Shown one piece after another: positions 1 to 53,807 of a stretch of 53,807 bases of DNA. Under the pieces are notes generated by a model that saw only the letters and a list, made by a program, of their open reading frames with translations, was not told the DNA's origin and did no database searches. The stretch comes from a virus, in the IMG/VR virus record IMGVR_UViG_3300010354_000118, positions 1 through 53,807 of that record, one strand, 5' to 3'. Positions within the stretch are counted from its first letter, which is position 1, and the number at the start of each line of letters is the position of its first letter. The position numbers and the translations under genes were made by a program.

Positions 1-2
1 TA

Positions 3-86
3 AAAGGTGCTTTCAAAGACGACCAAGGCACTAAAAAAGAATTCATGGATAATATTAAACTTCAACAGGAATTTGCACCGAGGTAA
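3..86 (+). CDS. 3' end of an unidentified gene (cut by window edge)
   Basis: An open frame enters from the left edge and stops at TAA 84-86. The last 27 residues are hydrophilic and end in EFAPR. The stop lies 2 bases before the next ATG at 89, so it is probably the upstream member of the same transcription unit. Too little is visible to name a family. Confidence 0.6.
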   Translation, partial: KGAFKDDQGTKKEFMDNIKLQQEFAPR

Positions 87-88
87 TT

Positions 89-505
89 ATGGCAATTTGG
101 AAAATAACTAATCATCATAAAAAGAATGCAGTAGAACGTCAGTTCTGGACTAAAGACGGTGTCACCGTTATTAAGGAAGAAGGGTTTAGATGGGGCGTAT
201 GGACATGTGAAAACGATGAAGAAGAGCTAGATATTGATCTAGATAATCCCGATGGTTATGAATTAATGTCAAATGATTATGATTGGGAAATGGAAGAAAT
301 GATTGATGGTTGCTGGGTAGAGTGGGTATTTCCCAAAGACATGGACGAAGAAGAACAAGAACGTATCAAAGAACTTTGGGAAGAAGATAGCTTCGAAGGA
401 CTAGAAGGTGATGGATGGTACAATCATGAAACTGAGCATTGGATTCATGGACCTCTTAAATTAACTAATGAAGACACAGGTGAAGAATTTTATGGCAACC
501 ATTAA
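89..505 (+). CDS. conserved-type acidic hypothetical protein, 138 aa
   Basis: A very acidic protein with many Glu and Asp residues and a high Trp content (WKIT, WGVW, YDWEME, WVEWVF, WEED, GWYNHETEHWIHG). There is no signal peptide or membrane segment. The ATG at 89 follows GAGGT at 80-84 with suitable spacing. It begins 2 bases after the upstream stop and overlaps the next gene, so it sits inside a tightly packed operon. The Trp and acid pattern resembles small T4-like phage accessory proteins, including some DNA-mimic-like inhibitors, but this is only an impression. I do not recognise a catalytic motif and assign no function. Confidence 0.75.
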   Translation: MAIWKITNHHKKNAVERQFWTKDGVTVIKEEGFRWGVWTCENDEEELDIDLDNPDGYELMSNDYDWEMEEMIDGCWVEWVFPKDMDEEEQERIKELWEEDSFEGLEGDGWYNHETEHWIHGPLKLTNEDTGEEFYGNH

Positions 506-791
506 AAGAATTAAAGATCTAACCGACGACGAAATTGAAAGTTGTATTGACGGTTCTAGTAGTATTGCGCTGATTAGAGACATATTGACCAAGCACGGTG
601 TTGTAGGTGATAATGATTTTATAGACCCAGAAATATTCGCTGACTGGTTTGCAGATAATCTACAAGACCTAACAGGCACAGAAGAAGATACACCAGAATG
701 GACTGAAGCATTTGATGTGAACTGGAATTGGGGTTATGATATTGCAGACAATATCAATGCTCTTATTTCTGATAATTTCAAGGAAGATTAA
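492..791 (+). CDS. small acidic hypothetical protein, 99 aa
   Basis: The longer frame opens at 468, but ATG 492 is the better start: AGGTGAAG lies just upstream at 479-486, and this start leaves only a 14-base overlap with the previous gene. The protein begins MATIKRIKDL and is acidic, with a DDEIESCIDG stretch, a Trp-rich segment (WFADNL, WTEAF, VNWNWGYD) and a C-terminal KED. It has no membrane segment or recognisable active site. The stop TAA shares its last base with the ATG of the next small frame (TAATG), which suggests translational coupling. The function is unknown. Confidence 0.7.
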   Translation: MATIKRIKDLTDDEIESCIDGSSSIALIRDILTKHGVVGDNDFIDPEIFADWFADNLQDLTGTEEDTPEWTEAFDVNWNWGYDIADNINALISDNFKED

Positions 792-886
792 TGCTAAGGC
801 TATATGTCGAGTATGCTGTGATATCAGTAATTATCAGCACAGTCATGGGTTTCATAGTAGGCTATGCTATAATAAATTTATTATGA
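791..886 (+). CDS. 31-residue single-pass membrane peptide
   Basis: This frame starts at ATG 791, sharing its A with the preceding TAA, and ends at TGA 884-886. The product begins MLRLYVEYAV and is almost entirely one hydrophobic helix rich in Ile, Val and Ala. It includes a small-residue motif (MGFIVGYA) of the kind that packs helices together. The TAATG junction and the coding-like hydrophobic composition argue for a real small gene. A 15-codon frame (ATG 883 to TAA 930) overlaps its stop and runs into the queE start; that may be a coupling leader rather than a gene. Without homologues, chance is not excluded. Confidence 0.5.
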   Translation: MLRLYVEYAVISVIISTVMGFIVGYAIINLL

Positions 887-922
887 GTAACTCAAACAAA
901 ATTAAGATGTGGACAAAAATTT

Positions 923-1777
923 ATGAGTAAATTAAAAGTATCAGAATTGTTTTATAGTGTTCAAGGTGAAGGACGTTATATGGGAGTTCCCAGTGTATTC
1001 CTTCGCGTATTTGGATGTAATTTCACCTGCGACGGATTTGGAAAACCTAGGGGCGAACGTTCAAACGAACGGCATCTTATAGCAGAACGTATTGCCGAAT
1101 TTAAGACCTATAAAGATTTACCATTAGTTCACAGCGGGTGTGATAGTTATGCCAGTTGGGATCCCAAATTCAAAGATTTTAGTCCGGTATTAGAAACAGA
1201 CGCTATTGTAGATGCTATCATGGACATGCTGCCATATAAGCGTTGGATGAGAGAACATCTTGTGATTACAGGTGGTGAACCATTGTTAGGGTGGCAACGT
1301 AGCTATTCTGATCTATTAGATCATTCAAAGATGCAGGATCTAAAAGAAATCACATTTGAGACCAATGGTACTCAAAAACTTTTACCAGATTTCAAACGCA
1401 GATTGCTTGCATGGATTGATCAGCGTGAAGCTAACAGTAATGTTCTTACATTCTCAGTCAGTGCCAAACTTCCTTCAAGTGGAGAAAAATGGGAAGAAGC
1501 TATCAAACCTGAAATAGTATGTGAATATGAAGAAATTGGTTGGACTTATCTTAAATTTGTAGTAGCCACAGAACAAGACGTTCAAGATGCTCTGCGTGCC
1601 ACTATGGAATATAGGGATGCAGGATTTGAGGGTGAAGTATATCTTATGCCCATAGGTGGAGTAGAGAGTGTTTATAGCCTAAATAACAAGAATGTAGCCT
1701 TGGCCTGTATGAAACATGGATTGAGGTACAGTGATAGACTTCAGGTGCCGCTTTTCAAGAATGCATGGTCGACATAA
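923..1777 (+). CDS. queE: QueE-like radical SAM enzyme (7-carboxy-7-deazaguanine synthase family)
   Basis: A 284-residue radical SAM protein. QueE converts carboxy-tetrahydropterin to 7-carboxy-7-deazaguanine on the pathway to preQ0 and queuosine; phages also use this pathway to make modified deazaguanine bases in DNA. The family signature FYSVQGEGRYMGVPSVFLR is at residues 10-28, followed by GCNFTC (Cys32, Cys36). The third cluster cysteine is not in the usual CxxxCxxC position. The best candidate is Cys73 in HSGCDSYASW, which matches the CDTxxxxW end of the normal loop after a 36-residue insertion. TGGEPLL at about 115-121 is the SAM-binding GGEP motif. The start at 923 overlaps a mini frame. 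No queC, queD, folE or DNA transglycosylase is in the window. The family call is strong; the exact product is inferred. Confidence 0.87.
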   Translation: MSKLKVSELFYSVQGEGRYMGVPSVFLRVFGCNFTCDGFGKPRGERSNERHLIAERIAEFKTYKDLPLVHSGCDSYASWDPKFKDFSPVLETDAIVDAIMDMLPYKRWMREHLVITGGEPLLGWQRSYSDLLDHSKMQDLKEITFETNGTQKLLPDFKRRLLAWIDQREANSNVLTFSVSAKLPSSGEKWEEAIKPEIVCEYEEIGWTYLKFVVATEQDVQDALRATMEYRDAGFEGEVYLMPIGGVESVYSLNNKNVALACMKHGLRYSDRLQVPLFKNAWST

Positions 1778-1782
1778 ATAAA

Positions 1783-1834
1783 AGTTCCCCATTTATTTTA
1801 AAAAAATATAAATATTTAAAATGAATGGGGAACT
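1783..1834 (+). promoter_or_regulatory. long hairpin sequestering the ribosome binding site of the downstream nuclease gene
   Basis: The arms 1783-1802 and 1815-1834 pair over 20 bases with one G-U, around a 12-base AT loop. The right arm contains GGGGAA, the Shine-Dalgarno sequence for ATG 1838. In a transcript that reads through from queE the site would be buried. An exact late promoter lies across the loop, so transcripts starting there would lack the left arm. The hairpin may also slow or end queE transcription, but no U-run follows it. Confidence 0.75.
1807..1814 (+). promoter_or_regulatory. T4-type late promoter element (TATAAATA)
   Basis: An exact match to the T4 late promoter element read by gp55-RNA polymerase. 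In T4, transcription starts about six bases downstream of this octamer, which here falls near 1820, after the left arm of the hairpin. A weaker CATAAATA is at 1773-1780 over the queE stop, but a transcript from there would keep most of the left arm. Confidence 0.7.
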
Positions 1835-1837
1835 AAT

Positions 1838-2596
1838 ATGACTAATCCTATAAACAAATATTCCGAAGAAGTATTCAAAAATAAAGTAAAAGAAAAAATA
1901 TGTTCTATTTTAGATATTACAGAATACAAAGGTGTTGACTATAAACTTAAAGTGCATTGTATCCACGGTATAAATGAAAGAAGAGGATGGAGTGTTTTAA
2001 ATGGAAAATACTGCTGTCGCAAAGGCTATTACGAAAGCGGCAACATGTGGAAGAACAGAATTAATACTTTAGAAGACTTAAAAGAAAGTGCTCTAAAATA
2101 TAGACAAAACATCGATGTTTCCGAATCTTATATAGACACTTCCGGTAGGTATAAAAGGTTAGAAAATATAAGATGCACTATACATAATATTTTTTATAGT
2201 AGTATTGCTACACAAAAAATCGGTCAATGTCCAGAATGCTTTAAAGAGGATAATAGAGAAAAACTCAGGACAGCGGCGCCTAAAGCATGGGCAAGTCAAT
2301 CAACGGGAAGTTTTGTAAGCAAAAAAGAAACTAAATGGTTAGATGAATTAAACATTAAGGATAGACAAGTATGGCTTGAGGATGTAAAATACAAAGTAGA
2401 TGGATACGACTCTGAAACCAATACTGTATATCTTTATCACGGAAAGTTCTGGCACGGATGTCCTAAAACATTTGATCCAGAAATGATACATCCGATCATA
2501 AAAATTACTATGAAAGATTTATACGAAAAAACAATGTATTACGAAAATAAATTAAAACAAGCAGGTTATAACTTAGTAGTAAAGTGGGGAACATGA
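1838..2596 (+). CDS. free-standing homing-type endonuclease with zinc-ribbon repeats and Vsr-like nuclease fold
   Basis: The 252-residue protein has two N-terminal Cys/His units: HCIHG then CCRKGYY at about 40-65, and CTIHNIF then CPECFKED at about 112-138. Repeats of this kind occur in mobile nucleases. The C-terminal nuclease region has a Glu (KKETKWLDEL), then VDGYDSETNTVYLYHG and WHGCP, and a final KT-E-L-GY-V helix and strand. This is the Vsr/PD-(D/E)XK pattern. It ends abruptly at VVKWGT, where relatives usually continue past a Trp-Glu, so the C terminus may be shortened. Its TGA overlaps the next start. It lies alone between queE and unrelated genes, behind a hairpin with a late promoter, as expected of a mobile phage gene. 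Target site unknown. Confidence 0.8.
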   Translation: MTNPINKYSEEVFKNKVKEKICSILDITEYKGVDYKLKVHCIHGINERRGWSVLNGKYCCRKGYYESGNMWKNRINTLEDLKESALKYRQNIDVSESYIDTSGRYKRLENIRCTIHNIFYSSIATQKIGQCPECFKEDNREKLRTAAPKAWASQSTGSFVSKKETKWLDELNIKDRQVWLEDVKYKVDGYDSETNTVYLYHGKFWHGCPKTFDPEMIHPIIKITMKDLYEKTMYYENKLKQAGYNLVVKWGT

Positions 2597-3090
2597 TGAA
2601 ACAGTTTATAAAAAATCTATTTGGCATCACAGAAATGGAACGTGCCATTGCAGAAACTCAACAACGTATTCTCGAAGCAGAACAGGCCAAAAAAGCAGCC
2701 GAAGAAAAGGCTCTAGAGGCAATAGAAGAAGCTAGATTAGCCAAAGAAGCAGCAGAACAAAAACTCAAAATTGCGATAGAAAAGTCCAGTGTTGATTCTT
2801 CTAAAGAAGATGCAACAGAAAGAGGGGAACCTTGGATAGCTGTCCTTGATACCAAAATCAACAAAGAAAATGTACGGAATGGATTTTTTGAACTTGACTG
2901 GAACGAATACTTTGTAGTACAATTAAAACTAGCAGGATATACTGGATCGAGTGATGAAGAAATTGTAGAACGCTGGTTTCAAGATCTTTGCCGAAATATT
3001 GGCAATGAAGTCGGCGTAGACATGGAACGACGTGGTTCAGGGTATATTAATGTCAATAACATAGGTAATGGTAAGTCGGAAATAAGCTAA
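2596..3090 (+). CDS. hypothetical protein with N-terminal coiled coil
   Basis: The frame is open from GTG 2584, but ATG 2596 has the best spacing to GGGGA at 2586-2590; ATG 2593 is the alternative. The product (about 164 aa) starts MKQFIKNLFGITEMER, then has a long Ala/Glu/Lys/Gln coiled coil to about residue 62. A compact C-terminal region follows with EPWIAVLDT, LDWNEYFVVQLKLAGYTG and ERWFQDLCRNI. There is no signal peptide. It sits directly upstream of the exonuclease gene with a TAATG junction, so the two are probably co-translated, which hints at a DNA-metabolism or virion role. I do not recognise the family. Confidence 0.7.
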   Translation: MKQFIKNLFGITEMERAIAETQQRILEAEQAKKAAEEKALEAIEEARLAKEAAEQKLKIAIEKSSVDSSKEDATERGEPWIAVLDTKINKENVRNGFFELDWNEYFVVQLKLAGYTGSSDEEIVERWFQDLCRNIGNEVGVDMERRGSGYINVNNIGNGKSEIS

Positions 3091-4121
3091 TGACTTTTAT
3101 TCTTGTAGATACTGCAAATACATTCTTTCGTGCTAGGCATGTCATCAGAGGTGATGCTTCTGAAAAGGTCGGTATGGCCTTTCATATCATTTTTAACTCT
3201 ATCAAAAAGGCCTGGAAGGATTTCGATGGTAGTCATGTAGTATTCGCCTTAGAAGGCCGTTCATGGCGTAAAGACCACTACGCTCCTTATAAAAGAAATA
3301 GGACAGAAGCTAGAGCTGCTCTATCACCTAGAGAACAAGAAGAAGACAAACTATTTTGGGAAACCTTTGATCAATTTAAAGAATTTATTACAACAAAAAC
3401 AAACTGTTCAGTATTACATCATCCTACACTTGAAGCAGACGATCTTATTGCCGGTTTTATTAGACTACATCCCAATCATAATCATGTTATCATTTCAACA
3501 GACAGTGACTTTTCGCAGTTAATAAATCATAATGTCTGTCAGTATAATGGAGTCAGTGGTGTAACAACAAAGTCAACAGGTTATTATGATGAAAAGGGTA
3601 AACCAGTTGTTGATAAAAAAACAAAGACTGTAAAGCCTGCACCAGACCCAGAGTGGTTATTATTTGAAAAATGTATGCGAGGCGATACCACAGACAATAT
3701 CTTCAGTGCCTATCCAGGAGTAAGAGAAAAAGGCACCAAGAACAAGATTGGTTTGAGAGAAGCATTTTCAGATAGAAATAATAAAGGATACAATTGGAAC
3801 AACATGATGCTACAACGTTGGTTAGATCATGAAGGCATTGAACACAGAGTCAAGGAAGATTACGAACGCAATCGCATACTATGTGATCTCAATGCGCAGC
3901 CGCACGAAGTAAAAGAGATAATAGATCAGGTTATAATACAAGAAGTTAATAGTAATAAAAATATAAGTCAGGTAGGAACACGTCTACTAAAACTCTGTCG
4001 GGAATTCGACCTGCAGAGAATATCAGATAGCATAGAGCAGTATGCTAGACCACTAAATTCGAGGTATGCAGATGTCAACTATAGCCAAAACTCTAGTACC
4101 AAACAAGTCCTGGTTGATTAG
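3090..4121 (+). CDS. rnh: RNase H / 5'-3' exonuclease of the FEN family (T4 Rnh-like)
   Basis: A 343-residue flap-endonuclease family enzyme. In T4 the homologue removes RNA primers and adjoining DNA from lagging-strand fragments. Metal-site acids are in place: LVDTANTFF (Asp7), LEADDLIAG (Glu115, Asp117, Asp118), STDSDFSQL (Asp138, Asp140) and RGDTTDNIFSAYPGV (Asp199, Asp202). The PYKRNR segment at about 66-71 matches the helical-arch DNA-binding region. After the second metal cluster comes the YPGV-KGT segment, equivalent to the helix-hairpin-helix. The size is close to the T4 protein (305 aa) with a longer C terminus. ATG 3090 shares a base with the upstream TAA. The last 50 bases overlap the next gene in another frame. 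Confidence 0.92.
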   Translation: MTFILVDTANTFFRARHVIRGDASEKVGMAFHIIFNSIKKAWKDFDGSHVVFALEGRSWRKDHYAPYKRNRTEARAALSPREQEEDKLFWETFDQFKEFITTKTNCSVLHHPTLEADDLIAGFIRLHPNHNHVIISTDSDFSQLINHNVCQYNGVSGVTTKSTGYYDEKGKPVVDKKTKTVKPAPDPEWLLFEKCMRGDTTDNIFSAYPGVREKGTKNKIGLREAFSDRNNKGYNWNNMMLQRWLDHEGIEHRVKEDYERNRILCDLNAQPHEVKEIIDQVIIQEVNSNKNISQVGTRLLKLCREFDLQRISDSIEQYARPLNSRYADVNYSQNSSTKQVLVD

Positions 4122-4548
4122 ATCAGAAGATAAAAAACTTGGAACTATTAATCGAGACAAAAAAGGTTTTAATCTTTTTGTCAAGGGGAAAAAAATATTT
4201 CTAAAAAAACAAGAACTTACAGACAAGTTAGGTCTAATATTACCTGAGAAATCTTCAGGAACAGAAAACAAGGCAACTATAAGTAATATCATTTACGGAT
4301 ATCCTTGCGGCAGCAGACCCTATCATCCTGTTTATAATATCAAGAAAAAATTACCTATCTATTCTAAAAGTAACAAGAGTAAGAGTCTATATTGTGCCGG
4401 CTATTATATAATTAAATTTAGAAAAGGGTGGGTTAAAAGCTTCTGTCCGAAGCTAATTACTCTTGACAGATACGAATTTCATGGACCATTCCGAACAGAA
4501 GAAGAAATGAAACAACAGCTATCCATTGTAAATAGAGACCAAAAATGA
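4072..4548 (+). CDS. hypothetical basic protein, 158 aa
   Basis: Two ATGs lie at 4066 and 4072. GAGG at 4061-4064 is well spaced only for 4072, giving MSTIAKTLVPNKSWLIRS. The protein is Lys-rich. It has an N-terminal half that looks like a small beta domain (LGTINRDKKGFNLFVKGKKIFL) and a C-terminal half with striking ordered motifs: YGYPCGSRPYHPVYNIKKKLP, SKSLYCAGYYIIKF, WVKSFCPKLITLDRYEFHGPF. The latter block looks highly conserved and resembles a protein found beside replication genes in marine T4-like phages, but no enzymatic motif is visible. It overlaps rnh at its start and the next gene at its stop (ATGA), so it is part of the same operon. Confidence 0.75.
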   Translation: MSTIAKTLVPNKSWLIRSEDKKLGTINRDKKGFNLFVKGKKIFLKKQELTDKLGLILPEKSSGTENKATISNIIYGYPCGSRPYHPVYNIKKKLPIYSKSNKSKSLYCAGYYIIKFRKGWVKSFCPKLITLDRYEFHGPFRTEEEMKQQLSIVNRDQK

Positions 4549-4763
4549 ATCAAATCAATACAAATCCTATTGAATTGTACCTAGAAAAAGAAAGAATCGC
4601 CAGTAGAAGTGGTCAAAAAACACTTACTCTTGATATTAGAGAAGCTCGAGCACTAAGTGATAGTCTAGCTGCCTTAATGGCAAGATTGTTAAACGGAACA
4701 AATACTAATGTTCAAACTGAGGCTCCGGAAATTAGAATTAACATGGACGGTGGTAGATTTTAA
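4545..4763 (+). CDS. small hypothetical protein, 72 aa
   Basis: It starts at ATG 4545, which overlaps the preceding TGA in an ATGA junction, so translation is probably coupled. The protein is predicted to be largely helical: an N-terminal LYLEKERIASRSGQ segment, an amphipathic helix with Ala, Leu and Arg (REARALSDSLAALMARLL), then a polar tail ending in NMDGGRF. There is no cysteine, membrane helix or recognised motif. Size and place match small structural-accessory genes of T4-like phages. Function unknown. Confidence 0.7.
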   Translation: MNQINTNPIELYLEKERIASRSGQKTLTLDIREARALSDSLAALMARLLNGTNTNVQTEAPEIRINMDGGRF

Positions 4764-4774
4764 TATTGGAGTAT

Positions 4775-4805
4775 AATAAATATATGTGCTTCGGAGCACA
4801 TATAT
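4775..4805 (+). promoter_or_regulatory. hairpin over a start codon with an overlapping late-promoter-like element
   Basis: AATAAATA at 4775-4782 differs from the T4 late element at one base. It runs into a perfect 11-base-pair hairpin (4780-4790 with 4795-4805, loop TCGG). The right arm ends inside the ATG at 4804, and GGAG (4793-4796) is its Shine-Dalgarno sequence at the loop edge. A late transcript would start near 4788 and lose nearly all of the left arm. Confidence 0.5.
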
Positions 4806-5100
4806 GTCAAGACCAAAACCAAATATACTTTTAGAAATAACAAATAAGAAAACTTTTAAGACTGAACAGGTCTTAGAAGCCGAAGCTATCTGGGCTGTTT
4901 TCTATAAGGATAAGCCTGTCAATCTTAAAATCACCAGTATCGTAGCCCAAAAAATTGGTCCTAAATACAAAAAAGTAAGTTTCTCAAATAGTGGACATGC
5001 CTTCAATCTTGCAGATAAATTAAACAAAGCCTACAACTGCTCTGACTTCACAGTAGTTAAACTTACCAAAGGTGAACTTGTGATAGAAAGATATGAATAA
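4804..5100 (+). CDS. hypothetical protein, 98 aa
   Basis: The frame can be extended to GTG 4786, but that start lies inside a hairpin without a ribosome site. ATG 4804 has GGAG seven bases upstream, giving MSRPKPNILLEITNKKTF. The protein is basic and looks like a small alpha/beta fold: LLEITNKKTFKTEQVL, then AIWAVFYKDKPVNLK, SIVAQKIGPKYKKVSFSNSG, a short helix (FNLADKLNKAYN) and a final strand pair. It has no recognised family signature. Its stop overlaps the next start by a few bases. Because its start is in a stable hairpin with a late-like promoter, it may be expressed mainly late. Confidence 0.68.
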   Translation: MSRPKPNILLEITNKKTFKTEQVLEAEAIWAVFYKDKPVNLKITSIVAQKIGPKYKKVSFSNSGHAFNLADKLNKAYNCSDFTVVKLTKGELVIERYE

Positions 5101-5473
5101 AAAAGAATTTACTGGTATAATTTTAGAAAAGATAGGTAAACCTAATACAGCAGAAACCATCAAAAGATATCAACATGTTTTTTGGGTAGACATCAGAAAC
5201 AATCAAAACTATAGACTTACACTTAATGGCTTTGAAGCCTGTAATCAAGCCCAAATCCGTCATTACAAATTCGAATTAAGCAAGATTAACATCCTTCCAA
5301 GTCTTACTGCCAAAAATCTTTTGGACATGCAGAAATATGTTCCTTATCCATTTTATCTCAATGAACATTCTGTGTTCCTTTTTGACCAAAAATCCACTGT
5401 GGAACTAATGCTCTATGAAGGCAATTTCTTCAAATTCATAGAATTCAAGAAGCATAGCACAAAAACCGCTTGA
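5093..5473 (+). CDS. hypothetical protein, 126 aa
   Basis: It starts at ATG 5093 overlapping the previous stop, with weak AGAAAG upstream. The 126-residue basic protein is rich in aromatic residues (YQHVFWVDIRNNQNY, HYKFELSKIN, MQKYVPYPFYLNEHSVFLF, YEGNFFKFIEFKK). It has a repeated strand-like pattern and no transmembrane segment. I do not recognise a family. The end of the gene overlaps the -35 box of the promoter for the following ATPase gene, so the operon that begins left of the window probably ends functionally here, although no hairpin terminator is visible. Confidence 0.68.
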   Translation: MNKKEFTGIILEKIGKPNTAETIKRYQHVFWVDIRNNQNYRLTLNGFEACNQAQIRHYKFELSKINILPSLTAKNLLDMQKYVPYPFYLNEHSVFLFDQKSTVELMLYEGNFFKFIEFKKHSTKTA

Positions 5474-5498
5474 CGAGGTCTAGCTTTTTTTGTATACT
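5470..5498 (+). promoter_or_regulatory. sigma70-type promoter for the MoxR-like gene
   Basis: TTGACG at 5470-5475 and TATACT at 5493-5498 are separated by 17 bases. Transcription would start near 5505, leaving a short leader with AGAGGA before ATG 5531. This is the form recognised by unmodified host polymerase, so early expression is expected. Confidence 0.75.
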
Positions 5499-5530
5499 AT
5501 ATAGACACTAACAAACTAATAGAGGATTAA

Positions 5531-6613
5531 ATGGCTGAGAAAATTTCCAGTATTCGTACCGTAGGTCCAAATGATGCAAAGTCAGCAATTCGTTTTGCCA
5601 TGAAGGTACGTCGTCCAATTTTTATGTGGGGACCTCCAGGTATTGGTAAATCGGACATCATCAAACAACTAGGTTATGAACAGGAACGAGAAGTAATTGA
5701 TGTTCGTTTGAGTCTTTGGGAACCCACTGATATCAAAGGTATTCCATACTACAATAGTCAAGCTAACACTATGACTTGGGCTCCTCCGTCGGAACTGCCT
5801 TCAGATCCAGACAGCAAGGCTATTCTGTTTCTTGATGAGTTGAACTCTGCGGCTCCTGCTACACAGGCAGCGGCTTACCAACTTATTCTCAACCGCCGTG
5901 TTGGCACCTATCGTTTGCCAGATGGTGTAGACATTGTAGCAGCAGGTAACCGTGAAGCAGACAAGGGTGTAACTTTTAGAATGCCTGCTCCATTGGCAAA
6001 CCGTTTCATTCACGTTGAATTAGAAGTCAGCTTTGACGACTGGCATGAGTGGGCTGTAAACAATCGTCAGCATGAACAGGTTGTAGGCTTTTTAGGCTTC
6101 AGTAAGCAGGATCTATATGATTTTGATCCAAAAGGTGCGAGTCGCTCATTTGCAACACCGCGTTCTTGGTCGTTTGTCAGCGATCTTTTGCATGACTCAG
6201 CTCTCAGTGAAAACACTCTAACCACATTGGTAGCAGGTGCCGTCGGTGAAGGCCTTGCAGTCAAATTTATGGCACACCGTAAGGTTGCCAAGCAGATGCC
6301 TAAGCCTCTTGATATTTTGGAAGGTAAGGTTACCAAAACTGAGATTAAAGAAGTTTCTGCCATGTACTCTTTGACTATCAGTATGTGTTATGAGCTTCAG
6401 GAACTTAACAAGAAGAAGGTCAAGGATTGGGACAAAATGGCAGACTGCTTCTTTGGATTTATGATGGACAATTTTCCAACTGAGCTTGTGGTTATGGGTG
6501 CCAAAGTAGCATTGGTAAATTATCAACTTCCTTTTGATACTACCAAACTTAAAAACTTTGATCGCTTCCATGAAAAATATGGAAAATACATCATACAGGC
6601 AATGGAAGGTTAA
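5531..6613 (+). CDS. MoxR-family AAA+ ATPase
   Basis: A 360-residue AAA+ ATPase. MoxR proteins act as chaperones with VWA-domain partners, for example in metal insertion or in assembling and remodelling large complexes. Walker A is GPPGIGKS at 34-41 and Walker B is LFLDEL at 99-104 (Asp102, Glu103). Sensor 1 is VAAGN with Asn140, and an arginine finger candidate is Arg158 in LANRF. The insertion around IKGIPYYNSQANTMTWAPPSELP is typical of the MoxR clade. The next gene encodes the expected VWA partner. The gene has its own sigma70-like promoter upstream and a hairpin terminator at its stop, so it is an independently regulated unit. The substrate in the infected cell is unknown. Confidence 0.88.
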   Translation: MAEKISSIRTVGPNDAKSAIRFAMKVRRPIFMWGPPGIGKSDIIKQLGYEQEREVIDVRLSLWEPTDIKGIPYYNSQANTMTWAPPSELPSDPDSKAILFLDELNSAAPATQAAAYQLILNRRVGTYRLPDGVDIVAAGNREADKGVTFRMPAPLANRFIHVELEVSFDDWHEWAVNNRQHEQVVGFLGFSKQDLYDFDPKGASRSFATPRSWSFVSDLLHDSALSENTLTTLVAGAVGEGLAVKFMAHRKVAKQMPKPLDILEGKVTKTEIKEVSAMYSLTISMCYELQELNKKKVKDWDKMADCFFGFMMDNFPTELVVMGAKVALVNYQLPFDTTKLKNFDRFHEKYGKYIIQAMEG

Positions 6614-6636
6614 AAAGGGCCCGCAAGGGCCTTTTT
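6612..6636 (+). terminator. rho-independent terminator after the MoxR-like gene
   Basis: Beginning in the stop codon, AAAAAGG and CCC pair with GGG and CCTTTTT around a GCAA loop, with one bulged G. The hairpin ends in a run of five T. It lies directly before the next promoter, separating the two transcription units. Confidence 0.75.
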
Positions 6637-6639
6637 CAT

Positions 6640-6668
6640 TTGACCTAGATGAAGAAAGACTATATAAT
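6640..6668 (+). promoter_or_regulatory. sigma70-type promoter for the VWA-domain gene
   Basis: TTGACC at 6640-6645 and consensus TATAAT at 6663-6668 are separated by 17 bases. The leader contains AAAGGGGAAA before ATG 6690, a strong ribosome binding site. Confidence 0.78.
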
Positions 6669-6689
6669 TGTATATGAAAGGGGAAACAA

Positions 6690-7919
6690 ATGAGTCAAGT
6701 TATGAAATCTGAAAAAACTTCTAAGGTAGTATCTGATAAGGTATATACCAGTGCTGAGAAAAATAAAATCCTAGAGAAACTTACCACTGCTAGAATTGGA
6801 CTGCTTCTGCGTCACCCATTCTTTGGAAACATGGCCACTCGTATGAAATTGATAGATGCCAGTGATTGGTGTCCTACTCTAGCCACTGACGGAAGAAACT
6901 TTTACTACAGCAATGCCTTTGTAGATAAACTAAGCACTAAGGAAGCCGAATTTGGTTTCGCGCATGAAGTCATGCACAATATCTTTGATCATATGGGACG
7001 CCGTGAGGGGCGTCATCCCATGCTGTCTAATATTGCCGCAGACTATGCAGCCAACCAAATTCTTATAGATGAGAAAATTGGTGCCAAACCCAGTTTTATT
7101 AAAATTTTCCAGGATGACAAATATCGAGATTGGAGCTACGAAGCTATCTACAATGATATCTATGAAAAGGCAGAAAAAATTGACATCAGTAAATTAGGAG
7201 AATTATTAGACGACCACCTCGATCAAGACGATGAAGATGGAGGAACCGGTAAAAAGCCTAAACTTACTCCAGAAGAGCGTAAGGCCATTAGAGACGAAAT
7301 CAAAGAAGCCATGATTGCCTCGGCACAGAGTTGTAGTGCCGGAAAAATGCCAAAAGGAATCAGTCGTCTTATCAAAGATCTTACTGAACCAAAAATGGAT
7401 TGGAGAGAGATTCTAAGAATGAATATTCTTAGCATTATTAAATCTAACTTTTCTTTTAACAAGCCCAATCGCAAAAGTCAGCACACCGGCGCAGTTCTAC
7501 CTGGTTTGTTAAATGATGAAACCATCGACATCTGTGTTGGCATTGACATGAGCGGTTCAATCAGTGATGCTCAAGGCAAAGACTTTCTAAGTGAAATCAA
7601 AGGCATTATTGATCAATACACAGATTACAAAATCACAGTTTGGTCTTTTGATACTCAAGTCTATAATCAACAAGAATTTACACCAGATAATGGCGAGGAC
7701 ATTGCCGAATACGAGCTCAAAGGAGGAGGTGGTACAGACTTCATGGCCAATTGGGAGTACATGAAAGATCATGATATTCAACCTAAAAAGTTCATCATGT
7801 TCACTGACGGTTATCCCTGTGGTGATTGGGGAGATGAGGACTACTGTGACACATTATTTGTTATTCACGGTAACGAAACCATAGTTGCACCATTTGGTCA
7901 AACCACTTATTACAAATAA
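6690..7919 (+). CDS. VWA-domain protein with HExxH metallopeptidase-like region (MoxR partner)
   Basis: A 409-residue cytoplasmic protein of the DUF2201/VWA-like type. The N-terminal region contains FAHEVMHNIFDH (His92, Glu93, His96), a zinc-protease-like HExxH motif with further histidines after it. A charged linker with a long acidic run (about 172-186) follows. The C-terminal VWA-like domain has the metal-ion-dependent adhesion motif DMSGSIS (Asp286, Ser288, Ser290), a GGGGTDF threonine site and the MFTDGYP Asp. Pairing with the upstream MoxR ATPase is the standard arrangement for this chaperone system. Start: ATG 6690 behind AAAGGGGAAA. Whether HExxH is catalytic cannot be seen. Possible roles are remodelling of host complexes or virion assembly; both are inference. 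Confidence 0.85.
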   Translation: MSQVMKSEKTSKVVSDKVYTSAEKNKILEKLTTARIGLLLRHPFFGNMATRMKLIDASDWCPTLATDGRNFYYSNAFVDKLSTKEAEFGFAHEVMHNIFDHMGRREGRHPMLSNIAADYAANQILIDEKIGAKPSFIKIFQDDKYRDWSYEAIYNDIYEKAEKIDISKLGELLDDHLDQDDEDGGTGKKPKLTPEERKAIRDEIKEAMIASAQSCSAGKMPKGISRLIKDLTEPKMDWREILRMNILSIIKSNFSFNKPNRKSQHTGAVLPGLLNDETIDICVGIDMSGSISDAQGKDFLSEIKGIIDQYTDYKITVWSFDTQVYNQQEFTPDNGEDIAEYELKGGGGTDFMANWEYMKDHDIQPKKFIMFTDGYPCGDWGDEDYCDTLFVIHGNETIVAPFGQTTYYK

Positions 7920-7932
7920 CTAGGTAGTAAAT

Positions 7933-7940
7933 AATAAATA
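7933..7940 (+). promoter_or_regulatory. late-promoter-like element AATAAATA
   Basis: One mismatch to the T4 late element, in the 34-base gap after the VWA gene. A start about six bases downstream would be very close to the AGG ribosome site (7945-7947) of ATG 7954, so the leader would be unusually short. It may be chance AT-rich sequence. Confidence 0.3.
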
Positions 7941-7953
7941 AAATAGGTATATT

Positions 7954-8244
7954 ATGAGTCTGGCAAGAGGAGAAATAAACCCCTTGGGACTGTTAGGTCT
8001 TAGGAAATTACATTTTATTCCTCCTCATTTTTCATCAATCTCGATAGACTACGGTGTAGACATGTTGGCTATTGAGGACTGGATCGAATATAACCTTAAC
8101 GGTAGATATTGTATTAAACTAGATCTTATGATTAAAGATAATAAAATTACTACCGGAATTATGATTGGCCTTGAAGATCAAAAAGAACTCACAATGTTGA
8201 CACTAGGTTGTAAAGAACTACACGTAAGAAAGGAATTATTTTAA
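7954..8244 (+). CDS. hypothetical protein, 96 aa
   Basis: It starts at ATG 7954 with AGG seven bases upstream. The sequence begins MSLARGEINPLGLLGLRKLHFIPPHF, then YGVDMLAIEDWIEYNLNGRYCIKL, and ends in a strand-rich segment (ITTGIMIGLEDQKELTMLTLGCKEL). The pattern suggests a small alpha/beta domain without membrane segments. The stop TAA shares its A with the ATG of the next gene, so it heads a run of four small coupled genes leading to thyA. No family recognised. Confidence 0.7.
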   Translation: MSLARGEINPLGLLGLRKLHFIPPHFSSISIDYGVDMLAIEDWIEYNLNGRYCIKLDLMIKDNKITTGIMIGLEDQKELTMLTLGCKELHVRKELF

Positions 8245-8456
8245 TGGAAAATGAACAAACAATACCAGTTGATACCCAGGCAGCGGCACCAGAATTAACT
8301 GTAACTGATCTACAAAATATTCGATCAATTTTAGATGCTGCCTGTCGCAGAGGAACTTTTGCCGCAGGTGAAATGGCATCAGTGGGCGCGGTATATAACA
8401 AGCTGGATACATTTATCAATGCTGTAGCTCCCAAAAAAGATGAAGCAGCACAATAA
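8244..8456 (+). CDS. small hypothetical protein, 70 aa
   Basis: It starts at ATG 8244 in a TAATG junction, with AAGGAAT upstream. A disordered, Ala/Pro/Thr-rich N terminus (ENEQTIPVDTQAAAPEL) is followed by a helical domain (TVTDLQNIRSILDAACRRGTFAAGEMASVGAVYNKLDTFI) and a Lys/Asp/Glu tail. The helix pattern with a central CRRGTFAAGEM turn looks like a conserved small phage protein found near late genes in marine T4-like phages, but I cannot name it. It lies in a dense operon with the next gene ten bases on. Confidence 0.7.
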   Translation: MENEQTIPVDTQAAAPELTVTDLQNIRSILDAACRRGTFAAGEMASVGAVYNKLDTFINAVAPKKDEAAQ

Positions 8457-8465
8457 GGACCAAAC

Positions 8466-9053
8466 ATGAAACATGTTGGAAGAATGAAAAACAATGGTGC
8501 GAAGATAGCAGTGGCCTATAGAACCATTCCGGGAGATCCTCATAGTTGTCTTGTAATTGCAACTAACGGTTTACCTGATGCATTTCATGATGCTTTCATG
8601 AGTGTATTAGAAAGCGATAGTGGTCAACAAGCAGACGAATTAGCTGACATACTGACCGCAAGGCGTTTTCCAGACGGCAGTAATATGCTGGGCTATCTAC
8701 ACACAAATAACCTCTTAACCAAGGTTAAAACGTCAGCAGTAAATATTTTACCCAATAACAATACCAGTATCTCGCTTGACGAACTCAATCTACTTATTGC
8801 CCAACAAAAGGGTATAGCGTTAGAGGAGCTCGCAGTCAAAAGTGAATCAGGACAAAAAGTACCTGAGAAAAATGCTGAGCCTGTAAAAATTGAAGAAGCT
8901 CCTGCTGCTCCTAAACAAGAGTTTGAGTTAACACCAACTGAATTAAGATCTAGAGCAGATGCTCTATTCAAACAGGCTCAACAACTACGCAAAAAAGCCG
9001 ACGAACTGGATCCTCCTAAAAAGAAAGTCAAAGCTGAAAAGGTAGAACAATGA
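8466..9053 (+). CDS. hypothetical protein with N-terminal globular and C-terminal helical region, 195 aa
   Basis: ATG 8466 follows AAGGACC. The N-terminal 100 residues form a compact domain: MKHVGRMKNNGAKIAVAYRT, IPGDPHSCLVIATNGLPDAFHDAFM, and ADILTARRFPDG. A Pro/Ala/Glu linker (about 130-155) follows, then a charged helix (ELRSRADALFKQAQQLRKKADEL) and a Lys-rich tail. The layout resembles a conserved virion-associated or assembly protein of marine T4-like phages, but no annotated family comes to mind with certainty. TGA overlaps the next ATG as ATGA. There are no membrane segments or enzyme motifs. Confidence 0.72.
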   Translation: MKHVGRMKNNGAKIAVAYRTIPGDPHSCLVIATNGLPDAFHDAFMSVLESDSGQQADELADILTARRFPDGSNMLGYLHTNNLLTKVKTSAVNILPNNNTSISLDELNLLIAQQKGIALEELAVKSESGQKVPEKNAEPVKIEEAPAAPKQEFELTPTELRSRADALFKQAQQLRKKADELDPPKKKVKAEKVEQ

Positions 9054-9229
9054 CAAATCTAAAAGTAGGTGATATAGTTGAGAAAGTTTCAGGCTATAAA
9101 TGGCCCGGAGTAGTAGTATCAGTTTTCCATACACTGGCAGGTGAAAAGAGAGTAGTGGTTGAATGCACAGTAGCTGAAGTAAAAGGCGCTCTACATATCT
9201 ATAACGAGTCACAGCTTAAAATAACATGA
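9050..9229 (+). CDS. 59-residue SH3/KOW-like small protein
   Basis: This frame runs from ATG 9050 to TGA 9227-9229 with ATGA overlaps at both ends, the usual coupling in this operon. The product begins MTNLKVGDIVEKVSGYKWPG, continues VVVSVFHTLAGEKRVVVECT, and ends in a strand containing HIYNESQLKI. The GD-V-VSGYKWPGVV-V pattern, strand alternation and size fit a small SH3-like or KOW-like barrel, a fold common in short phage and transcription-associated proteins. There is no catalytic residue pattern. Its place immediately before thyA says nothing firm about its role. Confidence 0.75.
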   Translation: MTNLKVGDIVEKVSGYKWPGVVVSVFHTLAGEKRVVVECTVAEVKGALHIYNESQLKIT

Positions 9230-10098
9230 ATGAAGATCTATATCTAGATTCTCTTAGAGATATTCTTGAAACAGGAGAATCTAGACCTGACAGAACTGGC
9301 ACAGGTACCATATCGAAATTTGGTCTACAATTAAGATTTAATTTGCAAAAAGGATTTCCTGCTGTTACCACTAAAAAACTAGCATGGCGTAGTGTAGTCA
9401 GCGAACTATTATGGTTCATAGAAGGCAGCGGTAATGAACATAGGTTACAAGAAATACTCTACGGTAATGCAGGTTCACATAAAACTATATGGACAGATAA
9501 CCTGAATGCAGACTATTGGAAGCCTAAAAAGAAACATGCAGGGGACCTAGGTAGAATCTATGGAGTCCAATGGCGTACTTGGCGTGCGCCCGTGTTAGGT
9601 GTTAACAAAATGGGGTTGAAGCATATTGATCAACTCACAGAATTAGTAAATGGTCTAAAACAAGATCCCATGTCTCGAAGGCATATCATAACTGCATGGA
9701 ATCCAGGGGAACTACATTTAATGGCTCTACCACCCTGTCATATGATGGCTCAGTTTTATGTTAATAATCTAAATCAGTTGAGCTGTCAAATGTACCAAAG
9801 GTCCGCCGATATGTTTTTGGGAGTGCCATTTAACATTGCATCGTATGCTCTATTAACTCATATGCTAGCACAGGTATGCGACCTAACTGTAAAAGAGTTA
9901 ATAATTGTATTTGGAGATGCGCATATCTATAGGGATCATGTTCAACAGGTACGTGAACAACTTACAAGAACACCATTATCTAGTCCCAGTATTAGATTGA
10001 ATCCAGCTATTAAAAATATTTTAGAGTTTAGCATGGACGACATTACATTAGAAAACTACGAATCGCTGGGCCCCATCAAGGCCAGTATGAGTATCTAG
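9226..10098 (+). CDS. thyA: thymidylate synthase ThyA
   Basis: A folate-dependent thymidylate synthase of 290 residues that makes dTMP from dUMP with methylene-tetrahydrofolate, feeding phage DNA synthesis. Conserved elements in order: PDRTGTGT with Arg23 binding phosphate, FPAVTTKKL, SELLWFIEGS, RIYGVQWR, DPMSRRHIITAWNP (the Arg pair near 151), LPPCHMMAQFYV with catalytic Cys171, and QRSADMFLGVPFNIASYALL with the nucleotide-binding Asp and Asn. The C-terminal tail ends in SMSI rather than the usual AV-type end, so it is slightly divergent. The start ATG 9226 overlaps the upstream TGA. Its stop TAG shares the palindrome CTAG (10095-10098) with the stop of the convergent tail gene, leaving no room for a terminator. 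Confidence 0.95.
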   Translation: MNEDLYLDSLRDILETGESRPDRTGTGTISKFGLQLRFNLQKGFPAVTTKKLAWRSVVSELLWFIEGSGNEHRLQEILYGNAGSHKTIWTDNLNADYWKPKKKHAGDLGRIYGVQWRTWRAPVLGVNKMGLKHIDQLTELVNGLKQDPMSRRHIITAWNPGELHLMALPPCHMMAQFYVNNLNQLSCQMYQRSADMFLGVPFNIASYALLTHMLAQVCDLTVKELIIVFGDAHIYRDHVQQVREQLTRTPLSSPSIRLNPAIKNILEFSMDDITLENYESLGPIKASMSI

Positions 10099-11300
10099 GC
10101 AACCATTACTTCTATAACACCCTGCCCGTCCGAGTGATTGGATTGTAGAGCTCTGGCAAATACAGCATTAGGACTATCTGACTTTTCAAATGATCTAGCA
10201 TGCCCTGGTACACTACTGGTTACTAATAAATCCCCCTTGTGAACACGCCCAACTACTTGGCAAGGTAATCTTCCTTTCAGTGCTAGATAGGGATGTGTTA
10301 GATCTGTACCAGCATCTTGATTCATTTTAAAAGCAGGTTTTTCGCTCACTATACCTGCTACAGCTACATCAGCAGATGTTGAACATATAGTAACATCATA
10401 TTTTCCGCCTATAACTAATACAGTGCCTGGAGCATATTCTGCGTCAGCGTGATAACGTTCTGCAATATCAGCATAGGTAGCATGTAAACTAGAACCAGCA
10501 GTTAATGTCCATGCCCCTTCGATGGTACCTGGCAGTACAGGACTACCTGTACTAATTCTAGTTATATTACCAAGTTCTGTTATATTAATGAGAGAGGAAA
10601 TACTACTTTCCAAAACATAATTACTAGCAGGCAAACCATTTAATCGTTTAGAATCTGCTGCTGTACCCCAAAACCAATAATCTTGGCTAGTAGAAGTACC
10701 AGTAATATTATCAGCAGTTTTAAGAGTCACACCTTTTTTAATTTTAGTAAATTCACTAGATAATGGATGACTAGCAGCTACAGTAAATTCATAATTACTT
10801 AAAACTGCCACAGTTTGATCAGCTATCATTAACTTAATAATATTATAGGTAATATCACTGTCAGATAGAATCTGAGTTGTAGCAAGTGTGCCTGACCCGC
10901 TTTCATTTCCACTGCCAGCGTTTGGTCCTATTAATAATAGTTTACCAGCACTTTTAATATATAAAAGTTGAGAAAACTTATCAAACCAAAAATCACCTTC
11001 GGCTAGATCCGTTGGCTCATCTGAACTTGTAGAACTTTGCAGTACATTATTCCATCTTACACCATCATATACTTTAAGTCTTTTACTAGCTGAATCATAC
11101 CATAACTGGCCAGTAATAGGTTTTCCCGGGGGTGAAATATTTGAAAAATTTTCTAGAAGTCTTACAAGATTTTCGTTTACAACTTGTCCATATCCAGCAT
11201 AATTCTTACCAACCAGTTTTAGATCAGTGGTAAGATTAAGAGTTCCATCAGCTATCGATGTAAGCGTTACTCCGTTTGTTCTAAAAAGTGTATATGGCAT
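10095..11300 (-). CDS. tail fibre-like protein with autoprocessing-type C-terminal domain
   Basis: A 401-residue virion protein, one of four tandem paralogues. The shared N-terminal unit is here PYTLFRTNGVTLTSI, LVGKNYAGYGQVVNENLVRLLENF, then GQLWYDSASKRLKVYDGVRW. A second unit follows (EGDFWFDKFSQLLYI and IGPNAG). The middle is low-complexity Ser/Thr/Ala strand material. The C-terminal 130 residues (YADIAERYHADAEYAPGTVLVIGG, then AVAGIVSEKPAF, GRLPCQVVGRVHKGDLLV) resemble the peptidase G2-like autocleaving tail domains that trim or chaperone trimeric fibres. It is the last gene of the minus-strand tail block and shares a stop palindrome with thyA. The receptor is unknown. Confidence 0.8.
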   Translation of the reverse strand: MPYTLFRTNGVTLTSIADGTLNLTTDLKLVGKNYAGYGQVVNENLVRLLENFSNISPPGKPITGQLWYDSASKRLKVYDGVRWNNVLQSSTSSDEPTDLAEGDFWFDKFSQLLYIKSAGKLLLIGPNAGSGNESGSGTLATTQILSDSDITYNIIKLMIADQTVAVLSNYEFTVAASHPLSSEFTKIKKGVTLKTADNITGTSTSQDYWFWGTAADSKRLNGLPASNYVLESSISSLINITELGNITRISTGSPVLPGTIEGAWTLTAGSSLHATYADIAERYHADAEYAPGTVLVIGGKYDVTICSTSADVAVAGIVSEKPAFKMNQDAGTDLTHPYLALKGRLPCQVVGRVHKGDLLVTSSVPGHARSFEKSDSPNAVFARALQSNHSDGQGVIEVMVA

Positions 11301-11311
11301 AGTTACTCCGA

Positions 11312-12235
11312 CTAAACAACCTTAATAATATATGCCAAAGCATAGTATGGATTGATAATATTAATCTCAGCCTGTCCTACTGAATTAGTGCTTCCTGCTA
11401 CCTGATGAGAATGATCCTGGGTATTTTCTCCTAGTGTGATGGTATGATTGTGCGAACCAGCAGAACCTGTTAACCAAAAAGTACCATTTCCGCCACCATA
11501 AGTTGACCTAGCATCATATTGAAAATTTCCCACAGTTGTTCCAGGCCATCCAGATTGACCTGCTCCAAATGCAAGTTGGTCATCACCTGGCATAATATGA
11601 GCGTGACTGTCTGCAGCATTACTTACTCCAGAATGACTGTGACCTTGACTTTGCCCGCTAGATACAGCGGAAAAATTATGACTATGAGCTACGACTTGTG
11701 AAATAGTCGCACTACCTCCTGTAGAATCAACCGCAGGAGTTGAGGTTCCAGCACCTAAAATAAATTTATTTCTTAGATCGGGAATTCTTTGACCATTTAC
11801 TGCTACATCATTATTACCATCACATAATCTCCAACCTGACGGAATATTGTTGGCTGCGCCACTCCAGAGAAGAATAACACCTTTAGGAACTACTCTGTGT
11901 ACGAATCTTGTTGTGGCAAAAACATCTTCATTTGAATCTACAGGATAGGTTGTTACACTAGCATCAAAAGGTCCAAGAGGTTGAAATCCTTGATCTGTTT
12001 TTACCTGTATTTGTTGATTAGTAGTATCAAACCATAATTGACCTAGCGTAGCATTTGTTGGCTCGGAGTTACCAGCGAAATTTTCAAGTAATTTTATAAA
12101 ATTTTCATTTTGAACTTTTCCGTAGTCAGTAGACATTTTACCTATAAGGGTAAGGCTAGTCAATGACGTATTTTTAACCCCGTCTTCTAGATTAATCAAT
12201 AATGTTCCGTCGCTCTTTCTTATACTATAGGGCAT
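11312..12235 (-). CDS. tail fibre-like protein with phage tail-collar domain
   Basis: A 307-residue paralogue of the shared N-terminal family (PYSIRKSDGTLLINLEDG, IGKMSTDYGKVQNENFIKLLENFAG, GQLWFDTTNQQIQV). From about residue 113 it has a tail-collar domain: LLWSGAANNIPSGWRLCDG, then IPDLRNKFILGAG. The tip region is rich in His/Ser/Gly (SHSHSGVSNAADSHAHIMPGD, SAGSHNHTITLG). Such histidine clusters chelate metal ions in the needle tips of several phage fibres. It ends NPYYALAYIIKVV, a typical collar end. Eleven bases separate it from the downstream paralogue. The role is most likely adhesion or a fibre tip. Confidence 0.82.
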   Translation of the reverse strand: MPYSIRKSDGTLLINLEDGVKNTSLTSLTLIGKMSTDYGKVQNENFIKLLENFAGNSEPTNATLGQLWFDTTNQQIQVKTDQGFQPLGPFDASVTTYPVDSNEDVFATTRFVHRVVPKGVILLWSGAANNIPSGWRLCDGNNDVAVNGQRIPDLRNKFILGAGTSTPAVDSTGGSATISQVVAHSHNFSAVSSGQSQGHSHSGVSNAADSHAHIMPGDDQLAFGAGQSGWPGTTVGNFQYDARSTYGGGNGTFWLTGSAGSHNHTITLGENTQDHSHQVAGSTNSVGQAEINIINPYYALAYIIKVV

Positions 12236-12244
12236 TATTATTCC

Positions 12245-14464
12245 TTAATTGATATTCCTATACCATTTCCATTCTAATGGAGGGGTGTTATAGACTCTGA
12301 ATTCTTTGATAGTGTATACAATAGTTGCCTTGGTAGAAGTATTCACGTTGGTAGCTCCTACGTTTTGTAATACATTAACCTGTGATCCGCCTGGATAACT
12401 CATTACAGCACTAAATGATTTTGTCAGTGATATTGGAGGTGCTGTAAGTGGAATAGTATGAGTTATACACAAGACCCGAGCTCTAAAACCTTCAGGTAAA
12501 TTATACTTGGTATCATCTGGATATTCAAAAGTTGGAACATTGACAGGCGGCGTGAGTAGATTCAATAATTGTTCAATTTCAGTGTTAGGAGCTAACATAT
12601 TTGTTATATCTACAGTTGCTACATATCCTTTGAGAGCAGCTATGGTAAATTGATCTTGAACATACTGAGCGTTGGCAGCATCGTTTAGGTCTAAAGGATA
12701 TGCTACATTACGAATTTTATTATTCGCAGCATCTAATTCACCTGTGCCGCTGTCTAAAATTAGATCATTTATAATTACCTCCGAACCAGAATCTATAACG
12801 GCTGTAGTCACTGATAGAGTATTAGTAACACTAGTCTGTACTGTTACAACTGTAGAAGTATTGCTGATAACCTGTTTAACAGTATAGACGCCATTAAAAT
12901 CACCAGTTGTAGTTAATCCGGCAACTTCAACTACTAACCCAGGATGAACTAACGGCAAAGGACCTGCGAATTGTAGAGTCATTGCACTATTTGGACTGGT
13001 TGCTGTAGCAGTGAACGCTATTAAAACTCTTGACAAAGATGTATTGCTTATGCCAGTTGGTTTAACAAGTACATTGGTTACGGTCAGTTCTTCTAATATG
13101 CCCAATCTAGTAAGATTAGATCCTATTACATCTACACCAAGACTAGTTCTTGACAGCGTGGCGGTATCACCTAGGTATAGACTACTTCCGCTAGTAGTAG
13201 CTAGATTTATATTAGACATCCATGCTGTAAGCGAATTGTTGTAGGTGAAAGTTTTATTTACTGCTGAAGAACGAAGAGTAATTCCACCACCATTTATCTG
13301 CGCATCACTTAACGGAGAGGTAGTGGCTGCAAGTTCAATATTAATATCGTCTACAGTCAACATCACTGTATTAATAATAGTTTGTGTTCCGTTGACGATA
13401 AGATCCTTGTTTACTGTAAGTGTGTTAGATATAATCACTGATCCAGTGACATCAAGTTCAGCCTGTGGGCTAATATTGTTTATTCCTACCCTGTCATTTA
13501 GTAATGTTATAACATCAACATCACCACTAGGTGTAGTCTGGCGAAATCTTAGAGGTTGATTTTGATTAAGAGAATGAACAATTGATAATCTATTCGGCAC
13601 TGTGCCTGCAACATAGATATTTAGATCAGGAGTTCCTCCAGGATGAACTCCGTTTGACCCTATATAGAGACCCCCTGGGTCACTACCTGTTGTAGGCCAT
13701 GCTCCTGGAAATCTAGTAAACACAGGATCAATGCCCATTCTTATATCATTTTTGATCCAAATACTGCCTGTTGTAATTGTATCTGCAAAAGTATACATAA
13801 AATCAGTCAGAGTATTAAGACTTAATACTGTCTTAGCAGCAGTAGCAGTACCATTGAATTCCAAAGGTAAGTTACTACTTAATGTTAGGCCTGCCTGACC
13901 TGACAGTATACCACCTGCTTTATCTGCATCTGCTCCAGTAATAGAGAATGAAGAAGTTGAAATTACTGCTATTACTCTGCCGTTGCTGTAGAGCTTGGTT
14001 AATGGAAAATAAGTACCACTGCCGTCTCTAATCAGTTCAGTGAATATACCTGATTTACCGTATTGAGGATTATAATTTGGACCTACCAAAGTCAGCTGAA
14101 CACCGTCTTTGGTAAAATACATTTGAGTACTGGTAGTATCGATTAATATATCACCAGGTTCTAGTCCTGAATACGGTATGGTTCCTAGCGTAGTTGGTTT
14201 AATTTCATTAAAAACACCTGTCTTAGAAAAGATCTTAAGACGCTGTGCCAAAGTGTCGTACCATAATTGTCCCACAAGTGGGGCTCTCGGTTGACTGTTT
14301 GATGCGAAATTTTGAAGAATATTAACAAAATTAGTATTCAGTGATTCACCATAAGAATCTATATTTTTTCCTATAAGTGTTATACTGGTTGTAACCTTGT
14401 CTATTTCATTTTCAGGTAGTGTAACCAGTATAGAACCATCAGAATTTTTTATAGAATATGACAT
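12245..14464 (-). CDS. long tail fibre-like structural protein, 739 aa
   Basis: The longest of the four paralogues. The N-terminal unit reads SYSIKNSDGSILVTL, LIGKNIDSYGESLNTNFVNILQNFAS, GQLWYDTLAQRLKIF, followed by the second unit (PGDILIDTTSTQMYF and VGPNYNPQYGKSG). The body is strand-rich fibre sequence, with a motif NISPQAELDVTGSVIISNTLTVNKDLIVNGTQ at about 325-355 like the repeats in intramolecular-chaperone fibres, then MLTVDDINIELA and GGGITLRS. The C terminus has a separate strand-rich region ending WKWYRNIN, without a collar or peptidase domain. There are no cysteine motifs or membrane helices. It is expected in the distal baseplate or fibre; the exact position in the particle is unknown. 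Confidence 0.78.
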   Translation of the reverse strand: MSYSIKNSDGSILVTLPENEIDKVTTSITLIGKNIDSYGESLNTNFVNILQNFASNSQPRAPLVGQLWYDTLAQRLKIFSKTGVFNEIKPTTLGTIPYSGLEPGDILIDTTSTQMYFTKDGVQLTLVGPNYNPQYGKSGIFTELIRDGSGTYFPLTKLYSNGRVIAVISTSSFSITGADADKAGGILSGQAGLTLSSNLPLEFNGTATAAKTVLSLNTLTDFMYTFADTITTGSIWIKNDIRMGIDPVFTRFPGAWPTTGSDPGGLYIGSNGVHPGGTPDLNIYVAGTVPNRLSIVHSLNQNQPLRFRQTTPSGDVDVITLLNDRVGINNISPQAELDVTGSVIISNTLTVNKDLIVNGTQTIINTVMLTVDDINIELAATTSPLSDAQINGGGITLRSSAVNKTFTYNNSLTAWMSNINLATTSGSSLYLGDTATLSRTSLGVDVIGSNLTRLGILEELTVTNVLVKPTGISNTSLSRVLIAFTATATSPNSAMTLQFAGPLPLVHPGLVVEVAGLTTTGDFNGVYTVKQVISNTSTVVTVQTSVTNTLSVTTAVIDSGSEVIINDLILDSGTGELDAANNKIRNVAYPLDLNDAANAQYVQDQFTIAALKGYVATVDITNMLAPNTEIEQLLNLLTPPVNVPTFEYPDDTKYNLPEGFRARVLCITHTIPLTAPPISLTKSFSAVMSYPGGSQVNVLQNVGATNVNTSTKATIVYTIKEFRVYNTPPLEWKWYRNIN

Positions 14465-14469
14465 ATTTT

Positions 14470-15954
14470 TTAGGTCTTTATCACATATTTAATTGTTACA
14501 GGAGAACCGTCTGTTACAAGATATTTGGTTCTAAGATCAGGAATTTTTACGTTAGTAGCCGTTGTAGGTGCACCATATGTGGTTCCTAAAACACTTTTTA
14601 ACTGACTATAAGATATTCCAGAAACCTCCGATCCATCGCATTCAAGATAACCATCTGGAACTACTGCTCCAGCATATGGAATAATCATTCCTGTTGAAAC
14701 AAATGCTTTCACAGTTGAGGTAGATATTATACCATTAACATAGATATTTCTAAAAGGAAAAGCAGCACTGCCAATGTCGTAAGTAGCAGTAGTTTTAGGT
14801 TCTATAATTGTGCCTAAACCGCCAGCTTGACCAAGTTCAACTTTAGTTTTGAGGTAAGAACTGCTATTGACAGTTAATGTTTCCCCTGCTCTGAGATCTT
14901 TTACAGCGTTCACACTACCATTAGTGTAAATGCTGTTAGCAGCTGAACTTTGCACAGTTAACTGGCCATCAATATTAACGGTTCCTCCAACATCCAAATC
15001 ATATAACGGCGATTGCTTTTTAATTCCTACACGAAGGTTAGCTCCATCTATGACTAAAAGTTCATCATAAACCAAACTTGATATTGTCTGCTTGGTTCTA
15101 AATCTAAGTCCAGCTCCTGCTACACTGTTGGTAATAACACCATCATTGATAATTTTTTCAAGAAAAAATGATTGAGTATCAAAACCTATACGTACACCGG
15201 CATTTGATTGTATTCTTAAAAAACCATTTATTGTACCAGCAGTATCATTTCTTAAAAAACTATCTGCAGATATAGGCTCTGGCTCACTAGAAATTTTAAG
15301 TTTAAGCGCTGCATCGCTAAAACCCGTAATTGTAGCTGTGGTATTGGCAAAACCTCTCTTAGTGATGTTTAGTCCCGGCATTATTTCTACAAAACCATTT
15401 ATACTGGCTGTAGGAGTAAATTTATCTTTTGAAACTATTGAAATGACTTCATTAGCTAAAAATGTAATTAGACATTCATGAAAAACTCCGTCAGTACCTT
15501 CTATATTTTCAGTATAACTTCCGGTTTTATTTGCAGAATTACTAGGATCAAAACCAACAGGTGTCCATACTCCGTTCCTGTACATCTTTAATTTCAACTG
15601 TGCAGTATCAACCCATAAATCGCCATTCTTAGATGGTAAATTAGGAGGTAGATTAGGATCAGTGGTTCCTGTATAGATGTTTGACGTACTACGCCAGACT
15701 GCACCATCATATACCCTTAAAACCTTATCATGAGGAAGACTGGTATCAAACCATAACTGACCTTCAATAGGCGAGCCAGGCGCTGTTATATATGCGGAAT
15801 TTTCTAATAATGTTATAAAATTTCTTGCAAAAGTCTGTCCATAATTGGCAACATTCTTACCTACTAAGCTAACACTTGTAGTCTGATTAATTGTACCTGT
15901 TGTGACTGTTATAGGAGTTTTAGTAGGATTAGTAAATGTTACACTGTAAGTCAT
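14470..15954 (-). CDS. tail fibre-like protein with C-terminal tail-collar domain, 494 aa
   Basis: The first transcribed of the four paralogues. N-terminal unit: LVGKNVANYGQTFARNFITLLENSAYI, GQLWFDTSLPHDKVLRVYDGAVW, then the second unit KNGDLWVDTAQLKLKMYRNGVW. The middle has FLRIQSNAGVRIGFDTQSFF and a SPLYDLDVGGTVNIDGQL repeat as in other fibres, then YDIGSAAFPFRNIYVNGI. Residues from about 420 form a short collar domain (GMIIPYAGAVVPDGYLECDG, GTTYGAPTTATNVKIPDLRTKY). It ends in VIKT. It is separated by 3 bases from the upstream gene and by 5 from the downstream paralogue, so the group is co-transcribed. Confidence 0.8.
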   Translation of the reverse strand: MTYSVTFTNPTKTPITVTTGTINQTTSVSLVGKNVANYGQTFARNFITLLENSAYITAPGSPIEGQLWFDTSLPHDKVLRVYDGAVWRSTSNIYTGTTDPNLPPNLPSKNGDLWVDTAQLKLKMYRNGVWTPVGFDPSNSANKTGSYTENIEGTDGVFHECLITFLANEVISIVSKDKFTPTASINGFVEIMPGLNITKRGFANTTATITGFSDAALKLKISSEPEPISADSFLRNDTAGTINGFLRIQSNAGVRIGFDTQSFFLEKIINDGVITNSVAGAGLRFRTKQTISSLVYDELLVIDGANLRVGIKKQSPLYDLDVGGTVNIDGQLTVQSSAANSIYTNGSVNAVKDLRAGETLTVNSSSYLKTKVELGQAGGLGTIIEPKTTATYDIGSAAFPFRNIYVNGIISTSTVKAFVSTGMIIPYAGAVVPDGYLECDGSEVSGISYSQLKSVLGTTYGAPTTATNVKIPDLRTKYLVTDGSPVTIKYVIKT

Positions 15955-15957
15955 TGA

Positions 15958-16626
15958 TTAAACTCCGCTCAAACTCTGAATTCTTATGGTATAGTCTATC
16001 TGTATAAGTCGGTTCAATGTTTTTTGCACAGGGTGAAATATAACATGAGTTAATAATATACCTTGATTAGATCCGTTAGCAGCATAACTACGTAAACCAA
16101 GTTCGTTAAAAACAAAATCACTTTTATTTCCTATAACAATTATGTTATCAAAAGCTGCCTGTCCGGATGGTTCTCCGAAATCTAATAAGCAGCTGACCAA
16201 TACGTCGCTGTAGGGAGCTCCGGTAACATGTCTAACTTCCATAAAATTTCTGCTAGGATCTATAGCATTTGGATTCCTAGCATCAACAGTTTTGTAATAG
16301 GTCTGATTATATAAGCTGGCCGCCGTCCCTACAACATTGGGTGTTAGGTAAGTAATTATTCCAGTTGGATCTATAGTTGTACCGCCATTTCCAAAGCACA
16401 TTTCAGCTATGAAACCAGTTTCTTGATTACTGATACCACTGGCCAAAGCTATGCTAAAATTTTCATAATGTATGGCATTGCGTTTATCAACGAACACTTC
16501 TTGACTTTCTGGATCAAAGATTTTAATGTGTCCCTGCAATACAATACCTGCGGCTTCATTAGGTTTCGCGTCATCTTCTAATTTTTTGTCTGATTCAGGT
16601 ACAATTTTGTCATTTTCAGTTTTCAT
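15958..16626 (-). CDS. putative virion structural protein, 222 aa
   Basis: A charged N-terminal tail (KTENDKIVPESDKKLEDDAKPNEAAG) precedes a strand-rich body: GHIKIFDPESQEVFVDKRNAIHYENFSIALASGIS, FIAEMCFGNGGTTIDPTG, then EVRHVTGAPYSDVLVSCLLDFGEPSG. It ends with VQKTLNRLIQIDYTIRIQSL. The body resembles a conserved single-domain virion protein from tail clusters of marine T4-like phages. Its place between the subtilase-like adhesin and the fibre paralogues supports a structural role, perhaps as an adaptor. An AATAAATA element lies on the minus strand at 16632-16639, but a start there would coincide with the ATG, so I do not count it as a promoter. The ribosome site is weak. Confidence 0.72.
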   Translation of the reverse strand: MKTENDKIVPESDKKLEDDAKPNEAAGIVLQGHIKIFDPESQEVFVDKRNAIHYENFSIALASGISNQETGFIAEMCFGNGGTTIDPTGIITYLTPNVVGTAASLYNQTYYKTVDARNPNAIDPSRNFMEVRHVTGAPYSDVLVSCLLDFGEPSGQAAFDNIIVIGNKSDFVFNELGLRSYAANGSNQGILLTHVIFHPVQKTLNRLIQIDYTIRIQSLSGV

Positions 16627-16652
16627 GTTGATATTTATTCCAATTAATTCTA

Positions 16653-19600
16653 CTAGAAGCCGACTGGGATTATAGGTTTGGTATTTGTACTTGGAAACTG
16701 TCTAAAATAAGCCCAATTGTTTCCTCCCCATATAACTCTGACTGCTCCTGATGCTCCTAAACCTTGGTAAGCTCCTCCCCCACCAAATAATGCACCGTTT
16801 CTAGATACTATAGAAACTCCGTTTTGACTTAGAGTATCTCCAGCATGGGGATCAGCTGTATAACATTCTGGTAATAAACTACCTGTACCCGGATAAACAG
16901 CAGTATGTGTAATTTTTTGATTTGTAGCAGAGTTAACCGTTTCTGTTATCTTTGTTATATAAGATCCGTCTGGACCGAGACCATAAACTTCGGTACCTCC
17001 GCCTCCGGTAGGACTGGGCCCGGAAAGTAAACCTCCAGCACCTCCGCCTCCGAACTGTGAAGGAAGAGTAGATCGTGAATTAAAAGGATATAGTTGTCCT
17101 GCACCACCAGTTGCACTACCAGCTGGACTATACCCGCCGGCACCCCCGCCGGCACCAAGAAATTGTTTATTATTAGGATAATCACTTCCAGGCCCTCCAG
17201 CACCGCCGCCGCCATTACCGGCGAATCCATAGTTCATTGGTCCTCCCATACCTCCTCGTGTATAACCGCCTCTACCTCCATAACCGCAGACTAGTGTTCT
17301 TGAACCAAAATAACTGTCTCCTCCATCTCCTCCTCTTATCGTACCATCAGTTTCAACAAATTCTAGACTTGGAGCACCCCCTTGACCTACTTGTATGAAT
17401 ATTTTTTGTCCCGGTGTTACTTCGATGCTATTTCTGTAGGCTAAACCGCCGCCTCCGCCGCCTGAAGGTTTAACTTTCCAGCTATCTGGATGATTGAAAT
17501 TTGTATTGATAAATCTTGGATCAGGATCTGACGGATCTTCAAAACTTTTTATAGTTGTAGATCCAGACCCTCCTCCACCTATACAAACTACACTGACTTG
17601 AAAAACACCGTCAGGAACTGTCCATTCTATAGTACCAGGAGTTATAAACAAAGCTTCACCATAAGGTGTTCTTGGTCTAAGTTTTATGTTCAATTGCGAA
17701 ACTTTGTTAACATCCGCTCTATCATTAATCTTAAAATCCATAGATCTTCCGTTAGTAGGAAATGGTATACTGAATCGTGGAACTGTGCCTATTGTAGACT
17801 TTTTGAAATTAATTTTCATGGTACCTGTGGTCAAAGGTCTATACAACTCTACAGCCTTTCCAGCTCCATCAGTAGAATCGTAGGCAAAAATCGTTGTAGG
17901 TTCTACCAATTCATACCAATCATAATTGCTTGGGTAGGAAGGCCACGGGGGGGCTAATAATGCGATAGAATAAGTTCCTGTAAAATCAGGATTTCTTGTT
18001 CCTGTACGCCTTCCGTCGTTACTTGGGGAGGGAAGTTTTGATATTATATCGCTGCCTCCCGAACATGAGAATAACACTAGGTCGTTAAGTTTAACATTTT
18101 CACTAAACTGCACTGTCATATATGTTATAGGATCAAACCCTGGCAATGAAGCTGTTTTTGACAAGTATTGCGTATTAATATTATATGTTTGTAGAGTTAG
18201 AGGAACAGGCACAGTACATTGTGTGTAAAATTGGAGTGTCTGCGCAACATTATAACTGGTTAGTGTCAGCGTGTGAAGTGTTCTAGAAGAAGTGGTTAGA
18301 GCTGTTCCTCTTATATAATAATATATAATTCTATCAATATCTGTTTGTACACTATTATCAACAGCTTCAAGAGTGATTCCTGCAGGTAATTGTGGTGATA
18401 TACCTGTAGTGGGTAATGTATTGGTTCCAAAGGCTTTTACAACACCTAGTAATATTCTTTCAAATAAATCTACTTGCAGTGATAATTCTGGATCCCCGGT
18501 GGTAACTCTCAAAGATTGATATCTTTGTATAGACATGGGATTACGAAATGTAGGCGTTAAGGTAAATGTGTTAGCTCTAGACGAAGGACCATAAGTGGCA
18601 GTGATGGTAAACGCTCTAGTTCCTGACCAATTAACAATACCCGATAATGTGGCCGTAGCTTCATTGAAACTAAGTACTCCTTTATCCCCAGATAATGTAT
18701 ACGAAGGTGTGGCTTTATATCTAGATTTTATTTCAGCCAACTTTAAATTTATATAGGAATAGGCTTGAAATGAAGGGTTACTTAATAGTAATAATGTAAA
18801 AAAATTATTATTATTAATAATCTTGTAGGGAAATCTTATAATAACAGGATCTTCCTCATCGTTAATAAAATTCATATCTCTACTTGGATCTCTAACAAAA
18901 TTAGTGTCTATAAAGGCCACACGATTAGGAGTTCCATTTAGATTTATGTCATGAACTCCGCCATTTACGAATGAGAATGAACCTTCTGTCCCTGCAGGAT
19001 TATGTTTGAATAATGAAATCTTGCCTGCATATAATAAATCAGTATCATAATTCGCTGTAGGTAGTGGATTAGAAGGCCAATCTGCCACTACAGGATCTCT
19101 TAAAAAACCTTTTTTAGATTCATTAATCAGAACAGCCTTTAGTTCTCTAGGACTTGGAGCTCTTTTATTATAGGTCATAAATTTGTCTGCCAAAGCAGCC
19201 AGAATACCTGTAACAACTGGGCCTGCACAGCTGGTACCTCCAAACATTCCGTACCAATCATTACCTATTTTCAAACCGGGATAAGCAGAAAACATACTGG
19301 TATCAGCCACTATATCTATACCGTATCCTCTTGCAGAGTAACTGGTTAAAAGAGGCTGTGCATCAGATGACTGCATGGCTGCTACATTTATAACATTATC
19401 ATAACCACCCAATGTTGTTGCTTGTAGAGGAAAATATTCAACCTCTCCGGCTATCTGAGTTTCGGACTGTCCATCTGTTAAATCTGTAATTGTGCCAAAA
19501 CGGCTTTGAGGTTTATATAATATATGCCCCGGTTTAGCGACAATTTTAGTATCTCTCCACTCTTTGGAATCGTATTTGGCATAGTGATTACAGTCATTTG

Positions 19601-21125
19601 CAGCACTGTAGACCATTAATAAATTATATTCATTCATAAAATCATTAGCATAATTCCAACCTGAATTTCCCCCATCAAAGACTACCATCCATTCGACAAC
19701 ATTTGTATAGGTGGGAGTACCGCGAAAAGTACCAGTTTGTTTACGAACCTTCACATACATCACATGCAAATTAGCCAGTTTACAGTCGTTGACTGTTATA
19801 GGATTTTGAGTTGTTCCTGTTTTTAAAACTAATTGATCATTAAGATAATATTGTATTCGAGTTATATCTGAAATGCGTATGCCATTCATCATACCAAGCA
19901 TAATGCCATACGAATTATTGACTATTGTAGGGGTCTTAAATCCCCAAAATTCATCTGCAGGTTTATAAAATTCGTAATATACCAATGCATTGTAAGTTCG
20001 AAACCCGTCACCTTCTACATATATTAATCGTAAATTAGAATCTATACCAAACCCGGTAGTTAGTCCTCCAGAAACACTGAGGCTTCCTGCAGGATGATAT
20101 CCAATAAATTGCTTAGTTGATTGGAATATATTAGTATCGAATCCCAGACCTGGATAAACTTGAGACCAATTCATGGGTATCAATCTACTCCTAGTCTTGG
20201 ACTTATCTAACCAAAGAGGGTGATTTTCAAACTGATGACCTATGAAGTCTTCAACTTCAACAACCATAATATCAACCCCCTTACCTGTGAAAGGTGTGGT
20301 GTAATTGTATTGAATGTCGCTACGTATATCTCCAAAATTCAGTGTTCTAAAAGTAATTTCCCACGTTCCAGCACCGGCTAGGGAAACAGGAAAAACAGTA
20401 CCTGTGCTCAAAAAGCTGGTTTGATCTATTTGTAACGTGTAATAAGTGGAAGTCCCTACAGTGTCTTTGGTTATTGATGTGACTTCTAATTCTTTTGATA
20501 CACTTAAATCTCTGTTACTTCTTATTAAAACTGTATTATTTTTTAATCGCCAATTTGATGTAGCAGTAGGATTAAAAACAAAAGCACTGTTGGTATGAAT
20601 GCCGAAGGGAGTTTTATTTGCATCTGTAGTGAATAATCTTACTCTTGCAGGAACAATATCATCAGGATTGGTTAATTCTATGTTAAAAGTCCCGGGAGTA
20701 TTGGGATAAAATGTGGTATTGACATTACTTAGGTAATAGAGATAGGTAACTCGTGTAGGCTGTGCGTTCAAATAATCCATTTGCCCGATATTACCTATGC
20801 TTCTCACTTGATTAGCATGTGTATAATAAATCATACTGCCATACTTACTGATATCAGGATTTACGGGTAGGTCACTTTGTTGGCCTATAAGTCGTAAATC
20901 ATTTTGATAATGATTCAATTTCCATAGATTTTTTTCAACTTCTGTAATCTGTATGTTTAAAAAAGTTTTAAGATAATCTGCATACTCTTCTGTAGTGGCA
21001 ACCGAAAGTAATCTAGGCAATAGAGCATATCTGCCCATTAAAATACAGCTATCATTTATAATATTAACGATTAATTCATCCATGTCACCGTCATAGATAA
21101 TTAGATAATCCTTGAGTTGCGACAT
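16653..21125 (-). CDS. giant tail adhesin with subtilase-like domain and glycine-rich C terminus, 1490 aa
   Basis: The first 250 residues are phage-specific. From about 285 to 680 a subtilase-like domain can be traced: VDIMVVEVEDFIGHQF (Glu290 where Asp is expected), GYHPAGSLSVSGG (His344), LLMVYSAANDC (Asn near 510, oxyanion position), YSARGYGIDIVAD and FGGTSCAGPVVTGILAAL (Ser632). Later regions look like Ig-like or Cadherin-like modules (about 760-1130). The C-terminal part (from about 1180) has WTVPDGVFQVSVVCIGGGGSG followed by repeated GGGG blocks, as in glycine-rich phage fibre tips and lectin-like adhesins. Protease activity is doubtful because Asp is replaced by Glu. Start: ATG 21125 in a TAATG junction. 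Likely role: host surface contact, with possible remodelling of surface proteins. Confidence 0.8.
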   Translation of the reverse strand: MSQLKDYLIIYDGDMDELIVNIINDSCILMGRYALLPRLLSVATTEEYADYLKTFLNIQITEVEKNLWKLNHYQNDLRLIGQQSDLPVNPDISKYGSMIYYTHANQVRSIGNIGQMDYLNAQPTRVTYLYYLSNVNTTFYPNTPGTFNIELTNPDDIVPARVRLFTTDANKTPFGIHTNSAFVFNPTATSNWRLKNNTVLIRSNRDLSVSKELEVTSITKDTVGTSTYYTLQIDQTSFLSTGTVFPVSLAGAGTWEITFRTLNFGDIRSDIQYNYTTPFTGKGVDIMVVEVEDFIGHQFENHPLWLDKSKTRSRLIPMNWSQVYPGLGFDTNIFQSTKQFIGYHPAGSLSVSGGLTTGFGIDSNLRLIYVEGDGFRTYNALVYYEFYKPADEFWGFKTPTIVNNSYGIMLGMMNGIRISDITRIQYYLNDQLVLKTGTTQNPITVNDCKLANLHVMYVKVRKQTGTFRGTPTYTNVVEWMVVFDGGNSGWNYANDFMNEYNLLMVYSAANDCNHYAKYDSKEWRDTKIVAKPGHILYKPQSRFGTITDLTDGQSETQIAGEVEYFPLQATTLGGYDNVINVAAMQSSDAQPLLTSYSARGYGIDIVADTSMFSAYPGLKIGNDWYGMFGGTSCAGPVVTGILAALADKFMTYNKRAPSPRELKAVLINESKKGFLRDPVVADWPSNPLPTANYDTDLLYAGKISLFKHNPAGTEGSFSFVNGGVHDINLNGTPNRVAFIDTNFVRDPSRDMNFINDEEDPVIIRFPYKIINNNNFFTLLLLSNPSFQAYSYINLKLAEIKSRYKATPSYTLSGDKGVLSFNEATATLSGIVNWSGTRAFTITATYGPSSRANTFTLTPTFRNPMSIQRYQSLRVTTGDPELSLQVDLFERILLGVVKAFGTNTLPTTGISPQLPAGITLEAVDNSVQTDIDRIIYYYIRGTALTTSSRTLHTLTLTSYNVAQTLQFYTQCTVPVPLTLQTYNINTQYLSKTASLPGFDPITYMTVQFSENVKLNDLVLFSCSGGSDIISKLPSPSNDGRRTGTRNPDFTGTYSIALLAPPWPSYPSNYDWYELVEPTTIFAYDSTDGAGKAVELYRPLTTGTMKINFKKSTIGTVPRFSIPFPTNGRSMDFKINDRADVNKVSQLNIKLRPRTPYGEALFITPGTIEWTVPDGVFQVSVVCIGGGGSGSTTIKSFEDPSDPDPRFINTNFNHPDSWKVKPSGGGGGGLAYRNSIEVTPGQKIFIQVGQGGAPSLEFVETDGTIRGGDGGDSYFGSRTLVCGYGGRGGYTRGGMGGPMNYGFAGNGGGGAGGPGSDYPNNKQFLGAGGGAGGYSPAGSATGGAGQLYPFNSRSTLPSQFGGGGAGGLLSGPSPTGGGGTEVYGLGPDGSYITKITETVNSATNQKITHTAVYPGTGSLLPECYTADPHAGDTLSQNGVSIVSRNGALFGGGGAYQGLGASGAVRVIWGGNNWAYFRQFPSTNTKPIIPVGF

Positions 21126-22006
21126 TATGCTTCTATCCTTACCAAGGTTAAGGTGACCTGTATTTGTCTATTAACTGAATCTTGATTGGTGACAGCATAG
21201 TGAATTAATTCCTGTCCGTCGGCATTGTAGCCAATTAGGCACGGTGTACAGGTAATAAAATTATTAACATTATTAATAGTAAAATCAACAATAATACCGG
21301 CATAGGGCAAGGGCTCATCTCCCCATGTTCTAGTATTATCATCAACTCTGCTTTGACTGCTGTCATATAATCTCACCCAGGCTTTGTTATTGGCCTGCAT
21401 CTTGTATAAAATAAATCCTTTGGGACATGCTACCGATCCTGTGGCAGTTTGACCTGGCGTTAATACCGAAGTTGTTATCTGAACTGCCTGTCTGGTGCCT
21501 AGATTAGCACCACTGCCTGCACCTCCTCCACCTGATAGAGTATTACCAGCGAAGTCTTTCACGGTCTGTGTTCTAACAGATGTTACCCAAATTTCTCTAA
21601 ATGCCTGTGTGCTCAATCCTATATCAAATTGACTATTAGTAGTAGGTATTACATTACCAGTTATAGCTCCAATATTTCCACTGCTACCTGTGAATCCCCC
21701 TGCTCCCCTACTACCTGTAAATCCTGCTATAGTAGACGCACTGCCAGTGAATCCCTTTTCCCCTTGACTACCTCTAAATCCTGTTACGCCTACTGAACCT
21801 GTTCGTCCTACACTGCCAGTGAATCCAGTGTCGGCCTTACTGCCCGTAAACCCTCTACTACCAGTAAAAGACTGTAAAAAATTATTAAGAGTAGTTACAG
21901 ATGCTTTTTGTAGAGCTCTGGTTGTTGGATTATAGGTAATTAGTTCTGTAGTTCCGGCTACCGTAGTGACTAGCGGCAATCCGCCTAAATTTACACTTGT
22001 TGTCAT
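21125..22006 (-). CDS. collagen-like tail protein, 293 aa
   Basis: A short N-terminal attachment region (TTSVNLGGLPLVTTVAGTTELITY) is followed, at about 48-112, by a collagen-like stretch built of G-F/V-T/R-G-S units (FTGSRGFTGSKADTGFTGS, TGSVGVTGFRGSQGEKG). Then come NVIPTTNSQFDIGLSTQAFREIWV, a fibre-type segment, and a C-terminal beta domain (KGFILYKMQANNKAWVRLYDSS, DDNTRTWGDEPLPYAGIIVDF) found at the ends of marine T4-like tail proteins. Collagen-like repeats trimerise and give thin flexible fibres. It lies between two giant tail genes, with 1 base to the upstream gene and TAATG to the next, so it is probably a fibre attached to or near them. Confidence 0.82.
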   Translation of the reverse strand: MTTSVNLGGLPLVTTVAGTTELITYNPTTRALQKASVTTLNNFLQSFTGSRGFTGSKADTGFTGSVGRTGSVGVTGFRGSQGEKGFTGSASTIAGFTGSRGAGGFTGSSGNIGAITGNVIPTTNSQFDIGLSTQAFREIWVTSVRTQTVKDFAGNTLSGGGGAGSGANLGTRQAVQITTSVLTPGQTATGSVACPKGFILYKMQANNKAWVRLYDSSQSRVDDNTRTWGDEPLPYAGIIVDFTINNVNNFITCTPCLIGYNADGQELIHYAVTNQDSVNRQIQVTLTLVRIEA

Positions 22007-22007
22007 G

Positions 22008-25000
22008 TTAGAATCCCTTTATTCTTATACCGCTATCATATGTCAGGTACGTGCCATCATCTAATCTTATATACATATCGCCACCATAATAATTAATATC
22101 CGGAATTCCAGCGGTTCTATCATGTATAAATGTACTAACTGAGCTTTCAGGTTTTTTCGCTACCGAAACGCTTAATAGACTCGTATCACTTACGTATCTT
22201 CTAACCAGCGATAATGGATATCCGGTTTGTATATTTACTGTAGAGGTATTTAAAATTATTTTAAATGTACTGGTTCCTTGCTTTATAATACTAAAATCAT
22301 TTTCTAATTCACTGAGTCCAAGATCAGAATTGTTATCAAAGCTATAGTTTTTATCATGAACTAATCTCTTATTACCAGACTTAAGAGGTTTTACCAAAGG
22401 AATTCCTCTATAAAAAACCTGTACTTGATCATGATAAGCTATTGAATCATCAAAACGAATATTATTAATTACGTAGGTATTAGTTGTAGACGTTGTGGAA
22501 ATGACGACTCTTTGGAAATTGTCAGTTAGGGGGATGTTTTGTTTAACACTTCCATCCATGACCCATGTGCCTATGGCATAAAATTCCCTAGGTCCTGTTC
22601 CTAACGTACCCCTTTTAATTCTACGTAATGTGTTGCCCTGTTTCTCTAAATATTCTATGCGTTCGCCTGCAATGAATATGATACCAGGTCTATTTTGTTC
22701 AGGATAAGGATTGGCCATTACTAATCCGTCGCTGACTTCTATTTCTGTATCATCATATCTTAGTTCTTTGGTAAGATACACAGTGTCTTGCTGACTGATT
22801 CTCTTGAAATGATTTCTATTGAAAATATCTTGAAATAATTTGAATCCGATAGTCTTAGTTTCACTATAACCAAATGCCAATATATTAACTAAACCGTCGG
22901 TTTCTTTCATTAGATCTTCGTCAATCTTTATGGTCTTTTTATCAGAAAGAACATAAAAATCAGATCCGCCAAGTAGAGCCTTACCATTCAAACTTACCCA
23001 AACAAAATTTTCGTCGTAGACTACTCTAGAAATTCTATAATATCCGCTGCCATTTATTGGAAATACTTCATTGATAGCGAAACTATTATCTTGGACTGGC
23101 CAACTTAAAACTCTTAATTTTCCAGCCGTATTATATTTTTTTATGATATAAATTTGATTTCCTATTATTCTAAATTCAGCAGGATATTGATAGATAGTTA
23201 TACCAAGTGTATCTCCAGGTACCAAATAACCATTTGGCAATCTAACAGTCATAGCGTCTGTATCTAAGAAAAATGCAGTACCAGGAACTTCGACTGAATT
23301 TTTAAAAAGTTCAATTTCACTATATCCTAATGATTCAATAGGATAACTAAATCTTCCTTGTAATGAAAATTCAACTTGGTTATTTTCAGTAATTTTAATG
23401 TAAGTCGTATTTGGTGGTGTAAGCCTCCTACCATCTAATTCTACAATAACCTGCGATGACTGAGAATAATTGTAAGCTGGAGGATTTTTTAATGTATAAC
23501 CGCTAGCATAAATTGTATTAGCTAGATTATTATCGATTCCTCTGTAATCTATAAATTGTTCGTAAAATAGTGTAGAATGTAAAGATTCATTGGCAAACAT
23601 ACTGGTAACTATTGTTCCTCCGGCACTATTGAGATTTGATATTTGTACTGCTGCTCTCGAAGCGTTGAATCCTGGTGCTTGAACTATTTGATATGAATAA
23701 TTTGTAGCACTGTTTACATAGATATCAACCGCAGAACTTTTTACTTCGTTATAATCTGCGTCAGTTAAAAATAGGTACTCATCTAATCCAGGTGGTATAT
23801 TGCCATAATTTACAGATAATAATCTACTGCCTCCCGGAACTGCGGCGATAATTTCTAATGATCCAGATTTTACAAAATCTGAAACTCTATTAGGACTGAA
23901 GCTACCTTCACCAGCATAAACCCAATTTCCCCCATCAGCTAGACTATAGAATACATGCGAACTATTATCACGAATAGCTGTGTAGCCTATTTGAGTTCCA
24001 GATCCATTTAGTGAGCCAGATCTTGCTGTAGAAACACCTGTAATAAATCCTCGATCGCCGTTAAAATTTATACCCTTCCATACGTTTCCGTAGACCATTT
24101 CTATGTATTGGTATACTCCATTAGTATATAGAGTTACTTGATATTGATAGGACGGAAAAGGACTTTGCAATCTCTCATTATAATGTCCGCCTTCATGCCT
24201 AATTTTAAAATATTGCCACTCTCCTATAGTTCCAGAATCTGTATACAAACCTGGATTTCTTCCGCTGTTCAACGGCTGACCGTTAGAACCTAATGATAAC
24301 CATAAATCACAGTACATGACATAAATTGCAGGAGAAGTTAAAAACCCAAATTGCAAAGGAGTCCAATTAGTAAAACCGTAGCCAAATGTAAGATATCCGT
24401 TAGATCCCACATAAACTTGGTCAAAAGTTTTTCCAAACATGTTCCATTTTATAGGAAGTGGATAAGGGCCGAAAAAGGCATCATCCCCTATGTCGGAATT
24501 TTCTATAAAATTATCATCCGAATAATTCATAGATTTTATAGCCTTGCTAAAATAGGGCCCAACTGTATATCTTGTTGGATCGTCTTTAAGTTCGATAGAT
24601 CTAGAATTGTAATCAATATCATAGACTTTTCTATCTAATTGTTGATTATTAAATGTAACAATAATAGGATATCCTGGATATACTCCCTTGCTAAATGAAT
24701 ATGTACCTGTACTCACATCCTCGACTGTGTGAACTCTTCTATAGAAAGCAGGACCTGCTGTTATAGATCTAGAATAAACATTGATACCTACAGTATCATA
24801 GGCCTCCCCTTTGACCATTTCTTCAGGTGCGTGTGATCGCCAAGGTGATAGGAATTGATCACCATCTAATCTAATATCTAGAGGATCAACTCCTCGAGCA
24901 GTTAGAAATGCGCCAGACGTAGATGTGGTCATGTCTCCGCCACTGATTTGAACATCTAAATTGTCTACATCAAACGCTACTTTACCCCATTCGTTTGATT

Positions 25001-28000
25001 CAAATAAATCGTTATCAAAATTATAATTGGGATTAAGAGGTTCTGTTATCAAAGTGGTACCAGGATATTCTGCACCTTTCATATTTTGAGAAACGACATT
25101 TCCTGACATTCCAGACCCAGATTCATATAGATCTAGCATTCTTTCAACAGCAGAATATAGTTTAACATTCTTTGTATAACTGACTTCCAGTGTTTCTCCG
25201 TTATTAGGAATTCTATCTATAACAATGTCTGTCATTAAGGCATGATAACTATTCTTTAGTTTCCTGTATTCCCTAACAAAAAACTTATTTTTCAAAAGAT
25301 TAATCCCGTTTAGTTTTACTTCTATTTGATTTTTATCAGGTGTAGCGGCCCATCGAGTGGTTTGATAATCTTTTGTTCCGTCAAAGGTAAAAGTTTCAGT
25401 TACTCTATCCGAGGGCACTTCTCTTGATGTAGTAATTCTGTCAAATTTTATGTTAATAAGATTTGATCTTACTTTACGATTATTCATTATGCAATAGGCT
25501 GTGGCATTTTCACCAGTTTTTTCGAAACTATTAATAACAATAGTAGGTGTTTCCGTATAGCCATCACCTTGATCTAAAACTTCTATTTTATAAACTTGAC
25601 CTCTTCTTATATAGGCTTTGGCCCTGGCAGGACGAATTAATGGTTGAGATTGATTAGAAAGAATTATTACTTCTGGCGGATTTAAATATCCGCTGCCTGT
25701 GTCACGAATTTTAATTTCTTCTACAAATAATTTATAATTTTTAGACCATGATCTATGAGGTTCATTGTTGATCCTCTCATCATTTAATGACAATGGAACA
25801 AAGGTTTTTTGCTGTTCACTATAGACAAGTGGATAATCAAAATCGGTTATCACTCCATTAAATGGTTCAAGATTATTATAGGACAAAGCGTAATTTCTTA
25901 TTTTGCTGTGAAATGGTTTTATTTCTTTCACATAATCTTCATACCATTCGGAATTTGAAAATTTATACGAACCTGGTTGTGTAAGACCGTTAATTTCTGC
26001 TTTGACTGAGATAAAAGATGTTTTAAAAGCCCAATCAAGTGTTTTCTGCTCGCTATGAGCGTATCTTACCGCGGTCAAAAACATGGCTACCCAGTTCGAT
26101 TTAAGTATGCCTACAAAAATATTATCTCTTATAGCTGTTAGAATATTTGTTAATTCTATATTAGGAGTTTGATCGAAAAGAGTTACATCAAATGGCGTAA
26201 CTTGGTCAAAACCAAGGACACTTAATCTATTGTCCCATAAGCTATCTTTTAATTTTATAGTAGATAATTCTCCAAAAACAATATCATAATCTTTTGTAAA
26301 ATTACCTTGGATTCCGTCGGTTTTTCTTAAAATTAAATATCTAGATTCATAATTATTAACTTTGACGTAACCAGAGGGTTTGATATCCAACGTCTGAAGC
26401 TGATAGATATTATCTATCACTGCATCATAAGATTGATAAGATTTATAATCTTTATTTTTATAATCGACAAAATCCCAATACCTTGTAGTATCAAAACTCT
26501 GAGTTTTTATCTTTATCCATGATGAATTAATATATGAATATATAGCCCATCTTCCATTAGAAGTTGAATCGGACCTTATCAGGACTGAAAAAGGTCGAAT
26601 GACCAAATTTACCGTTTGATAATCATTTCCTGGACGAATGATTACTATATCAATGATTCGTCCTAAGTGATCGACAATGCTTTCTAGTTCTAAACCATTT
26701 AGATCGTTCTCAATATATATTCTAGGCCCTAGCCATTTAATAGGATTGCCGTTGATGTCTACTTCTTTCACTACTAATCTGCCATAACCTAGGCCAGGTT
26801 CTAATATATTAACTTTTGTAATTCTACCATTTTCTATTTCAGCTGAGACTGCTGCAGACTTGATTGTTTTTATATCAATACGATCTTTGTCAATTATGTC
26901 CTCAACCGCCAAATCGTAGCTTGACTCTGCAACGTCAGGTTCTTCTTCTCGTAAAAACAATCTGCTGAGATCATAATAATCTCTAATAAGATTTTGCTCG
27001 AAAATAGAATTTACATAATCAATGATATTTCTCAAAGCATAAAATCTATTTTTAAACATTGACTGTTTTGGTCTAAAATCTATCCCATACCGCTGACGAG
27101 CAGATAAATTGATGTCTGGTATAGGATTACCAAGTTTATCCAATCCAACAATACTATCTATAAACTTCCTCTCTAATAGAGGAGGTATACCATTTTTAGA
27201 ATTTTCATTTAATAAAAACCACTCAGTATGATTTTTATTTGTGTTGTTTATTGAATCATTAAGTACATTTAACACTATATCATTTGATTTTAAGTACGAC
27301 CTTACATTTACTAATGACATAGAATTAGGAGACAAGGCCTGTAGATAAGGAAGTCCATAAAATAACGGATCTTGAATTATAGAAGTTATTTCGCCCGCTG
27401 AAATTTTTCTACCCTGTCTATTTGGTACAAGACTTCTTCCTGACACCCAAAAATAATAACTGGTTTTAAAAGTATCTGAGTATATATCATAGATTTTTTC
27501 TATCGAAAAGTCAGTCGTTGATTTAGCTATGCCATCTATACCTTGTATTAGGCCAGCTTCCGATCCTGTGAGTTCATTCCATTGGGTGGGATTAATTGAA
27601 CTTTCTACCCATTCATAGATATCAATCGAACAACCGGGAAATAGTTTACCCCAATAGGCATTTTTAAAATCATCATCTCCTTGATCATAATAAATGTATT
27701 TTAAATTACTTAGATCCCACCATAATTCTCCAACTTTTTCTTTACCCCAAGATTGTTTTTGATCTAGATTATTTGTACCTTGATTATATACTGCCGGATC
27801 AAACTGTGTTTTATAACGTATTTCTTGATCTGCAATAGAAGGAATTTTTCCTTTTAGCGGATCAAATATTGTCAAATAATCTACAACTTCTTCTTTCTTT
27901 ATATCAATTAATTTCGCAGATCGAATAGAATCAGGATCTACATTTACATATTGATCCTGATACCTTAGTCTTTTCCAACTTAAATTATTTGTATCAATTC

Positions 28001-31000
28001 TGTCCCAAACATAGACGCATCCATCTCTACTTTTATTTTTTATAGAATTGATAGTATCTGGTAATTTTAGATACCTGTTAACTGCTCCATTTATATCATA
28101 TAGATCTGCTACTGATCCTGTAGTGTACTGTATTTGACCCTTAGAAGTAGCTATATCATAGATAATGGTTTTAACACCAGACTGACTAAGAGTAGGATTT
28201 TGTTCAAGAATAAGAGCTACAACACCTGCTACCTGCGCAGCAGCCACATCCGATCCGCTGTTTTTGGTAATATAATGAGTAGATGACCTTAGATCTAAAA
28301 CAGCATTACTTGATGTTCCTACCCAAGCACCCATTATATTAGTACCAGGGGCGAAAAGATCAATCCTAGGTCCTGAATTACTTGATGTGCTTAATGAATC
28401 TATTCCTGGGCCAGCTGATGAATCTGAAATATTACCTACTATGATTGTAGATTGTATGAGCCTATGACCTAATGGTCTGTTATAATATATAGGATTATTA
28501 TTGTTTAGTCCACTGGCAGTAATATAGTTATAGTAATCTTGATCTTCAAAAGTTTTTACTATTTTCAAAGAACTGTCGCCCGCACCGCTTATGGCAATCA
28601 TTCCTGCATTTATACATTCTTGAAGGTCATTAGCTAAATCTGGCAAATACCTACTTATTAGAATTTTATTTTCATATGGACCAGATTGTTTTAGGTGTAT
28701 GCCTTTAGTTGCCAATGTGCTTGTTGAAATCGTTGAGGTAGTGATTCCCCTAAAATTGATAGATGTTATACCACTATATTCTACAGTTAGAAATGAATCT
28801 GCTGCAATTAAAATAATAACAGGCCTATAATTATAGTTTAGTCTTCTTTCCTTGTACCATTCTAATATATATTTGTAGATAAATCTATCGTTTATTACAG
28901 GATAAGCATATGATGGACTAATATTATATATATCAGCACCTCGTGCCCAACCTTGAGTATTACCTGCTACAATAGAAGCTAGATGTGTAGAATGTCTGCT
29001 ATCAAAATTAGAATCGTTTAAATTTGACAACAGTGCCGCAGAATAAGTACTACCTGCATTTATGTCACCGGGAATTTTGTAAGAGAACCAATTTACATAC
29101 TTTACGCGAGATCCGCCAGATCCGTTTGGATATACAGCAAATTCAGGATGGCTAGGATCTATATATCCTCCTATGATTAATATATCAACCCCTTTTCCGT
29201 TATTGACAAGATCCAATGACCCTGACTTAGACATCGTCGAGGACCCAGCTCCCCACAAGGAATCAAGATTCGCCCCGTCAAATATCCTTAAAAGACCCCA
29301 ATTCTTAACTGTAGAAGTTATTGATGTGCCTTTAGAAAAATTATCAGTTTGTTTATATCCTTTATATTTAGAATCATCTGTTAACTTATGAATGGTATCA
29401 GGAGCTCCAACATAGACTGTGTTAGTATCAACAGCTAGTCCAAATCCATAATCATCATCGCCTGGTAAACTAATATCGTTGAGTTCTTCTGCAAAAAGAT
29501 AAAATTCATCTAAACGATTGTAAACATAAACCGACCCAGAATCTTTTTTGAGTCCACCAAATTTCGTATACTTGTTATCAAAAAATGTTGTATTTTTATC
29601 AAAAGTCATACTATAAAAAGTACTTGTACCCTGTGCTCCTATCGCTATGACTGTTCCATCTTTATTACTTTCAACTGACGCCCCAAATTTTAATTCTTTA
29701 AATTGTGTGGGATTTTCTAGAACTTGATGAAACTTAAAACTATTTTCTGACCATTTATAGACTAAAACTTTACCAAGTGTGCCTTGAAGATTAACTGAAT
29801 TAGGAGCTGTGACGTATAGGTAATTACCAACATCATCCATATCAATGTCATCAGCATATAGAGATTCTGTCTTTATAATTCCTAAATTTTGAGGACTGTC
29901 CCATGCTAGTATTTGAACTAGATTATAAGACTTATTATTCTTGAAAATTTCTCTCAGCCAAGTATATAGTTGTTGTTGAGCATCGGGTATATTAATTGCA
30001 TGGCTATAGACCCCGGGAATTTCCAAACCTGCAGAATCTAAAACTGTAACAACTTGGTCAGTAGGTAATAGATCAGTGAATTCTTGAATGTTAGATAAGG
30101 GAACTATATTATCAAAGACACTGTGTAAAAAGTAAAATTTAACTCTATTGGTTTCAATAGAAGTTTTCCAAGAGGCATATTTGTATACAGGGCTTAACAC
30201 TTGAGCATTAGCACCATTATTAGTATATGGATTTAATACGTTAAACACTACCTCATTGGGAATACCATTAGTTGAAGTTCCGGATATACTGCCTATTAAA
30301 TTAGCAGGTAATTTTAAATATCTGTTTGGAGATCCTAGAAGATCATAAGGATCCATGATACCTCCAGACGATGTAGATATTTGATTGATACCGGCGGCAG
30401 CGATAAGAGCAGCCTTGGCAGTGGTAGCGTCTAAGGCAGGATTTATTGAAGCCATTAAGGCCAAAACGCCAGCTACCTGAGGAGCAGCCATACTGGTTCC
30501 GCTGGCCTTGGCCAAATAATATGTAGTAGAGGTACTTCTTGCATCTATGGCAGGTGGTAGTCCTGTATAGCCAAATGAGCTGGTATATGGTTGATCATCT
30601 AGCCAAGCTGAAGTTATATAGGCTCCAGGAGCGAAGATGTCTATTCTATCGCCTCGATTTGAAAAGTTTGCGATTCCGTCAACGCCTACTATGTTGGAAT
30701 TAGCTCTTATAGCGCCAACTAGAATTACACCTGGTACAGATCCAGGAGTTCCTCCTCTCATATAGTAAATAGGATTTCCAGAATTATACCCAGTGGCCGT
30801 TATCGTATTATTGTAATCGGGATCAGCAGCATTGGCAGTTACTTTTAGACCATAGTTCCCAGCTGAAGCAGTTATGATAATTCCAGCTGCTAGGCAGGCA
30901 GAGACATCGGCGGCCACGGTCGTGTCGTAATTTGGTACTTGAATACGATTACTAGCATCAACCCTAAGTCCATATAATGCCAAAGTAGAAGTGGTAAATG

Positions 31001-34000
31001 GTCCAGTATAACTAGTACCTCTAAAATTTATTGCTATAATATCTGTTATTAGCGGACTATGACTCATCAACCAAGAACAATTAACTATTGTAGGATTATT
31101 TGCGTAAGGAGTTGCAGATGCTCTTTTCTCGTCGTGCCATGCTTTGATATATTTGAATACGAGGGTCGTAGGAAAGTTGTCTACATCCATGTCAAAGATT
31201 CTGGCCTTTCTAGCCCAACCTTGTGTATTTCCAGCGATAATACCTGCAACATGCGCACTGTGCTTCATTCTCAAATCGATAGGAGATGTCACAGGGGTAT
31301 AGGTAGTTGCTGTGGTCGGATCTCCTACTGTGGTTTTAAGCGAAAACCAATTATAATATTCTACTCTGGTTCCGCCGGTTCCATCAGGATTTAGTGCGAA
31401 TTCAGGATGGTTAGGATCAGTCCAACCTACATCACAGATTACAACGTCGACATTAGATGCTGAAGTAGACAGGTAAAAACTACCACCTAGATCAGTAACA
31501 TTTGTATCCGCTCCCCAATTTGCCACAGGATTTTGACCGTTATAAACACGCCAAAGTCCCCAATTAACGTCTGTAGGTTTATTTGCTTCAGCCTTGCTAA
31601 AACTATTAGAGCTCACAGAAACCAAGGACGATATACTATTTGTTATAGTGGTTACTAGACCCATGGGACTAGCTATTGGTATTATGGCGAGAGGATGTAC
31701 ATTGAATAATCTTCCATATTCGCAAGCTGCCATTACAGCTAAATGACCCCCAACACTAGTTCCCGTTACCACTAGATCATATTGTTTATAGTATTCATTT
31801 ATAATCTTCCAATAACCTATTCCGTTTTTAGTAAATTGATCTCCTGCTCCTTGAACATAGATAAACTTTAAAATTGTCAAAATATCGTTGACATTTTGCG
31901 CTTGTGAGCCAAAATCTGTTGTTTCAAAGTTATTCGCTTCTCCTGTACTACTGGCTATATACACAGAATTGAAGGCATTTTTTACCAATCTATAATTACA
32001 ATTAATAACGATATATCCTTGCTGTACAAGATCTATTGCCAAATATTCGTCGCTTACAATATTTTTTACAGGATCATTTGAAGAAAAAGTAGGTAATGTT
32101 GAAATATCTATTGCGAATGGTAATGCCTGGTTAGGGGTATTAGCTGATGTTTCTAATACCAAATGCTGTGTTGATGCAACTATAGGTCCAGATGGGCCAC
32201 CGGTTCTAATTTTTATATCTACTAATGTATCTCCTATAAACTGTGCATCCTGAGGGAATCTAATTGTAAAACTTTTTCGAAATTGATCTTCATTAATATC
32301 CCATTCTGTTACAGCAGTATTGCCAATCAAACTGGTTCTTATAAAACGTTCTTCGCAGGTTATCCAAAATTCGCCTTCTACTTTATCAGAACTAACAATG
32401 ATCGATATAGTAATTCCTTCGTTAGCAGAGTAACTAGACAGGCTCACAATAGACCAATTGGCAGTTTCCTGTGAAACATTAACATTTTCCGTTATTGATT
32501 TTGCTTGATCAATTAAACTTATATTTGGTTGAATAGTTAAATCAATTTCTGTTTTAGAATTAGACGCTGATGCAGACAAATACCTAGAAATGCTTTTAGT
32601 TCCCCCTGACCATCCCCCTCCATGCACCATCATTACCATGCCTTTGACCATTCCGGAAGTTGGTATCAATAAATCTACACTTTGAAGAAAGTCGTTTCCA
32701 TAGGGGATATCATATATAACTCTAAAATTTTCAAATGACTCAGACTCTGGTACTGCAACTTTATCGAATATATATACAGATCCGTTTGTACCATCACCTA
32801 AGGTAGTGACAGCTATTCTACTTCCTTCTAGATTTCCTGCTATCTTTGTCCCAAATCTTTGCCCTATTGCGCTAGAGACTGGCAAAAATTGCTGTTTAGG
32901 AGAATTTACGTTAGCTCGATAAGTTTTTTTAATGGCAGCATCAAATGGCGTTATACCTCCATCAAAAACAGTTGTATCTCTATCGAAGATTGTTCTTTTT
33001 GAATCAAAACTTTCATAAAATAAATCATAGACAAAGACAGCGCCAGAAGCAGTATTATATCCAGGAGCTCCTACTAAAATCGTTTTATTCAAAGGTGTAG
33101 ACGATATGTAAACACTATAACCAAACTCAAGATTATTTTGAGGGTATTGAGAAATAAGTGTTGTTAATCTTTTATCTTGATTAGATGTAGATTGGAAAAT
33201 TGATGAAACAGTCACTAGTCCCTGATTAACATAATTAGAAACTGTAGACCCGGGAACAGCCAGAAATGTAGCATTATTCAATATTTTAGTAGGAATTTTA
33301 GAAGCATAAGGACTTCCTACTACAACTAAGTCATCAGAAGAATCAAAAGACAAAGAATGACCAAATCCGGCAGAAGGATAATTTATATTGTCAAAATATT
33401 GTTGATTTTGATAATTTAGATAAAAAGAAGAAATTATTTTTTTATTAGAACTATCTATAATAAAAACTTTACCATATTGATTAATTGAATCATTTTTCAA
33501 ATTTGCAGCGGTCAATATAATGATTTTATTTTCTTCATTAGAAATTATTTTAGTTCCAAATCTCTGCAGATTAGATCTTTCAGGTCTAATCTTATCTATG
33601 GCGTAATTTTTTATTTTTTGATATACTTCCCATTTACCCTTTTCGTTGTTATCTATCCATAATTTTTGATCAATAGCTATATCTGCAATACCATTGACAT
33701 TAATTAAACTATCTATATCTACTAATCTAGCAGTTTCTAGTCTGCATAATACCGCTTGGTCGACTCTTTCTGGTAAATCGGCTTGAGATTCTATAACGAA
33801 ACTGTTTAGAGACGGAATAGAAATTATTTCAAATACTTTATCAAAATCATCATTCAAATATTGAATTAAAACTCTGTCTCCTTGATTAAGGTAATGATAA
33901 TTTTTTGTTGTAACCTTAAATGATTGCCCAGATTGATAATTTTCTACGTTTATCACAGGATTTTTCAAACGCACTGTTCTATAAATCATCCAATCATTAT

Positions 34001-37000
34001 TTTGATCAAAAGCTACCCATATACTTTGGCCTGCAGACAATTTGATTTTTGATTCTTTTAATTCGTTCCAATTTTTAATAATGATATCGACATCATCTGG
34101 TCTAGGATACCCTGCATCCATTAAAACATGGCCATTATTTTCAAAATTTACTGACAAAGGTTTGAATATATTTTCTATATCAAATAAATTAGGCTTAATG
34201 GTTATTTTTTCATTAGTAACCTGGTACCTAACAGTTTCTAAAATATCTTGTTCTTTTTTAAACTGAACTAGTTGCCTATTATCAATAAATTCTTTTTCGT
34301 TTAATAAAAATTCTAATTCAATTAGAGATGAATAAGAGCCGAGATTGCCTAATCTTAATGCCCACTCTTCAGACACCGAAATTTTTGTATTTGAATTTTC
34401 AGAACTGGCTTTAGATATATTTTCAAGTGCTAATCTTGTACCTTTTTCTCTAATATATCCTTGATAGAATTTGTATTGTGTAATTGGATTAATTAAAATA
34501 TTGGTTAGATAGGGTCTAGGACTATAGCCAATAAGATGTTGAGCTAACTTTTGTTGCCCAGAATCAAAATTATCAATATCTAAACTATAGAAATCCTCGA
34601 ATTGATTAATTTTATAATCAAAATTTGGTAACAAATCTGCTATTGGTTTATCCCCTAGTAGATCCCAATCAGCTTGTTCAAAATCCTTAGTGCCTATAAT
34701 ATTACGTTTTAAACTATAATATTTGTTATTATATCTTACTAAATCTCCTGCTAGATAATCACTGTATGGTTGCCAATCTTGTATATAAGCATCATCGTAA
34801 ATAAATCCGGGTGTAAAATAATCGCCATTCCAGTCTATGGTTTTAAATCCTACAAGTCGTATACGTGTTTGTCTATAACCTTTGACACGATCATAGATAA
34901 CATCATTGAATCTACTTAAATTATTAAAAATTAAAATATGTTCTTTTTGAACAAGATTTAATCTAACAAAATATATAGCGTTTTCATTATTAATTGTATG
35001 AATTATAAAATTAATACCATCTCTTTCTAAACTAAAAGAATCTTTGGTCAAAGGTTTCCCAGATTCATCAAGAATATTATACTCATAAAATGAATTAAAA
35101 ATATTATCAACTACACCAGATTCACTAACTAATGTAAATTTATTTGCAAAAGGACTAAGTGTAAGTACACTATCTAATGCCCAATTTTGAGTAGACCAAA
35201 ATAAAAACTCCTTGATACTGAATGTCCAATTAATTATTTCTGCTAGATCGGTGTTATAGTCATCAAATACCACACCTATACTGCTTAGAAAATTATCATA
35301 TCCTAAAATAAAATCTACTACTTCCTGAACGTTAGAATAAATTTTTCCATAAGGAACTCTTGTTATATTATTTTCAAATTGAATCGCTAGGTAGACTTCT
35401 GCACCTCCAAACTCAGGTAGGTCTGTTAAAAGATTATAATTTCTACTGTCAAATAAATCCCCACTGGTATGATTTGTGTTTACTCTATAATACCTATTTT
35501 CATACTTGACCACAGCGCCTGTGCTATAGAATATTCTGCTTGCCCAGATTTCATATTCTTCTAATCTACCGCCAACTCTCAGTACTTTCTCACCTGTAGT
35601 ATGTATTACTTGTCTAATTTCAAAGTAGCTGGTTTTATTATCATAACCTCTAATTTGATAACCGTTGGCAACTTTTTGTACAATAACTCCACTCATACTA
35701 ACTGTTTTAACAGCATTACTAGAGTTTAAAAATATTTCATAGTCTTCAGAAGGTAATAAAATACCAGAGGACTGGCTATCCGGATCTAGAGAATCTATTA
35801 CAATTTGTAGTTTATCTTTGCTGATAAATCCACCTACCTTGTGTGCTAGTCTGTAATCAACAAAGGTTAAATCTTCATATAAATTGTTAACATAATTTAA
35901 ATTATTGGTCTGATTGGCTTCAACTAATAACACACTGTAACCGGAGGTTAATGTCTTTGTGTTATTTTTGATAAGATAAGGTATATCAAGTTTGTTAAGA
36001 CTAGGAAATAGATTAGAGTCTTTTTTAACTAGTTGATTATTAATTCTAACATATCTACTAGGATCCCATAATGTAGACAGATATTTGGCAGGCTTAGTCA
36101 GAATAGCTAAAATCTGAACAGCATAAGGCCAAGCACTGCTTCTACGCCAGGCAGTTTCAGCAGGTCCATGATCCCCAAACTCCCATGTATCATTTTGAAA
36201 ATTAAGATATTGTATTGGTAGAGGTGACCAATTTATAAGGTTGATTAGGTCACCATTACTATCAACTGGAATATAATTAATTAAACCGTCACGTTTATAT
36301 AAATTATCTTGACCTTTCCTAATTCCTTGACGGATAATACCTTTTTCTAAATCTTCCCATAATATGTTATTATTTTTTGTATAGGGAGCAGGTCCATATT
36401 CTTGTTCCCACCATTCAGGTTGTTCACCAAATCCCAACATTTCCCATGGATTAGTATGTGGCCTATCGGTGTCAAAAAATAACTTGAAAATTCCACGCCA
36501 ATTTCCAGGAAACTTATAACCTCTAGTAGTTACCAGTTCGCTGAAATTAAATGATCTTAGATCTTCATTATCATAGAATGTGTTATTTTCATAATCTATA
36601 TTGTATCCCGATTTCCATTTTACAAAATCAGGATATATGACATTCATAATATCCCAATAATCAGCGCCCCATGTGTTTGATCTTGTCAAACTAGGTAAAA
36701 CACTATTAATATCAAACAGTGAGTGATCGTACGTTGCTTTTATAGAATTATATACTCTTGTCTCATACTCTAAAATTATGTCATCTCTATAATCATTATA
36801 GGCCACAATAATGCTACCATCATGTCCTTGAATTACCTTTACTGGCTCCCCAATATAGGTATTATCAAAATACATTGAGGGCTTGAATTTAGGATATAAT
36901 CCTAGACTAGTTGGGGTAGGAGGAACATAATTTCCTACTATAGAAACATAGCATCTTATGTTAATTTTATCATTCAATTCTATATCAATCTTCAACTCAA

Positions 37001-39566
37001 TAGTTTGATCAACACTGTTAATAATATAATCTGTACCATGTATAAGCTGAACATCATTAAGATAAACATAGACTGCTTTTTCCGACAGCACTGTAGGATC
37101 GAATGCCATAGGCATATAATAGGTCTTAACCTGTATATTACTAACTTGATATTCTTTAAACGACGTAGGTAATCCTATACCTAGCATTAGACTATTGTAA
37201 AAACCAAACTGTGAAATTTTATCTTTGTTAATAAAAGATAAAACTTGATCTAAAAATACATAAGCAGGACCGATATAAGGCCTATCAGTTATAAATTTTA
37301 ATAAGTTATGCTTAAATTGATTATACTGTTCAGATACCTGCCTAATCGCAGATATAATGTTATTATTTTTATCAGAGAGAAACGCTAAACTATATGCTAA
37401 ACTGTTTTCATTTAAAATGAGTCTAGTGCCTGTATTGAAAAGATAAGCTAACGAACTGAGATTACTTACACCAGGATATGATCCTTTAAAATCATTTGAC
37501 GCTTTAACAATAGTTTCTACATGGTCAAAAATTTCAGAGTAGGTAAGATTATTTGAATATTCATTTAGAGGATTATTTTCATTGTTAATAGGAAATTCAT
37601 ATAATCCATCTGTTGTAATTTTTAATTCATAATCTTGTTGCTCAGAATAAACATTTTTAAACTCAAATGTATAACTTTGTTCTAATTCATTGTAAAAATA
37701 TTTTTTAAGATAACAGGCATTTACCTGTTTAAAAATCACAGTATCTCCCTCTACAATACTGATAACATCCGTGTTATAATTATTGTCAAAAAGGTAAGAA
37801 CTTTCTATCTTGGTATTTTTATATTTTAATGGAAATCCTAAAACTTTATCATCGGTACCTGTACCTTGAGCATAACTAAAAACTTTTGTGCCTTTGAAAT
37901 CAGACTGAAATAATGCACTTGAATACGAGATTCCATTGGGATCAAAAAGATCAAATAGAGGTGCTTGGTTCCTTGAAGTTTTTTCTTGGCTTAGGATCCA
38001 ATTAGTACCATCAAAAAAGTAAGATTTTCCTTTGTTGGTTTCTCCGTCTAATACTACAATATTGGCTCCTTCCGTAACTTCGTGAAGAACCTTTAAATCT
38101 ATTTTTTGAAGACCTGTTACTGAGACAATATCTACTTCGTAAATTTTATTTCTTACAGCTACATCGTTATCTAATGCAAATATAACAGTGTCCCCTTTTT
38201 GAAGAGAATAACCATCTGCCATGAAACCAAAACTATTTTCAACTTTATAAAATGCATTAGTTTGCAATTGATCTAGAGCTTTAATATTTCCTAGAGAATA
38301 ATGTCCAAATTTAAAAAGTTTAAGCCCGCTAACGAATTCGATTATGGGTCTATTCGCTCGATAATTTTGAGGTAATACAGGCAATTTGCCATTGATGGAT
38401 GCTACTGCCTTTAAAACACTAGAATGATACCATCTATTATACCGTGACCAGGGATTAAGATCTTTGCTGGCACGATTGATTGTGACGTATTCAGGTACAA
38501 TTGGTAAATTTTTAAATGAATCAAATGGGTATATATCAAAATTATATCCGTCAAATCTATCATCGATAAGTTCTGTTATATCTTGTTCTGGATTTTGTAG
38601 TGTAGACCTATCCACAAGTCTTATGCTATCTCCAACACCTTCAACTATATAGATCTTATTTCTATAAGACTCGGGATAAACAGTTCCGTCAAATCTTACA
38701 GTAAGGCCATTTATAAATTCAATATTATTTCCTGATGTATAGCTCTTTTTTCCTACTATTTCATCTACATTGATAACAGTATTTTCGTCCTGGTCAAATA
38801 TATTAATAGCCCCTACAGATAGTTGTTCATTTAGAGCTGCATAAAATAATCTATCAGGTGTATCCCAATTTACAGTAAAAACAATTTTGCCTTTATTTGT
38901 ACCATTATTTACAACACCGCTATCATAACTATTACCGTCTGCAAGGAAGGCATTGTTTGTATAGGTGATAAAAAAGCTTCTAGCACAATCAACATCAAAC
39001 ACATAGGTATAACCCCGATATAATTTTAATTCGGCCGATGGAGTTCTAGAATCAAAATCAAATTGAATTCCGTCCTTGTTATCTTTAACCGAAATTGTAG
39101 TTACAGGTTCTATAATATTACCAGAAACATCAACAGGGTCAATGCCCATAGGAAACCAATAGTATTCTCTAAAATTAATAAACTTATCCCAATCAATCTG
39201 CGGATAGTAAGAATAAAATTTTTGTTCTAATAGATCTTTTAAGTTATAGGGAGTTTTATAAAAATTTAATTGATTAATTAGATCTTCAAGGCCTAGAACT
39301 TTTTTAGTTACTTGATCTTTACTTCTAATAATTAAACTAGGTTCTAATTGATATTGTTGTCTAAGTTGAGTAGGTTCTACTACATATTGATCTGTAGATT
39401 TATAATTAGGGGATGATTTTCTACCTACAAATGAATCAATACGGTTTAGCGCAGCAGGTTCTATTAATTGGTCAAGTGTATTACCTAAGAATTTCTTATT
39501 CTTTTCTGTTCTAAAAAAAGCCGGTAGTAAGTTTACTGTGCTTCTATTATTTTTTTTACCAGCCAT
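22008..39566 (-). CDS. 5852-residue giant baseplate/tail protein with nested enzyme domains
   Basis: One uninterrupted frame of 17.6 kb begins MAGKKNNRSTVNLLPAFFRT, directly after gp6, where T4 has gp7. The first 2000 residues are baseplate-type repeats. FG-GAP/propeller-like repeats (FGHSLSFDSSDDLVVVGSPY, FGYSVYISS, FGTKIAGNLEGSRIAV) run from about 2020 to 3900. An alpha/beta-hydrolase (about 2285-3205) is inserted there: HGGGW at 2315, GTSVGG with Ser2604, Asp3152, His3189. Inside it lie a beta-rich insert (about 2325-2505) and a subtilase (about 2650-3085; Asp2712, His2769, Ser3025). A second subtilase copy (about 3410-3835) has Gly3466 for Asp and Asp3773 for Ser. A nidogen-like region is near 5050. 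The role is inferred: baseplate periphery plus host-surface degradation. Confidence 0.85.
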   Translation of the reverse strand: MAGKKNNRSTVNLLPAFFRTEKNKKFLGNTLDQLIEPAALNRIDSFVGRKSSPNYKSTDQYVVEPTQLRQQYQLEPSLIIRSKDQVTKKVLGLEDLINQLNFYKTPYNLKDLLEQKFYSYYPQIDWDKFINFREYYWFPMGIDPVDVSGNIIEPVTTISVKDNKDGIQFDFDSRTPSAELKLYRGYTYVFDVDCARSFFITYTNNAFLADGNSYDSGVVNNGTNKGKIVFTVNWDTPDRLFYAALNEQLSVGAINIFDQDENTVINVDEIVGKKSYTSGNNIEFINGLTVRFDGTVYPESYRNKIYIVEGVGDSIRLVDRSTLQNPEQDITELIDDRFDGYNFDIYPFDSFKNLPIVPEYVTINRASKDLNPWSRYNRWYHSSVLKAVASINGKLPVLPQNYRANRPIIEFVSGLKLFKFGHYSLGNIKALDQLQTNAFYKVENSFGFMADGYSLQKGDTVIFALDNDVAVRNKIYEVDIVSVTGLQKIDLKVLHEVTEGANIVVLDGETNKGKSYFFDGTNWILSQEKTSRNQAPLFDLFDPNGISYSSALFQSDFKGTKVFSYAQGTGTDDKVLGFPLKYKNTKIESSYLFDNNYNTDVISIVEGDTVIFKQVNACYLKKYFYNELEQSYTFEFKNVYSEQQDYELKITTDGLYEFPINNENNPLNEYSNNLTYSEIFDHVETIVKASNDFKGSYPGVSNLSSLAYLFNTGTRLILNENSLAYSLAFLSDKNNNIISAIRQVSEQYNQFKHNLLKFITDRPYIGPAYVFLDQVLSFINKDKISQFGFYNSLMLGIGLPTSFKEYQVSNIQVKTYYMPMAFDPTVLSEKAVYVYLNDVQLIHGTDYIINSVDQTIELKIDIELNDKINIRCYVSIVGNYVPPTPTSLGLYPKFKPSMYFDNTYIGEPVKVIQGHDGSIIVAYNDYRDDIILEYETRVYNSIKATYDHSLFDINSVLPSLTRSNTWGADYWDIMNVIYPDFVKWKSGYNIDYENNTFYDNEDLRSFNFSELVTTRGYKFPGNWRGIFKLFFDTDRPHTNPWEMLGFGEQPEWWEQEYGPAPYTKNNNILWEDLEKGIIRQGIRKGQDNLYKRDGLINYIPVDSNGDLINLINWSPLPIQYLNFQNDTWEFGDHGPAETAWRRSSAWPYAVQILAILTKPAKYLSTLWDPSRYVRINNQLVKKDSNLFPSLNKLDIPYLIKNNTKTLTSGYSVLLVEANQTNNLNYVNNLYEDLTFVDYRLAHKVGGFISKDKLQIVIDSLDPDSQSSGILLPSEDYEIFLNSSNAVKTVSMSGVIVQKVANGYQIRGYDNKTSYFEIRQVIHTTGEKVLRVGGRLEEYEIWASRIFYSTGAVVKYENRYYRVNTNHTSGDLFDSRNYNLLTDLPEFGGAEVYLAIQFENNITRVPYGKIYSNVQEVVDFILGYDNFLSSIGVVFDDYNTDLAEIINWTFSIKEFLFWSTQNWALDSVLTLSPFANKFTLVSESGVVDNIFNSFYEYNILDESGKPLTKDSFSLERDGINFIIHTINNENAIYFVRLNLVQKEHILIFNNLSRFNDVIYDRVKGYRQTRIRLVGFKTIDWNGDYFTPGFIYDDAYIQDWQPYSDYLAGDLVRYNNKYYSLKRNIIGTKDFEQADWDLLGDKPIADLLPNFDYKINQFEDFYSLDIDNFDSGQQKLAQHLIGYSPRPYLTNILINPITQYKFYQGYIREKGTRLALENISKASSENSNTKISVSEEWALRLGNLGSYSSLIELEFLLNEKEFIDNRQLVQFKKEQDILETVRYQVTNEKITIKPNLFDIENIFKPLSVNFENNGHVLMDAGYPRPDDVDIIIKNWNELKESKIKLSAGQSIWVAFDQNNDWMIYRTVRLKNPVINVENYQSGQSFKVTTKNYHYLNQGDRVLIQYLNDDFDKVFEIISIPSLNSFVIESQADLPERVDQAVLCRLETARLVDIDSLINVNGIADIAIDQKLWIDNNEKGKWEVYQKIKNYAIDKIRPERSNLQRFGTKIISNEENKIIILTAANLKNDSINQYGKVFIIDSSNKKIISSFYLNYQNQQYFDNINYPSAGFGHSLSFDSSDDLVVVGSPYASKIPTKILNNATFLAVPGSTVSNYVNQGLVTVSSIFQSTSNQDKRLTTLISQYPQNNLEFGYSVYISSTPLNKTILVGAPGYNTASGAVFVYDLFYESFDSKRTIFDRDTTVFDGGITPFDAAIKKTYRANVNSPKQQFLPVSSAIGQRFGTKIAGNLEGSRIAVTTLGDGTNGSVYIFDKVAVPESESFENFRVIYDIPYGNDFLQSVDLLIPTSGMVKGMVMMVHGGGWSGGTKSISRYLSASASNSKTEIDLTIQPNISLIDQAKSITENVNVSQETANWSIVSLSSYSANEGITISIIVSSDKVEGEFWITCEERFIRTSLIGNTAVTEWDINEDQFRKSFTIRFPQDAQFIGDTLVDIKIRTGGPSGPIVASTQHLVLETSANTPNQALPFAIDISTLPTFSSNDPVKNIVSDEYLAIDLVQQGYIVINCNYRLVKNAFNSVYIASSTGEANNFETTDFGSQAQNVNDILTILKFIYVQGAGDQFTKNGIGYWKIINEYYKQYDLVVTGTSVGGHLAVMAACEYGRLFNVHPLAIIPIASPMGLVTTITNSISSLVSVSSNSFSKAEANKPTDVNWGLWRVYNGQNPVANWGADTNVTDLGGSFYLSTSASNVDVVICDVGWTDPNHPEFALNPDGTGGTRVEYYNWFSLKTTVGDPTTATTYTPVTSPIDLRMKHSAHVAGIIAGNTQGWARKARIFDMDVDNFPTTLVFKYIKAWHDEKRASATPYANNPTIVNCSWLMSHSPLITDIIAINFRGTSYTGPFTTSTLALYGLRVDASNRIQVPNYDTTVAADVSACLAAGIIITASAGNYGLKVTANAADPDYNNTITATGYNSGNPIYYMRGGTPGSVPGVILVGAIRANSNIVGVDGIANFSNRGDRIDIFAPGAYITSAWLDDQPYTSSFGYTGLPPAIDARSTSTTYYLAKASGTSMAAPQVAGVLALMASINPALDATTAKAALIAAAGINQISTSSGGIMDPYDLLGSPNRYLKLPANLIGSISGTSTNGIPNEVVFNVLNPYTNNGANAQVLSPVYKYASWKTSIETNRVKFYFLHSVFDNIVPLSNIQEFTDLLPTDQVVTVLDSAGLEIPGVYSHAINIPDAQQQLYTWLREIFKNNKSYNLVQILAWDSPQNLGIIKTESLYADDIDMDDVGNYLYVTAPNSVNLQGTLGKVLVYKWSENSFKFHQVLENPTQFKELKFGASVESNKDGTVIAIGAQGTSTFYSMTFDKNTTFFDNKYTKFGGLKKDSGSVYVYNRLDEFYLFAEELNDISLPGDDDYGFGLAVDTNTVYVGAPDTIHKLTDDSKYKGYKQTDNFSKGTSITSTVKNWGLLRIFDGANLDSLWGAGSSTMSKSGSLDLVNNGKGVDILIIGGYIDPSHPEFAVYPNGSGGSRVKYVNWFSYKIPGDINAGSTYSAALLSNLNDSNFDSRHSTHLASIVAGNTQGWARGADIYNISPSYAYPVINDRFIYKYILEWYKERRLNYNYRPVIILIAADSFLTVEYSGITSINFRGITTSTISTSTLATKGIHLKQSGPYENKILISRYLPDLANDLQECINAGMIAISGAGDSSLKIVKTFEDQDYYNYITASGLNNNNPIYYNRPLGHRLIQSTIIVGNISDSSAGPGIDSLSTSSNSGPRIDLFAPGTNIMGAWVGTSSNAVLDLRSSTHYITKNSGSDVAAAQVAGVVALILEQNPTLSQSGVKTIIYDIATSKGQIQYTTGSVADLYDINGAVNRYLKLPDTINSIKNKSRDGCVYVWDRIDTNNLSWKRLRYQDQYVNVDPDSIRSAKLIDIKKEEVVDYLTIFDPLKGKIPSIADQEIRYKTQFDPAVYNQGTNNLDQKQSWGKEKVGELWWDLSNLKYIYYDQGDDDFKNAYWGKLFPGCSIDIYEWVESSINPTQWNELTGSEAGLIQGIDGIAKSTTDFSIEKIYDIYSDTFKTSYYFWVSGRSLVPNRQGRKISAGEITSIIQDPLFYGLPYLQALSPNSMSLVNVRSYLKSNDIVLNVLNDSINNTNKNHTEWFLLNENSKNGIPPLLERKFIDSIVGLDKLGNPIPDINLSARQRYGIDFRPKQSMFKNRFYALRNIIDYVNSIFEQNLIRDYYDLSRLFLREEEPDVAESSYDLAVEDIIDKDRIDIKTIKSAAVSAEIENGRITKVNILEPGLGYGRLVVKEVDINGNPIKWLGPRIYIENDLNGLELESIVDHLGRIIDIVIIRPGNDYQTVNLVIRPFSVLIRSDSTSNGRWAIYSYINSSWIKIKTQSFDTTRYWDFVDYKNKDYKSYQSYDAVIDNIYQLQTLDIKPSGYVKVNNYESRYLILRKTDGIQGNFTKDYDIVFGELSTIKLKDSLWDNRLSVLGFDQVTPFDVTLFDQTPNIELTNILTAIRDNIFVGILKSNWVAMFLTAVRYAHSEQKTLDWAFKTSFISVKAEINGLTQPGSYKFSNSEWYEDYVKEIKPFHSKIRNYALSYNNLEPFNGVITDFDYPLVYSEQQKTFVPLSLNDERINNEPHRSWSKNYKLFVEEIKIRDTGSGYLNPPEVIILSNQSQPLIRPARAKAYIRRGQVYKIEVLDQGDGYTETPTIVINSFEKTGENATAYCIMNNRKVRSNLINIKFDRITTSREVPSDRVTETFTFDGTKDYQTTRWAATPDKNQIEVKLNGINLLKNKFFVREYRKLKNSYHALMTDIVIDRIPNNGETLEVSYTKNVKLYSAVERMLDLYESGSGMSGNVVSQNMKGAEYPGTTLITEPLNPNYNFDNDLFESNEWGKVAFDVDNLDVQISGGDMTTSTSGAFLTARGVDPLDIRLDGDQFLSPWRSHAPEEMVKGEAYDTVGINVYSRSITAGPAFYRRVHTVEDVSTGTYSFSKGVYPGYPIIVTFNNQQLDRKVYDIDYNSRSIELKDDPTRYTVGPYFSKAIKSMNYSDDNFIENSDIGDDAFFGPYPLPIKWNMFGKTFDQVYVGSNGYLTFGYGFTNWTPLQFGFLTSPAIYVMYCDLWLSLGSNGQPLNSGRNPGLYTDSGTIGEWQYFKIRHEGGHYNERLQSPFPSYQYQVTLYTNGVYQYIEMVYGNVWKGINFNGDRGFITGVSTARSGSLNGSGTQIGYTAIRDNSSHVFYSLADGGNWVYAGEGSFSPNRVSDFVKSGSLEIIAAVPGGSRLLSVNYGNIPPGLDEYLFLTDADYNEVKSSAVDIYVNSATNYSYQIVQAPGFNASRAAVQISNLNSAGGTIVTSMFANESLHSTLFYEQFIDYRGIDNNLANTIYASGYTLKNPPAYNYSQSSQVIVELDGRRLTPPNTTYIKITENNQVEFSLQGRFSYPIESLGYSEIELFKNSVEVPGTAFFLDTDAMTVRLPNGYLVPGDTLGITIYQYPAEFRIIGNQIYIIKKYNTAGKLRVLSWPVQDNSFAINEVFPINGSGYYRISRVVYDENFVWVSLNGKALLGGSDFYVLSDKKTIKIDEDLMKETDGLVNILAFGYSETKTIGFKLFQDIFNRNHFKRISQQDTVYLTKELRYDDTEIEVSDGLVMANPYPEQNRPGIIFIAGERIEYLEKQGNTLRRIKRGTLGTGPREFYAIGTWVMDGSVKQNIPLTDNFQRVVISTTSTTNTYVINNIRFDDSIAYHDQVQVFYRGIPLVKPLKSGNKRLVHDKNYSFDNNSDLGLSELENDFSIIKQGTSTFKIILNTSTVNIQTGYPLSLVRRYVSDTSLLSVSVAKKPESSVSTFIHDRTAGIPDINYYGGDMYIRLDDGTYLTYDSGIRIKGF
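28040..29340 (-). other. second, degenerate subtilase domain inside the giant protein
   Basis: It is recognisable by WGLLRIFDGAN, DPSHPEFAVYPNG, RHSTHLASIVAGNTQGWARGA, SGAGDSSLK, NSGPRIDLFAPGTNI and AAAQVAGVVALI, aligned along its length with the first copy. His3525 stays, but the Asp position reads IIGGY and the Ser position reads SGSDVAAA. It interrupts a propeller-like repeat between VYVGAPDT and GCVYVWDRID. Confidence 0.8.
30300..31615 (-). other. first subtilase domain, catalytic triad present, nested inside a hydrolase domain
   Basis: VVICDVGWTDPNHPEF (Asp2712), MKHSAHVAGIIAGN (His2769), ITASAGNYG (oxyanion Asn) and ASGTSMAAPQVAGVLAL (Ser3025) are all in place. Upstream is the hydrolase nucleophile segment GTSVGGHLAVMAACEYG; downstream are the hydrolase Asp (FLHSVFDNIVPLS) and His (YSHAINIPDAQQQ). 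Confidence 0.85.
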
Positions 39567-39571
39567 ATGCT

Positions 39572-42500
39572 TTATTCCCTAGAATCTGTAATGTAACTGC
39601 CTTGAATATTAAGATCATAAGCAGTAAACGATTCAACTATTTCTATATCAGTTGAACTAGCACTAGAAATAAATAATTCATCAGGGCCACATTTTATTTC
39701 AAAAAGACTACCAAAACTATTTTTATTTTTTGGGACTATGACAAAATTTAAAATGTCTGGTGTTAACTTATTCATAACATAGGCACTAAGTTCTGAAAAA
39801 TAAAAAGTTTGTCCAAATTCCCAATTCTCTAATGCAAAAAATTCACTAAACGCTGTAAGTATTCGTGACTTAATATCGTTATCTGATATAGGTCTTTGTA
39901 AATTTCTAACAACTTTAAAAGTTGCCTGTATATTTGCTGGAGATCTATTTCCAAATAATACCTTATATTTTACAGGGAAAAATATTATTTCATCGCTAAT
40001 GGCCTTATAAGAATCAAGAGAAGATTTATATAAACTATCTAACGTACTAGATGAAGGAGGTAACGGCTCTAGACCTGTATCTGTGGACAACCAATTTTTA
40101 TAATCAACATCGTAATCTTTAGTCAAGACATATATATCAATTATGTTTGACTTACTAGGATCTATTCTACGAGACTCTGGCGCTTGATGCTCGTAGTGAA
40201 ATTTCAATTTTGACCTACCGGTTCTCACTTTGTAACCTATTTCAAGCTCAAAATCATTTACTATGGTAGAAAATTTCATTACCACATCATATTGTCCATC
40301 GTAAAAATAAAATAGCTGCTGATCTATCCTTAATGCTAGTGGTACATTATTAGGCTTAGGAAAAAAATAGAAAGTATCGTTATCTATTAAACGATAGGTA
40401 GTATTATCTGATTGAATTTGAAACACAACAAAATTGTTACGGAATCCGGTTTGTGCCGATATGTGATTAGAATCAACTATTTCTTCGAAACTATCTGGAT
40501 TATCTATCATTCCGTCATTGTCATTATCATAAAAACTTACCTTAACTCTGGACGGATTTTGATAACCATCTTCATCAATAATAGCATTATCTATTTGCCA
40601 TTCATAATCACTAACTAGTTCTGAACCTAGATTAGGTTTCTTATTAATTCCCAATACTGTAATTTTGTCTTTGATAACTGCATCAGATACAAAATCATAA
40701 TTTACTTCTTGAAAGTCCACAAAGAATGCTGTTTCTTTTTCACTTTCAAAAATATAGTCACAGGTTCTATATTTTAAATTATATTTCAATCCTGTCCATT
40801 CAAACGCTATGAGCCAGCTCGAATCTCTGTTAAAATTCGTTTGCTCTTTCTGGAAACGTAGAGTGAAAGGTGTAGTAAAATTAATATTTGATTTATCAAT
40901 TACGAACCAATCGCCAGTTTCTCTATCAAAAGTAATACCGAAATTTACACGGTTAAGACAGTTATCAATTAATTGGTTCTCTAATTCATTACCAAATAAT
41001 GTTAATAACTGAGGAATAACTTCTACCAGAATACTGTCACTAGGCACGATATCTGTAAAAGCGATAGGCCCTGTGCCATTTTTATATAGTCCTAGACCGT
41101 TATTGTATCCTGATCCATCTATAGATATAACTTTAGTCCAAATATACAGCCTTGTGGTTTCGTCTTCAACAAAAGTTAATTTCCCATTAGGTAAAAAATA
41201 CGTTTGTTCTGGCACTCCAACCCCACTACCTCGATTAAATTTTTTAGGTGCTTGAAATTTTAATAGAGATCCTTTTTTGACATATTTTAAACTAGAACTA
41301 GAACTAGATCCTACAGGTCTAGCCTTACCAACTTCTGCGAAATAACCTGTAGATTTGTTGTAACTACTTGTTCCCAATTTCCAAGTATAGACTGTGTTTT
41401 CAAACTTTATTCTAGGAAACTGATCGTAATAAAAAGATTTTAAACCAGATGATTCTGTTATATCTGCGACTGTATTTTGAAAAAATCTTTTCAATTCATT
41501 TTTATTACTGAGCTGAAATTCATAGATAGGTTCTAGAATCTCTCTAAACAAAATTCCATCTTTACCATAGATATTTAGATTGCTGTACTTGCCGCTGACA
41601 TCAGATAATTCAAAATACTTGCTAATGCCACTAGATACCCTATTAACAGCTTTGATTTTCATAATATCATTACCAGACAACAAGGGAAGAATATTATAAT
41701 CTTCGGCTGTTATCATACGGTTTTGAGTATAATAAATTTGAGGGGCTTTTAATTTGATATTTTCATTAGATTCCGTAGTCGTGGCATTATTAATAGTATA
41801 ATTTAATGATGCAATTATAGTGAGTGAGTGTAATTGATTTTGCCTATTGTAGTATTCTACATTAAAACTTATATTACTCATCTGTTGGGGAGTAATATTA
41901 TAATTTATACCCGCACTTTGACGATAGTATAATTTAAATTTACCTACAGGAAGGTTACCAAATGTTCCGTCCGAAAATTCTAAATCTATTTGATCATTAT
42001 TACGAGTATTGACCTTGTAGATATTTCTTTGTTTAGCAGTCAGACTATTATAGATAATATTGTTACCTACTATAGCAGGAACCTTAGACCACGGTGCATC
42101 TGGATAATTACCCTCAGGTGTCATTTGCCATAGCCATACATCAGTTTCATTTATATTAGCAGCATCAATGCCTACTATTTCATTCGGTACCGGAGTATCT
42201 AAGGTGAAATCAAGAAGATTTAATATTCCCTGTTTAAATAAAACAAAAAATCCAGTGTTACCTGAACCATTTCCTTGACTGTCATTTTTATAGATAAAAC
42301 TAAAACTATTTTTTGGCTTTGGAGTTTCTTCTACAATACTATTCTCAAAAGTAGCATTAACTATTTCAAAACTAAGATTTAGTCCATTGATTATCTTGGT
42401 AAAATTATATATAGGTACACCTATATTTGCGCTGTTAATTCTATATTGATCTGTTCTTATACCTGAAATGGTATCTGATTTGTAAGGTCTGCCATAGCTG

Positions 42501-43000
42501 TTTACTTCTAGCATGGCTGAATTTAAAATTGTTGTAAATTGCTGAAACCATTCAGAATTGGTAGAATCATTCCATCCGATAGCACTGTTGGCAAGATTTA
42601 TTCCATTGGCATCAATTACATTGTCTGTGGTCGCTATTGAAGTAATTTTCATTAGTCCAGAGGCAGCATTATTACGTTTAGGATTATAGTTAATTAATTT
42701 AGCTAGCCTGAGTATGCTTTCTCTACGCTCTGCTGTCTCCAGAAAGTTTTCTCTAGCATTAAGATCAATTCTAAAACTGAGATTTTGACCCATATAGGCT
42801 ATGAGGTCAATCAGCGCTACATATTCGCTACTGTCAATAAAATCGTTAAAATCTTCTGGATAATTTTCACGTAGATATTTGATCATTATTCTACGTAGAG
42901 AATCAAAATCGTAACTTTTTAAATCGGTACTGCGAATAGACTGGTAGAGTTTTTTCCAGTCTTCGGCTATCAATAATTGGTTAGTAGAACTAGGTATCAT
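39572..43000 (-). CDS. gp6: baseplate wedge protein gp6
   Basis: A 1142-residue homologue of T4 gp6, the protein whose dimers knit the six wedges into the inner baseplate ring. The N-terminal signature is clear: WKKLYQSIRSTDLKSYDFDSLRRIMIKYLREN, then SSEYVALIDLIAYMGQNLSFRIDLNARENFLETAERRESILRLAKLINYNPKR. It is much longer than T4 gp6 (660 aa), with extra strand-rich domains in the middle, as in marine relatives. The C terminus keeps the J-like region (PVKYKVLFGNRSPANIQATFKVVRNLQRPI) and FSELSAYVMN. The gene follows gp25 after a 51-base gap holding a late-type element, and is 5 bases before the giant gene, so the two are probably co-expressed. Confidence 0.92.
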   Translation of the reverse strand: MIPSSTNQLLIAEDWKKLYQSIRSTDLKSYDFDSLRRIMIKYLRENYPEDFNDFIDSSEYVALIDLIAYMGQNLSFRIDLNARENFLETAERRESILRLAKLINYNPKRNNAASGLMKITSIATTDNVIDANGINLANSAIGWNDSTNSEWFQQFTTILNSAMLEVNSYGRPYKSDTISGIRTDQYRINSANIGVPIYNFTKIINGLNLSFEIVNATFENSIVEETPKPKNSFSFIYKNDSQGNGSGNTGFFVLFKQGILNLLDFTLDTPVPNEIVGIDAANINETDVWLWQMTPEGNYPDAPWSKVPAIVGNNIIYNSLTAKQRNIYKVNTRNNDQIDLEFSDGTFGNLPVGKFKLYYRQSAGINYNITPQQMSNISFNVEYYNRQNQLHSLTIIASLNYTINNATTTESNENIKLKAPQIYYTQNRMITAEDYNILPLLSGNDIMKIKAVNRVSSGISKYFELSDVSGKYSNLNIYGKDGILFREILEPIYEFQLSNKNELKRFFQNTVADITESSGLKSFYYDQFPRIKFENTVYTWKLGTSSYNKSTGYFAEVGKARPVGSSSSSSLKYVKKGSLLKFQAPKKFNRGSGVGVPEQTYFLPNGKLTFVEDETTRLYIWTKVISIDGSGYNNGLGLYKNGTGPIAFTDIVPSDSILVEVIPQLLTLFGNELENQLIDNCLNRVNFGITFDRETGDWFVIDKSNINFTTPFTLRFQKEQTNFNRDSSWLIAFEWTGLKYNLKYRTCDYIFESEKETAFFVDFQEVNYDFVSDAVIKDKITVLGINKKPNLGSELVSDYEWQIDNAIIDEDGYQNPSRVKVSFYDNDNDGMIDNPDSFEEIVDSNHISAQTGFRNNFVVFQIQSDNTTYRLIDNDTFYFFPKPNNVPLALRIDQQLFYFYDGQYDVVMKFSTIVNDFELEIGYKVRTGRSKLKFHYEHQAPESRRIDPSKSNIIDIYVLTKDYDVDYKNWLSTDTGLEPLPPSSSTLDSLYKSSLDSYKAISDEIIFFPVKYKVLFGNRSPANIQATFKVVRNLQRPISDNDIKSRILTAFSEFFALENWEFGQTFYFSELSAYVMNKLTPDILNFVIVPKNKNSFGSLFEIKCGPDELFISSASSTDIEIVESFTAYDLNIQGSYITDSRE

Positions 43001-43022
43001 AATATTTTTGTGCTAGATACCA

Positions 43023-43030
43023 TATTTATT
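43023..43030 (-). promoter_or_regulatory. late-type promoter element AATAAATA upstream of gp6
   Basis: On the minus strand the octamer AATAAATA (one mismatch to the T4 late consensus) lies in the 51-base gap before gp6. Predicted initiation near 43017 leaves a 16-base leader to ATG 43000. It would drive gp6 and the very long tail genes behind it. Confidence 0.45.
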
Positions 43031-43051
43031 GATCTAATTATATTGGTACTT

Positions 43052-43483
43052 TTAGAAGGCAATGCCCTTTTCCTTATCAAATGTCAACTTAAGAACTTCT
43101 GACTGGTCACTTTCTGTATATCTAACAGTGATTTCAATAATGATCCCATGTTCTCTTTCATAAAAGTTTACATTTTCAGGAATTATTCTAGGATCCGAAT
43201 ATAGAATTTGTCTTATATCATCTGATATATCACTTTTAAGTTCATCGGTGAGTGGATCAAAAATTATATCCCATATAATACTGCCAAAAGAAGGGTTCAT
43301 TACTCTTTCACCTCTTCTGGTATTAAAATGATTAAGAAGATCTTGCCTTACTAGATCTAGATCATATAACTTAGAATTTTGTGAATTAAACACCGTACTA
43401 AACCCTCGGTAGTATCTGGTTTTTTCTACAAAAGCTACAGAACTTACCGCAGCAGGTTTTAACACAAGATTTTTAATGGGCAT
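43052..43483 (-). CDS. gp25: baseplate wedge protein gp25
   Basis: A 143-residue gp25 homologue of the small lysozyme-like-fold wedge family that is conserved in contractile systems and forms a core bundle with gp6 and gp53. The hallmark is LVRQDLLNHFNTRRGERVMNPSFGSIIWDIIFDPLTDELKSDISDDIRQIL, where the RGER and F-G-I-W-D elements are conserved across phages and type VI secretion (TssE). It is preceded by a short phage-type N terminus (PIKNLVLKPAAVSSVAFVEKT). It lies 7 bases after gp5 and before gp6, the conserved baseplate order. The function is structural. Confidence 0.93.
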   Translation of the reverse strand: MPIKNLVLKPAAVSSVAFVEKTRYYRGFSTVFNSQNSKLYDLDLVRQDLLNHFNTRRGERVMNPSFGSIIWDIIFDPLTDELKSDISDDIRQILYSDPRIIPENVNFYEREHGIIIEITVRYTESDQSEVLKLTFDKEKGIAF

Positions 43484-43490
43484 AATATAT

Positions 43491-45599
43491 TTAACCGCCT
43501 AACAATCTTGTAATTATTGATTTAGCTCTTGGTAAATGTGCAGTAGCATCTCTTACTGTTATTCCGCCATCACGTGTATTTTTGTCTAGCACTTTGTTGT
43601 CTCTATATTCTCTTGTGCCTTCTCTATATAAGACAGTATCAAAAGAAGCACCTATACTAGCTGGCCTAAATATGGCCAAATACAAATTATCAAGATTAGC
43701 TCGACCTCTTAGCTTACCAGAAAACTGATCAAAATATTTTTCCACATAGACCATTTGTTCTTCTCTGGTCATTTGACGTAGGGCGGTGGTGCTGGTTCCT
43801 AACCCTTTGGCAGTGCTTTCTATAAATTGAATTAGGCCTGTAGCACTTCCTATAGGATTTTTAACTGATGGACTCATCCTTGATTCAACATACATAATTG
43901 TAAGTAGATCTAGGTGATCAGCACCTAACTTAGCTGCCAATGCCTTGACCTTGTTAAGGAATCCTGTGTCCTTGGTCCAATCAGGTGGTGTATTAGGGTT
44001 AGGTGGCGGTGGGGTTGGATTCGCAGCAGGTGCTGAAGTGTTTGCTCCTGCATCCTGTCCTTGATCTGGAGTAATACCTCGACTCTTACTGGAAGGTGGT
44101 GTTGTATTTTCTCTGTCTGTTGAATCTGAAGTGTATTTTGTAGGATCTGTGCTTTCGTGTTGTGTCCAAGGTTCTCTCATTGGGACACGTTGCATGATAC
44201 TGGTAATTGTTCCGTCCTGATATCGTTTACCTTTCCATTCAGCACCTTCATTGACATAAGGCAACTCAAATGTTTCAAGATCCTTAGTTTTCTTAGCAGC
44301 ATCTGCTGCTGGATCAGGAGGTTTAGGATTACCTCCCCCGTTAAATATTTTACCTTTTGCAGAATTATTAATATCACCATTGTAACTAATATTATGTGTT
44401 CCTGAATTACTGGCCATGTGCAATGTAGTGAGACTCATAATGTCAATTTTATTTGCTGTCAGCTTATAGTCACCCTTTATAAACTGTTCGAGATCTCCGT
44501 CGATAAGTACTCGACCAGATTTTTCACTGTCATCTCCTTTAGACTTTCCGTTAGCTTTCGTGCTCATTTTGCCATCAGCTTGTTTCTTCATATCTTTTCC
44601 AGCTTTGATATTAACATTTCTTACGGCTTCAATATTAACATCTCTATCTGCTCTAAAATTAAAATCTTGTTCAGAATGTATACTTACACTATCCTTTGCA
44701 TATATATCAATCTTTCCTTGAGCTGTCATCTCTATCCAAGCGGTTCCATCAGCATTGGCTATATAAATTAAATTATTTGTATCATGTAATAATATTTGAT
44801 GACCTGAAATTGATCTTATTCTTATTAACTTGTTATTACCCGTAAGATCACCGTCGTCCATAACAAAAGTATGTCCTCCACTTCTTGTTATAGGCAGGTC
44901 ATATTTGGCATTTTTATACCCTATCTGAAATTTTCTACCTTGTACTTCTAATGGGCCAGGTGTACTAATACCAAAAGTTTGACTAGGTACTTCTCTACGT
45001 GCTCCGCTAGAAGTCACTCCTCTGATTTTATCTTCCAGTAAACCTTGTTTTAATAATTTGTCTGCAAAAGGGTGAACAGGTTTAGGAGCGGTATGAAATT
45101 TTGCTAGATTAACTTCAGATTGATCACTATTTTTCTTGTTTAAAAATTCTGCAACAGGCACATAATTTACATCATACTTTTCCTGTTGGCCGGCTCTCCA
45201 TGCTACTTCTGTACTAGCAGCTATGCCAGGAACCATATGATTTTGCCATCTATCTTGAACGCAACCTATCCAGTAACCTTGATTGCTATCTCCTTCTACA
45301 AAAATACATAAAATCTTAGTGCCTATATCAGGTGGTACCATCCACATGCCATAACTTTTTTGTACATCATCAAAATTTGTAGGGTCATTACCTTGAAAAT
45401 TAGCAGATGTGGCTCCGGAAAAAGGACTAAGATACTGTAGAGTCACTGTGGTTTCTTTGATATCTGGGAACGGCACAATACCTTTTTGAAGCACAGCCTC
45501 TAGTCCTCCCATATAGGTAGGATCAAGGTTATTTGTAACAACAGCCACATAAGGGCCATTGTGAGGTAGTTTAAATCCTGTTCTTTTTGCTGTACTCAT
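43491..45599 (-). CDS. gp5: baseplate hub/spike protein gp5 with C-terminal lytic transglycosylase
   Basis: A 702-residue cell-puncturing hub protein. The N-terminal OB-fold region includes YVAVVTNNLDPTYMGGLEAVL and MWMVPPDIGTKILCIFVEGD. The central segment GGHTFVMDDGDLTGNNKLIRIRSISGHQILLHDT leads into spike beta-helix repeats (IDIYAKDSVSIHSEQDFNFRADRDVNIEA). A Pro-rich linker (about 525-545) precedes a transglycosylase domain: LLTIMYVESRMSPSVKNP with Glu572, then SATGLIQFIESTAKGLG. T4 gp5 instead carries a T4-type lysozyme between the OB fold and helix, so the wall-cutting module differs in type and position. Start ATG 45599 overlaps the upstream stop (ATGA). Confidence 0.9.
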   Translation of the reverse strand: MSTAKRTGFKLPHNGPYVAVVTNNLDPTYMGGLEAVLQKGIVPFPDIKETTVTLQYLSPFSGATSANFQGNDPTNFDDVQKSYGMWMVPPDIGTKILCIFVEGDSNQGYWIGCVQDRWQNHMVPGIAASTEVAWRAGQQEKYDVNYVPVAEFLNKKNSDQSEVNLAKFHTAPKPVHPFADKLLKQGLLEDKIRGVTSSGARREVPSQTFGISTPGPLEVQGRKFQIGYKNAKYDLPITRSGGHTFVMDDGDLTGNNKLIRIRSISGHQILLHDTNNLIYIANADGTAWIEMTAQGKIDIYAKDSVSIHSEQDFNFRADRDVNIEAVRNVNIKAGKDMKKQADGKMSTKANGKSKGDDSEKSGRVLIDGDLEQFIKGDYKLTANKIDIMSLTTLHMASNSGTHNISYNGDINNSAKGKIFNGGGNPKPPDPAADAAKKTKDLETFELPYVNEGAEWKGKRYQDGTITSIMQRVPMREPWTQHESTDPTKYTSDSTDRENTTPPSSKSRGITPDQGQDAGANTSAPAANPTPPPPNPNTPPDWTKDTGFLNKVKALAAKLGADHLDLLTIMYVESRMSPSVKNPIGSATGLIQFIESTAKGLGTSTTALRQMTREEQMVYVEKYFDQFSGKLRGRANLDNLYLAIFRPASIGASFDTVLYREGTREYRDNKVLDKNTRDGGITVRDATAHLPRAKSIITRLLGG

Positions 45600-47704
45600 T
45601 GTATGTCAGTCCATTCTATGCCCTGTTTTTGCGTAGATCCGCTAGGTTTATCTGATTGTCCTGGTACTCTAACCAGAAATAATCTTTGAGTAAATAGACC
45701 GCTGCTAAAATAACTCATGGCCTTTGTAACTCTAAAAACACCGCTAAAAGGCACCTTTTGATCGGTAAATTTCATATATCCAGTATTCTTATCAATATCT
45801 TCCGGGTTTCTAAATTTTAGGCTTACAAAAACATCGTGATCTATAAAACTCGCTTCTGCGTTTGTGGTTAGGCCTTTGTCGGCTAGGTCTGGAAAATAAT
45901 TGCCGCTACCTTGTGTGACCAAATAATAAGGATCACCTAGAATTTCCAATTCGCAGGTAACCATATCTGTATTATCTAAGACAGCATCGTGCATGATTTT
46001 AACCATCTTGTCATAGGCGTCGTATTCTCTAATCTGCGCATTGCCCCCATACTGTACAACATTATGAAAACTCGGATCAGCTCTTATAGGAGCCGTTAGA
46101 TCTGATAAAACATCTTCTGGCTTGTCAGCTGGACTTCCTTTGGCATTAGTTCCGGGATCTTGTTCAAATTGCTTTTGAAATCCCTGTGGATATGCTTGGA
46201 AATACAATCTGTTAAATTTTAAATTAAATGATCTAATATCTATATTTTGACCTGTGAAAAGATAATTGTATTTCCTTCGTACGAATCTGCGTTCTAGTTG
46301 GCTGGGATCAAATTTAAGATTTTGATATAGGGCTACTCGGGTATAATGCATTTCATAGGGTATAATTACAAATTCGTATTCTAGAGGTTGTCTTAATTCA
46401 CGAGAATTAAATTCTCCTGTCGACTTAATTCTCACTGCAACGTGCGCATACTCTATCATTTCAGGGGCACTATTTTCTAACTGCTTGAAAACCTCTTTGC
46501 CATATTCACTATCTCTTATTACAGCACAAATTATATCATGAATTTTGGCGCCTGCAGGAAACTGTATGAGATTTTTGTTATCATTGTAGGCAAATTTATT
46601 TCTTCCAGCTGGGTTTGGTGCAAATCTTTGTTCTTGGCCAGGCGCACTGGTATTACGCTGCACAGCAGCGTTTCCTTCTGCAATAGAATGATCAGGAAAA
46701 GTATAGGCATTTTTATCTTCCCTAACTGACTGTATTTTAGACTCTGCTATTTTGTTGTCTGAACTAAAATTTAATGTGGATCCTTCCCTTTTAGGAAAAC
46801 TAACCTTAAATTTATCCATAAGCTCTTGTTTAACATCTTTCTCACTAGACTCAGTGTTATTAGTATTGAGCCCTTGAAATAGGCTTTCTAAAACTTCTTT
46901 GACAGTGGCACCAGACATTTGAAAATTTGTTTTAAGTGCCAGTGTATCGCTAAATCCCATATCATTATAACTAACTGCTTGACATCTGTATTTGGTTCCT
47001 TGTTCATTAACTTCAATTTCAATTCCAGTTATATTAATTACAAATATTCTTGTACCTTCTTTTCCAGTCCAATAAATCTTATCATCATCTCTATAGCCCG
47101 CAAACTGTACCTTGAGAAGGTAAGGTGCTCCTAAATATTGTTTATGGCCAGCAGCGGCTGCGGTGACCTGCAGAGCTTCTAAAAATCCATTCATGCTATA
47201 AGGTTCAAAAATATCGAAATTTATTTTAGTAGCTATGGTAAGATTTGTATCCTTGCTGAATCCCATTACAGTTTCTATTTCAACATTATCTATGAACATG
47301 TCAAATCTTCCAGGACTTTTTTCAAGAAACCCTTGAATTAACTGTCCACTTAGAGGATTTCCTATCGGTTTCCTCGATTCTATATCATCTGCCATAGCGC
47401 CCGGATTATATGGTGCAAGATTTCGAAGAGAATCTGAAGTTTTTCCTTGGCTTCTTGCAATGACCAAATACTCGGAGCTCGATCTCAAACTCTCTGGATT
47501 TTCAAGACCCTGGTTAGTGCAAGCCGCAAGTGTGAAAAGATAATTAAATGTTTTATATAGATTAAGTATATTTTGAGTTTTAGCATACTCAAAATCGGAC
47601 TGCTGCCCTGTTAGTCTTTGAGAATGAACTGTAATTGATTGATTGGGGTAATTAGAAACGTTGTCAAATACAACGCCCTCCTGGCTTCTGATAGTCACCG
47701 TCAT
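45596..47704 (-). CDS. putative baseplate hub/virion structural protein, 702 aa
   Basis: A 702-residue protein beginning TVTIRSQEGVVFDNVSNYPN. Recognisable stretches are FEYAKTQNILNLYKTFNYLFTLAACTN, GRFDMFIDNVEIETVMGFSKDTNLTIATKINFDIFEPYSMNGFLEAL and YHFCQAVSYNDMGFSDTLAL-like strands near 235. The C-terminal half ends in GVFRVTKAMSYFSSGLFTQRLFLVR, a gp27-like fold element. It is directly upstream of gp5 with an ATGA overlap, the place where marine T4-like phages carry a large hub-type protein that may replace T4 gp27. The fold claim rests on gene order and the LysM/phage-D-like ending (FTQRLFLVRVPGQ), so it is inferred. It is certainly a virion-cluster gene. Confidence 0.7.
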   Translation of the reverse strand: MTVTIRSQEGVVFDNVSNYPNQSITVHSQRLTGQQSDFEYAKTQNILNLYKTFNYLFTLAACTNQGLENPESLRSSSEYLVIARSQGKTSDSLRNLAPYNPGAMADDIESRKPIGNPLSGQLIQGFLEKSPGRFDMFIDNVEIETVMGFSKDTNLTIATKINFDIFEPYSMNGFLEALQVTAAAAGHKQYLGAPYLLKVQFAGYRDDDKIYWTGKEGTRIFVINITGIEIEVNEQGTKYRCQAVSYNDMGFSDTLALKTNFQMSGATVKEVLESLFQGLNTNNTESSEKDVKQELMDKFKVSFPKREGSTLNFSSDNKIAESKIQSVREDKNAYTFPDHSIAEGNAAVQRNTSAPGQEQRFAPNPAGRNKFAYNDNKNLIQFPAGAKIHDIICAVIRDSEYGKEVFKQLENSAPEMIEYAHVAVRIKSTGEFNSRELRQPLEYEFVIIPYEMHYTRVALYQNLKFDPSQLERRFVRRKYNYLFTGQNIDIRSFNLKFNRLYFQAYPQGFQKQFEQDPGTNAKGSPADKPEDVLSDLTAPIRADPSFHNVVQYGGNAQIREYDAYDKMVKIMHDAVLDNTDMVTCELEILGDPYYLVTQGSGNYFPDLADKGLTTNAEASFIDHDVFVSLKFRNPEDIDKNTGYMKFTDQKVPFSGVFRVTKAMSYFSSGLFTQRLFLVRVPGQSDKPSGSTQKQGIEWTDIQ

Positions 47705-47705
47705 T

Positions 47706-48005
47706 TTATAAACCTAGGTATTTCTGTAAATTTTCTTTGGTAGGTAAGAATATTGTTATACCTGCTGTCAAATCATATACTGGATCTTTTAAAATATCAG
47801 GATTTCTTACAGCGAATACCCACCACAGATTTTGATCATTATAAAAATCATAGGCCAAAAGATCAGGTCTGTGCTGATATTGGTCTAGAATTGTGTATTC
47901 TAGGTCACCTCGAAATTTAGGCAATGATCTATATTGTTGTACATCTAGATAAAAACCTTTGATAGGAGTAGTAAAATAAGGACTTGTTGATTTATAGTCA
48001 GCCAT
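47706..48005 (-). CDS. gp53: baseplate wedge protein gp53
   Basis: A 99-residue protein with the gp53 signature EYTILDQYQHRPDLLAYDFYNDQNLWWVFAVRNPDILKDPVYDLTAGITIFLP. In T4, gp53 clamps the wedge to the hub and contains a LysM-like fold. The T4 protein is longer (196 aa), and marine relatives are short as here. ATG 48005 overlaps the upstream stop as TAATG and the gene ends one base before the next start, so the first three genes of the block are translated as a unit. Confidence 0.88.
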   Translation of the reverse strand: MADYKSTSPYFTTPIKGFYLDVQQYRSLPKFRGDLEYTILDQYQHRPDLLAYDFYNDQNLWWVFAVRNPDILKDPVYDLTAGITIFLPTKENLQKYLGL

Positions 48006-48772
48006 TATAGATATCCTCGACTTCTTAGATTAGCATATCCTTTGTAATCATCCACATGAGCTAGGTTTAATAGTTCTTCTCTACTGTAAACAGGTATCAT
48101 AGTGACTGATAGAGAACTTACCATAGGGATCATAGCCACTCCTGCATAGTTATAATAATCTACGCTATCAGGATATTCTGCTCTAAAACTTGATATAACT
48201 ACTGGCACATCTTTGAATTGTTGATGACCGTAGGCGCTGAATCTACACACAGGAGGAGGTACACCGGCATTTTCATCTTGGCCAAATCTCATCTTCATCA
48301 ACGACCTTAACATATGTGAGGTGCTGATATACATGTCTGCATCTGAATCATTTTGAACAGTAAATTTCCCTGTAACTGTTATATTTCCTGGTTGTGTGTT
48401 TTTATAAAAATGATAGGCATAATTAGAATGTGTAGGATTATAAGACGTATAGTTAGCAGTGTAGTCTTGTTGAATTTGGGGTGTATAAGGAAACACAATG
48501 CCGCTGAGAGCCTTAATTTCGTTCTTTGATCCTATCCAAACCGCATCTAGATAGTCTGCAGGAACTTTTATTTTTACCCTATAATCCCTTTCTCCTTCAA
48601 AATTTACATCAAATGACGGCTTACCTACGCCCTTGGCTGTAACTCCACCCCGTCTAGTAAACTGCCTGAGACTCTCTGATAATTTACCTACTCCTGTGGC
48701 CTTAAGGAGATCATTGCCTATGGCTTTTCCAGCATTCACAATGGTTTTTGTAAAATCAAAACTATCAGCCAT
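48005..48772 (-). CDS. baseplate tail-tube cap/initiator-like protein (gp48/gp54 type)
   Basis: A 255-residue protein, first in the minus-strand baseplate operon. The core reads FPYTPQIQQDYTANYTSYNPTHSNYAYHFYKNTQPGNITVTGKFTVQNDSDADMYISTSHMLRSLMKMRFGQ, then PPPVCRFSAYGHQQFKDVPVVISSFRAEYPDSVDYY and SSLSVTMIPVYSREEL. This pattern is typical of the tube-like baseplate proteins that sit on the hub and nucleate the tail tube; gp48 and gp54 are related, so I cannot say which. The start ATG 48772 has a strong AAGGAG five bases upstream. TATAAAAA at 48784-48791 on the minus strand is the nearest late-like element but is too close to be convincing. Confidence 0.75.
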   Translation of the reverse strand: MADSFDFTKTIVNAGKAIGNDLLKATGVGKLSESLRQFTRRGGVTAKGVGKPSFDVNFEGERDYRVKIKVPADYLDAVWIGSKNEIKALSGIVFPYTPQIQQDYTANYTSYNPTHSNYAYHFYKNTQPGNITVTGKFTVQNDSDADMYISTSHMLRSLMKMRFGQDENAGVPPPVCRFSAYGHQQFKDVPVVISSFRAEYPDSVDYYNYAGVAMIPMVSSLSVTMIPVYSREELLNLAHVDDYKGYANLRSRGYL

Positions 48773-48826
48773 AAGTACTCCTTTTTTTATATTTAACCAA
48801 TAAATAAATCAGCGTTTTTCAATCCG

Positions 48827-48855
48827 TTGACAGCCCCTGTCATGTCTGTTATAAT
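48827..48855 (+). promoter_or_regulatory. consensus sigma70 promoter for the late sigma factor gene
   Basis: A perfect TTGACA at 48827-48832 and a perfect TATAAT at 48850-48855 are separated by 17 bases. Initiation near 48862 leaves about 18 bases of leader with AAAGGAG. An inverted repeat TGACAG-CCC-CTGTCA (48828-48842) overlaps the -35 box and could be an operator. Confidence 0.88.
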
Positions 48856-48879
48856 ACTCATAAAGGAGTTATTCTCAAA

Positions 48880-49785
48880 ATGATAAGTCATTCTTCTACA
48901 GGAAGAAAAATAAAATACCTCAACAATAGAGATCTTTTGTTAGAGATACATCGCAGTAAATGTACATTTAGTAGTTTTACCAAGTCAGAATATAGTCAAT
49001 ATGACATAATCTTAACAGATCTTACCAAGGTCAACATACGAACTCTAGCCGAAGCCAAGAGAAATAGGGCTAAAAGACTGGGTCTTGAAGCATTTTTTAT
49101 AGCTAGAAATCAAGGAGATAAAAAATCAAAGTTGGCAGATCTTACACCTGATTACAAAAAGATACCCAAAACAGATCTAATCATCCGTATAATGACCTTT
49201 GAACACGTTCCGCTGGCTCCTGGTCGCAAAAAGACTACCAAGACCACTGCTGATAGTCACGAAAAAGTTAATTTTCCTCCATTTCAACATTGGAAATATA
49301 GCGACGAAGAAGAGTTAGTGTGCGTAGGTAAAAGCCACTGGCGTGGTGGCATGAAAACCGGTAAATTCAGTAAGGATCACGGACGTATCACAGAAAATCT
49401 TGGAAGAATGTTTATCAAGCTATCTGAAAGGTACGCTCAACGCAGTAATTGGCGTGGCTATACCTATATCGAAGAAATGCGGGGGCAGGCTATTCTACAG
49501 TTGAGTCAAATTGGTCTACAGTTTGACGAATCTAAATCCGAGAATCCATTTGCCTATTATACCGCAGCCGTTACCAATAGTTTTACTCGTATACTGAATC
49601 TAGAAAAGAAAAATCAAAATATCAGGGATGACCTACTTGAAATAGCAGGATTAACACCCAGTTTAACTAGACAAACTCAACAAGAATTCGCTGAAGAAAC
49701 TGCTAGACAGGCTGAAATGTATAAAAACATTAGGCTACCAAAAAGCGAAGAATCTGTTACGGAAGATGACGAAGAAGAGGCTTGA
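48880..49785 (+). CDS. gp55: late-transcription sigma factor gp55 with long N-terminal extension
   Basis: A 301-residue sigma-family protein that directs RNA polymerase to late promoters (TATAAATA). The core lies in the C-terminal two thirds: NFPPFQHWKYSDEEELVCVGKSHWRGG, then LGRMFIKLSERYAQRSNWRGYTYIEEMRGQAILQLSQIGLQF and NPFAYYTAAVTNSFTRILNLEKKNQNIRDDLLE. This corresponds to sigma region 2 plus the polymerase-binding part. The acidic C terminus (ESVTEDDEEEA) may be the sliding-clamp contact. T4 gp55 is 185 residues; the first ~115 residues here (KIKYLNNRDLLLEIHRSKCTFSSF) are additional and look like a separate domain. Early expression from a perfect sigma70 promoter fits its role as a switch protein. 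Confidence 0.88.
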   Translation: MISHSSTGRKIKYLNNRDLLLEIHRSKCTFSSFTKSEYSQYDIILTDLTKVNIRTLAEAKRNRAKRLGLEAFFIARNQGDKKSKLADLTPDYKKIPKTDLIIRIMTFEHVPLAPGRKKTTKTTADSHEKVNFPPFQHWKYSDEEELVCVGKSHWRGGMKTGKFSKDHGRITENLGRMFIKLSERYAQRSNWRGYTYIEEMRGQAILQLSQIGLQFDESKSENPFAYYTAAVTNSFTRILNLEKKNQNIRDDLLEIAGLTPSLTRQTQQEFAEETARQAEMYKNIRLPKSEESVTEDDEEEA

Positions 49786-49809
49786 CCTATTTGTATAACA
49801 TGTTATACT
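49782..49809 (+). promoter_or_regulatory. sigma70-type promoter for gp47/gp46 with overlapping palindrome
   Basis: TTGACC at 49782-49787 and TATACT at 49804-49809 are separated by 16 bases. The perfect palindrome GTATAACATGTTATAC (49793-49808) covers the spacer and most of the -10, an arrangement typical of repressor operators. The related core TAACATGTTA recurs at 52638-52647 inside a gene. Confidence 0.7.
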
Positions 49810-49825
49810 TTTATTAGGAGACTAT

Positions 49826-50839
49826 ATGAATCTTTTTAAAAAAGTAGCATGTTTGACAGATCTTCATGTTGGACTGAAAGGCAATTCTACAGTACATCTA
49901 CAGGACTGTGAAGAATTTGTAGATTGGTTTATACAAGAAGCTAAGACACAAGGCTGTGACACTGCTATATTTCTCGGTGACTGGCATCATCATAGAAACA
50001 GTATTAATCTAATGACCTTGGATGTCAGTATTCGCTGTCTTGAAAAACTAGGAGCAGCATTTGATCAGTTCTTTTGGTTTCCAGGTAATCACGATCTATT
50101 CTACAAAGACAAGCGCAGTATTCACAGCAGCATTTTTGGTAGACATATTCCAGGTGTTACTGTGATTGAAAAAGTAACAACACTAGACGATGTAACCTTG
50201 GTTCCGTGGCTGATCGGTGATGAATGGCGTTCTATGAAATCTGTCCGAAGCCGATATATATTCGGACATTTTGAATTGCCCTTGTTTTATATGAATGCCA
50301 TGATTCAAATGCCCGATCATGGTGAGCTACAAGGCAAAGACATGAGTCATGTAGAATATGTATTCAGCGGACATTTTCACAAACGGCAGAATCAAAACAA
50401 TATTTGGTACATAGGCAATGCTTTCTCTCATAATTATTCAGATTCATGGGACGACGAACGAGGCATGATGATTCTAGAATGGGGATCAAGTCCCAAATTT
50501 ATAAACTGGCCAGACGCTCCTAAGTACAGAACGCTGACTCTCAGTCAGCTCATAGATCAAGAAGATCAAATATTGAAATCAAAAATGTACCTTCGTGTAA
50601 ATCTTGATGTAGATGTCAGTTTCGAAGAAGCTAATTTTATCAAAGATAGATACTACGAAAACAGTGACATTAGAGAAATTACTCTCATACAAGAAAAATA
50701 CAACATAGAACAGGGTCTAGAAGACAAAGAAAATGCTGTTTTTGAAAGTGTAGATCAAATTGTCACCGAACAGATCTTAAACATTGATTCAGAAAATATC
50801 GAAGCTAAAATTCTACTAGACATCTACAGAAATCTATAA
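49826..50839 (+). CDS. gp47: recombination nuclease subunit gp47 (SbcD/Mre11 family)
   Basis: A 337-residue metallophosphoesterase, the nuclease half of the gp46/gp47 complex that resects double-strand ends for recombination-dependent replication and degrades host DNA. Motifs: CLTDLHVG (Asp12, His14), FLGDWHHHRN (Asp52, His54), FPGNHDLFY (Asn88, His89), FGHFE (His148) and SGHFHKRQ (His183, His185), the full set of metal ligands for this family. The C-terminal part is a capping region with an acidic helical tail. The start ATG 49826 follows TTAGGAG. The stop TAA shares its A with the ATG of gp46, so the partner is translated in fixed ratio. Confidence 0.95.
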   Translation: MNLFKKVACLTDLHVGLKGNSTVHLQDCEEFVDWFIQEAKTQGCDTAIFLGDWHHHRNSINLMTLDVSIRCLEKLGAAFDQFFWFPGNHDLFYKDKRSIHSSIFGRHIPGVTVIEKVTTLDDVTLVPWLIGDEWRSMKSVRSRYIFGHFELPLFYMNAMIQMPDHGELQGKDMSHVEYVFSGHFHKRQNQNNIWYIGNAFSHNYSDSWDDERGMMILEWGSSPKFINWPDAPKYRTLTLSQLIDQEDQILKSKMYLRVNLDVDVSFEEANFIKDRYYENSDIREITLIQEKYNIEQGLEDKENAVFESVDQIVTEQILNIDSENIEAKILLDIYRNL

Positions 50840-52623
50840 TGCTGACTCTACATAATCTCACAGTTAAAAATTTTATGAGCGTGGGTAATCAAACTCAAGC
50901 CATCGATTTCCACAAAGAAAACCTTACCTTGGTTTTAGGATCTAATCTAGATCTAGGGGGTGACGACAGTGGAAGTCGTAACGGAACTGGTAAAACAACA
51001 ATTGTCAATGCTCTTAGTTATTCTATTTTTGGACAGGCTCTGACTAACATTAGAAAAGAAAATTTAATTAATAAAATCAACGGCAAAAACATGTTGGTAA
51101 CAATTGAGTTTGCCCAGCATGGTAATCGTTATAGAATCGAACGAGGACGTAAACCAAATATACTACGACTATTTGTCAACGATAAAGAACAAAAAACTGA
51201 ATTAGAAGAAGACGAAAGTCAGGGCGACAGCAGAGAAACACAAAAGCATATCGACAGTATCATGGGCATGAGTCATAATATGTTTAAACACATATTGGCC
51301 CTAAACACCTATACCGAACCTTTTCTCAGCATGAAGGCTGCGGATCAGCGAGATATCATCGAACAACTATTAGGTATTACTCTGTTAAGTGAAAAAGCAG
51401 AACGTCTAAAACTTGAAATCAAAAATACCAAGGATCAGATACAGGCAGAAACCATACGCATAGAATCTATTAAAACTGCCAACGACAATGTTCAAAAAAG
51501 CATAGACAGTCTCAAAATCAAAAGCTCTGCCTGGGATAACAAGCATGATCAAGAACTAGAAAGTCTAGGTCGTGCCATTGTTAATCTTGAAGCAGTGGAC
51601 ATTGAATCAGAACTTGCATTGCATTCAGCATTAAAAACCTGGGTAGAAAATGATAAGAAATTAACCAGTCTTAGAAAGCAGCAGGCCACATTAGAGACTG
51701 CTGTGGCGCAGGCAGAAAAGACTGTGAAAAAATATCTAGAAGAAGTAGAAAAGTTACGAGATCATAAATGTCACGCCTGTGGACACGAACTTCACGATCA
51801 TCAACACCGAGAAATGTTAGATGAAGCTCTAAAATACAAACAAGATGCTGAAACCTATGCCCTAAAAGTGATCAAAGATTATGGACTAGTGGTTAACGAT
51901 ATTGAAAAAATTGGTCGGCAGGGTGCAAAGCCTAGAACCTTCTACGAAACCGAAGCAGAAGCTCTAGGTCATAAAAATAATTTAGAAAATCTAGAAAAGA
52001 CACTGATACAAAAATCTGAAGAATCTAATCCCTACCAAGAACAAATAGATGAATTAACCAATACTGCCATACAGGAGTTAAACTGGGAAGCAGTAAATAT
52101 GCTATCACGTCTTAAAGAACATCAAGAAGTTCTATTAAAACTGCTGACCAGTAAGGACAGTTTTGTTCGTAAACGAATTATTGACCAAAATCTTAAGTTC
52201 TTAAATAAGCGTCTCAGTTACTATATTGACAAGTTGGGATTACCACATAAGGTCATATTCTTAAACGATCTCAATGTAGAAATCACACAGCTAGGACAAG
52301 ATCTAGACTTTGACAATCTCAGCAGGGGAGAGCGAAATAGACTGATACTGAGCTTGAGTTTTGCCTTCCGTGACGTATGGGAAAGTCTATATCAGTCTAT
52401 CAATTTATTGTTTATAGATGAACTTATAGACTCAGGAATGGATTCTGCTGGTGTAGAAGCAGGACTAGCTGTCCTAAAAAAGATGGCCAGGGAGAGAAAT
52501 AAGAATATATACTTAATAAGCCACAAAGATGAACTAGTAGGCAGAGTAAACAGTGTACTAAGAGTAATAAAAGAAAATGGATTCACCAGCTACAGTAACG
52601 ACCTCGACTATATCGTTAGTTGA
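50839..52623 (+). CDS. gp46: recombination ATPase subunit gp46 (SbcC/Rad50 family)
   Basis: A 594-residue SMC-like ATPase working with gp47 on DNA ends. Walker A is NGTGKTT at 48-54. Long coiled-coil arms surround a zinc hook, CHACGH (Cys311, Cys314), which dimerises the complexes. The ABC signature is LSRGERNRL at about 494-502 and Walker B is LLFIDELIDSG (Asp527, Glu528), followed by ISHKDEL, the H-loop. Size matches T4 gp46 (560 aa). ATG 50839 overlaps the gp47 stop as TAATG. The final 47 bases overlap the next gene in another frame. Confidence 0.95.
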   Translation: MLTLHNLTVKNFMSVGNQTQAIDFHKENLTLVLGSNLDLGGDDSGSRNGTGKTTIVNALSYSIFGQALTNIRKENLINKINGKNMLVTIEFAQHGNRYRIERGRKPNILRLFVNDKEQKTELEEDESQGDSRETQKHIDSIMGMSHNMFKHILALNTYTEPFLSMKAADQRDIIEQLLGITLLSEKAERLKLEIKNTKDQIQAETIRIESIKTANDNVQKSIDSLKIKSSAWDNKHDQELESLGRAIVNLEAVDIESELALHSALKTWVENDKKLTSLRKQQATLETAVAQAEKTVKKYLEEVEKLRDHKCHACGHELHDHQHREMLDEALKYKQDAETYALKVIKDYGLVVNDIEKIGRQGAKPRTFYETEAEALGHKNNLENLEKTLIQKSEESNPYQEQIDELTNTAIQELNWEAVNMLSRLKEHQEVLLKLLTSKDSFVRKRIIDQNLKFLNKRLSYYIDKLGLPHKVIFLNDLNVEITQLGQDLDFDNLSRGERNRLILSLSFAFRDVWESLYQSINLLFIDELIDSGMDSAGVEAGLAVLKKMARERNKNIYLISHKDELVGRVNSVLRVIKENGFTSYSNDLDYIVS

Positions 52624-52918
52624 ATATAATAATTACCTAACATGTTATGATCCTCTGTTGGAAAAATTTGTTGAATTATGTAATGATCATAGAAACTATA
52701 CACTGAATCGAGGTACACCTAGTGCAGAAAAAGTAAAAAGTACATTGAAAAGAATCAAATGGCTTTTAGAAGACATGAGAAAATCTATAATCAAAGCTCA
52801 ATTAGAAAATAAAAAAAATTATCACATACAGGTAGCTATCAATAAAAAAGATCCAAATTGGTGGAAGAAACAAAAGCTCAATAAGAATCATTATAGAAAC
52901 CCTAATAATAAAATATGA
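52577..52918 (+). CDS. small hypothetical protein downstream of gp46
   Basis: A 113-residue protein beginning MDSPATVTTSTISLVEYNNYL. The middle is helical (YDPLLEKFVELCNDHRNYTLNRGT, then EKVKSTLKRIKWLLEDMRKSIIKAQLE). The end is very basic and Asn-rich (KKDPNWWKKQKLNKNHYRNPNNK). ATG 52577 lies 47 bases inside gp46 with only AAAAGAAA upstream. A start nearer the gp46 stop would need a TTG (52619), so 52577 is kept with some doubt. The TGA overlaps the next ATG (ATGA). Basic composition and position suggest a nucleic-acid-binding accessory protein, which is inference only. Confidence 0.65.
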   Translation: MDSPATVTTSTISLVEYNNYLTCYDPLLEKFVELCNDHRNYTLNRGTPSAEKVKSTLKRIKWLLEDMRKSIIKAQLENKKNYHIQVAINKKDPNWWKKQKLNKNHYRNPNNKI

Positions 52919-53361
52919 CATGGTACTATGATGATAAACCCGTTGACGAACTTCCGGACGATTGTGTAGGATTTGTTTATCTTATCACCAATCTAATCAA
53001 TGACAAAAAATACATAGGCAAAAAATTAGGCAAATTTTCAAAGACCACATATAAAATAGTAAAATTAAAAAACGGCACAAAGAAAAAGAAACGAATCAAA
53101 TCAAAAATAAATTCAGATTGGCAGACTTATTATGGCTCGAACGATCAACTCACAAAAGATGTAGCACAATTAGGCACCGATAAATTTCACAGGCAAATAT
53201 TATATTTTTGTAAATCTAAGGCAGAATGCAGCTATAAAGAAGCACAAGAACAATTCACAAGAAAAGTATTAGAATCAGACGAATATTATAACGGCCAGAT
53301 ATCTGTTCGTGTCCATGGCTCACATATTTTAAAATCCATCAAGGCTCAAAAAACGGTTTAA
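52915..53361 (+). CDS. GIY-YIG endonuclease
   Basis: A 148-residue small nuclease. The catalytic GIY-YIG core is GFVYLITNLINDKKYIGKKLG at about 19-39, with Tyr and the downstream Lys-rich region KLKNGTKKKKRIKSKINSDW, then YYGSN and the conserved FHRQILYFCKSKAECSYKEAQEQF with the metal-binding Glu region. The family in T4-like phages includes endonuclease II (DenA, 136 aa), which degrades host DNA, and Seg-type mobile nucleases. The DenA-like size and absence of a DNA-binding domain favour a DenA/host-degradation type, but this is not certain. ATG 52915 overlaps the upstream stop. It is followed at once by the highly structured intergenic region. The protein ends SIKAQKTV. Confidence 0.82.
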   Translation: MTWYYDDKPVDELPDDCVGFVYLITNLINDKKYIGKKLGKFSKTTYKIVKLKNGTKKKKRIKSKINSDWQTYYGSNDQLTKDVAQLGTDKFHRQILYFCKSKAECSYKEAQEQFTRKVLESDEYYNGQISVRVHGSHILKSIKAQKTV

Positions 53362-53770
53362 GGCTCGCACAGGCTAACTTCATGTGCCCTATACCTGGAC
53401 TCTGTGTCGCAGGGATGGAATCTCGTCGCCGTAACGAGAACTCAACCACTACCCTGCTAGGATGAGGATCACTTAAATGCTGTGATTTGGTTGTTTGAAG
53501 ACAAAGAAAGCTAAAAAGACGCTCTAGTGATAGAGCACGTTCATTGGGTATGACCGCGTATGCCCCTTGAGCCGCCGTTGTGATAAAGACTGGGATGGAG
53601 GTACCGGACAACCGCCTCTGCTAAACACCCTAACGCTGTGTGATCTAGGTACTCGGATAATGTAGATCGAACTTTGCCCTGTCTGGGCAAAGTGTGACCG
53701 TTGTATCTGGATAATATATCTCGAGAAAAAGCTTCGAGTCTCGTAGACGAAGAAGACAACGAACGTAGTT
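53362..53770 (+). ncRNA. candidate structured noncoding RNA, about 400 nt
   Basis: No convincing gene lies here, and composition is clearly less AT-rich than the neighbours. Stable hairpins on the plus strand follow one another: GCAGGG/CCCTGC (53409-53414 with 53452-53457) enclosing TCTCGT/ACGAGA (53421-53426 with 53434-53439), ATCAC/GTGAT (53468-53486), GCTCTA-GTGA-TAGAGC (53521-53536, GNRA loop), a seven-pair stem at 53546-53565, GATCTA/TAGATC (53642-53668), CTTTGCCC/GGGCAAAG (53672-53692) and AACGAAC/GTTCGTT directly before the late promoter. The module GTA-TC-GGATAAT-TA-ATC-CGA occurs twice (near 53649 and 53703). I could not fit tRNA, tmRNA, RNase P RNA, or group I or II intron cores. 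Confidence 0.5.
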
Positions 53771-53774
53771 CGTT

Positions 53775-53782
53775 TATAAATA
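53775..53782 (+). promoter_or_regulatory. T4-type late promoter (TATAAATA)
   Basis: An exact late element immediately after a seven-base-pair hairpin. Initiation near 53788 leaves a short leader with GGAG at 53793-53796 before ATG 53803. It marks the beginning of a late, probably structural, gene beyond the window. Confidence 0.8.
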
Positions 53783-53802
53783 TTAGATTAACGGAGTCTA
53801 GA

Positions 53803-53807
53803 ATGAA
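53803..53807 (+). CDS. first codons of the next gene (cut by window edge)
   Basis: ATGAA at the right edge, with GGAG six bases upstream and an exact late promoter 20 bases before it. Only Met and part of the next codon are visible, so the product cannot be named. Confidence 0.6.

Follow-up and report, generated by a model that had tools for sequence, protein, structure and literature searches.

A subtilase nested within an alpha/beta hydrolase in the beta-propeller of a predicted phage baseplate-region protein

Phage-tail enzymes are commonly portrayed as separate spikes or as domains in tandem. Peptidase and esterase activities have been named together for one baseplate protein, gp44 (Tal) of phage phi11, which is listed as an endopeptidase and lipase/esterase (PMC5380687). 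Clostridial CspB, an active subtilase, and CspA are made in one polypeptide, CspBA (PMC3567191), and CspA and CspC are termed pseudoproteases (PMC12880746). Insertion of a functional domain into a seven-bladed propeller has a known precedent in the integrin alpha-I domain (PMC12422189), a von Willebrand A domain located between blades 2 and 3. Cyanophage-type subtilases of phrog_9158 (S-H38 QPB07966.1, S-CREM1 UYA57622.1), encoded beside baseplate or tail-pin genes, are free-standing proteins of ~550 aa with an N-terminal prodomain. Our literature search found no description of a nested subtilase/hydrolase or of tail subtilases. Here we describe a locus at which a phage seems to have combined nested parts into a tool with two enzymes.

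The window, the whole 53,807-nucleotide stretch of viral DNA analysed, encodes a 5852-residue protein (P0001), the length given in an earlier note made from the sequence alone. It lies in the following gene neighbourhood:

16653..21125, minus strand: 1490-aa tail-fibre-like protein, glycine-rich at its end and with a distant subtilase (Peptidase_S8 2.6e-8; phrog_15006 1.1e-21; gene order)
21125..22006, minus strand: collagen-repeat protein, downstream neighbour of P0001 (Pfam Collagen 1.3e-6; same position in relatives)
22008..39566, minus strand: P0001, 5852-aa baseplate-region structural protein (ORF; phrog_10938 E 3.7e-233; local alignments)
39572..43000, minus strand: gp6-like baseplate wedge protein, upstream neighbour of P0001 (phrog_10646 E 1.9e-291)

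Both the profile match and the position after the gp6-like wedge gene place P0001 in phrog_10938, with the jumbo-phage structural proteins 121Q gp582 and PA5oct gp355, to which its backbone is related. The backbone is shared with RaK2 ORF070 as well, and in all three phages the gene directly follows a gp6-like baseplate wedge gene, as it does here. This comparison consisted of local alignments, a whole-protein MAFFT alignment against 121Q gp582 having misplaced gaps. The 121Q gp582 family has ~240-330 residues where P0001 has ~2100 (1769-3876/3897), and neither the hydrolase nor the propeller of P0001 found a match in the phage collection. The likeness to the T4 baseplate wedge initiator gp7 is one of gene position only, and neither Pfam nor PHROGs reported a gp7-type family for P0001. 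Taken jointly with the functional explanation given below, P0001 is probably a structural protein of the baseplate region in a jumbo-type myovirus. The homologue in PA5oct is annotated as detected by ESI-MS/MS. The gene slot of the 1490-aa tail-fibre-like protein is occupied in relatives by a free-standing subtilase.

The enlarged part of P0001 is built around a beta-propeller:

27963..33614, minus strand: seven-bladed FG-GAP beta-propeller, residues ~1985-3868, with two interruptions (FG-GAP_2 E 3.9e-6; L022 model; PDB matches)
29391..29927, minus strand: propeller blades between inserts 1 and 2, residues 3214-3392 (comparison with relatives)

An uninterrupted homologue of this propeller, from the relative L022, was modelled (pLDDT 83.9, pTM 0.85) with seven four-stranded blades bearing FG-GAP repeats. 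Its top PDB matches were integrin alpha propellers (E 1.6e-14), making the integrin alpha-subunit beta-propeller the best structural match of the P0001 propeller. Unlike the integrin, P0001 carries a nested enzyme pair within blade 4 and a pseudoenzyme within blade 7. In the L022 model, strands C (296-303) and D (310-317) flank the first insertion site, which assigns it to the C-D hairpin of blade 4, and strands 481-486 and 499-505 flank the second, in the B-C loop of blade 7. Both sites are empty in four relatives (L019, L020, L022 and L023; 44% identity over ~2300 aa), the first in L023 (2253/2251) and likewise in the other three, the second holding ~5 residues in L023. Among 81 large ORFs from 80 IMG/VR relatives, 79 contained the propeller and none had a subtilase or hydrolase inside it; in other relatives, hairpins of this propeller contain inserts that do not look enzymatic.

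Insert 1 and its parts, in protein order, are:

29928..32732, minus strand: insert 1, residues 2279-3213 (935 aa), blade 4 C-D hairpin (empty sites in relatives; L022 model strands)
32571..32732, minus strand: hydrolase piece N, residues 2279-2332, with HGGGW at 2315 (hydrolase alignment A6)
32055..32570, minus strand: beta-rich segment within the hydrolase, residues 2333-2504 (gap in every hydrolase homologue of A6; weak HMM match)
31596..32054, minus strand: hydrolase piece M, residues 2505-2657, with nucleophile Ser2604 (BD-FAE 3.6e-6 alone; A6)
30222..31595, minus strand: subtilase 1, insert residues 2658-3115, core 2668-3094 (Peptidase_S8 8.3e-25; Asp2712, His2769, Asn2904, Ser3025)
29928..30221, minus strand: hydrolase piece C, residues 3116-3213, with Asp3152 and His3189 (A6; recruited by the stitched query)

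The earlier note had read this region as a subtilase within a hydrolase within a propeller-like domain, at 29950-32715; the location holds, and those limits fall just inside the true insert. The residues it named are all where it put them (VYIFDK at 2264-2269, HGGGW at 2315, Ser2604 in GTSVGG, Asp2712, His2769, Ser3025, Asp3152 and His3189), Pfam recovered the FG-GAP, BD-FAE and Peptidase_S8 domains, and the nested order is supported by homology, namely by three collinear hydrolase pieces and by the propeller of relatives without the insert. Ten natural uninterrupted hydrolases from other phages aligned to unedited P0001 as 2280-2332, 2505-2657 and 3116-3216, and their HGGG, GxSxGG and NDTLV-type motifs fell in matching columns. 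A query with the pieces stitched together found uninterrupted homologues with E down to 6e-40. The BD-FAE match, already above the cut-off in unedited P0001 (31.7 bits), rose to 36.5 bits (4.9e-9) on stitching and extended to profile position 212 of 215; HGGGW, nucleophile elbow, Asp and His occur in order in one profile; piece C alone matched no hydrolase family. By homology, the three pieces are a single predicted domain. The hydrolase homologues surfaced only through the subtilase scan, and scans of close relatives with insert 1 or the hydrolase alone gave no matches. The HGGGW, GxSxGG, Asp, His and profile are common to the BD-FAE, carbohydrate and feruloyl esterases (PF20434; PDB 4zrs, 2pbl, 4n5h), and the predicted substrate class of the P0001 hydrolase, the BD-FAE/carbohydrate-esterase type, is assigned by distant homology only. 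Unlike those esterases, it is interrupted by two large inserts. One is an entire enzyme, which enters after the beta6 strand at the normal lid position. The other, the beta-rich segment, had no Pfam match; a Calx-beta identity was considered for it and dropped, the match being only faint.

An AlphaFold model of residues 2262-3222 had a mean pLDDT of 40.5, with hydrolase pieces N and M mostly at 75-92 and piece C and the subtilase below 50. The folding alignment comprised hydrolase rows only, since rows mixing hydrolase and subtilase misplaced piece C, and the low confidence of the subtilase part is probably due to too few alignment rows. Foldseek with this low-confidence model returned nothing under E 0.001; the top-listed matches were esterases.

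Subtilase 1 aligned with its homologues at Asp2712, His2769, Ser3025 and the oxyanion residue Asn2904. By predicted fold and residues it is an S8 peptidase and not of the free-standing phrog_9158 type, which belongs to the same family (37% identical). Catalytic columns and homologue alignment bear out the claim that all catalytic residues of both enzymes are present, all seven triad and oxyanion residues being kept in the hydrolase and subtilase 1. A second subtilase-like domain occupies blade 7:

28029..29390, minus strand: insert 2, subtilase-like pseudoenzyme, residues 3393-3846, blade 7 B-C loop (Peptidase_S8 4.4e-10; catalytic columns)

Here the Asp is replaced by Gly3466, the oxyanion Asn by Asp3664 and the Ser by Asp3773, His3525 alone being kept, so that the triad is incomplete and insert 2 is predicted to be a catalytically dead member of the subtilase fold family. 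P0001 thus resembles CspBA in joining a predicted active subtilase and a pseudoprotease in one chain, but CspBA is a spore germination factor that retains its prodomain and is arranged in tandem rather than by insertion. No prodomain match was found in residues 2261-3260, whereas one is present in 79 of the 95 rows in the tree set. In the tree, both P0001 subtilases fall in a lineage that lacks the prodomain and occurs solely as an embedded part of other tail proteins; they cluster with embedded copies from other phages and apart from the subtilases of L017, L019, L020 and L022; the prodomain is missing in the embedded clade and present in free-standing homologues. Members of the embedded lineage are planted in unrelated phage tail proteins (hub gp5-like, minor tail and baseplate-like proteins), and L195 provides another nested case of such a subtilase. 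The tree rejected derivation of subtilase 1 from the neighbouring free-standing gene of relatives.

The same two enzyme families also occur in one chain in the tandem subtilase-Ig-hydrolase proteins of related IMG/VR phages (L117, L140, L151, L163, L178, L183, L189 and L164/L180). Unlike in P0001, the enzymes there lie side by side in a separate gene, with an uninterrupted hydrolase and the prodomain kept. The domains of phi11 gp44 are likewise N- and C-terminal and in tandem, and neither a subtilase nor nesting is described for them. The statement that no precedent was known therefore stands for a subtilase inside a hydrolase, of which no other instance was found, and gives way for tandem pairs, phi11 gp44 and the embedding of the same lineage elsewhere. 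Among the matches listed from the genome collection, all were ordinary bacterial hydrolases, similar to the HGGGW part, and none was nested. The nested arrangement is a variant among virion-associated hydrolases.

The probable explanation, in our judgement, is that the propeller serves as a mounting platform and that the nested hydrolase and subtilase are displayed on the baseplate and act on the host surface. The integrin-like FG-GAP propeller of the baseplate-region protein would hold the inserts, and both predicted active enzymes would be exposed there. During adsorption, subtilase 1 would cut host surface protein while the esterase would strip ester groups (acetyl or similar) off surface polysaccharide, their combined cleavage clearing a path to the membrane. 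Loss of the prodomain may allow the protease to fold within the chain without cutting itself free and so to stay tethered, and the dead subtilase 2 may be a binding or structural module. Removal of both protein and ester-linked surface material during adsorption, as the earlier note suggested, is plausible.

Alpha/beta hydrolases carry their cap at the lid position, where subtilase 1 enters. It is conceivable, if unlikely, that the subtilase works as the esterase's lid and gates or shapes its site, that protein and ester cleavage are coupled in a single baseplate tool, and that the prodomain-less lineage moves between tail proteins as an insertable domain. Somewhat less likely is a maturation protease that processes adjacent tail or fibre proteins while the virion assembles, with the host surface not its target. 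Subtilases are processing enzymes in many systems, and the free-standing relatives sit between tail-protein genes, so that tail proteins are near; yet a lineage carried by tail proteins of several unrelated kinds, in different phages, is more readily explained by display than by a single fixed internal substrate, and its pairing with an esterase serves no evident purpose in maturation. We give slightly less weight again to inserts that are bulk or binding decorations, their folds kept for spacing or for carbohydrate or protein binding with catalysis irrelevant. The dead subtilase 2 and the non-enzymatic-looking inserts in the same propeller would fit such a role, but the seven retained triad and oxyanion residues speak against it, subtilase 2 showing what is lost when catalysis is not needed. 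That the hydrolase pieces, rather than wrapping round the subtilase as one domain, are separate fragments or relics is very improbable: piece C is without a family match of its own and of low confidence in the model, but contiguous natural homologues span all three pieces in order in unedited P0001. Misassembly joining insert to propeller is the least probable, since three separate in-frame inserts, two exactly in propeller surface loops, are flanked on both sides by intact homology, even though the nested form is known from a single metagenomic contig, no second contig carrying insert 1 was found, and insert G+C is higher (subtilase 0.43 vs backbone 0.31).

In P0001 one enzyme sits at the lid of another, and both together occupy a propeller loop. 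With uninserted, tandem and nested natural versions available for comparison, the locus could show how far domains can be inserted before folds break, what becomes of a protease that lacks its prodomain when both its ends are anchored, and whether propellers of phage tails generally act as mounting platforms. The arrangement may further suggest how to design protein tools in which two hydrolases are kept a fixed distance apart.

A third insert lies outside the propeller:

23877..24608, minus strand: insert 3 of P0001, residues ~4987-5230 (without counterpart in L019 (3659/3666) and L022; NIDO E 0.051)

Its match is nidogen-like and faint. Together with this insert (~4987-5230), the beta-rich insert (2333-2504), the dead subtilase (3393-3846) and the baseplate identity drawn from the gp6 neighbour are features beyond those in the earlier note.

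In the window, an IMG/VR virus record, the gene for the 5852-residue protein follows a baseplate wedge gene and, ahead of that, a short gene:

22008-39566, minus strand: ORF of 5852 residues
39572-43000: gp6-like baseplate wedge gene, preceding the 5852-residue gene
43052-43483: short gene in the gp25 position, ahead of the gp6-like gene

The same order of the three genes is found in phages 121Q and XaC1, and in PA5oct the wedge gene holds this place too. The protein backbone matches the profile phrog_10938 (E 4e-233) and can be aligned to the jumbo-phage structural proteins 121Q gp582 and PA5oct gp355; for gp355, detection by mass spectrometry is annotated. By context and family, the protein is a structural component of the baseplate region, which would also be its position in the virion of the window phage. 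The backbone alignments to both proteins break off at residue 1769 and restart at 3876-3897, an interval of roughly 240-330 residues in gp582 and gp355 but ~2100 in the window. More distant relatives (contig L011 before residue 3324; Atu_ph07 and SCTP-2) apparently carry very different sequence just ahead of the conserved anchor (window residue ~3876), and because these fillings differ so greatly, this backbone point may itself be hypervariable. Repeats resembling CBM_5_12 (chitin-binding type) occur at residues 1341-1368 and one further place, as well as in the Atu_ph07 and SCTP-2 backbones. The gene order in relatives runs gp6, propeller protein, collagen-type protein, free-standing subtilase and 222-residue homologue; the window slot corresponding to the free-standing subtilase holds the following gene:

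16653-21125: tail-fibre-like protein of 1490 residues that includes a distant subtilase and ends in a glycine-rich stretch

With the inserts removed, residues 1985-3868 match an FG-GAP propeller of ~500 residues that 79 of the 81 large ORFs taken from 80 IMG/VR relatives also have. The predicted structure of the uninterrupted propeller of one relative, L022 (pLDDT 83.9, pTM 0.85), has seven four-stranded blades by our count, and its closest solved structures are integrin alpha propellers (E 1.6e-14). The insert sites are empty in four relatives, L019, L020, L022 and L023, which share 44% identity with the window protein across ~2300 residues. The inserts are as follows:

Site 1, residues 2279-3213: C-D turn of blade 4; no counterpart residue in L023
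Site 2, residues 3393-3846 (28029-29390): B-C loop of blade 7; ~five residues in L023
Third insert, residues ~4987-5230 (23877-24608): no counterpart in close relatives; faint resemblance to nidogen (E 0.051)

The C-D turns of a beta-propeller lie on one face and the B-C loops on the other, so the two subtilases, one in each of the first two inserts, probably project from opposite sides. Hairpins of the homologous propeller hold different inserts in relatives L079 (430 residues) and L089 (289 residues), and the propeller loops therefore look like insertion hot spots. The L079 and L089 inserts (at residues ~130-540 and ~2300-2585, respectively) contain repeated SRAQVI...YWM..GL units, and one segment of the latter appears PA14-like by eye.

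The earlier note had proposed a subtilase nested in an alpha/beta hydrolase, itself inserted in a propeller-like tail domain, and every residue it cited was recovered in place in the translated ORF. Its critical proposal, that the split hydrolase forms a single domain, is upheld at the sequence level by ten natural, uninterrupted phage hydrolases, which align to the unedited window protein chiefly at 2280-2332, 2505-2657 and 3116-3216, with motifs in register. Involving no artificial joining, this alignment is stronger evidence for one domain than the score of the joined fragments, which match the BD-FAE profile with E 4.9e-9 up to position 212 of 215 (singly: 0.04, 3.6e-6 and no match). His3189 pairs by eye with the L164 histidine through a common PGV..H context; in the automatic alignment, the histidine of the remaining homologues falls a few residues beyond it. 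Two stretches fall in the alignment gaps: residues 2333-2504, which are beta-rich, and residues 2658-3115, the subtilase insert. Alpha/beta hydrolases often bear a lid after the beta6 strand, and in the confident portion of the hydrolase model this strand ends near residue 2631, with the subtilase following. The predicted structure of the nested piece is poor overall (pLDDT 40.5) and does not display docking of the C-terminal hydrolase piece. In a 567-residue ORF of L191 (from 1197), the hydrolase profile matches are swapped, the C part preceding the N part; the ORF holds two partial copies or else is circularly permuted.

The two window subtilases share identical module limits, from 'F-S-K...NWGL' to 'NRYLKLP'. 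The first retains Asp2712, His2769, Asn2904 and Ser3025; in the second, the corresponding residues are Gly, His, Asp and Asp, and the loss of three of four catalytic positions, together with a long branch in the tree, marks it as a predicted pseudoenzyme. In a tree of 95 subtilase cores, both join a clade (support 99/97) of subtilases that are embedded in tail proteins of other kinds, including:

L097, ORF from 7347, 647 residues: gp5-like hub N-terminal domain (phrog_694/430) followed by a subtilase instead of the usual lysozyme
L099, ORF from 1248, 636 residues: minor tail protein (phrog_396/DUF1833-like) that apparently encloses a subtilase

Joining the L099 flanks raises the phrog_396 match from 52.4 to 56.3 bits and extends it from positions 47-162 to 6-162; this subtilase has Glu at the catalytic Asp position. 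In a third such carrier, a baseplate-like protein, the module is C-terminal in L108 (ORF from 5988) and mid-protein in L195 (ORF from 5002, 1081 residues), where host-homologous sequence flanks it (L195 residues 5-303 and 787-1080 correspond to L108 residues 9-321 and 349-636). Judged from these alignments, L195 is a second clear nesting, with the insertion moved relative to L108. No prodomain was detected in either window subtilase or in any of the 13 other inner-clade members of the 95-sequence set; it is present in 79 sequences, comprising the sister sequences of the inner clade (L110 and L113) and free-standing homologues. The simplest reading would be one prodomain loss, at or after the shift to embedded life. 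The prodomain is a folding helper normally removed autocatalytically (PMC3567191), and because such removal would divide the host protein, loss of the prodomain is presumably what embedding requires. This embedded, prodomain-less lineage, absent from the earlier note, is the more general result.

Displayed on a propeller face, the esterase and protease would most likely, upon contact, strip away surface protein and free polysaccharide of its ester groups, opening the way for the tail to the membrane; the dead subtilase may bind peptides or merely fill space. Deacetylases associated with virions are already known, as is a baseplate protein that combines peptidase and esterase (PMC5380687). The subtilase could possibly serve maturation in place of host-surface stripping, and the inserts could possibly be mere decoration.

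All identified parts fall in known families. The suggestion that the arrangement has no described precedent needs narrowing, given that peptidase-esterase combinations and domain insertions in propellers, such as integrin alpha-I (PMC12422189), are known; it stands for the nesting itself, as no other subtilase within an alpha/beta hydrolase was found among the matches listed, in IMG/VR, INPHARED and GTDB genomes (by partly pattern-based searches), and no description in the open literature searched. Peptidase and esterase in a single chain are recurrent, since the subtilase genes of several phages (L117, L140, L151, L163, L178, L183, L189 and L164/L180) also encode, after the subtilase, an uninterrupted hydrolase, with Ig-like or similar domains in the region between. 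In those tandem proteins the enzymes stand in succession; among the matches listed, only the window has one inside the other. Subtilase 1 and the N-terminal hydrolase piece are richer in G+C (0.43 and 0.40, respectively) than the backbone (0.31), consistent with later acquisition, although piece length and amino-acid content also influence these values.
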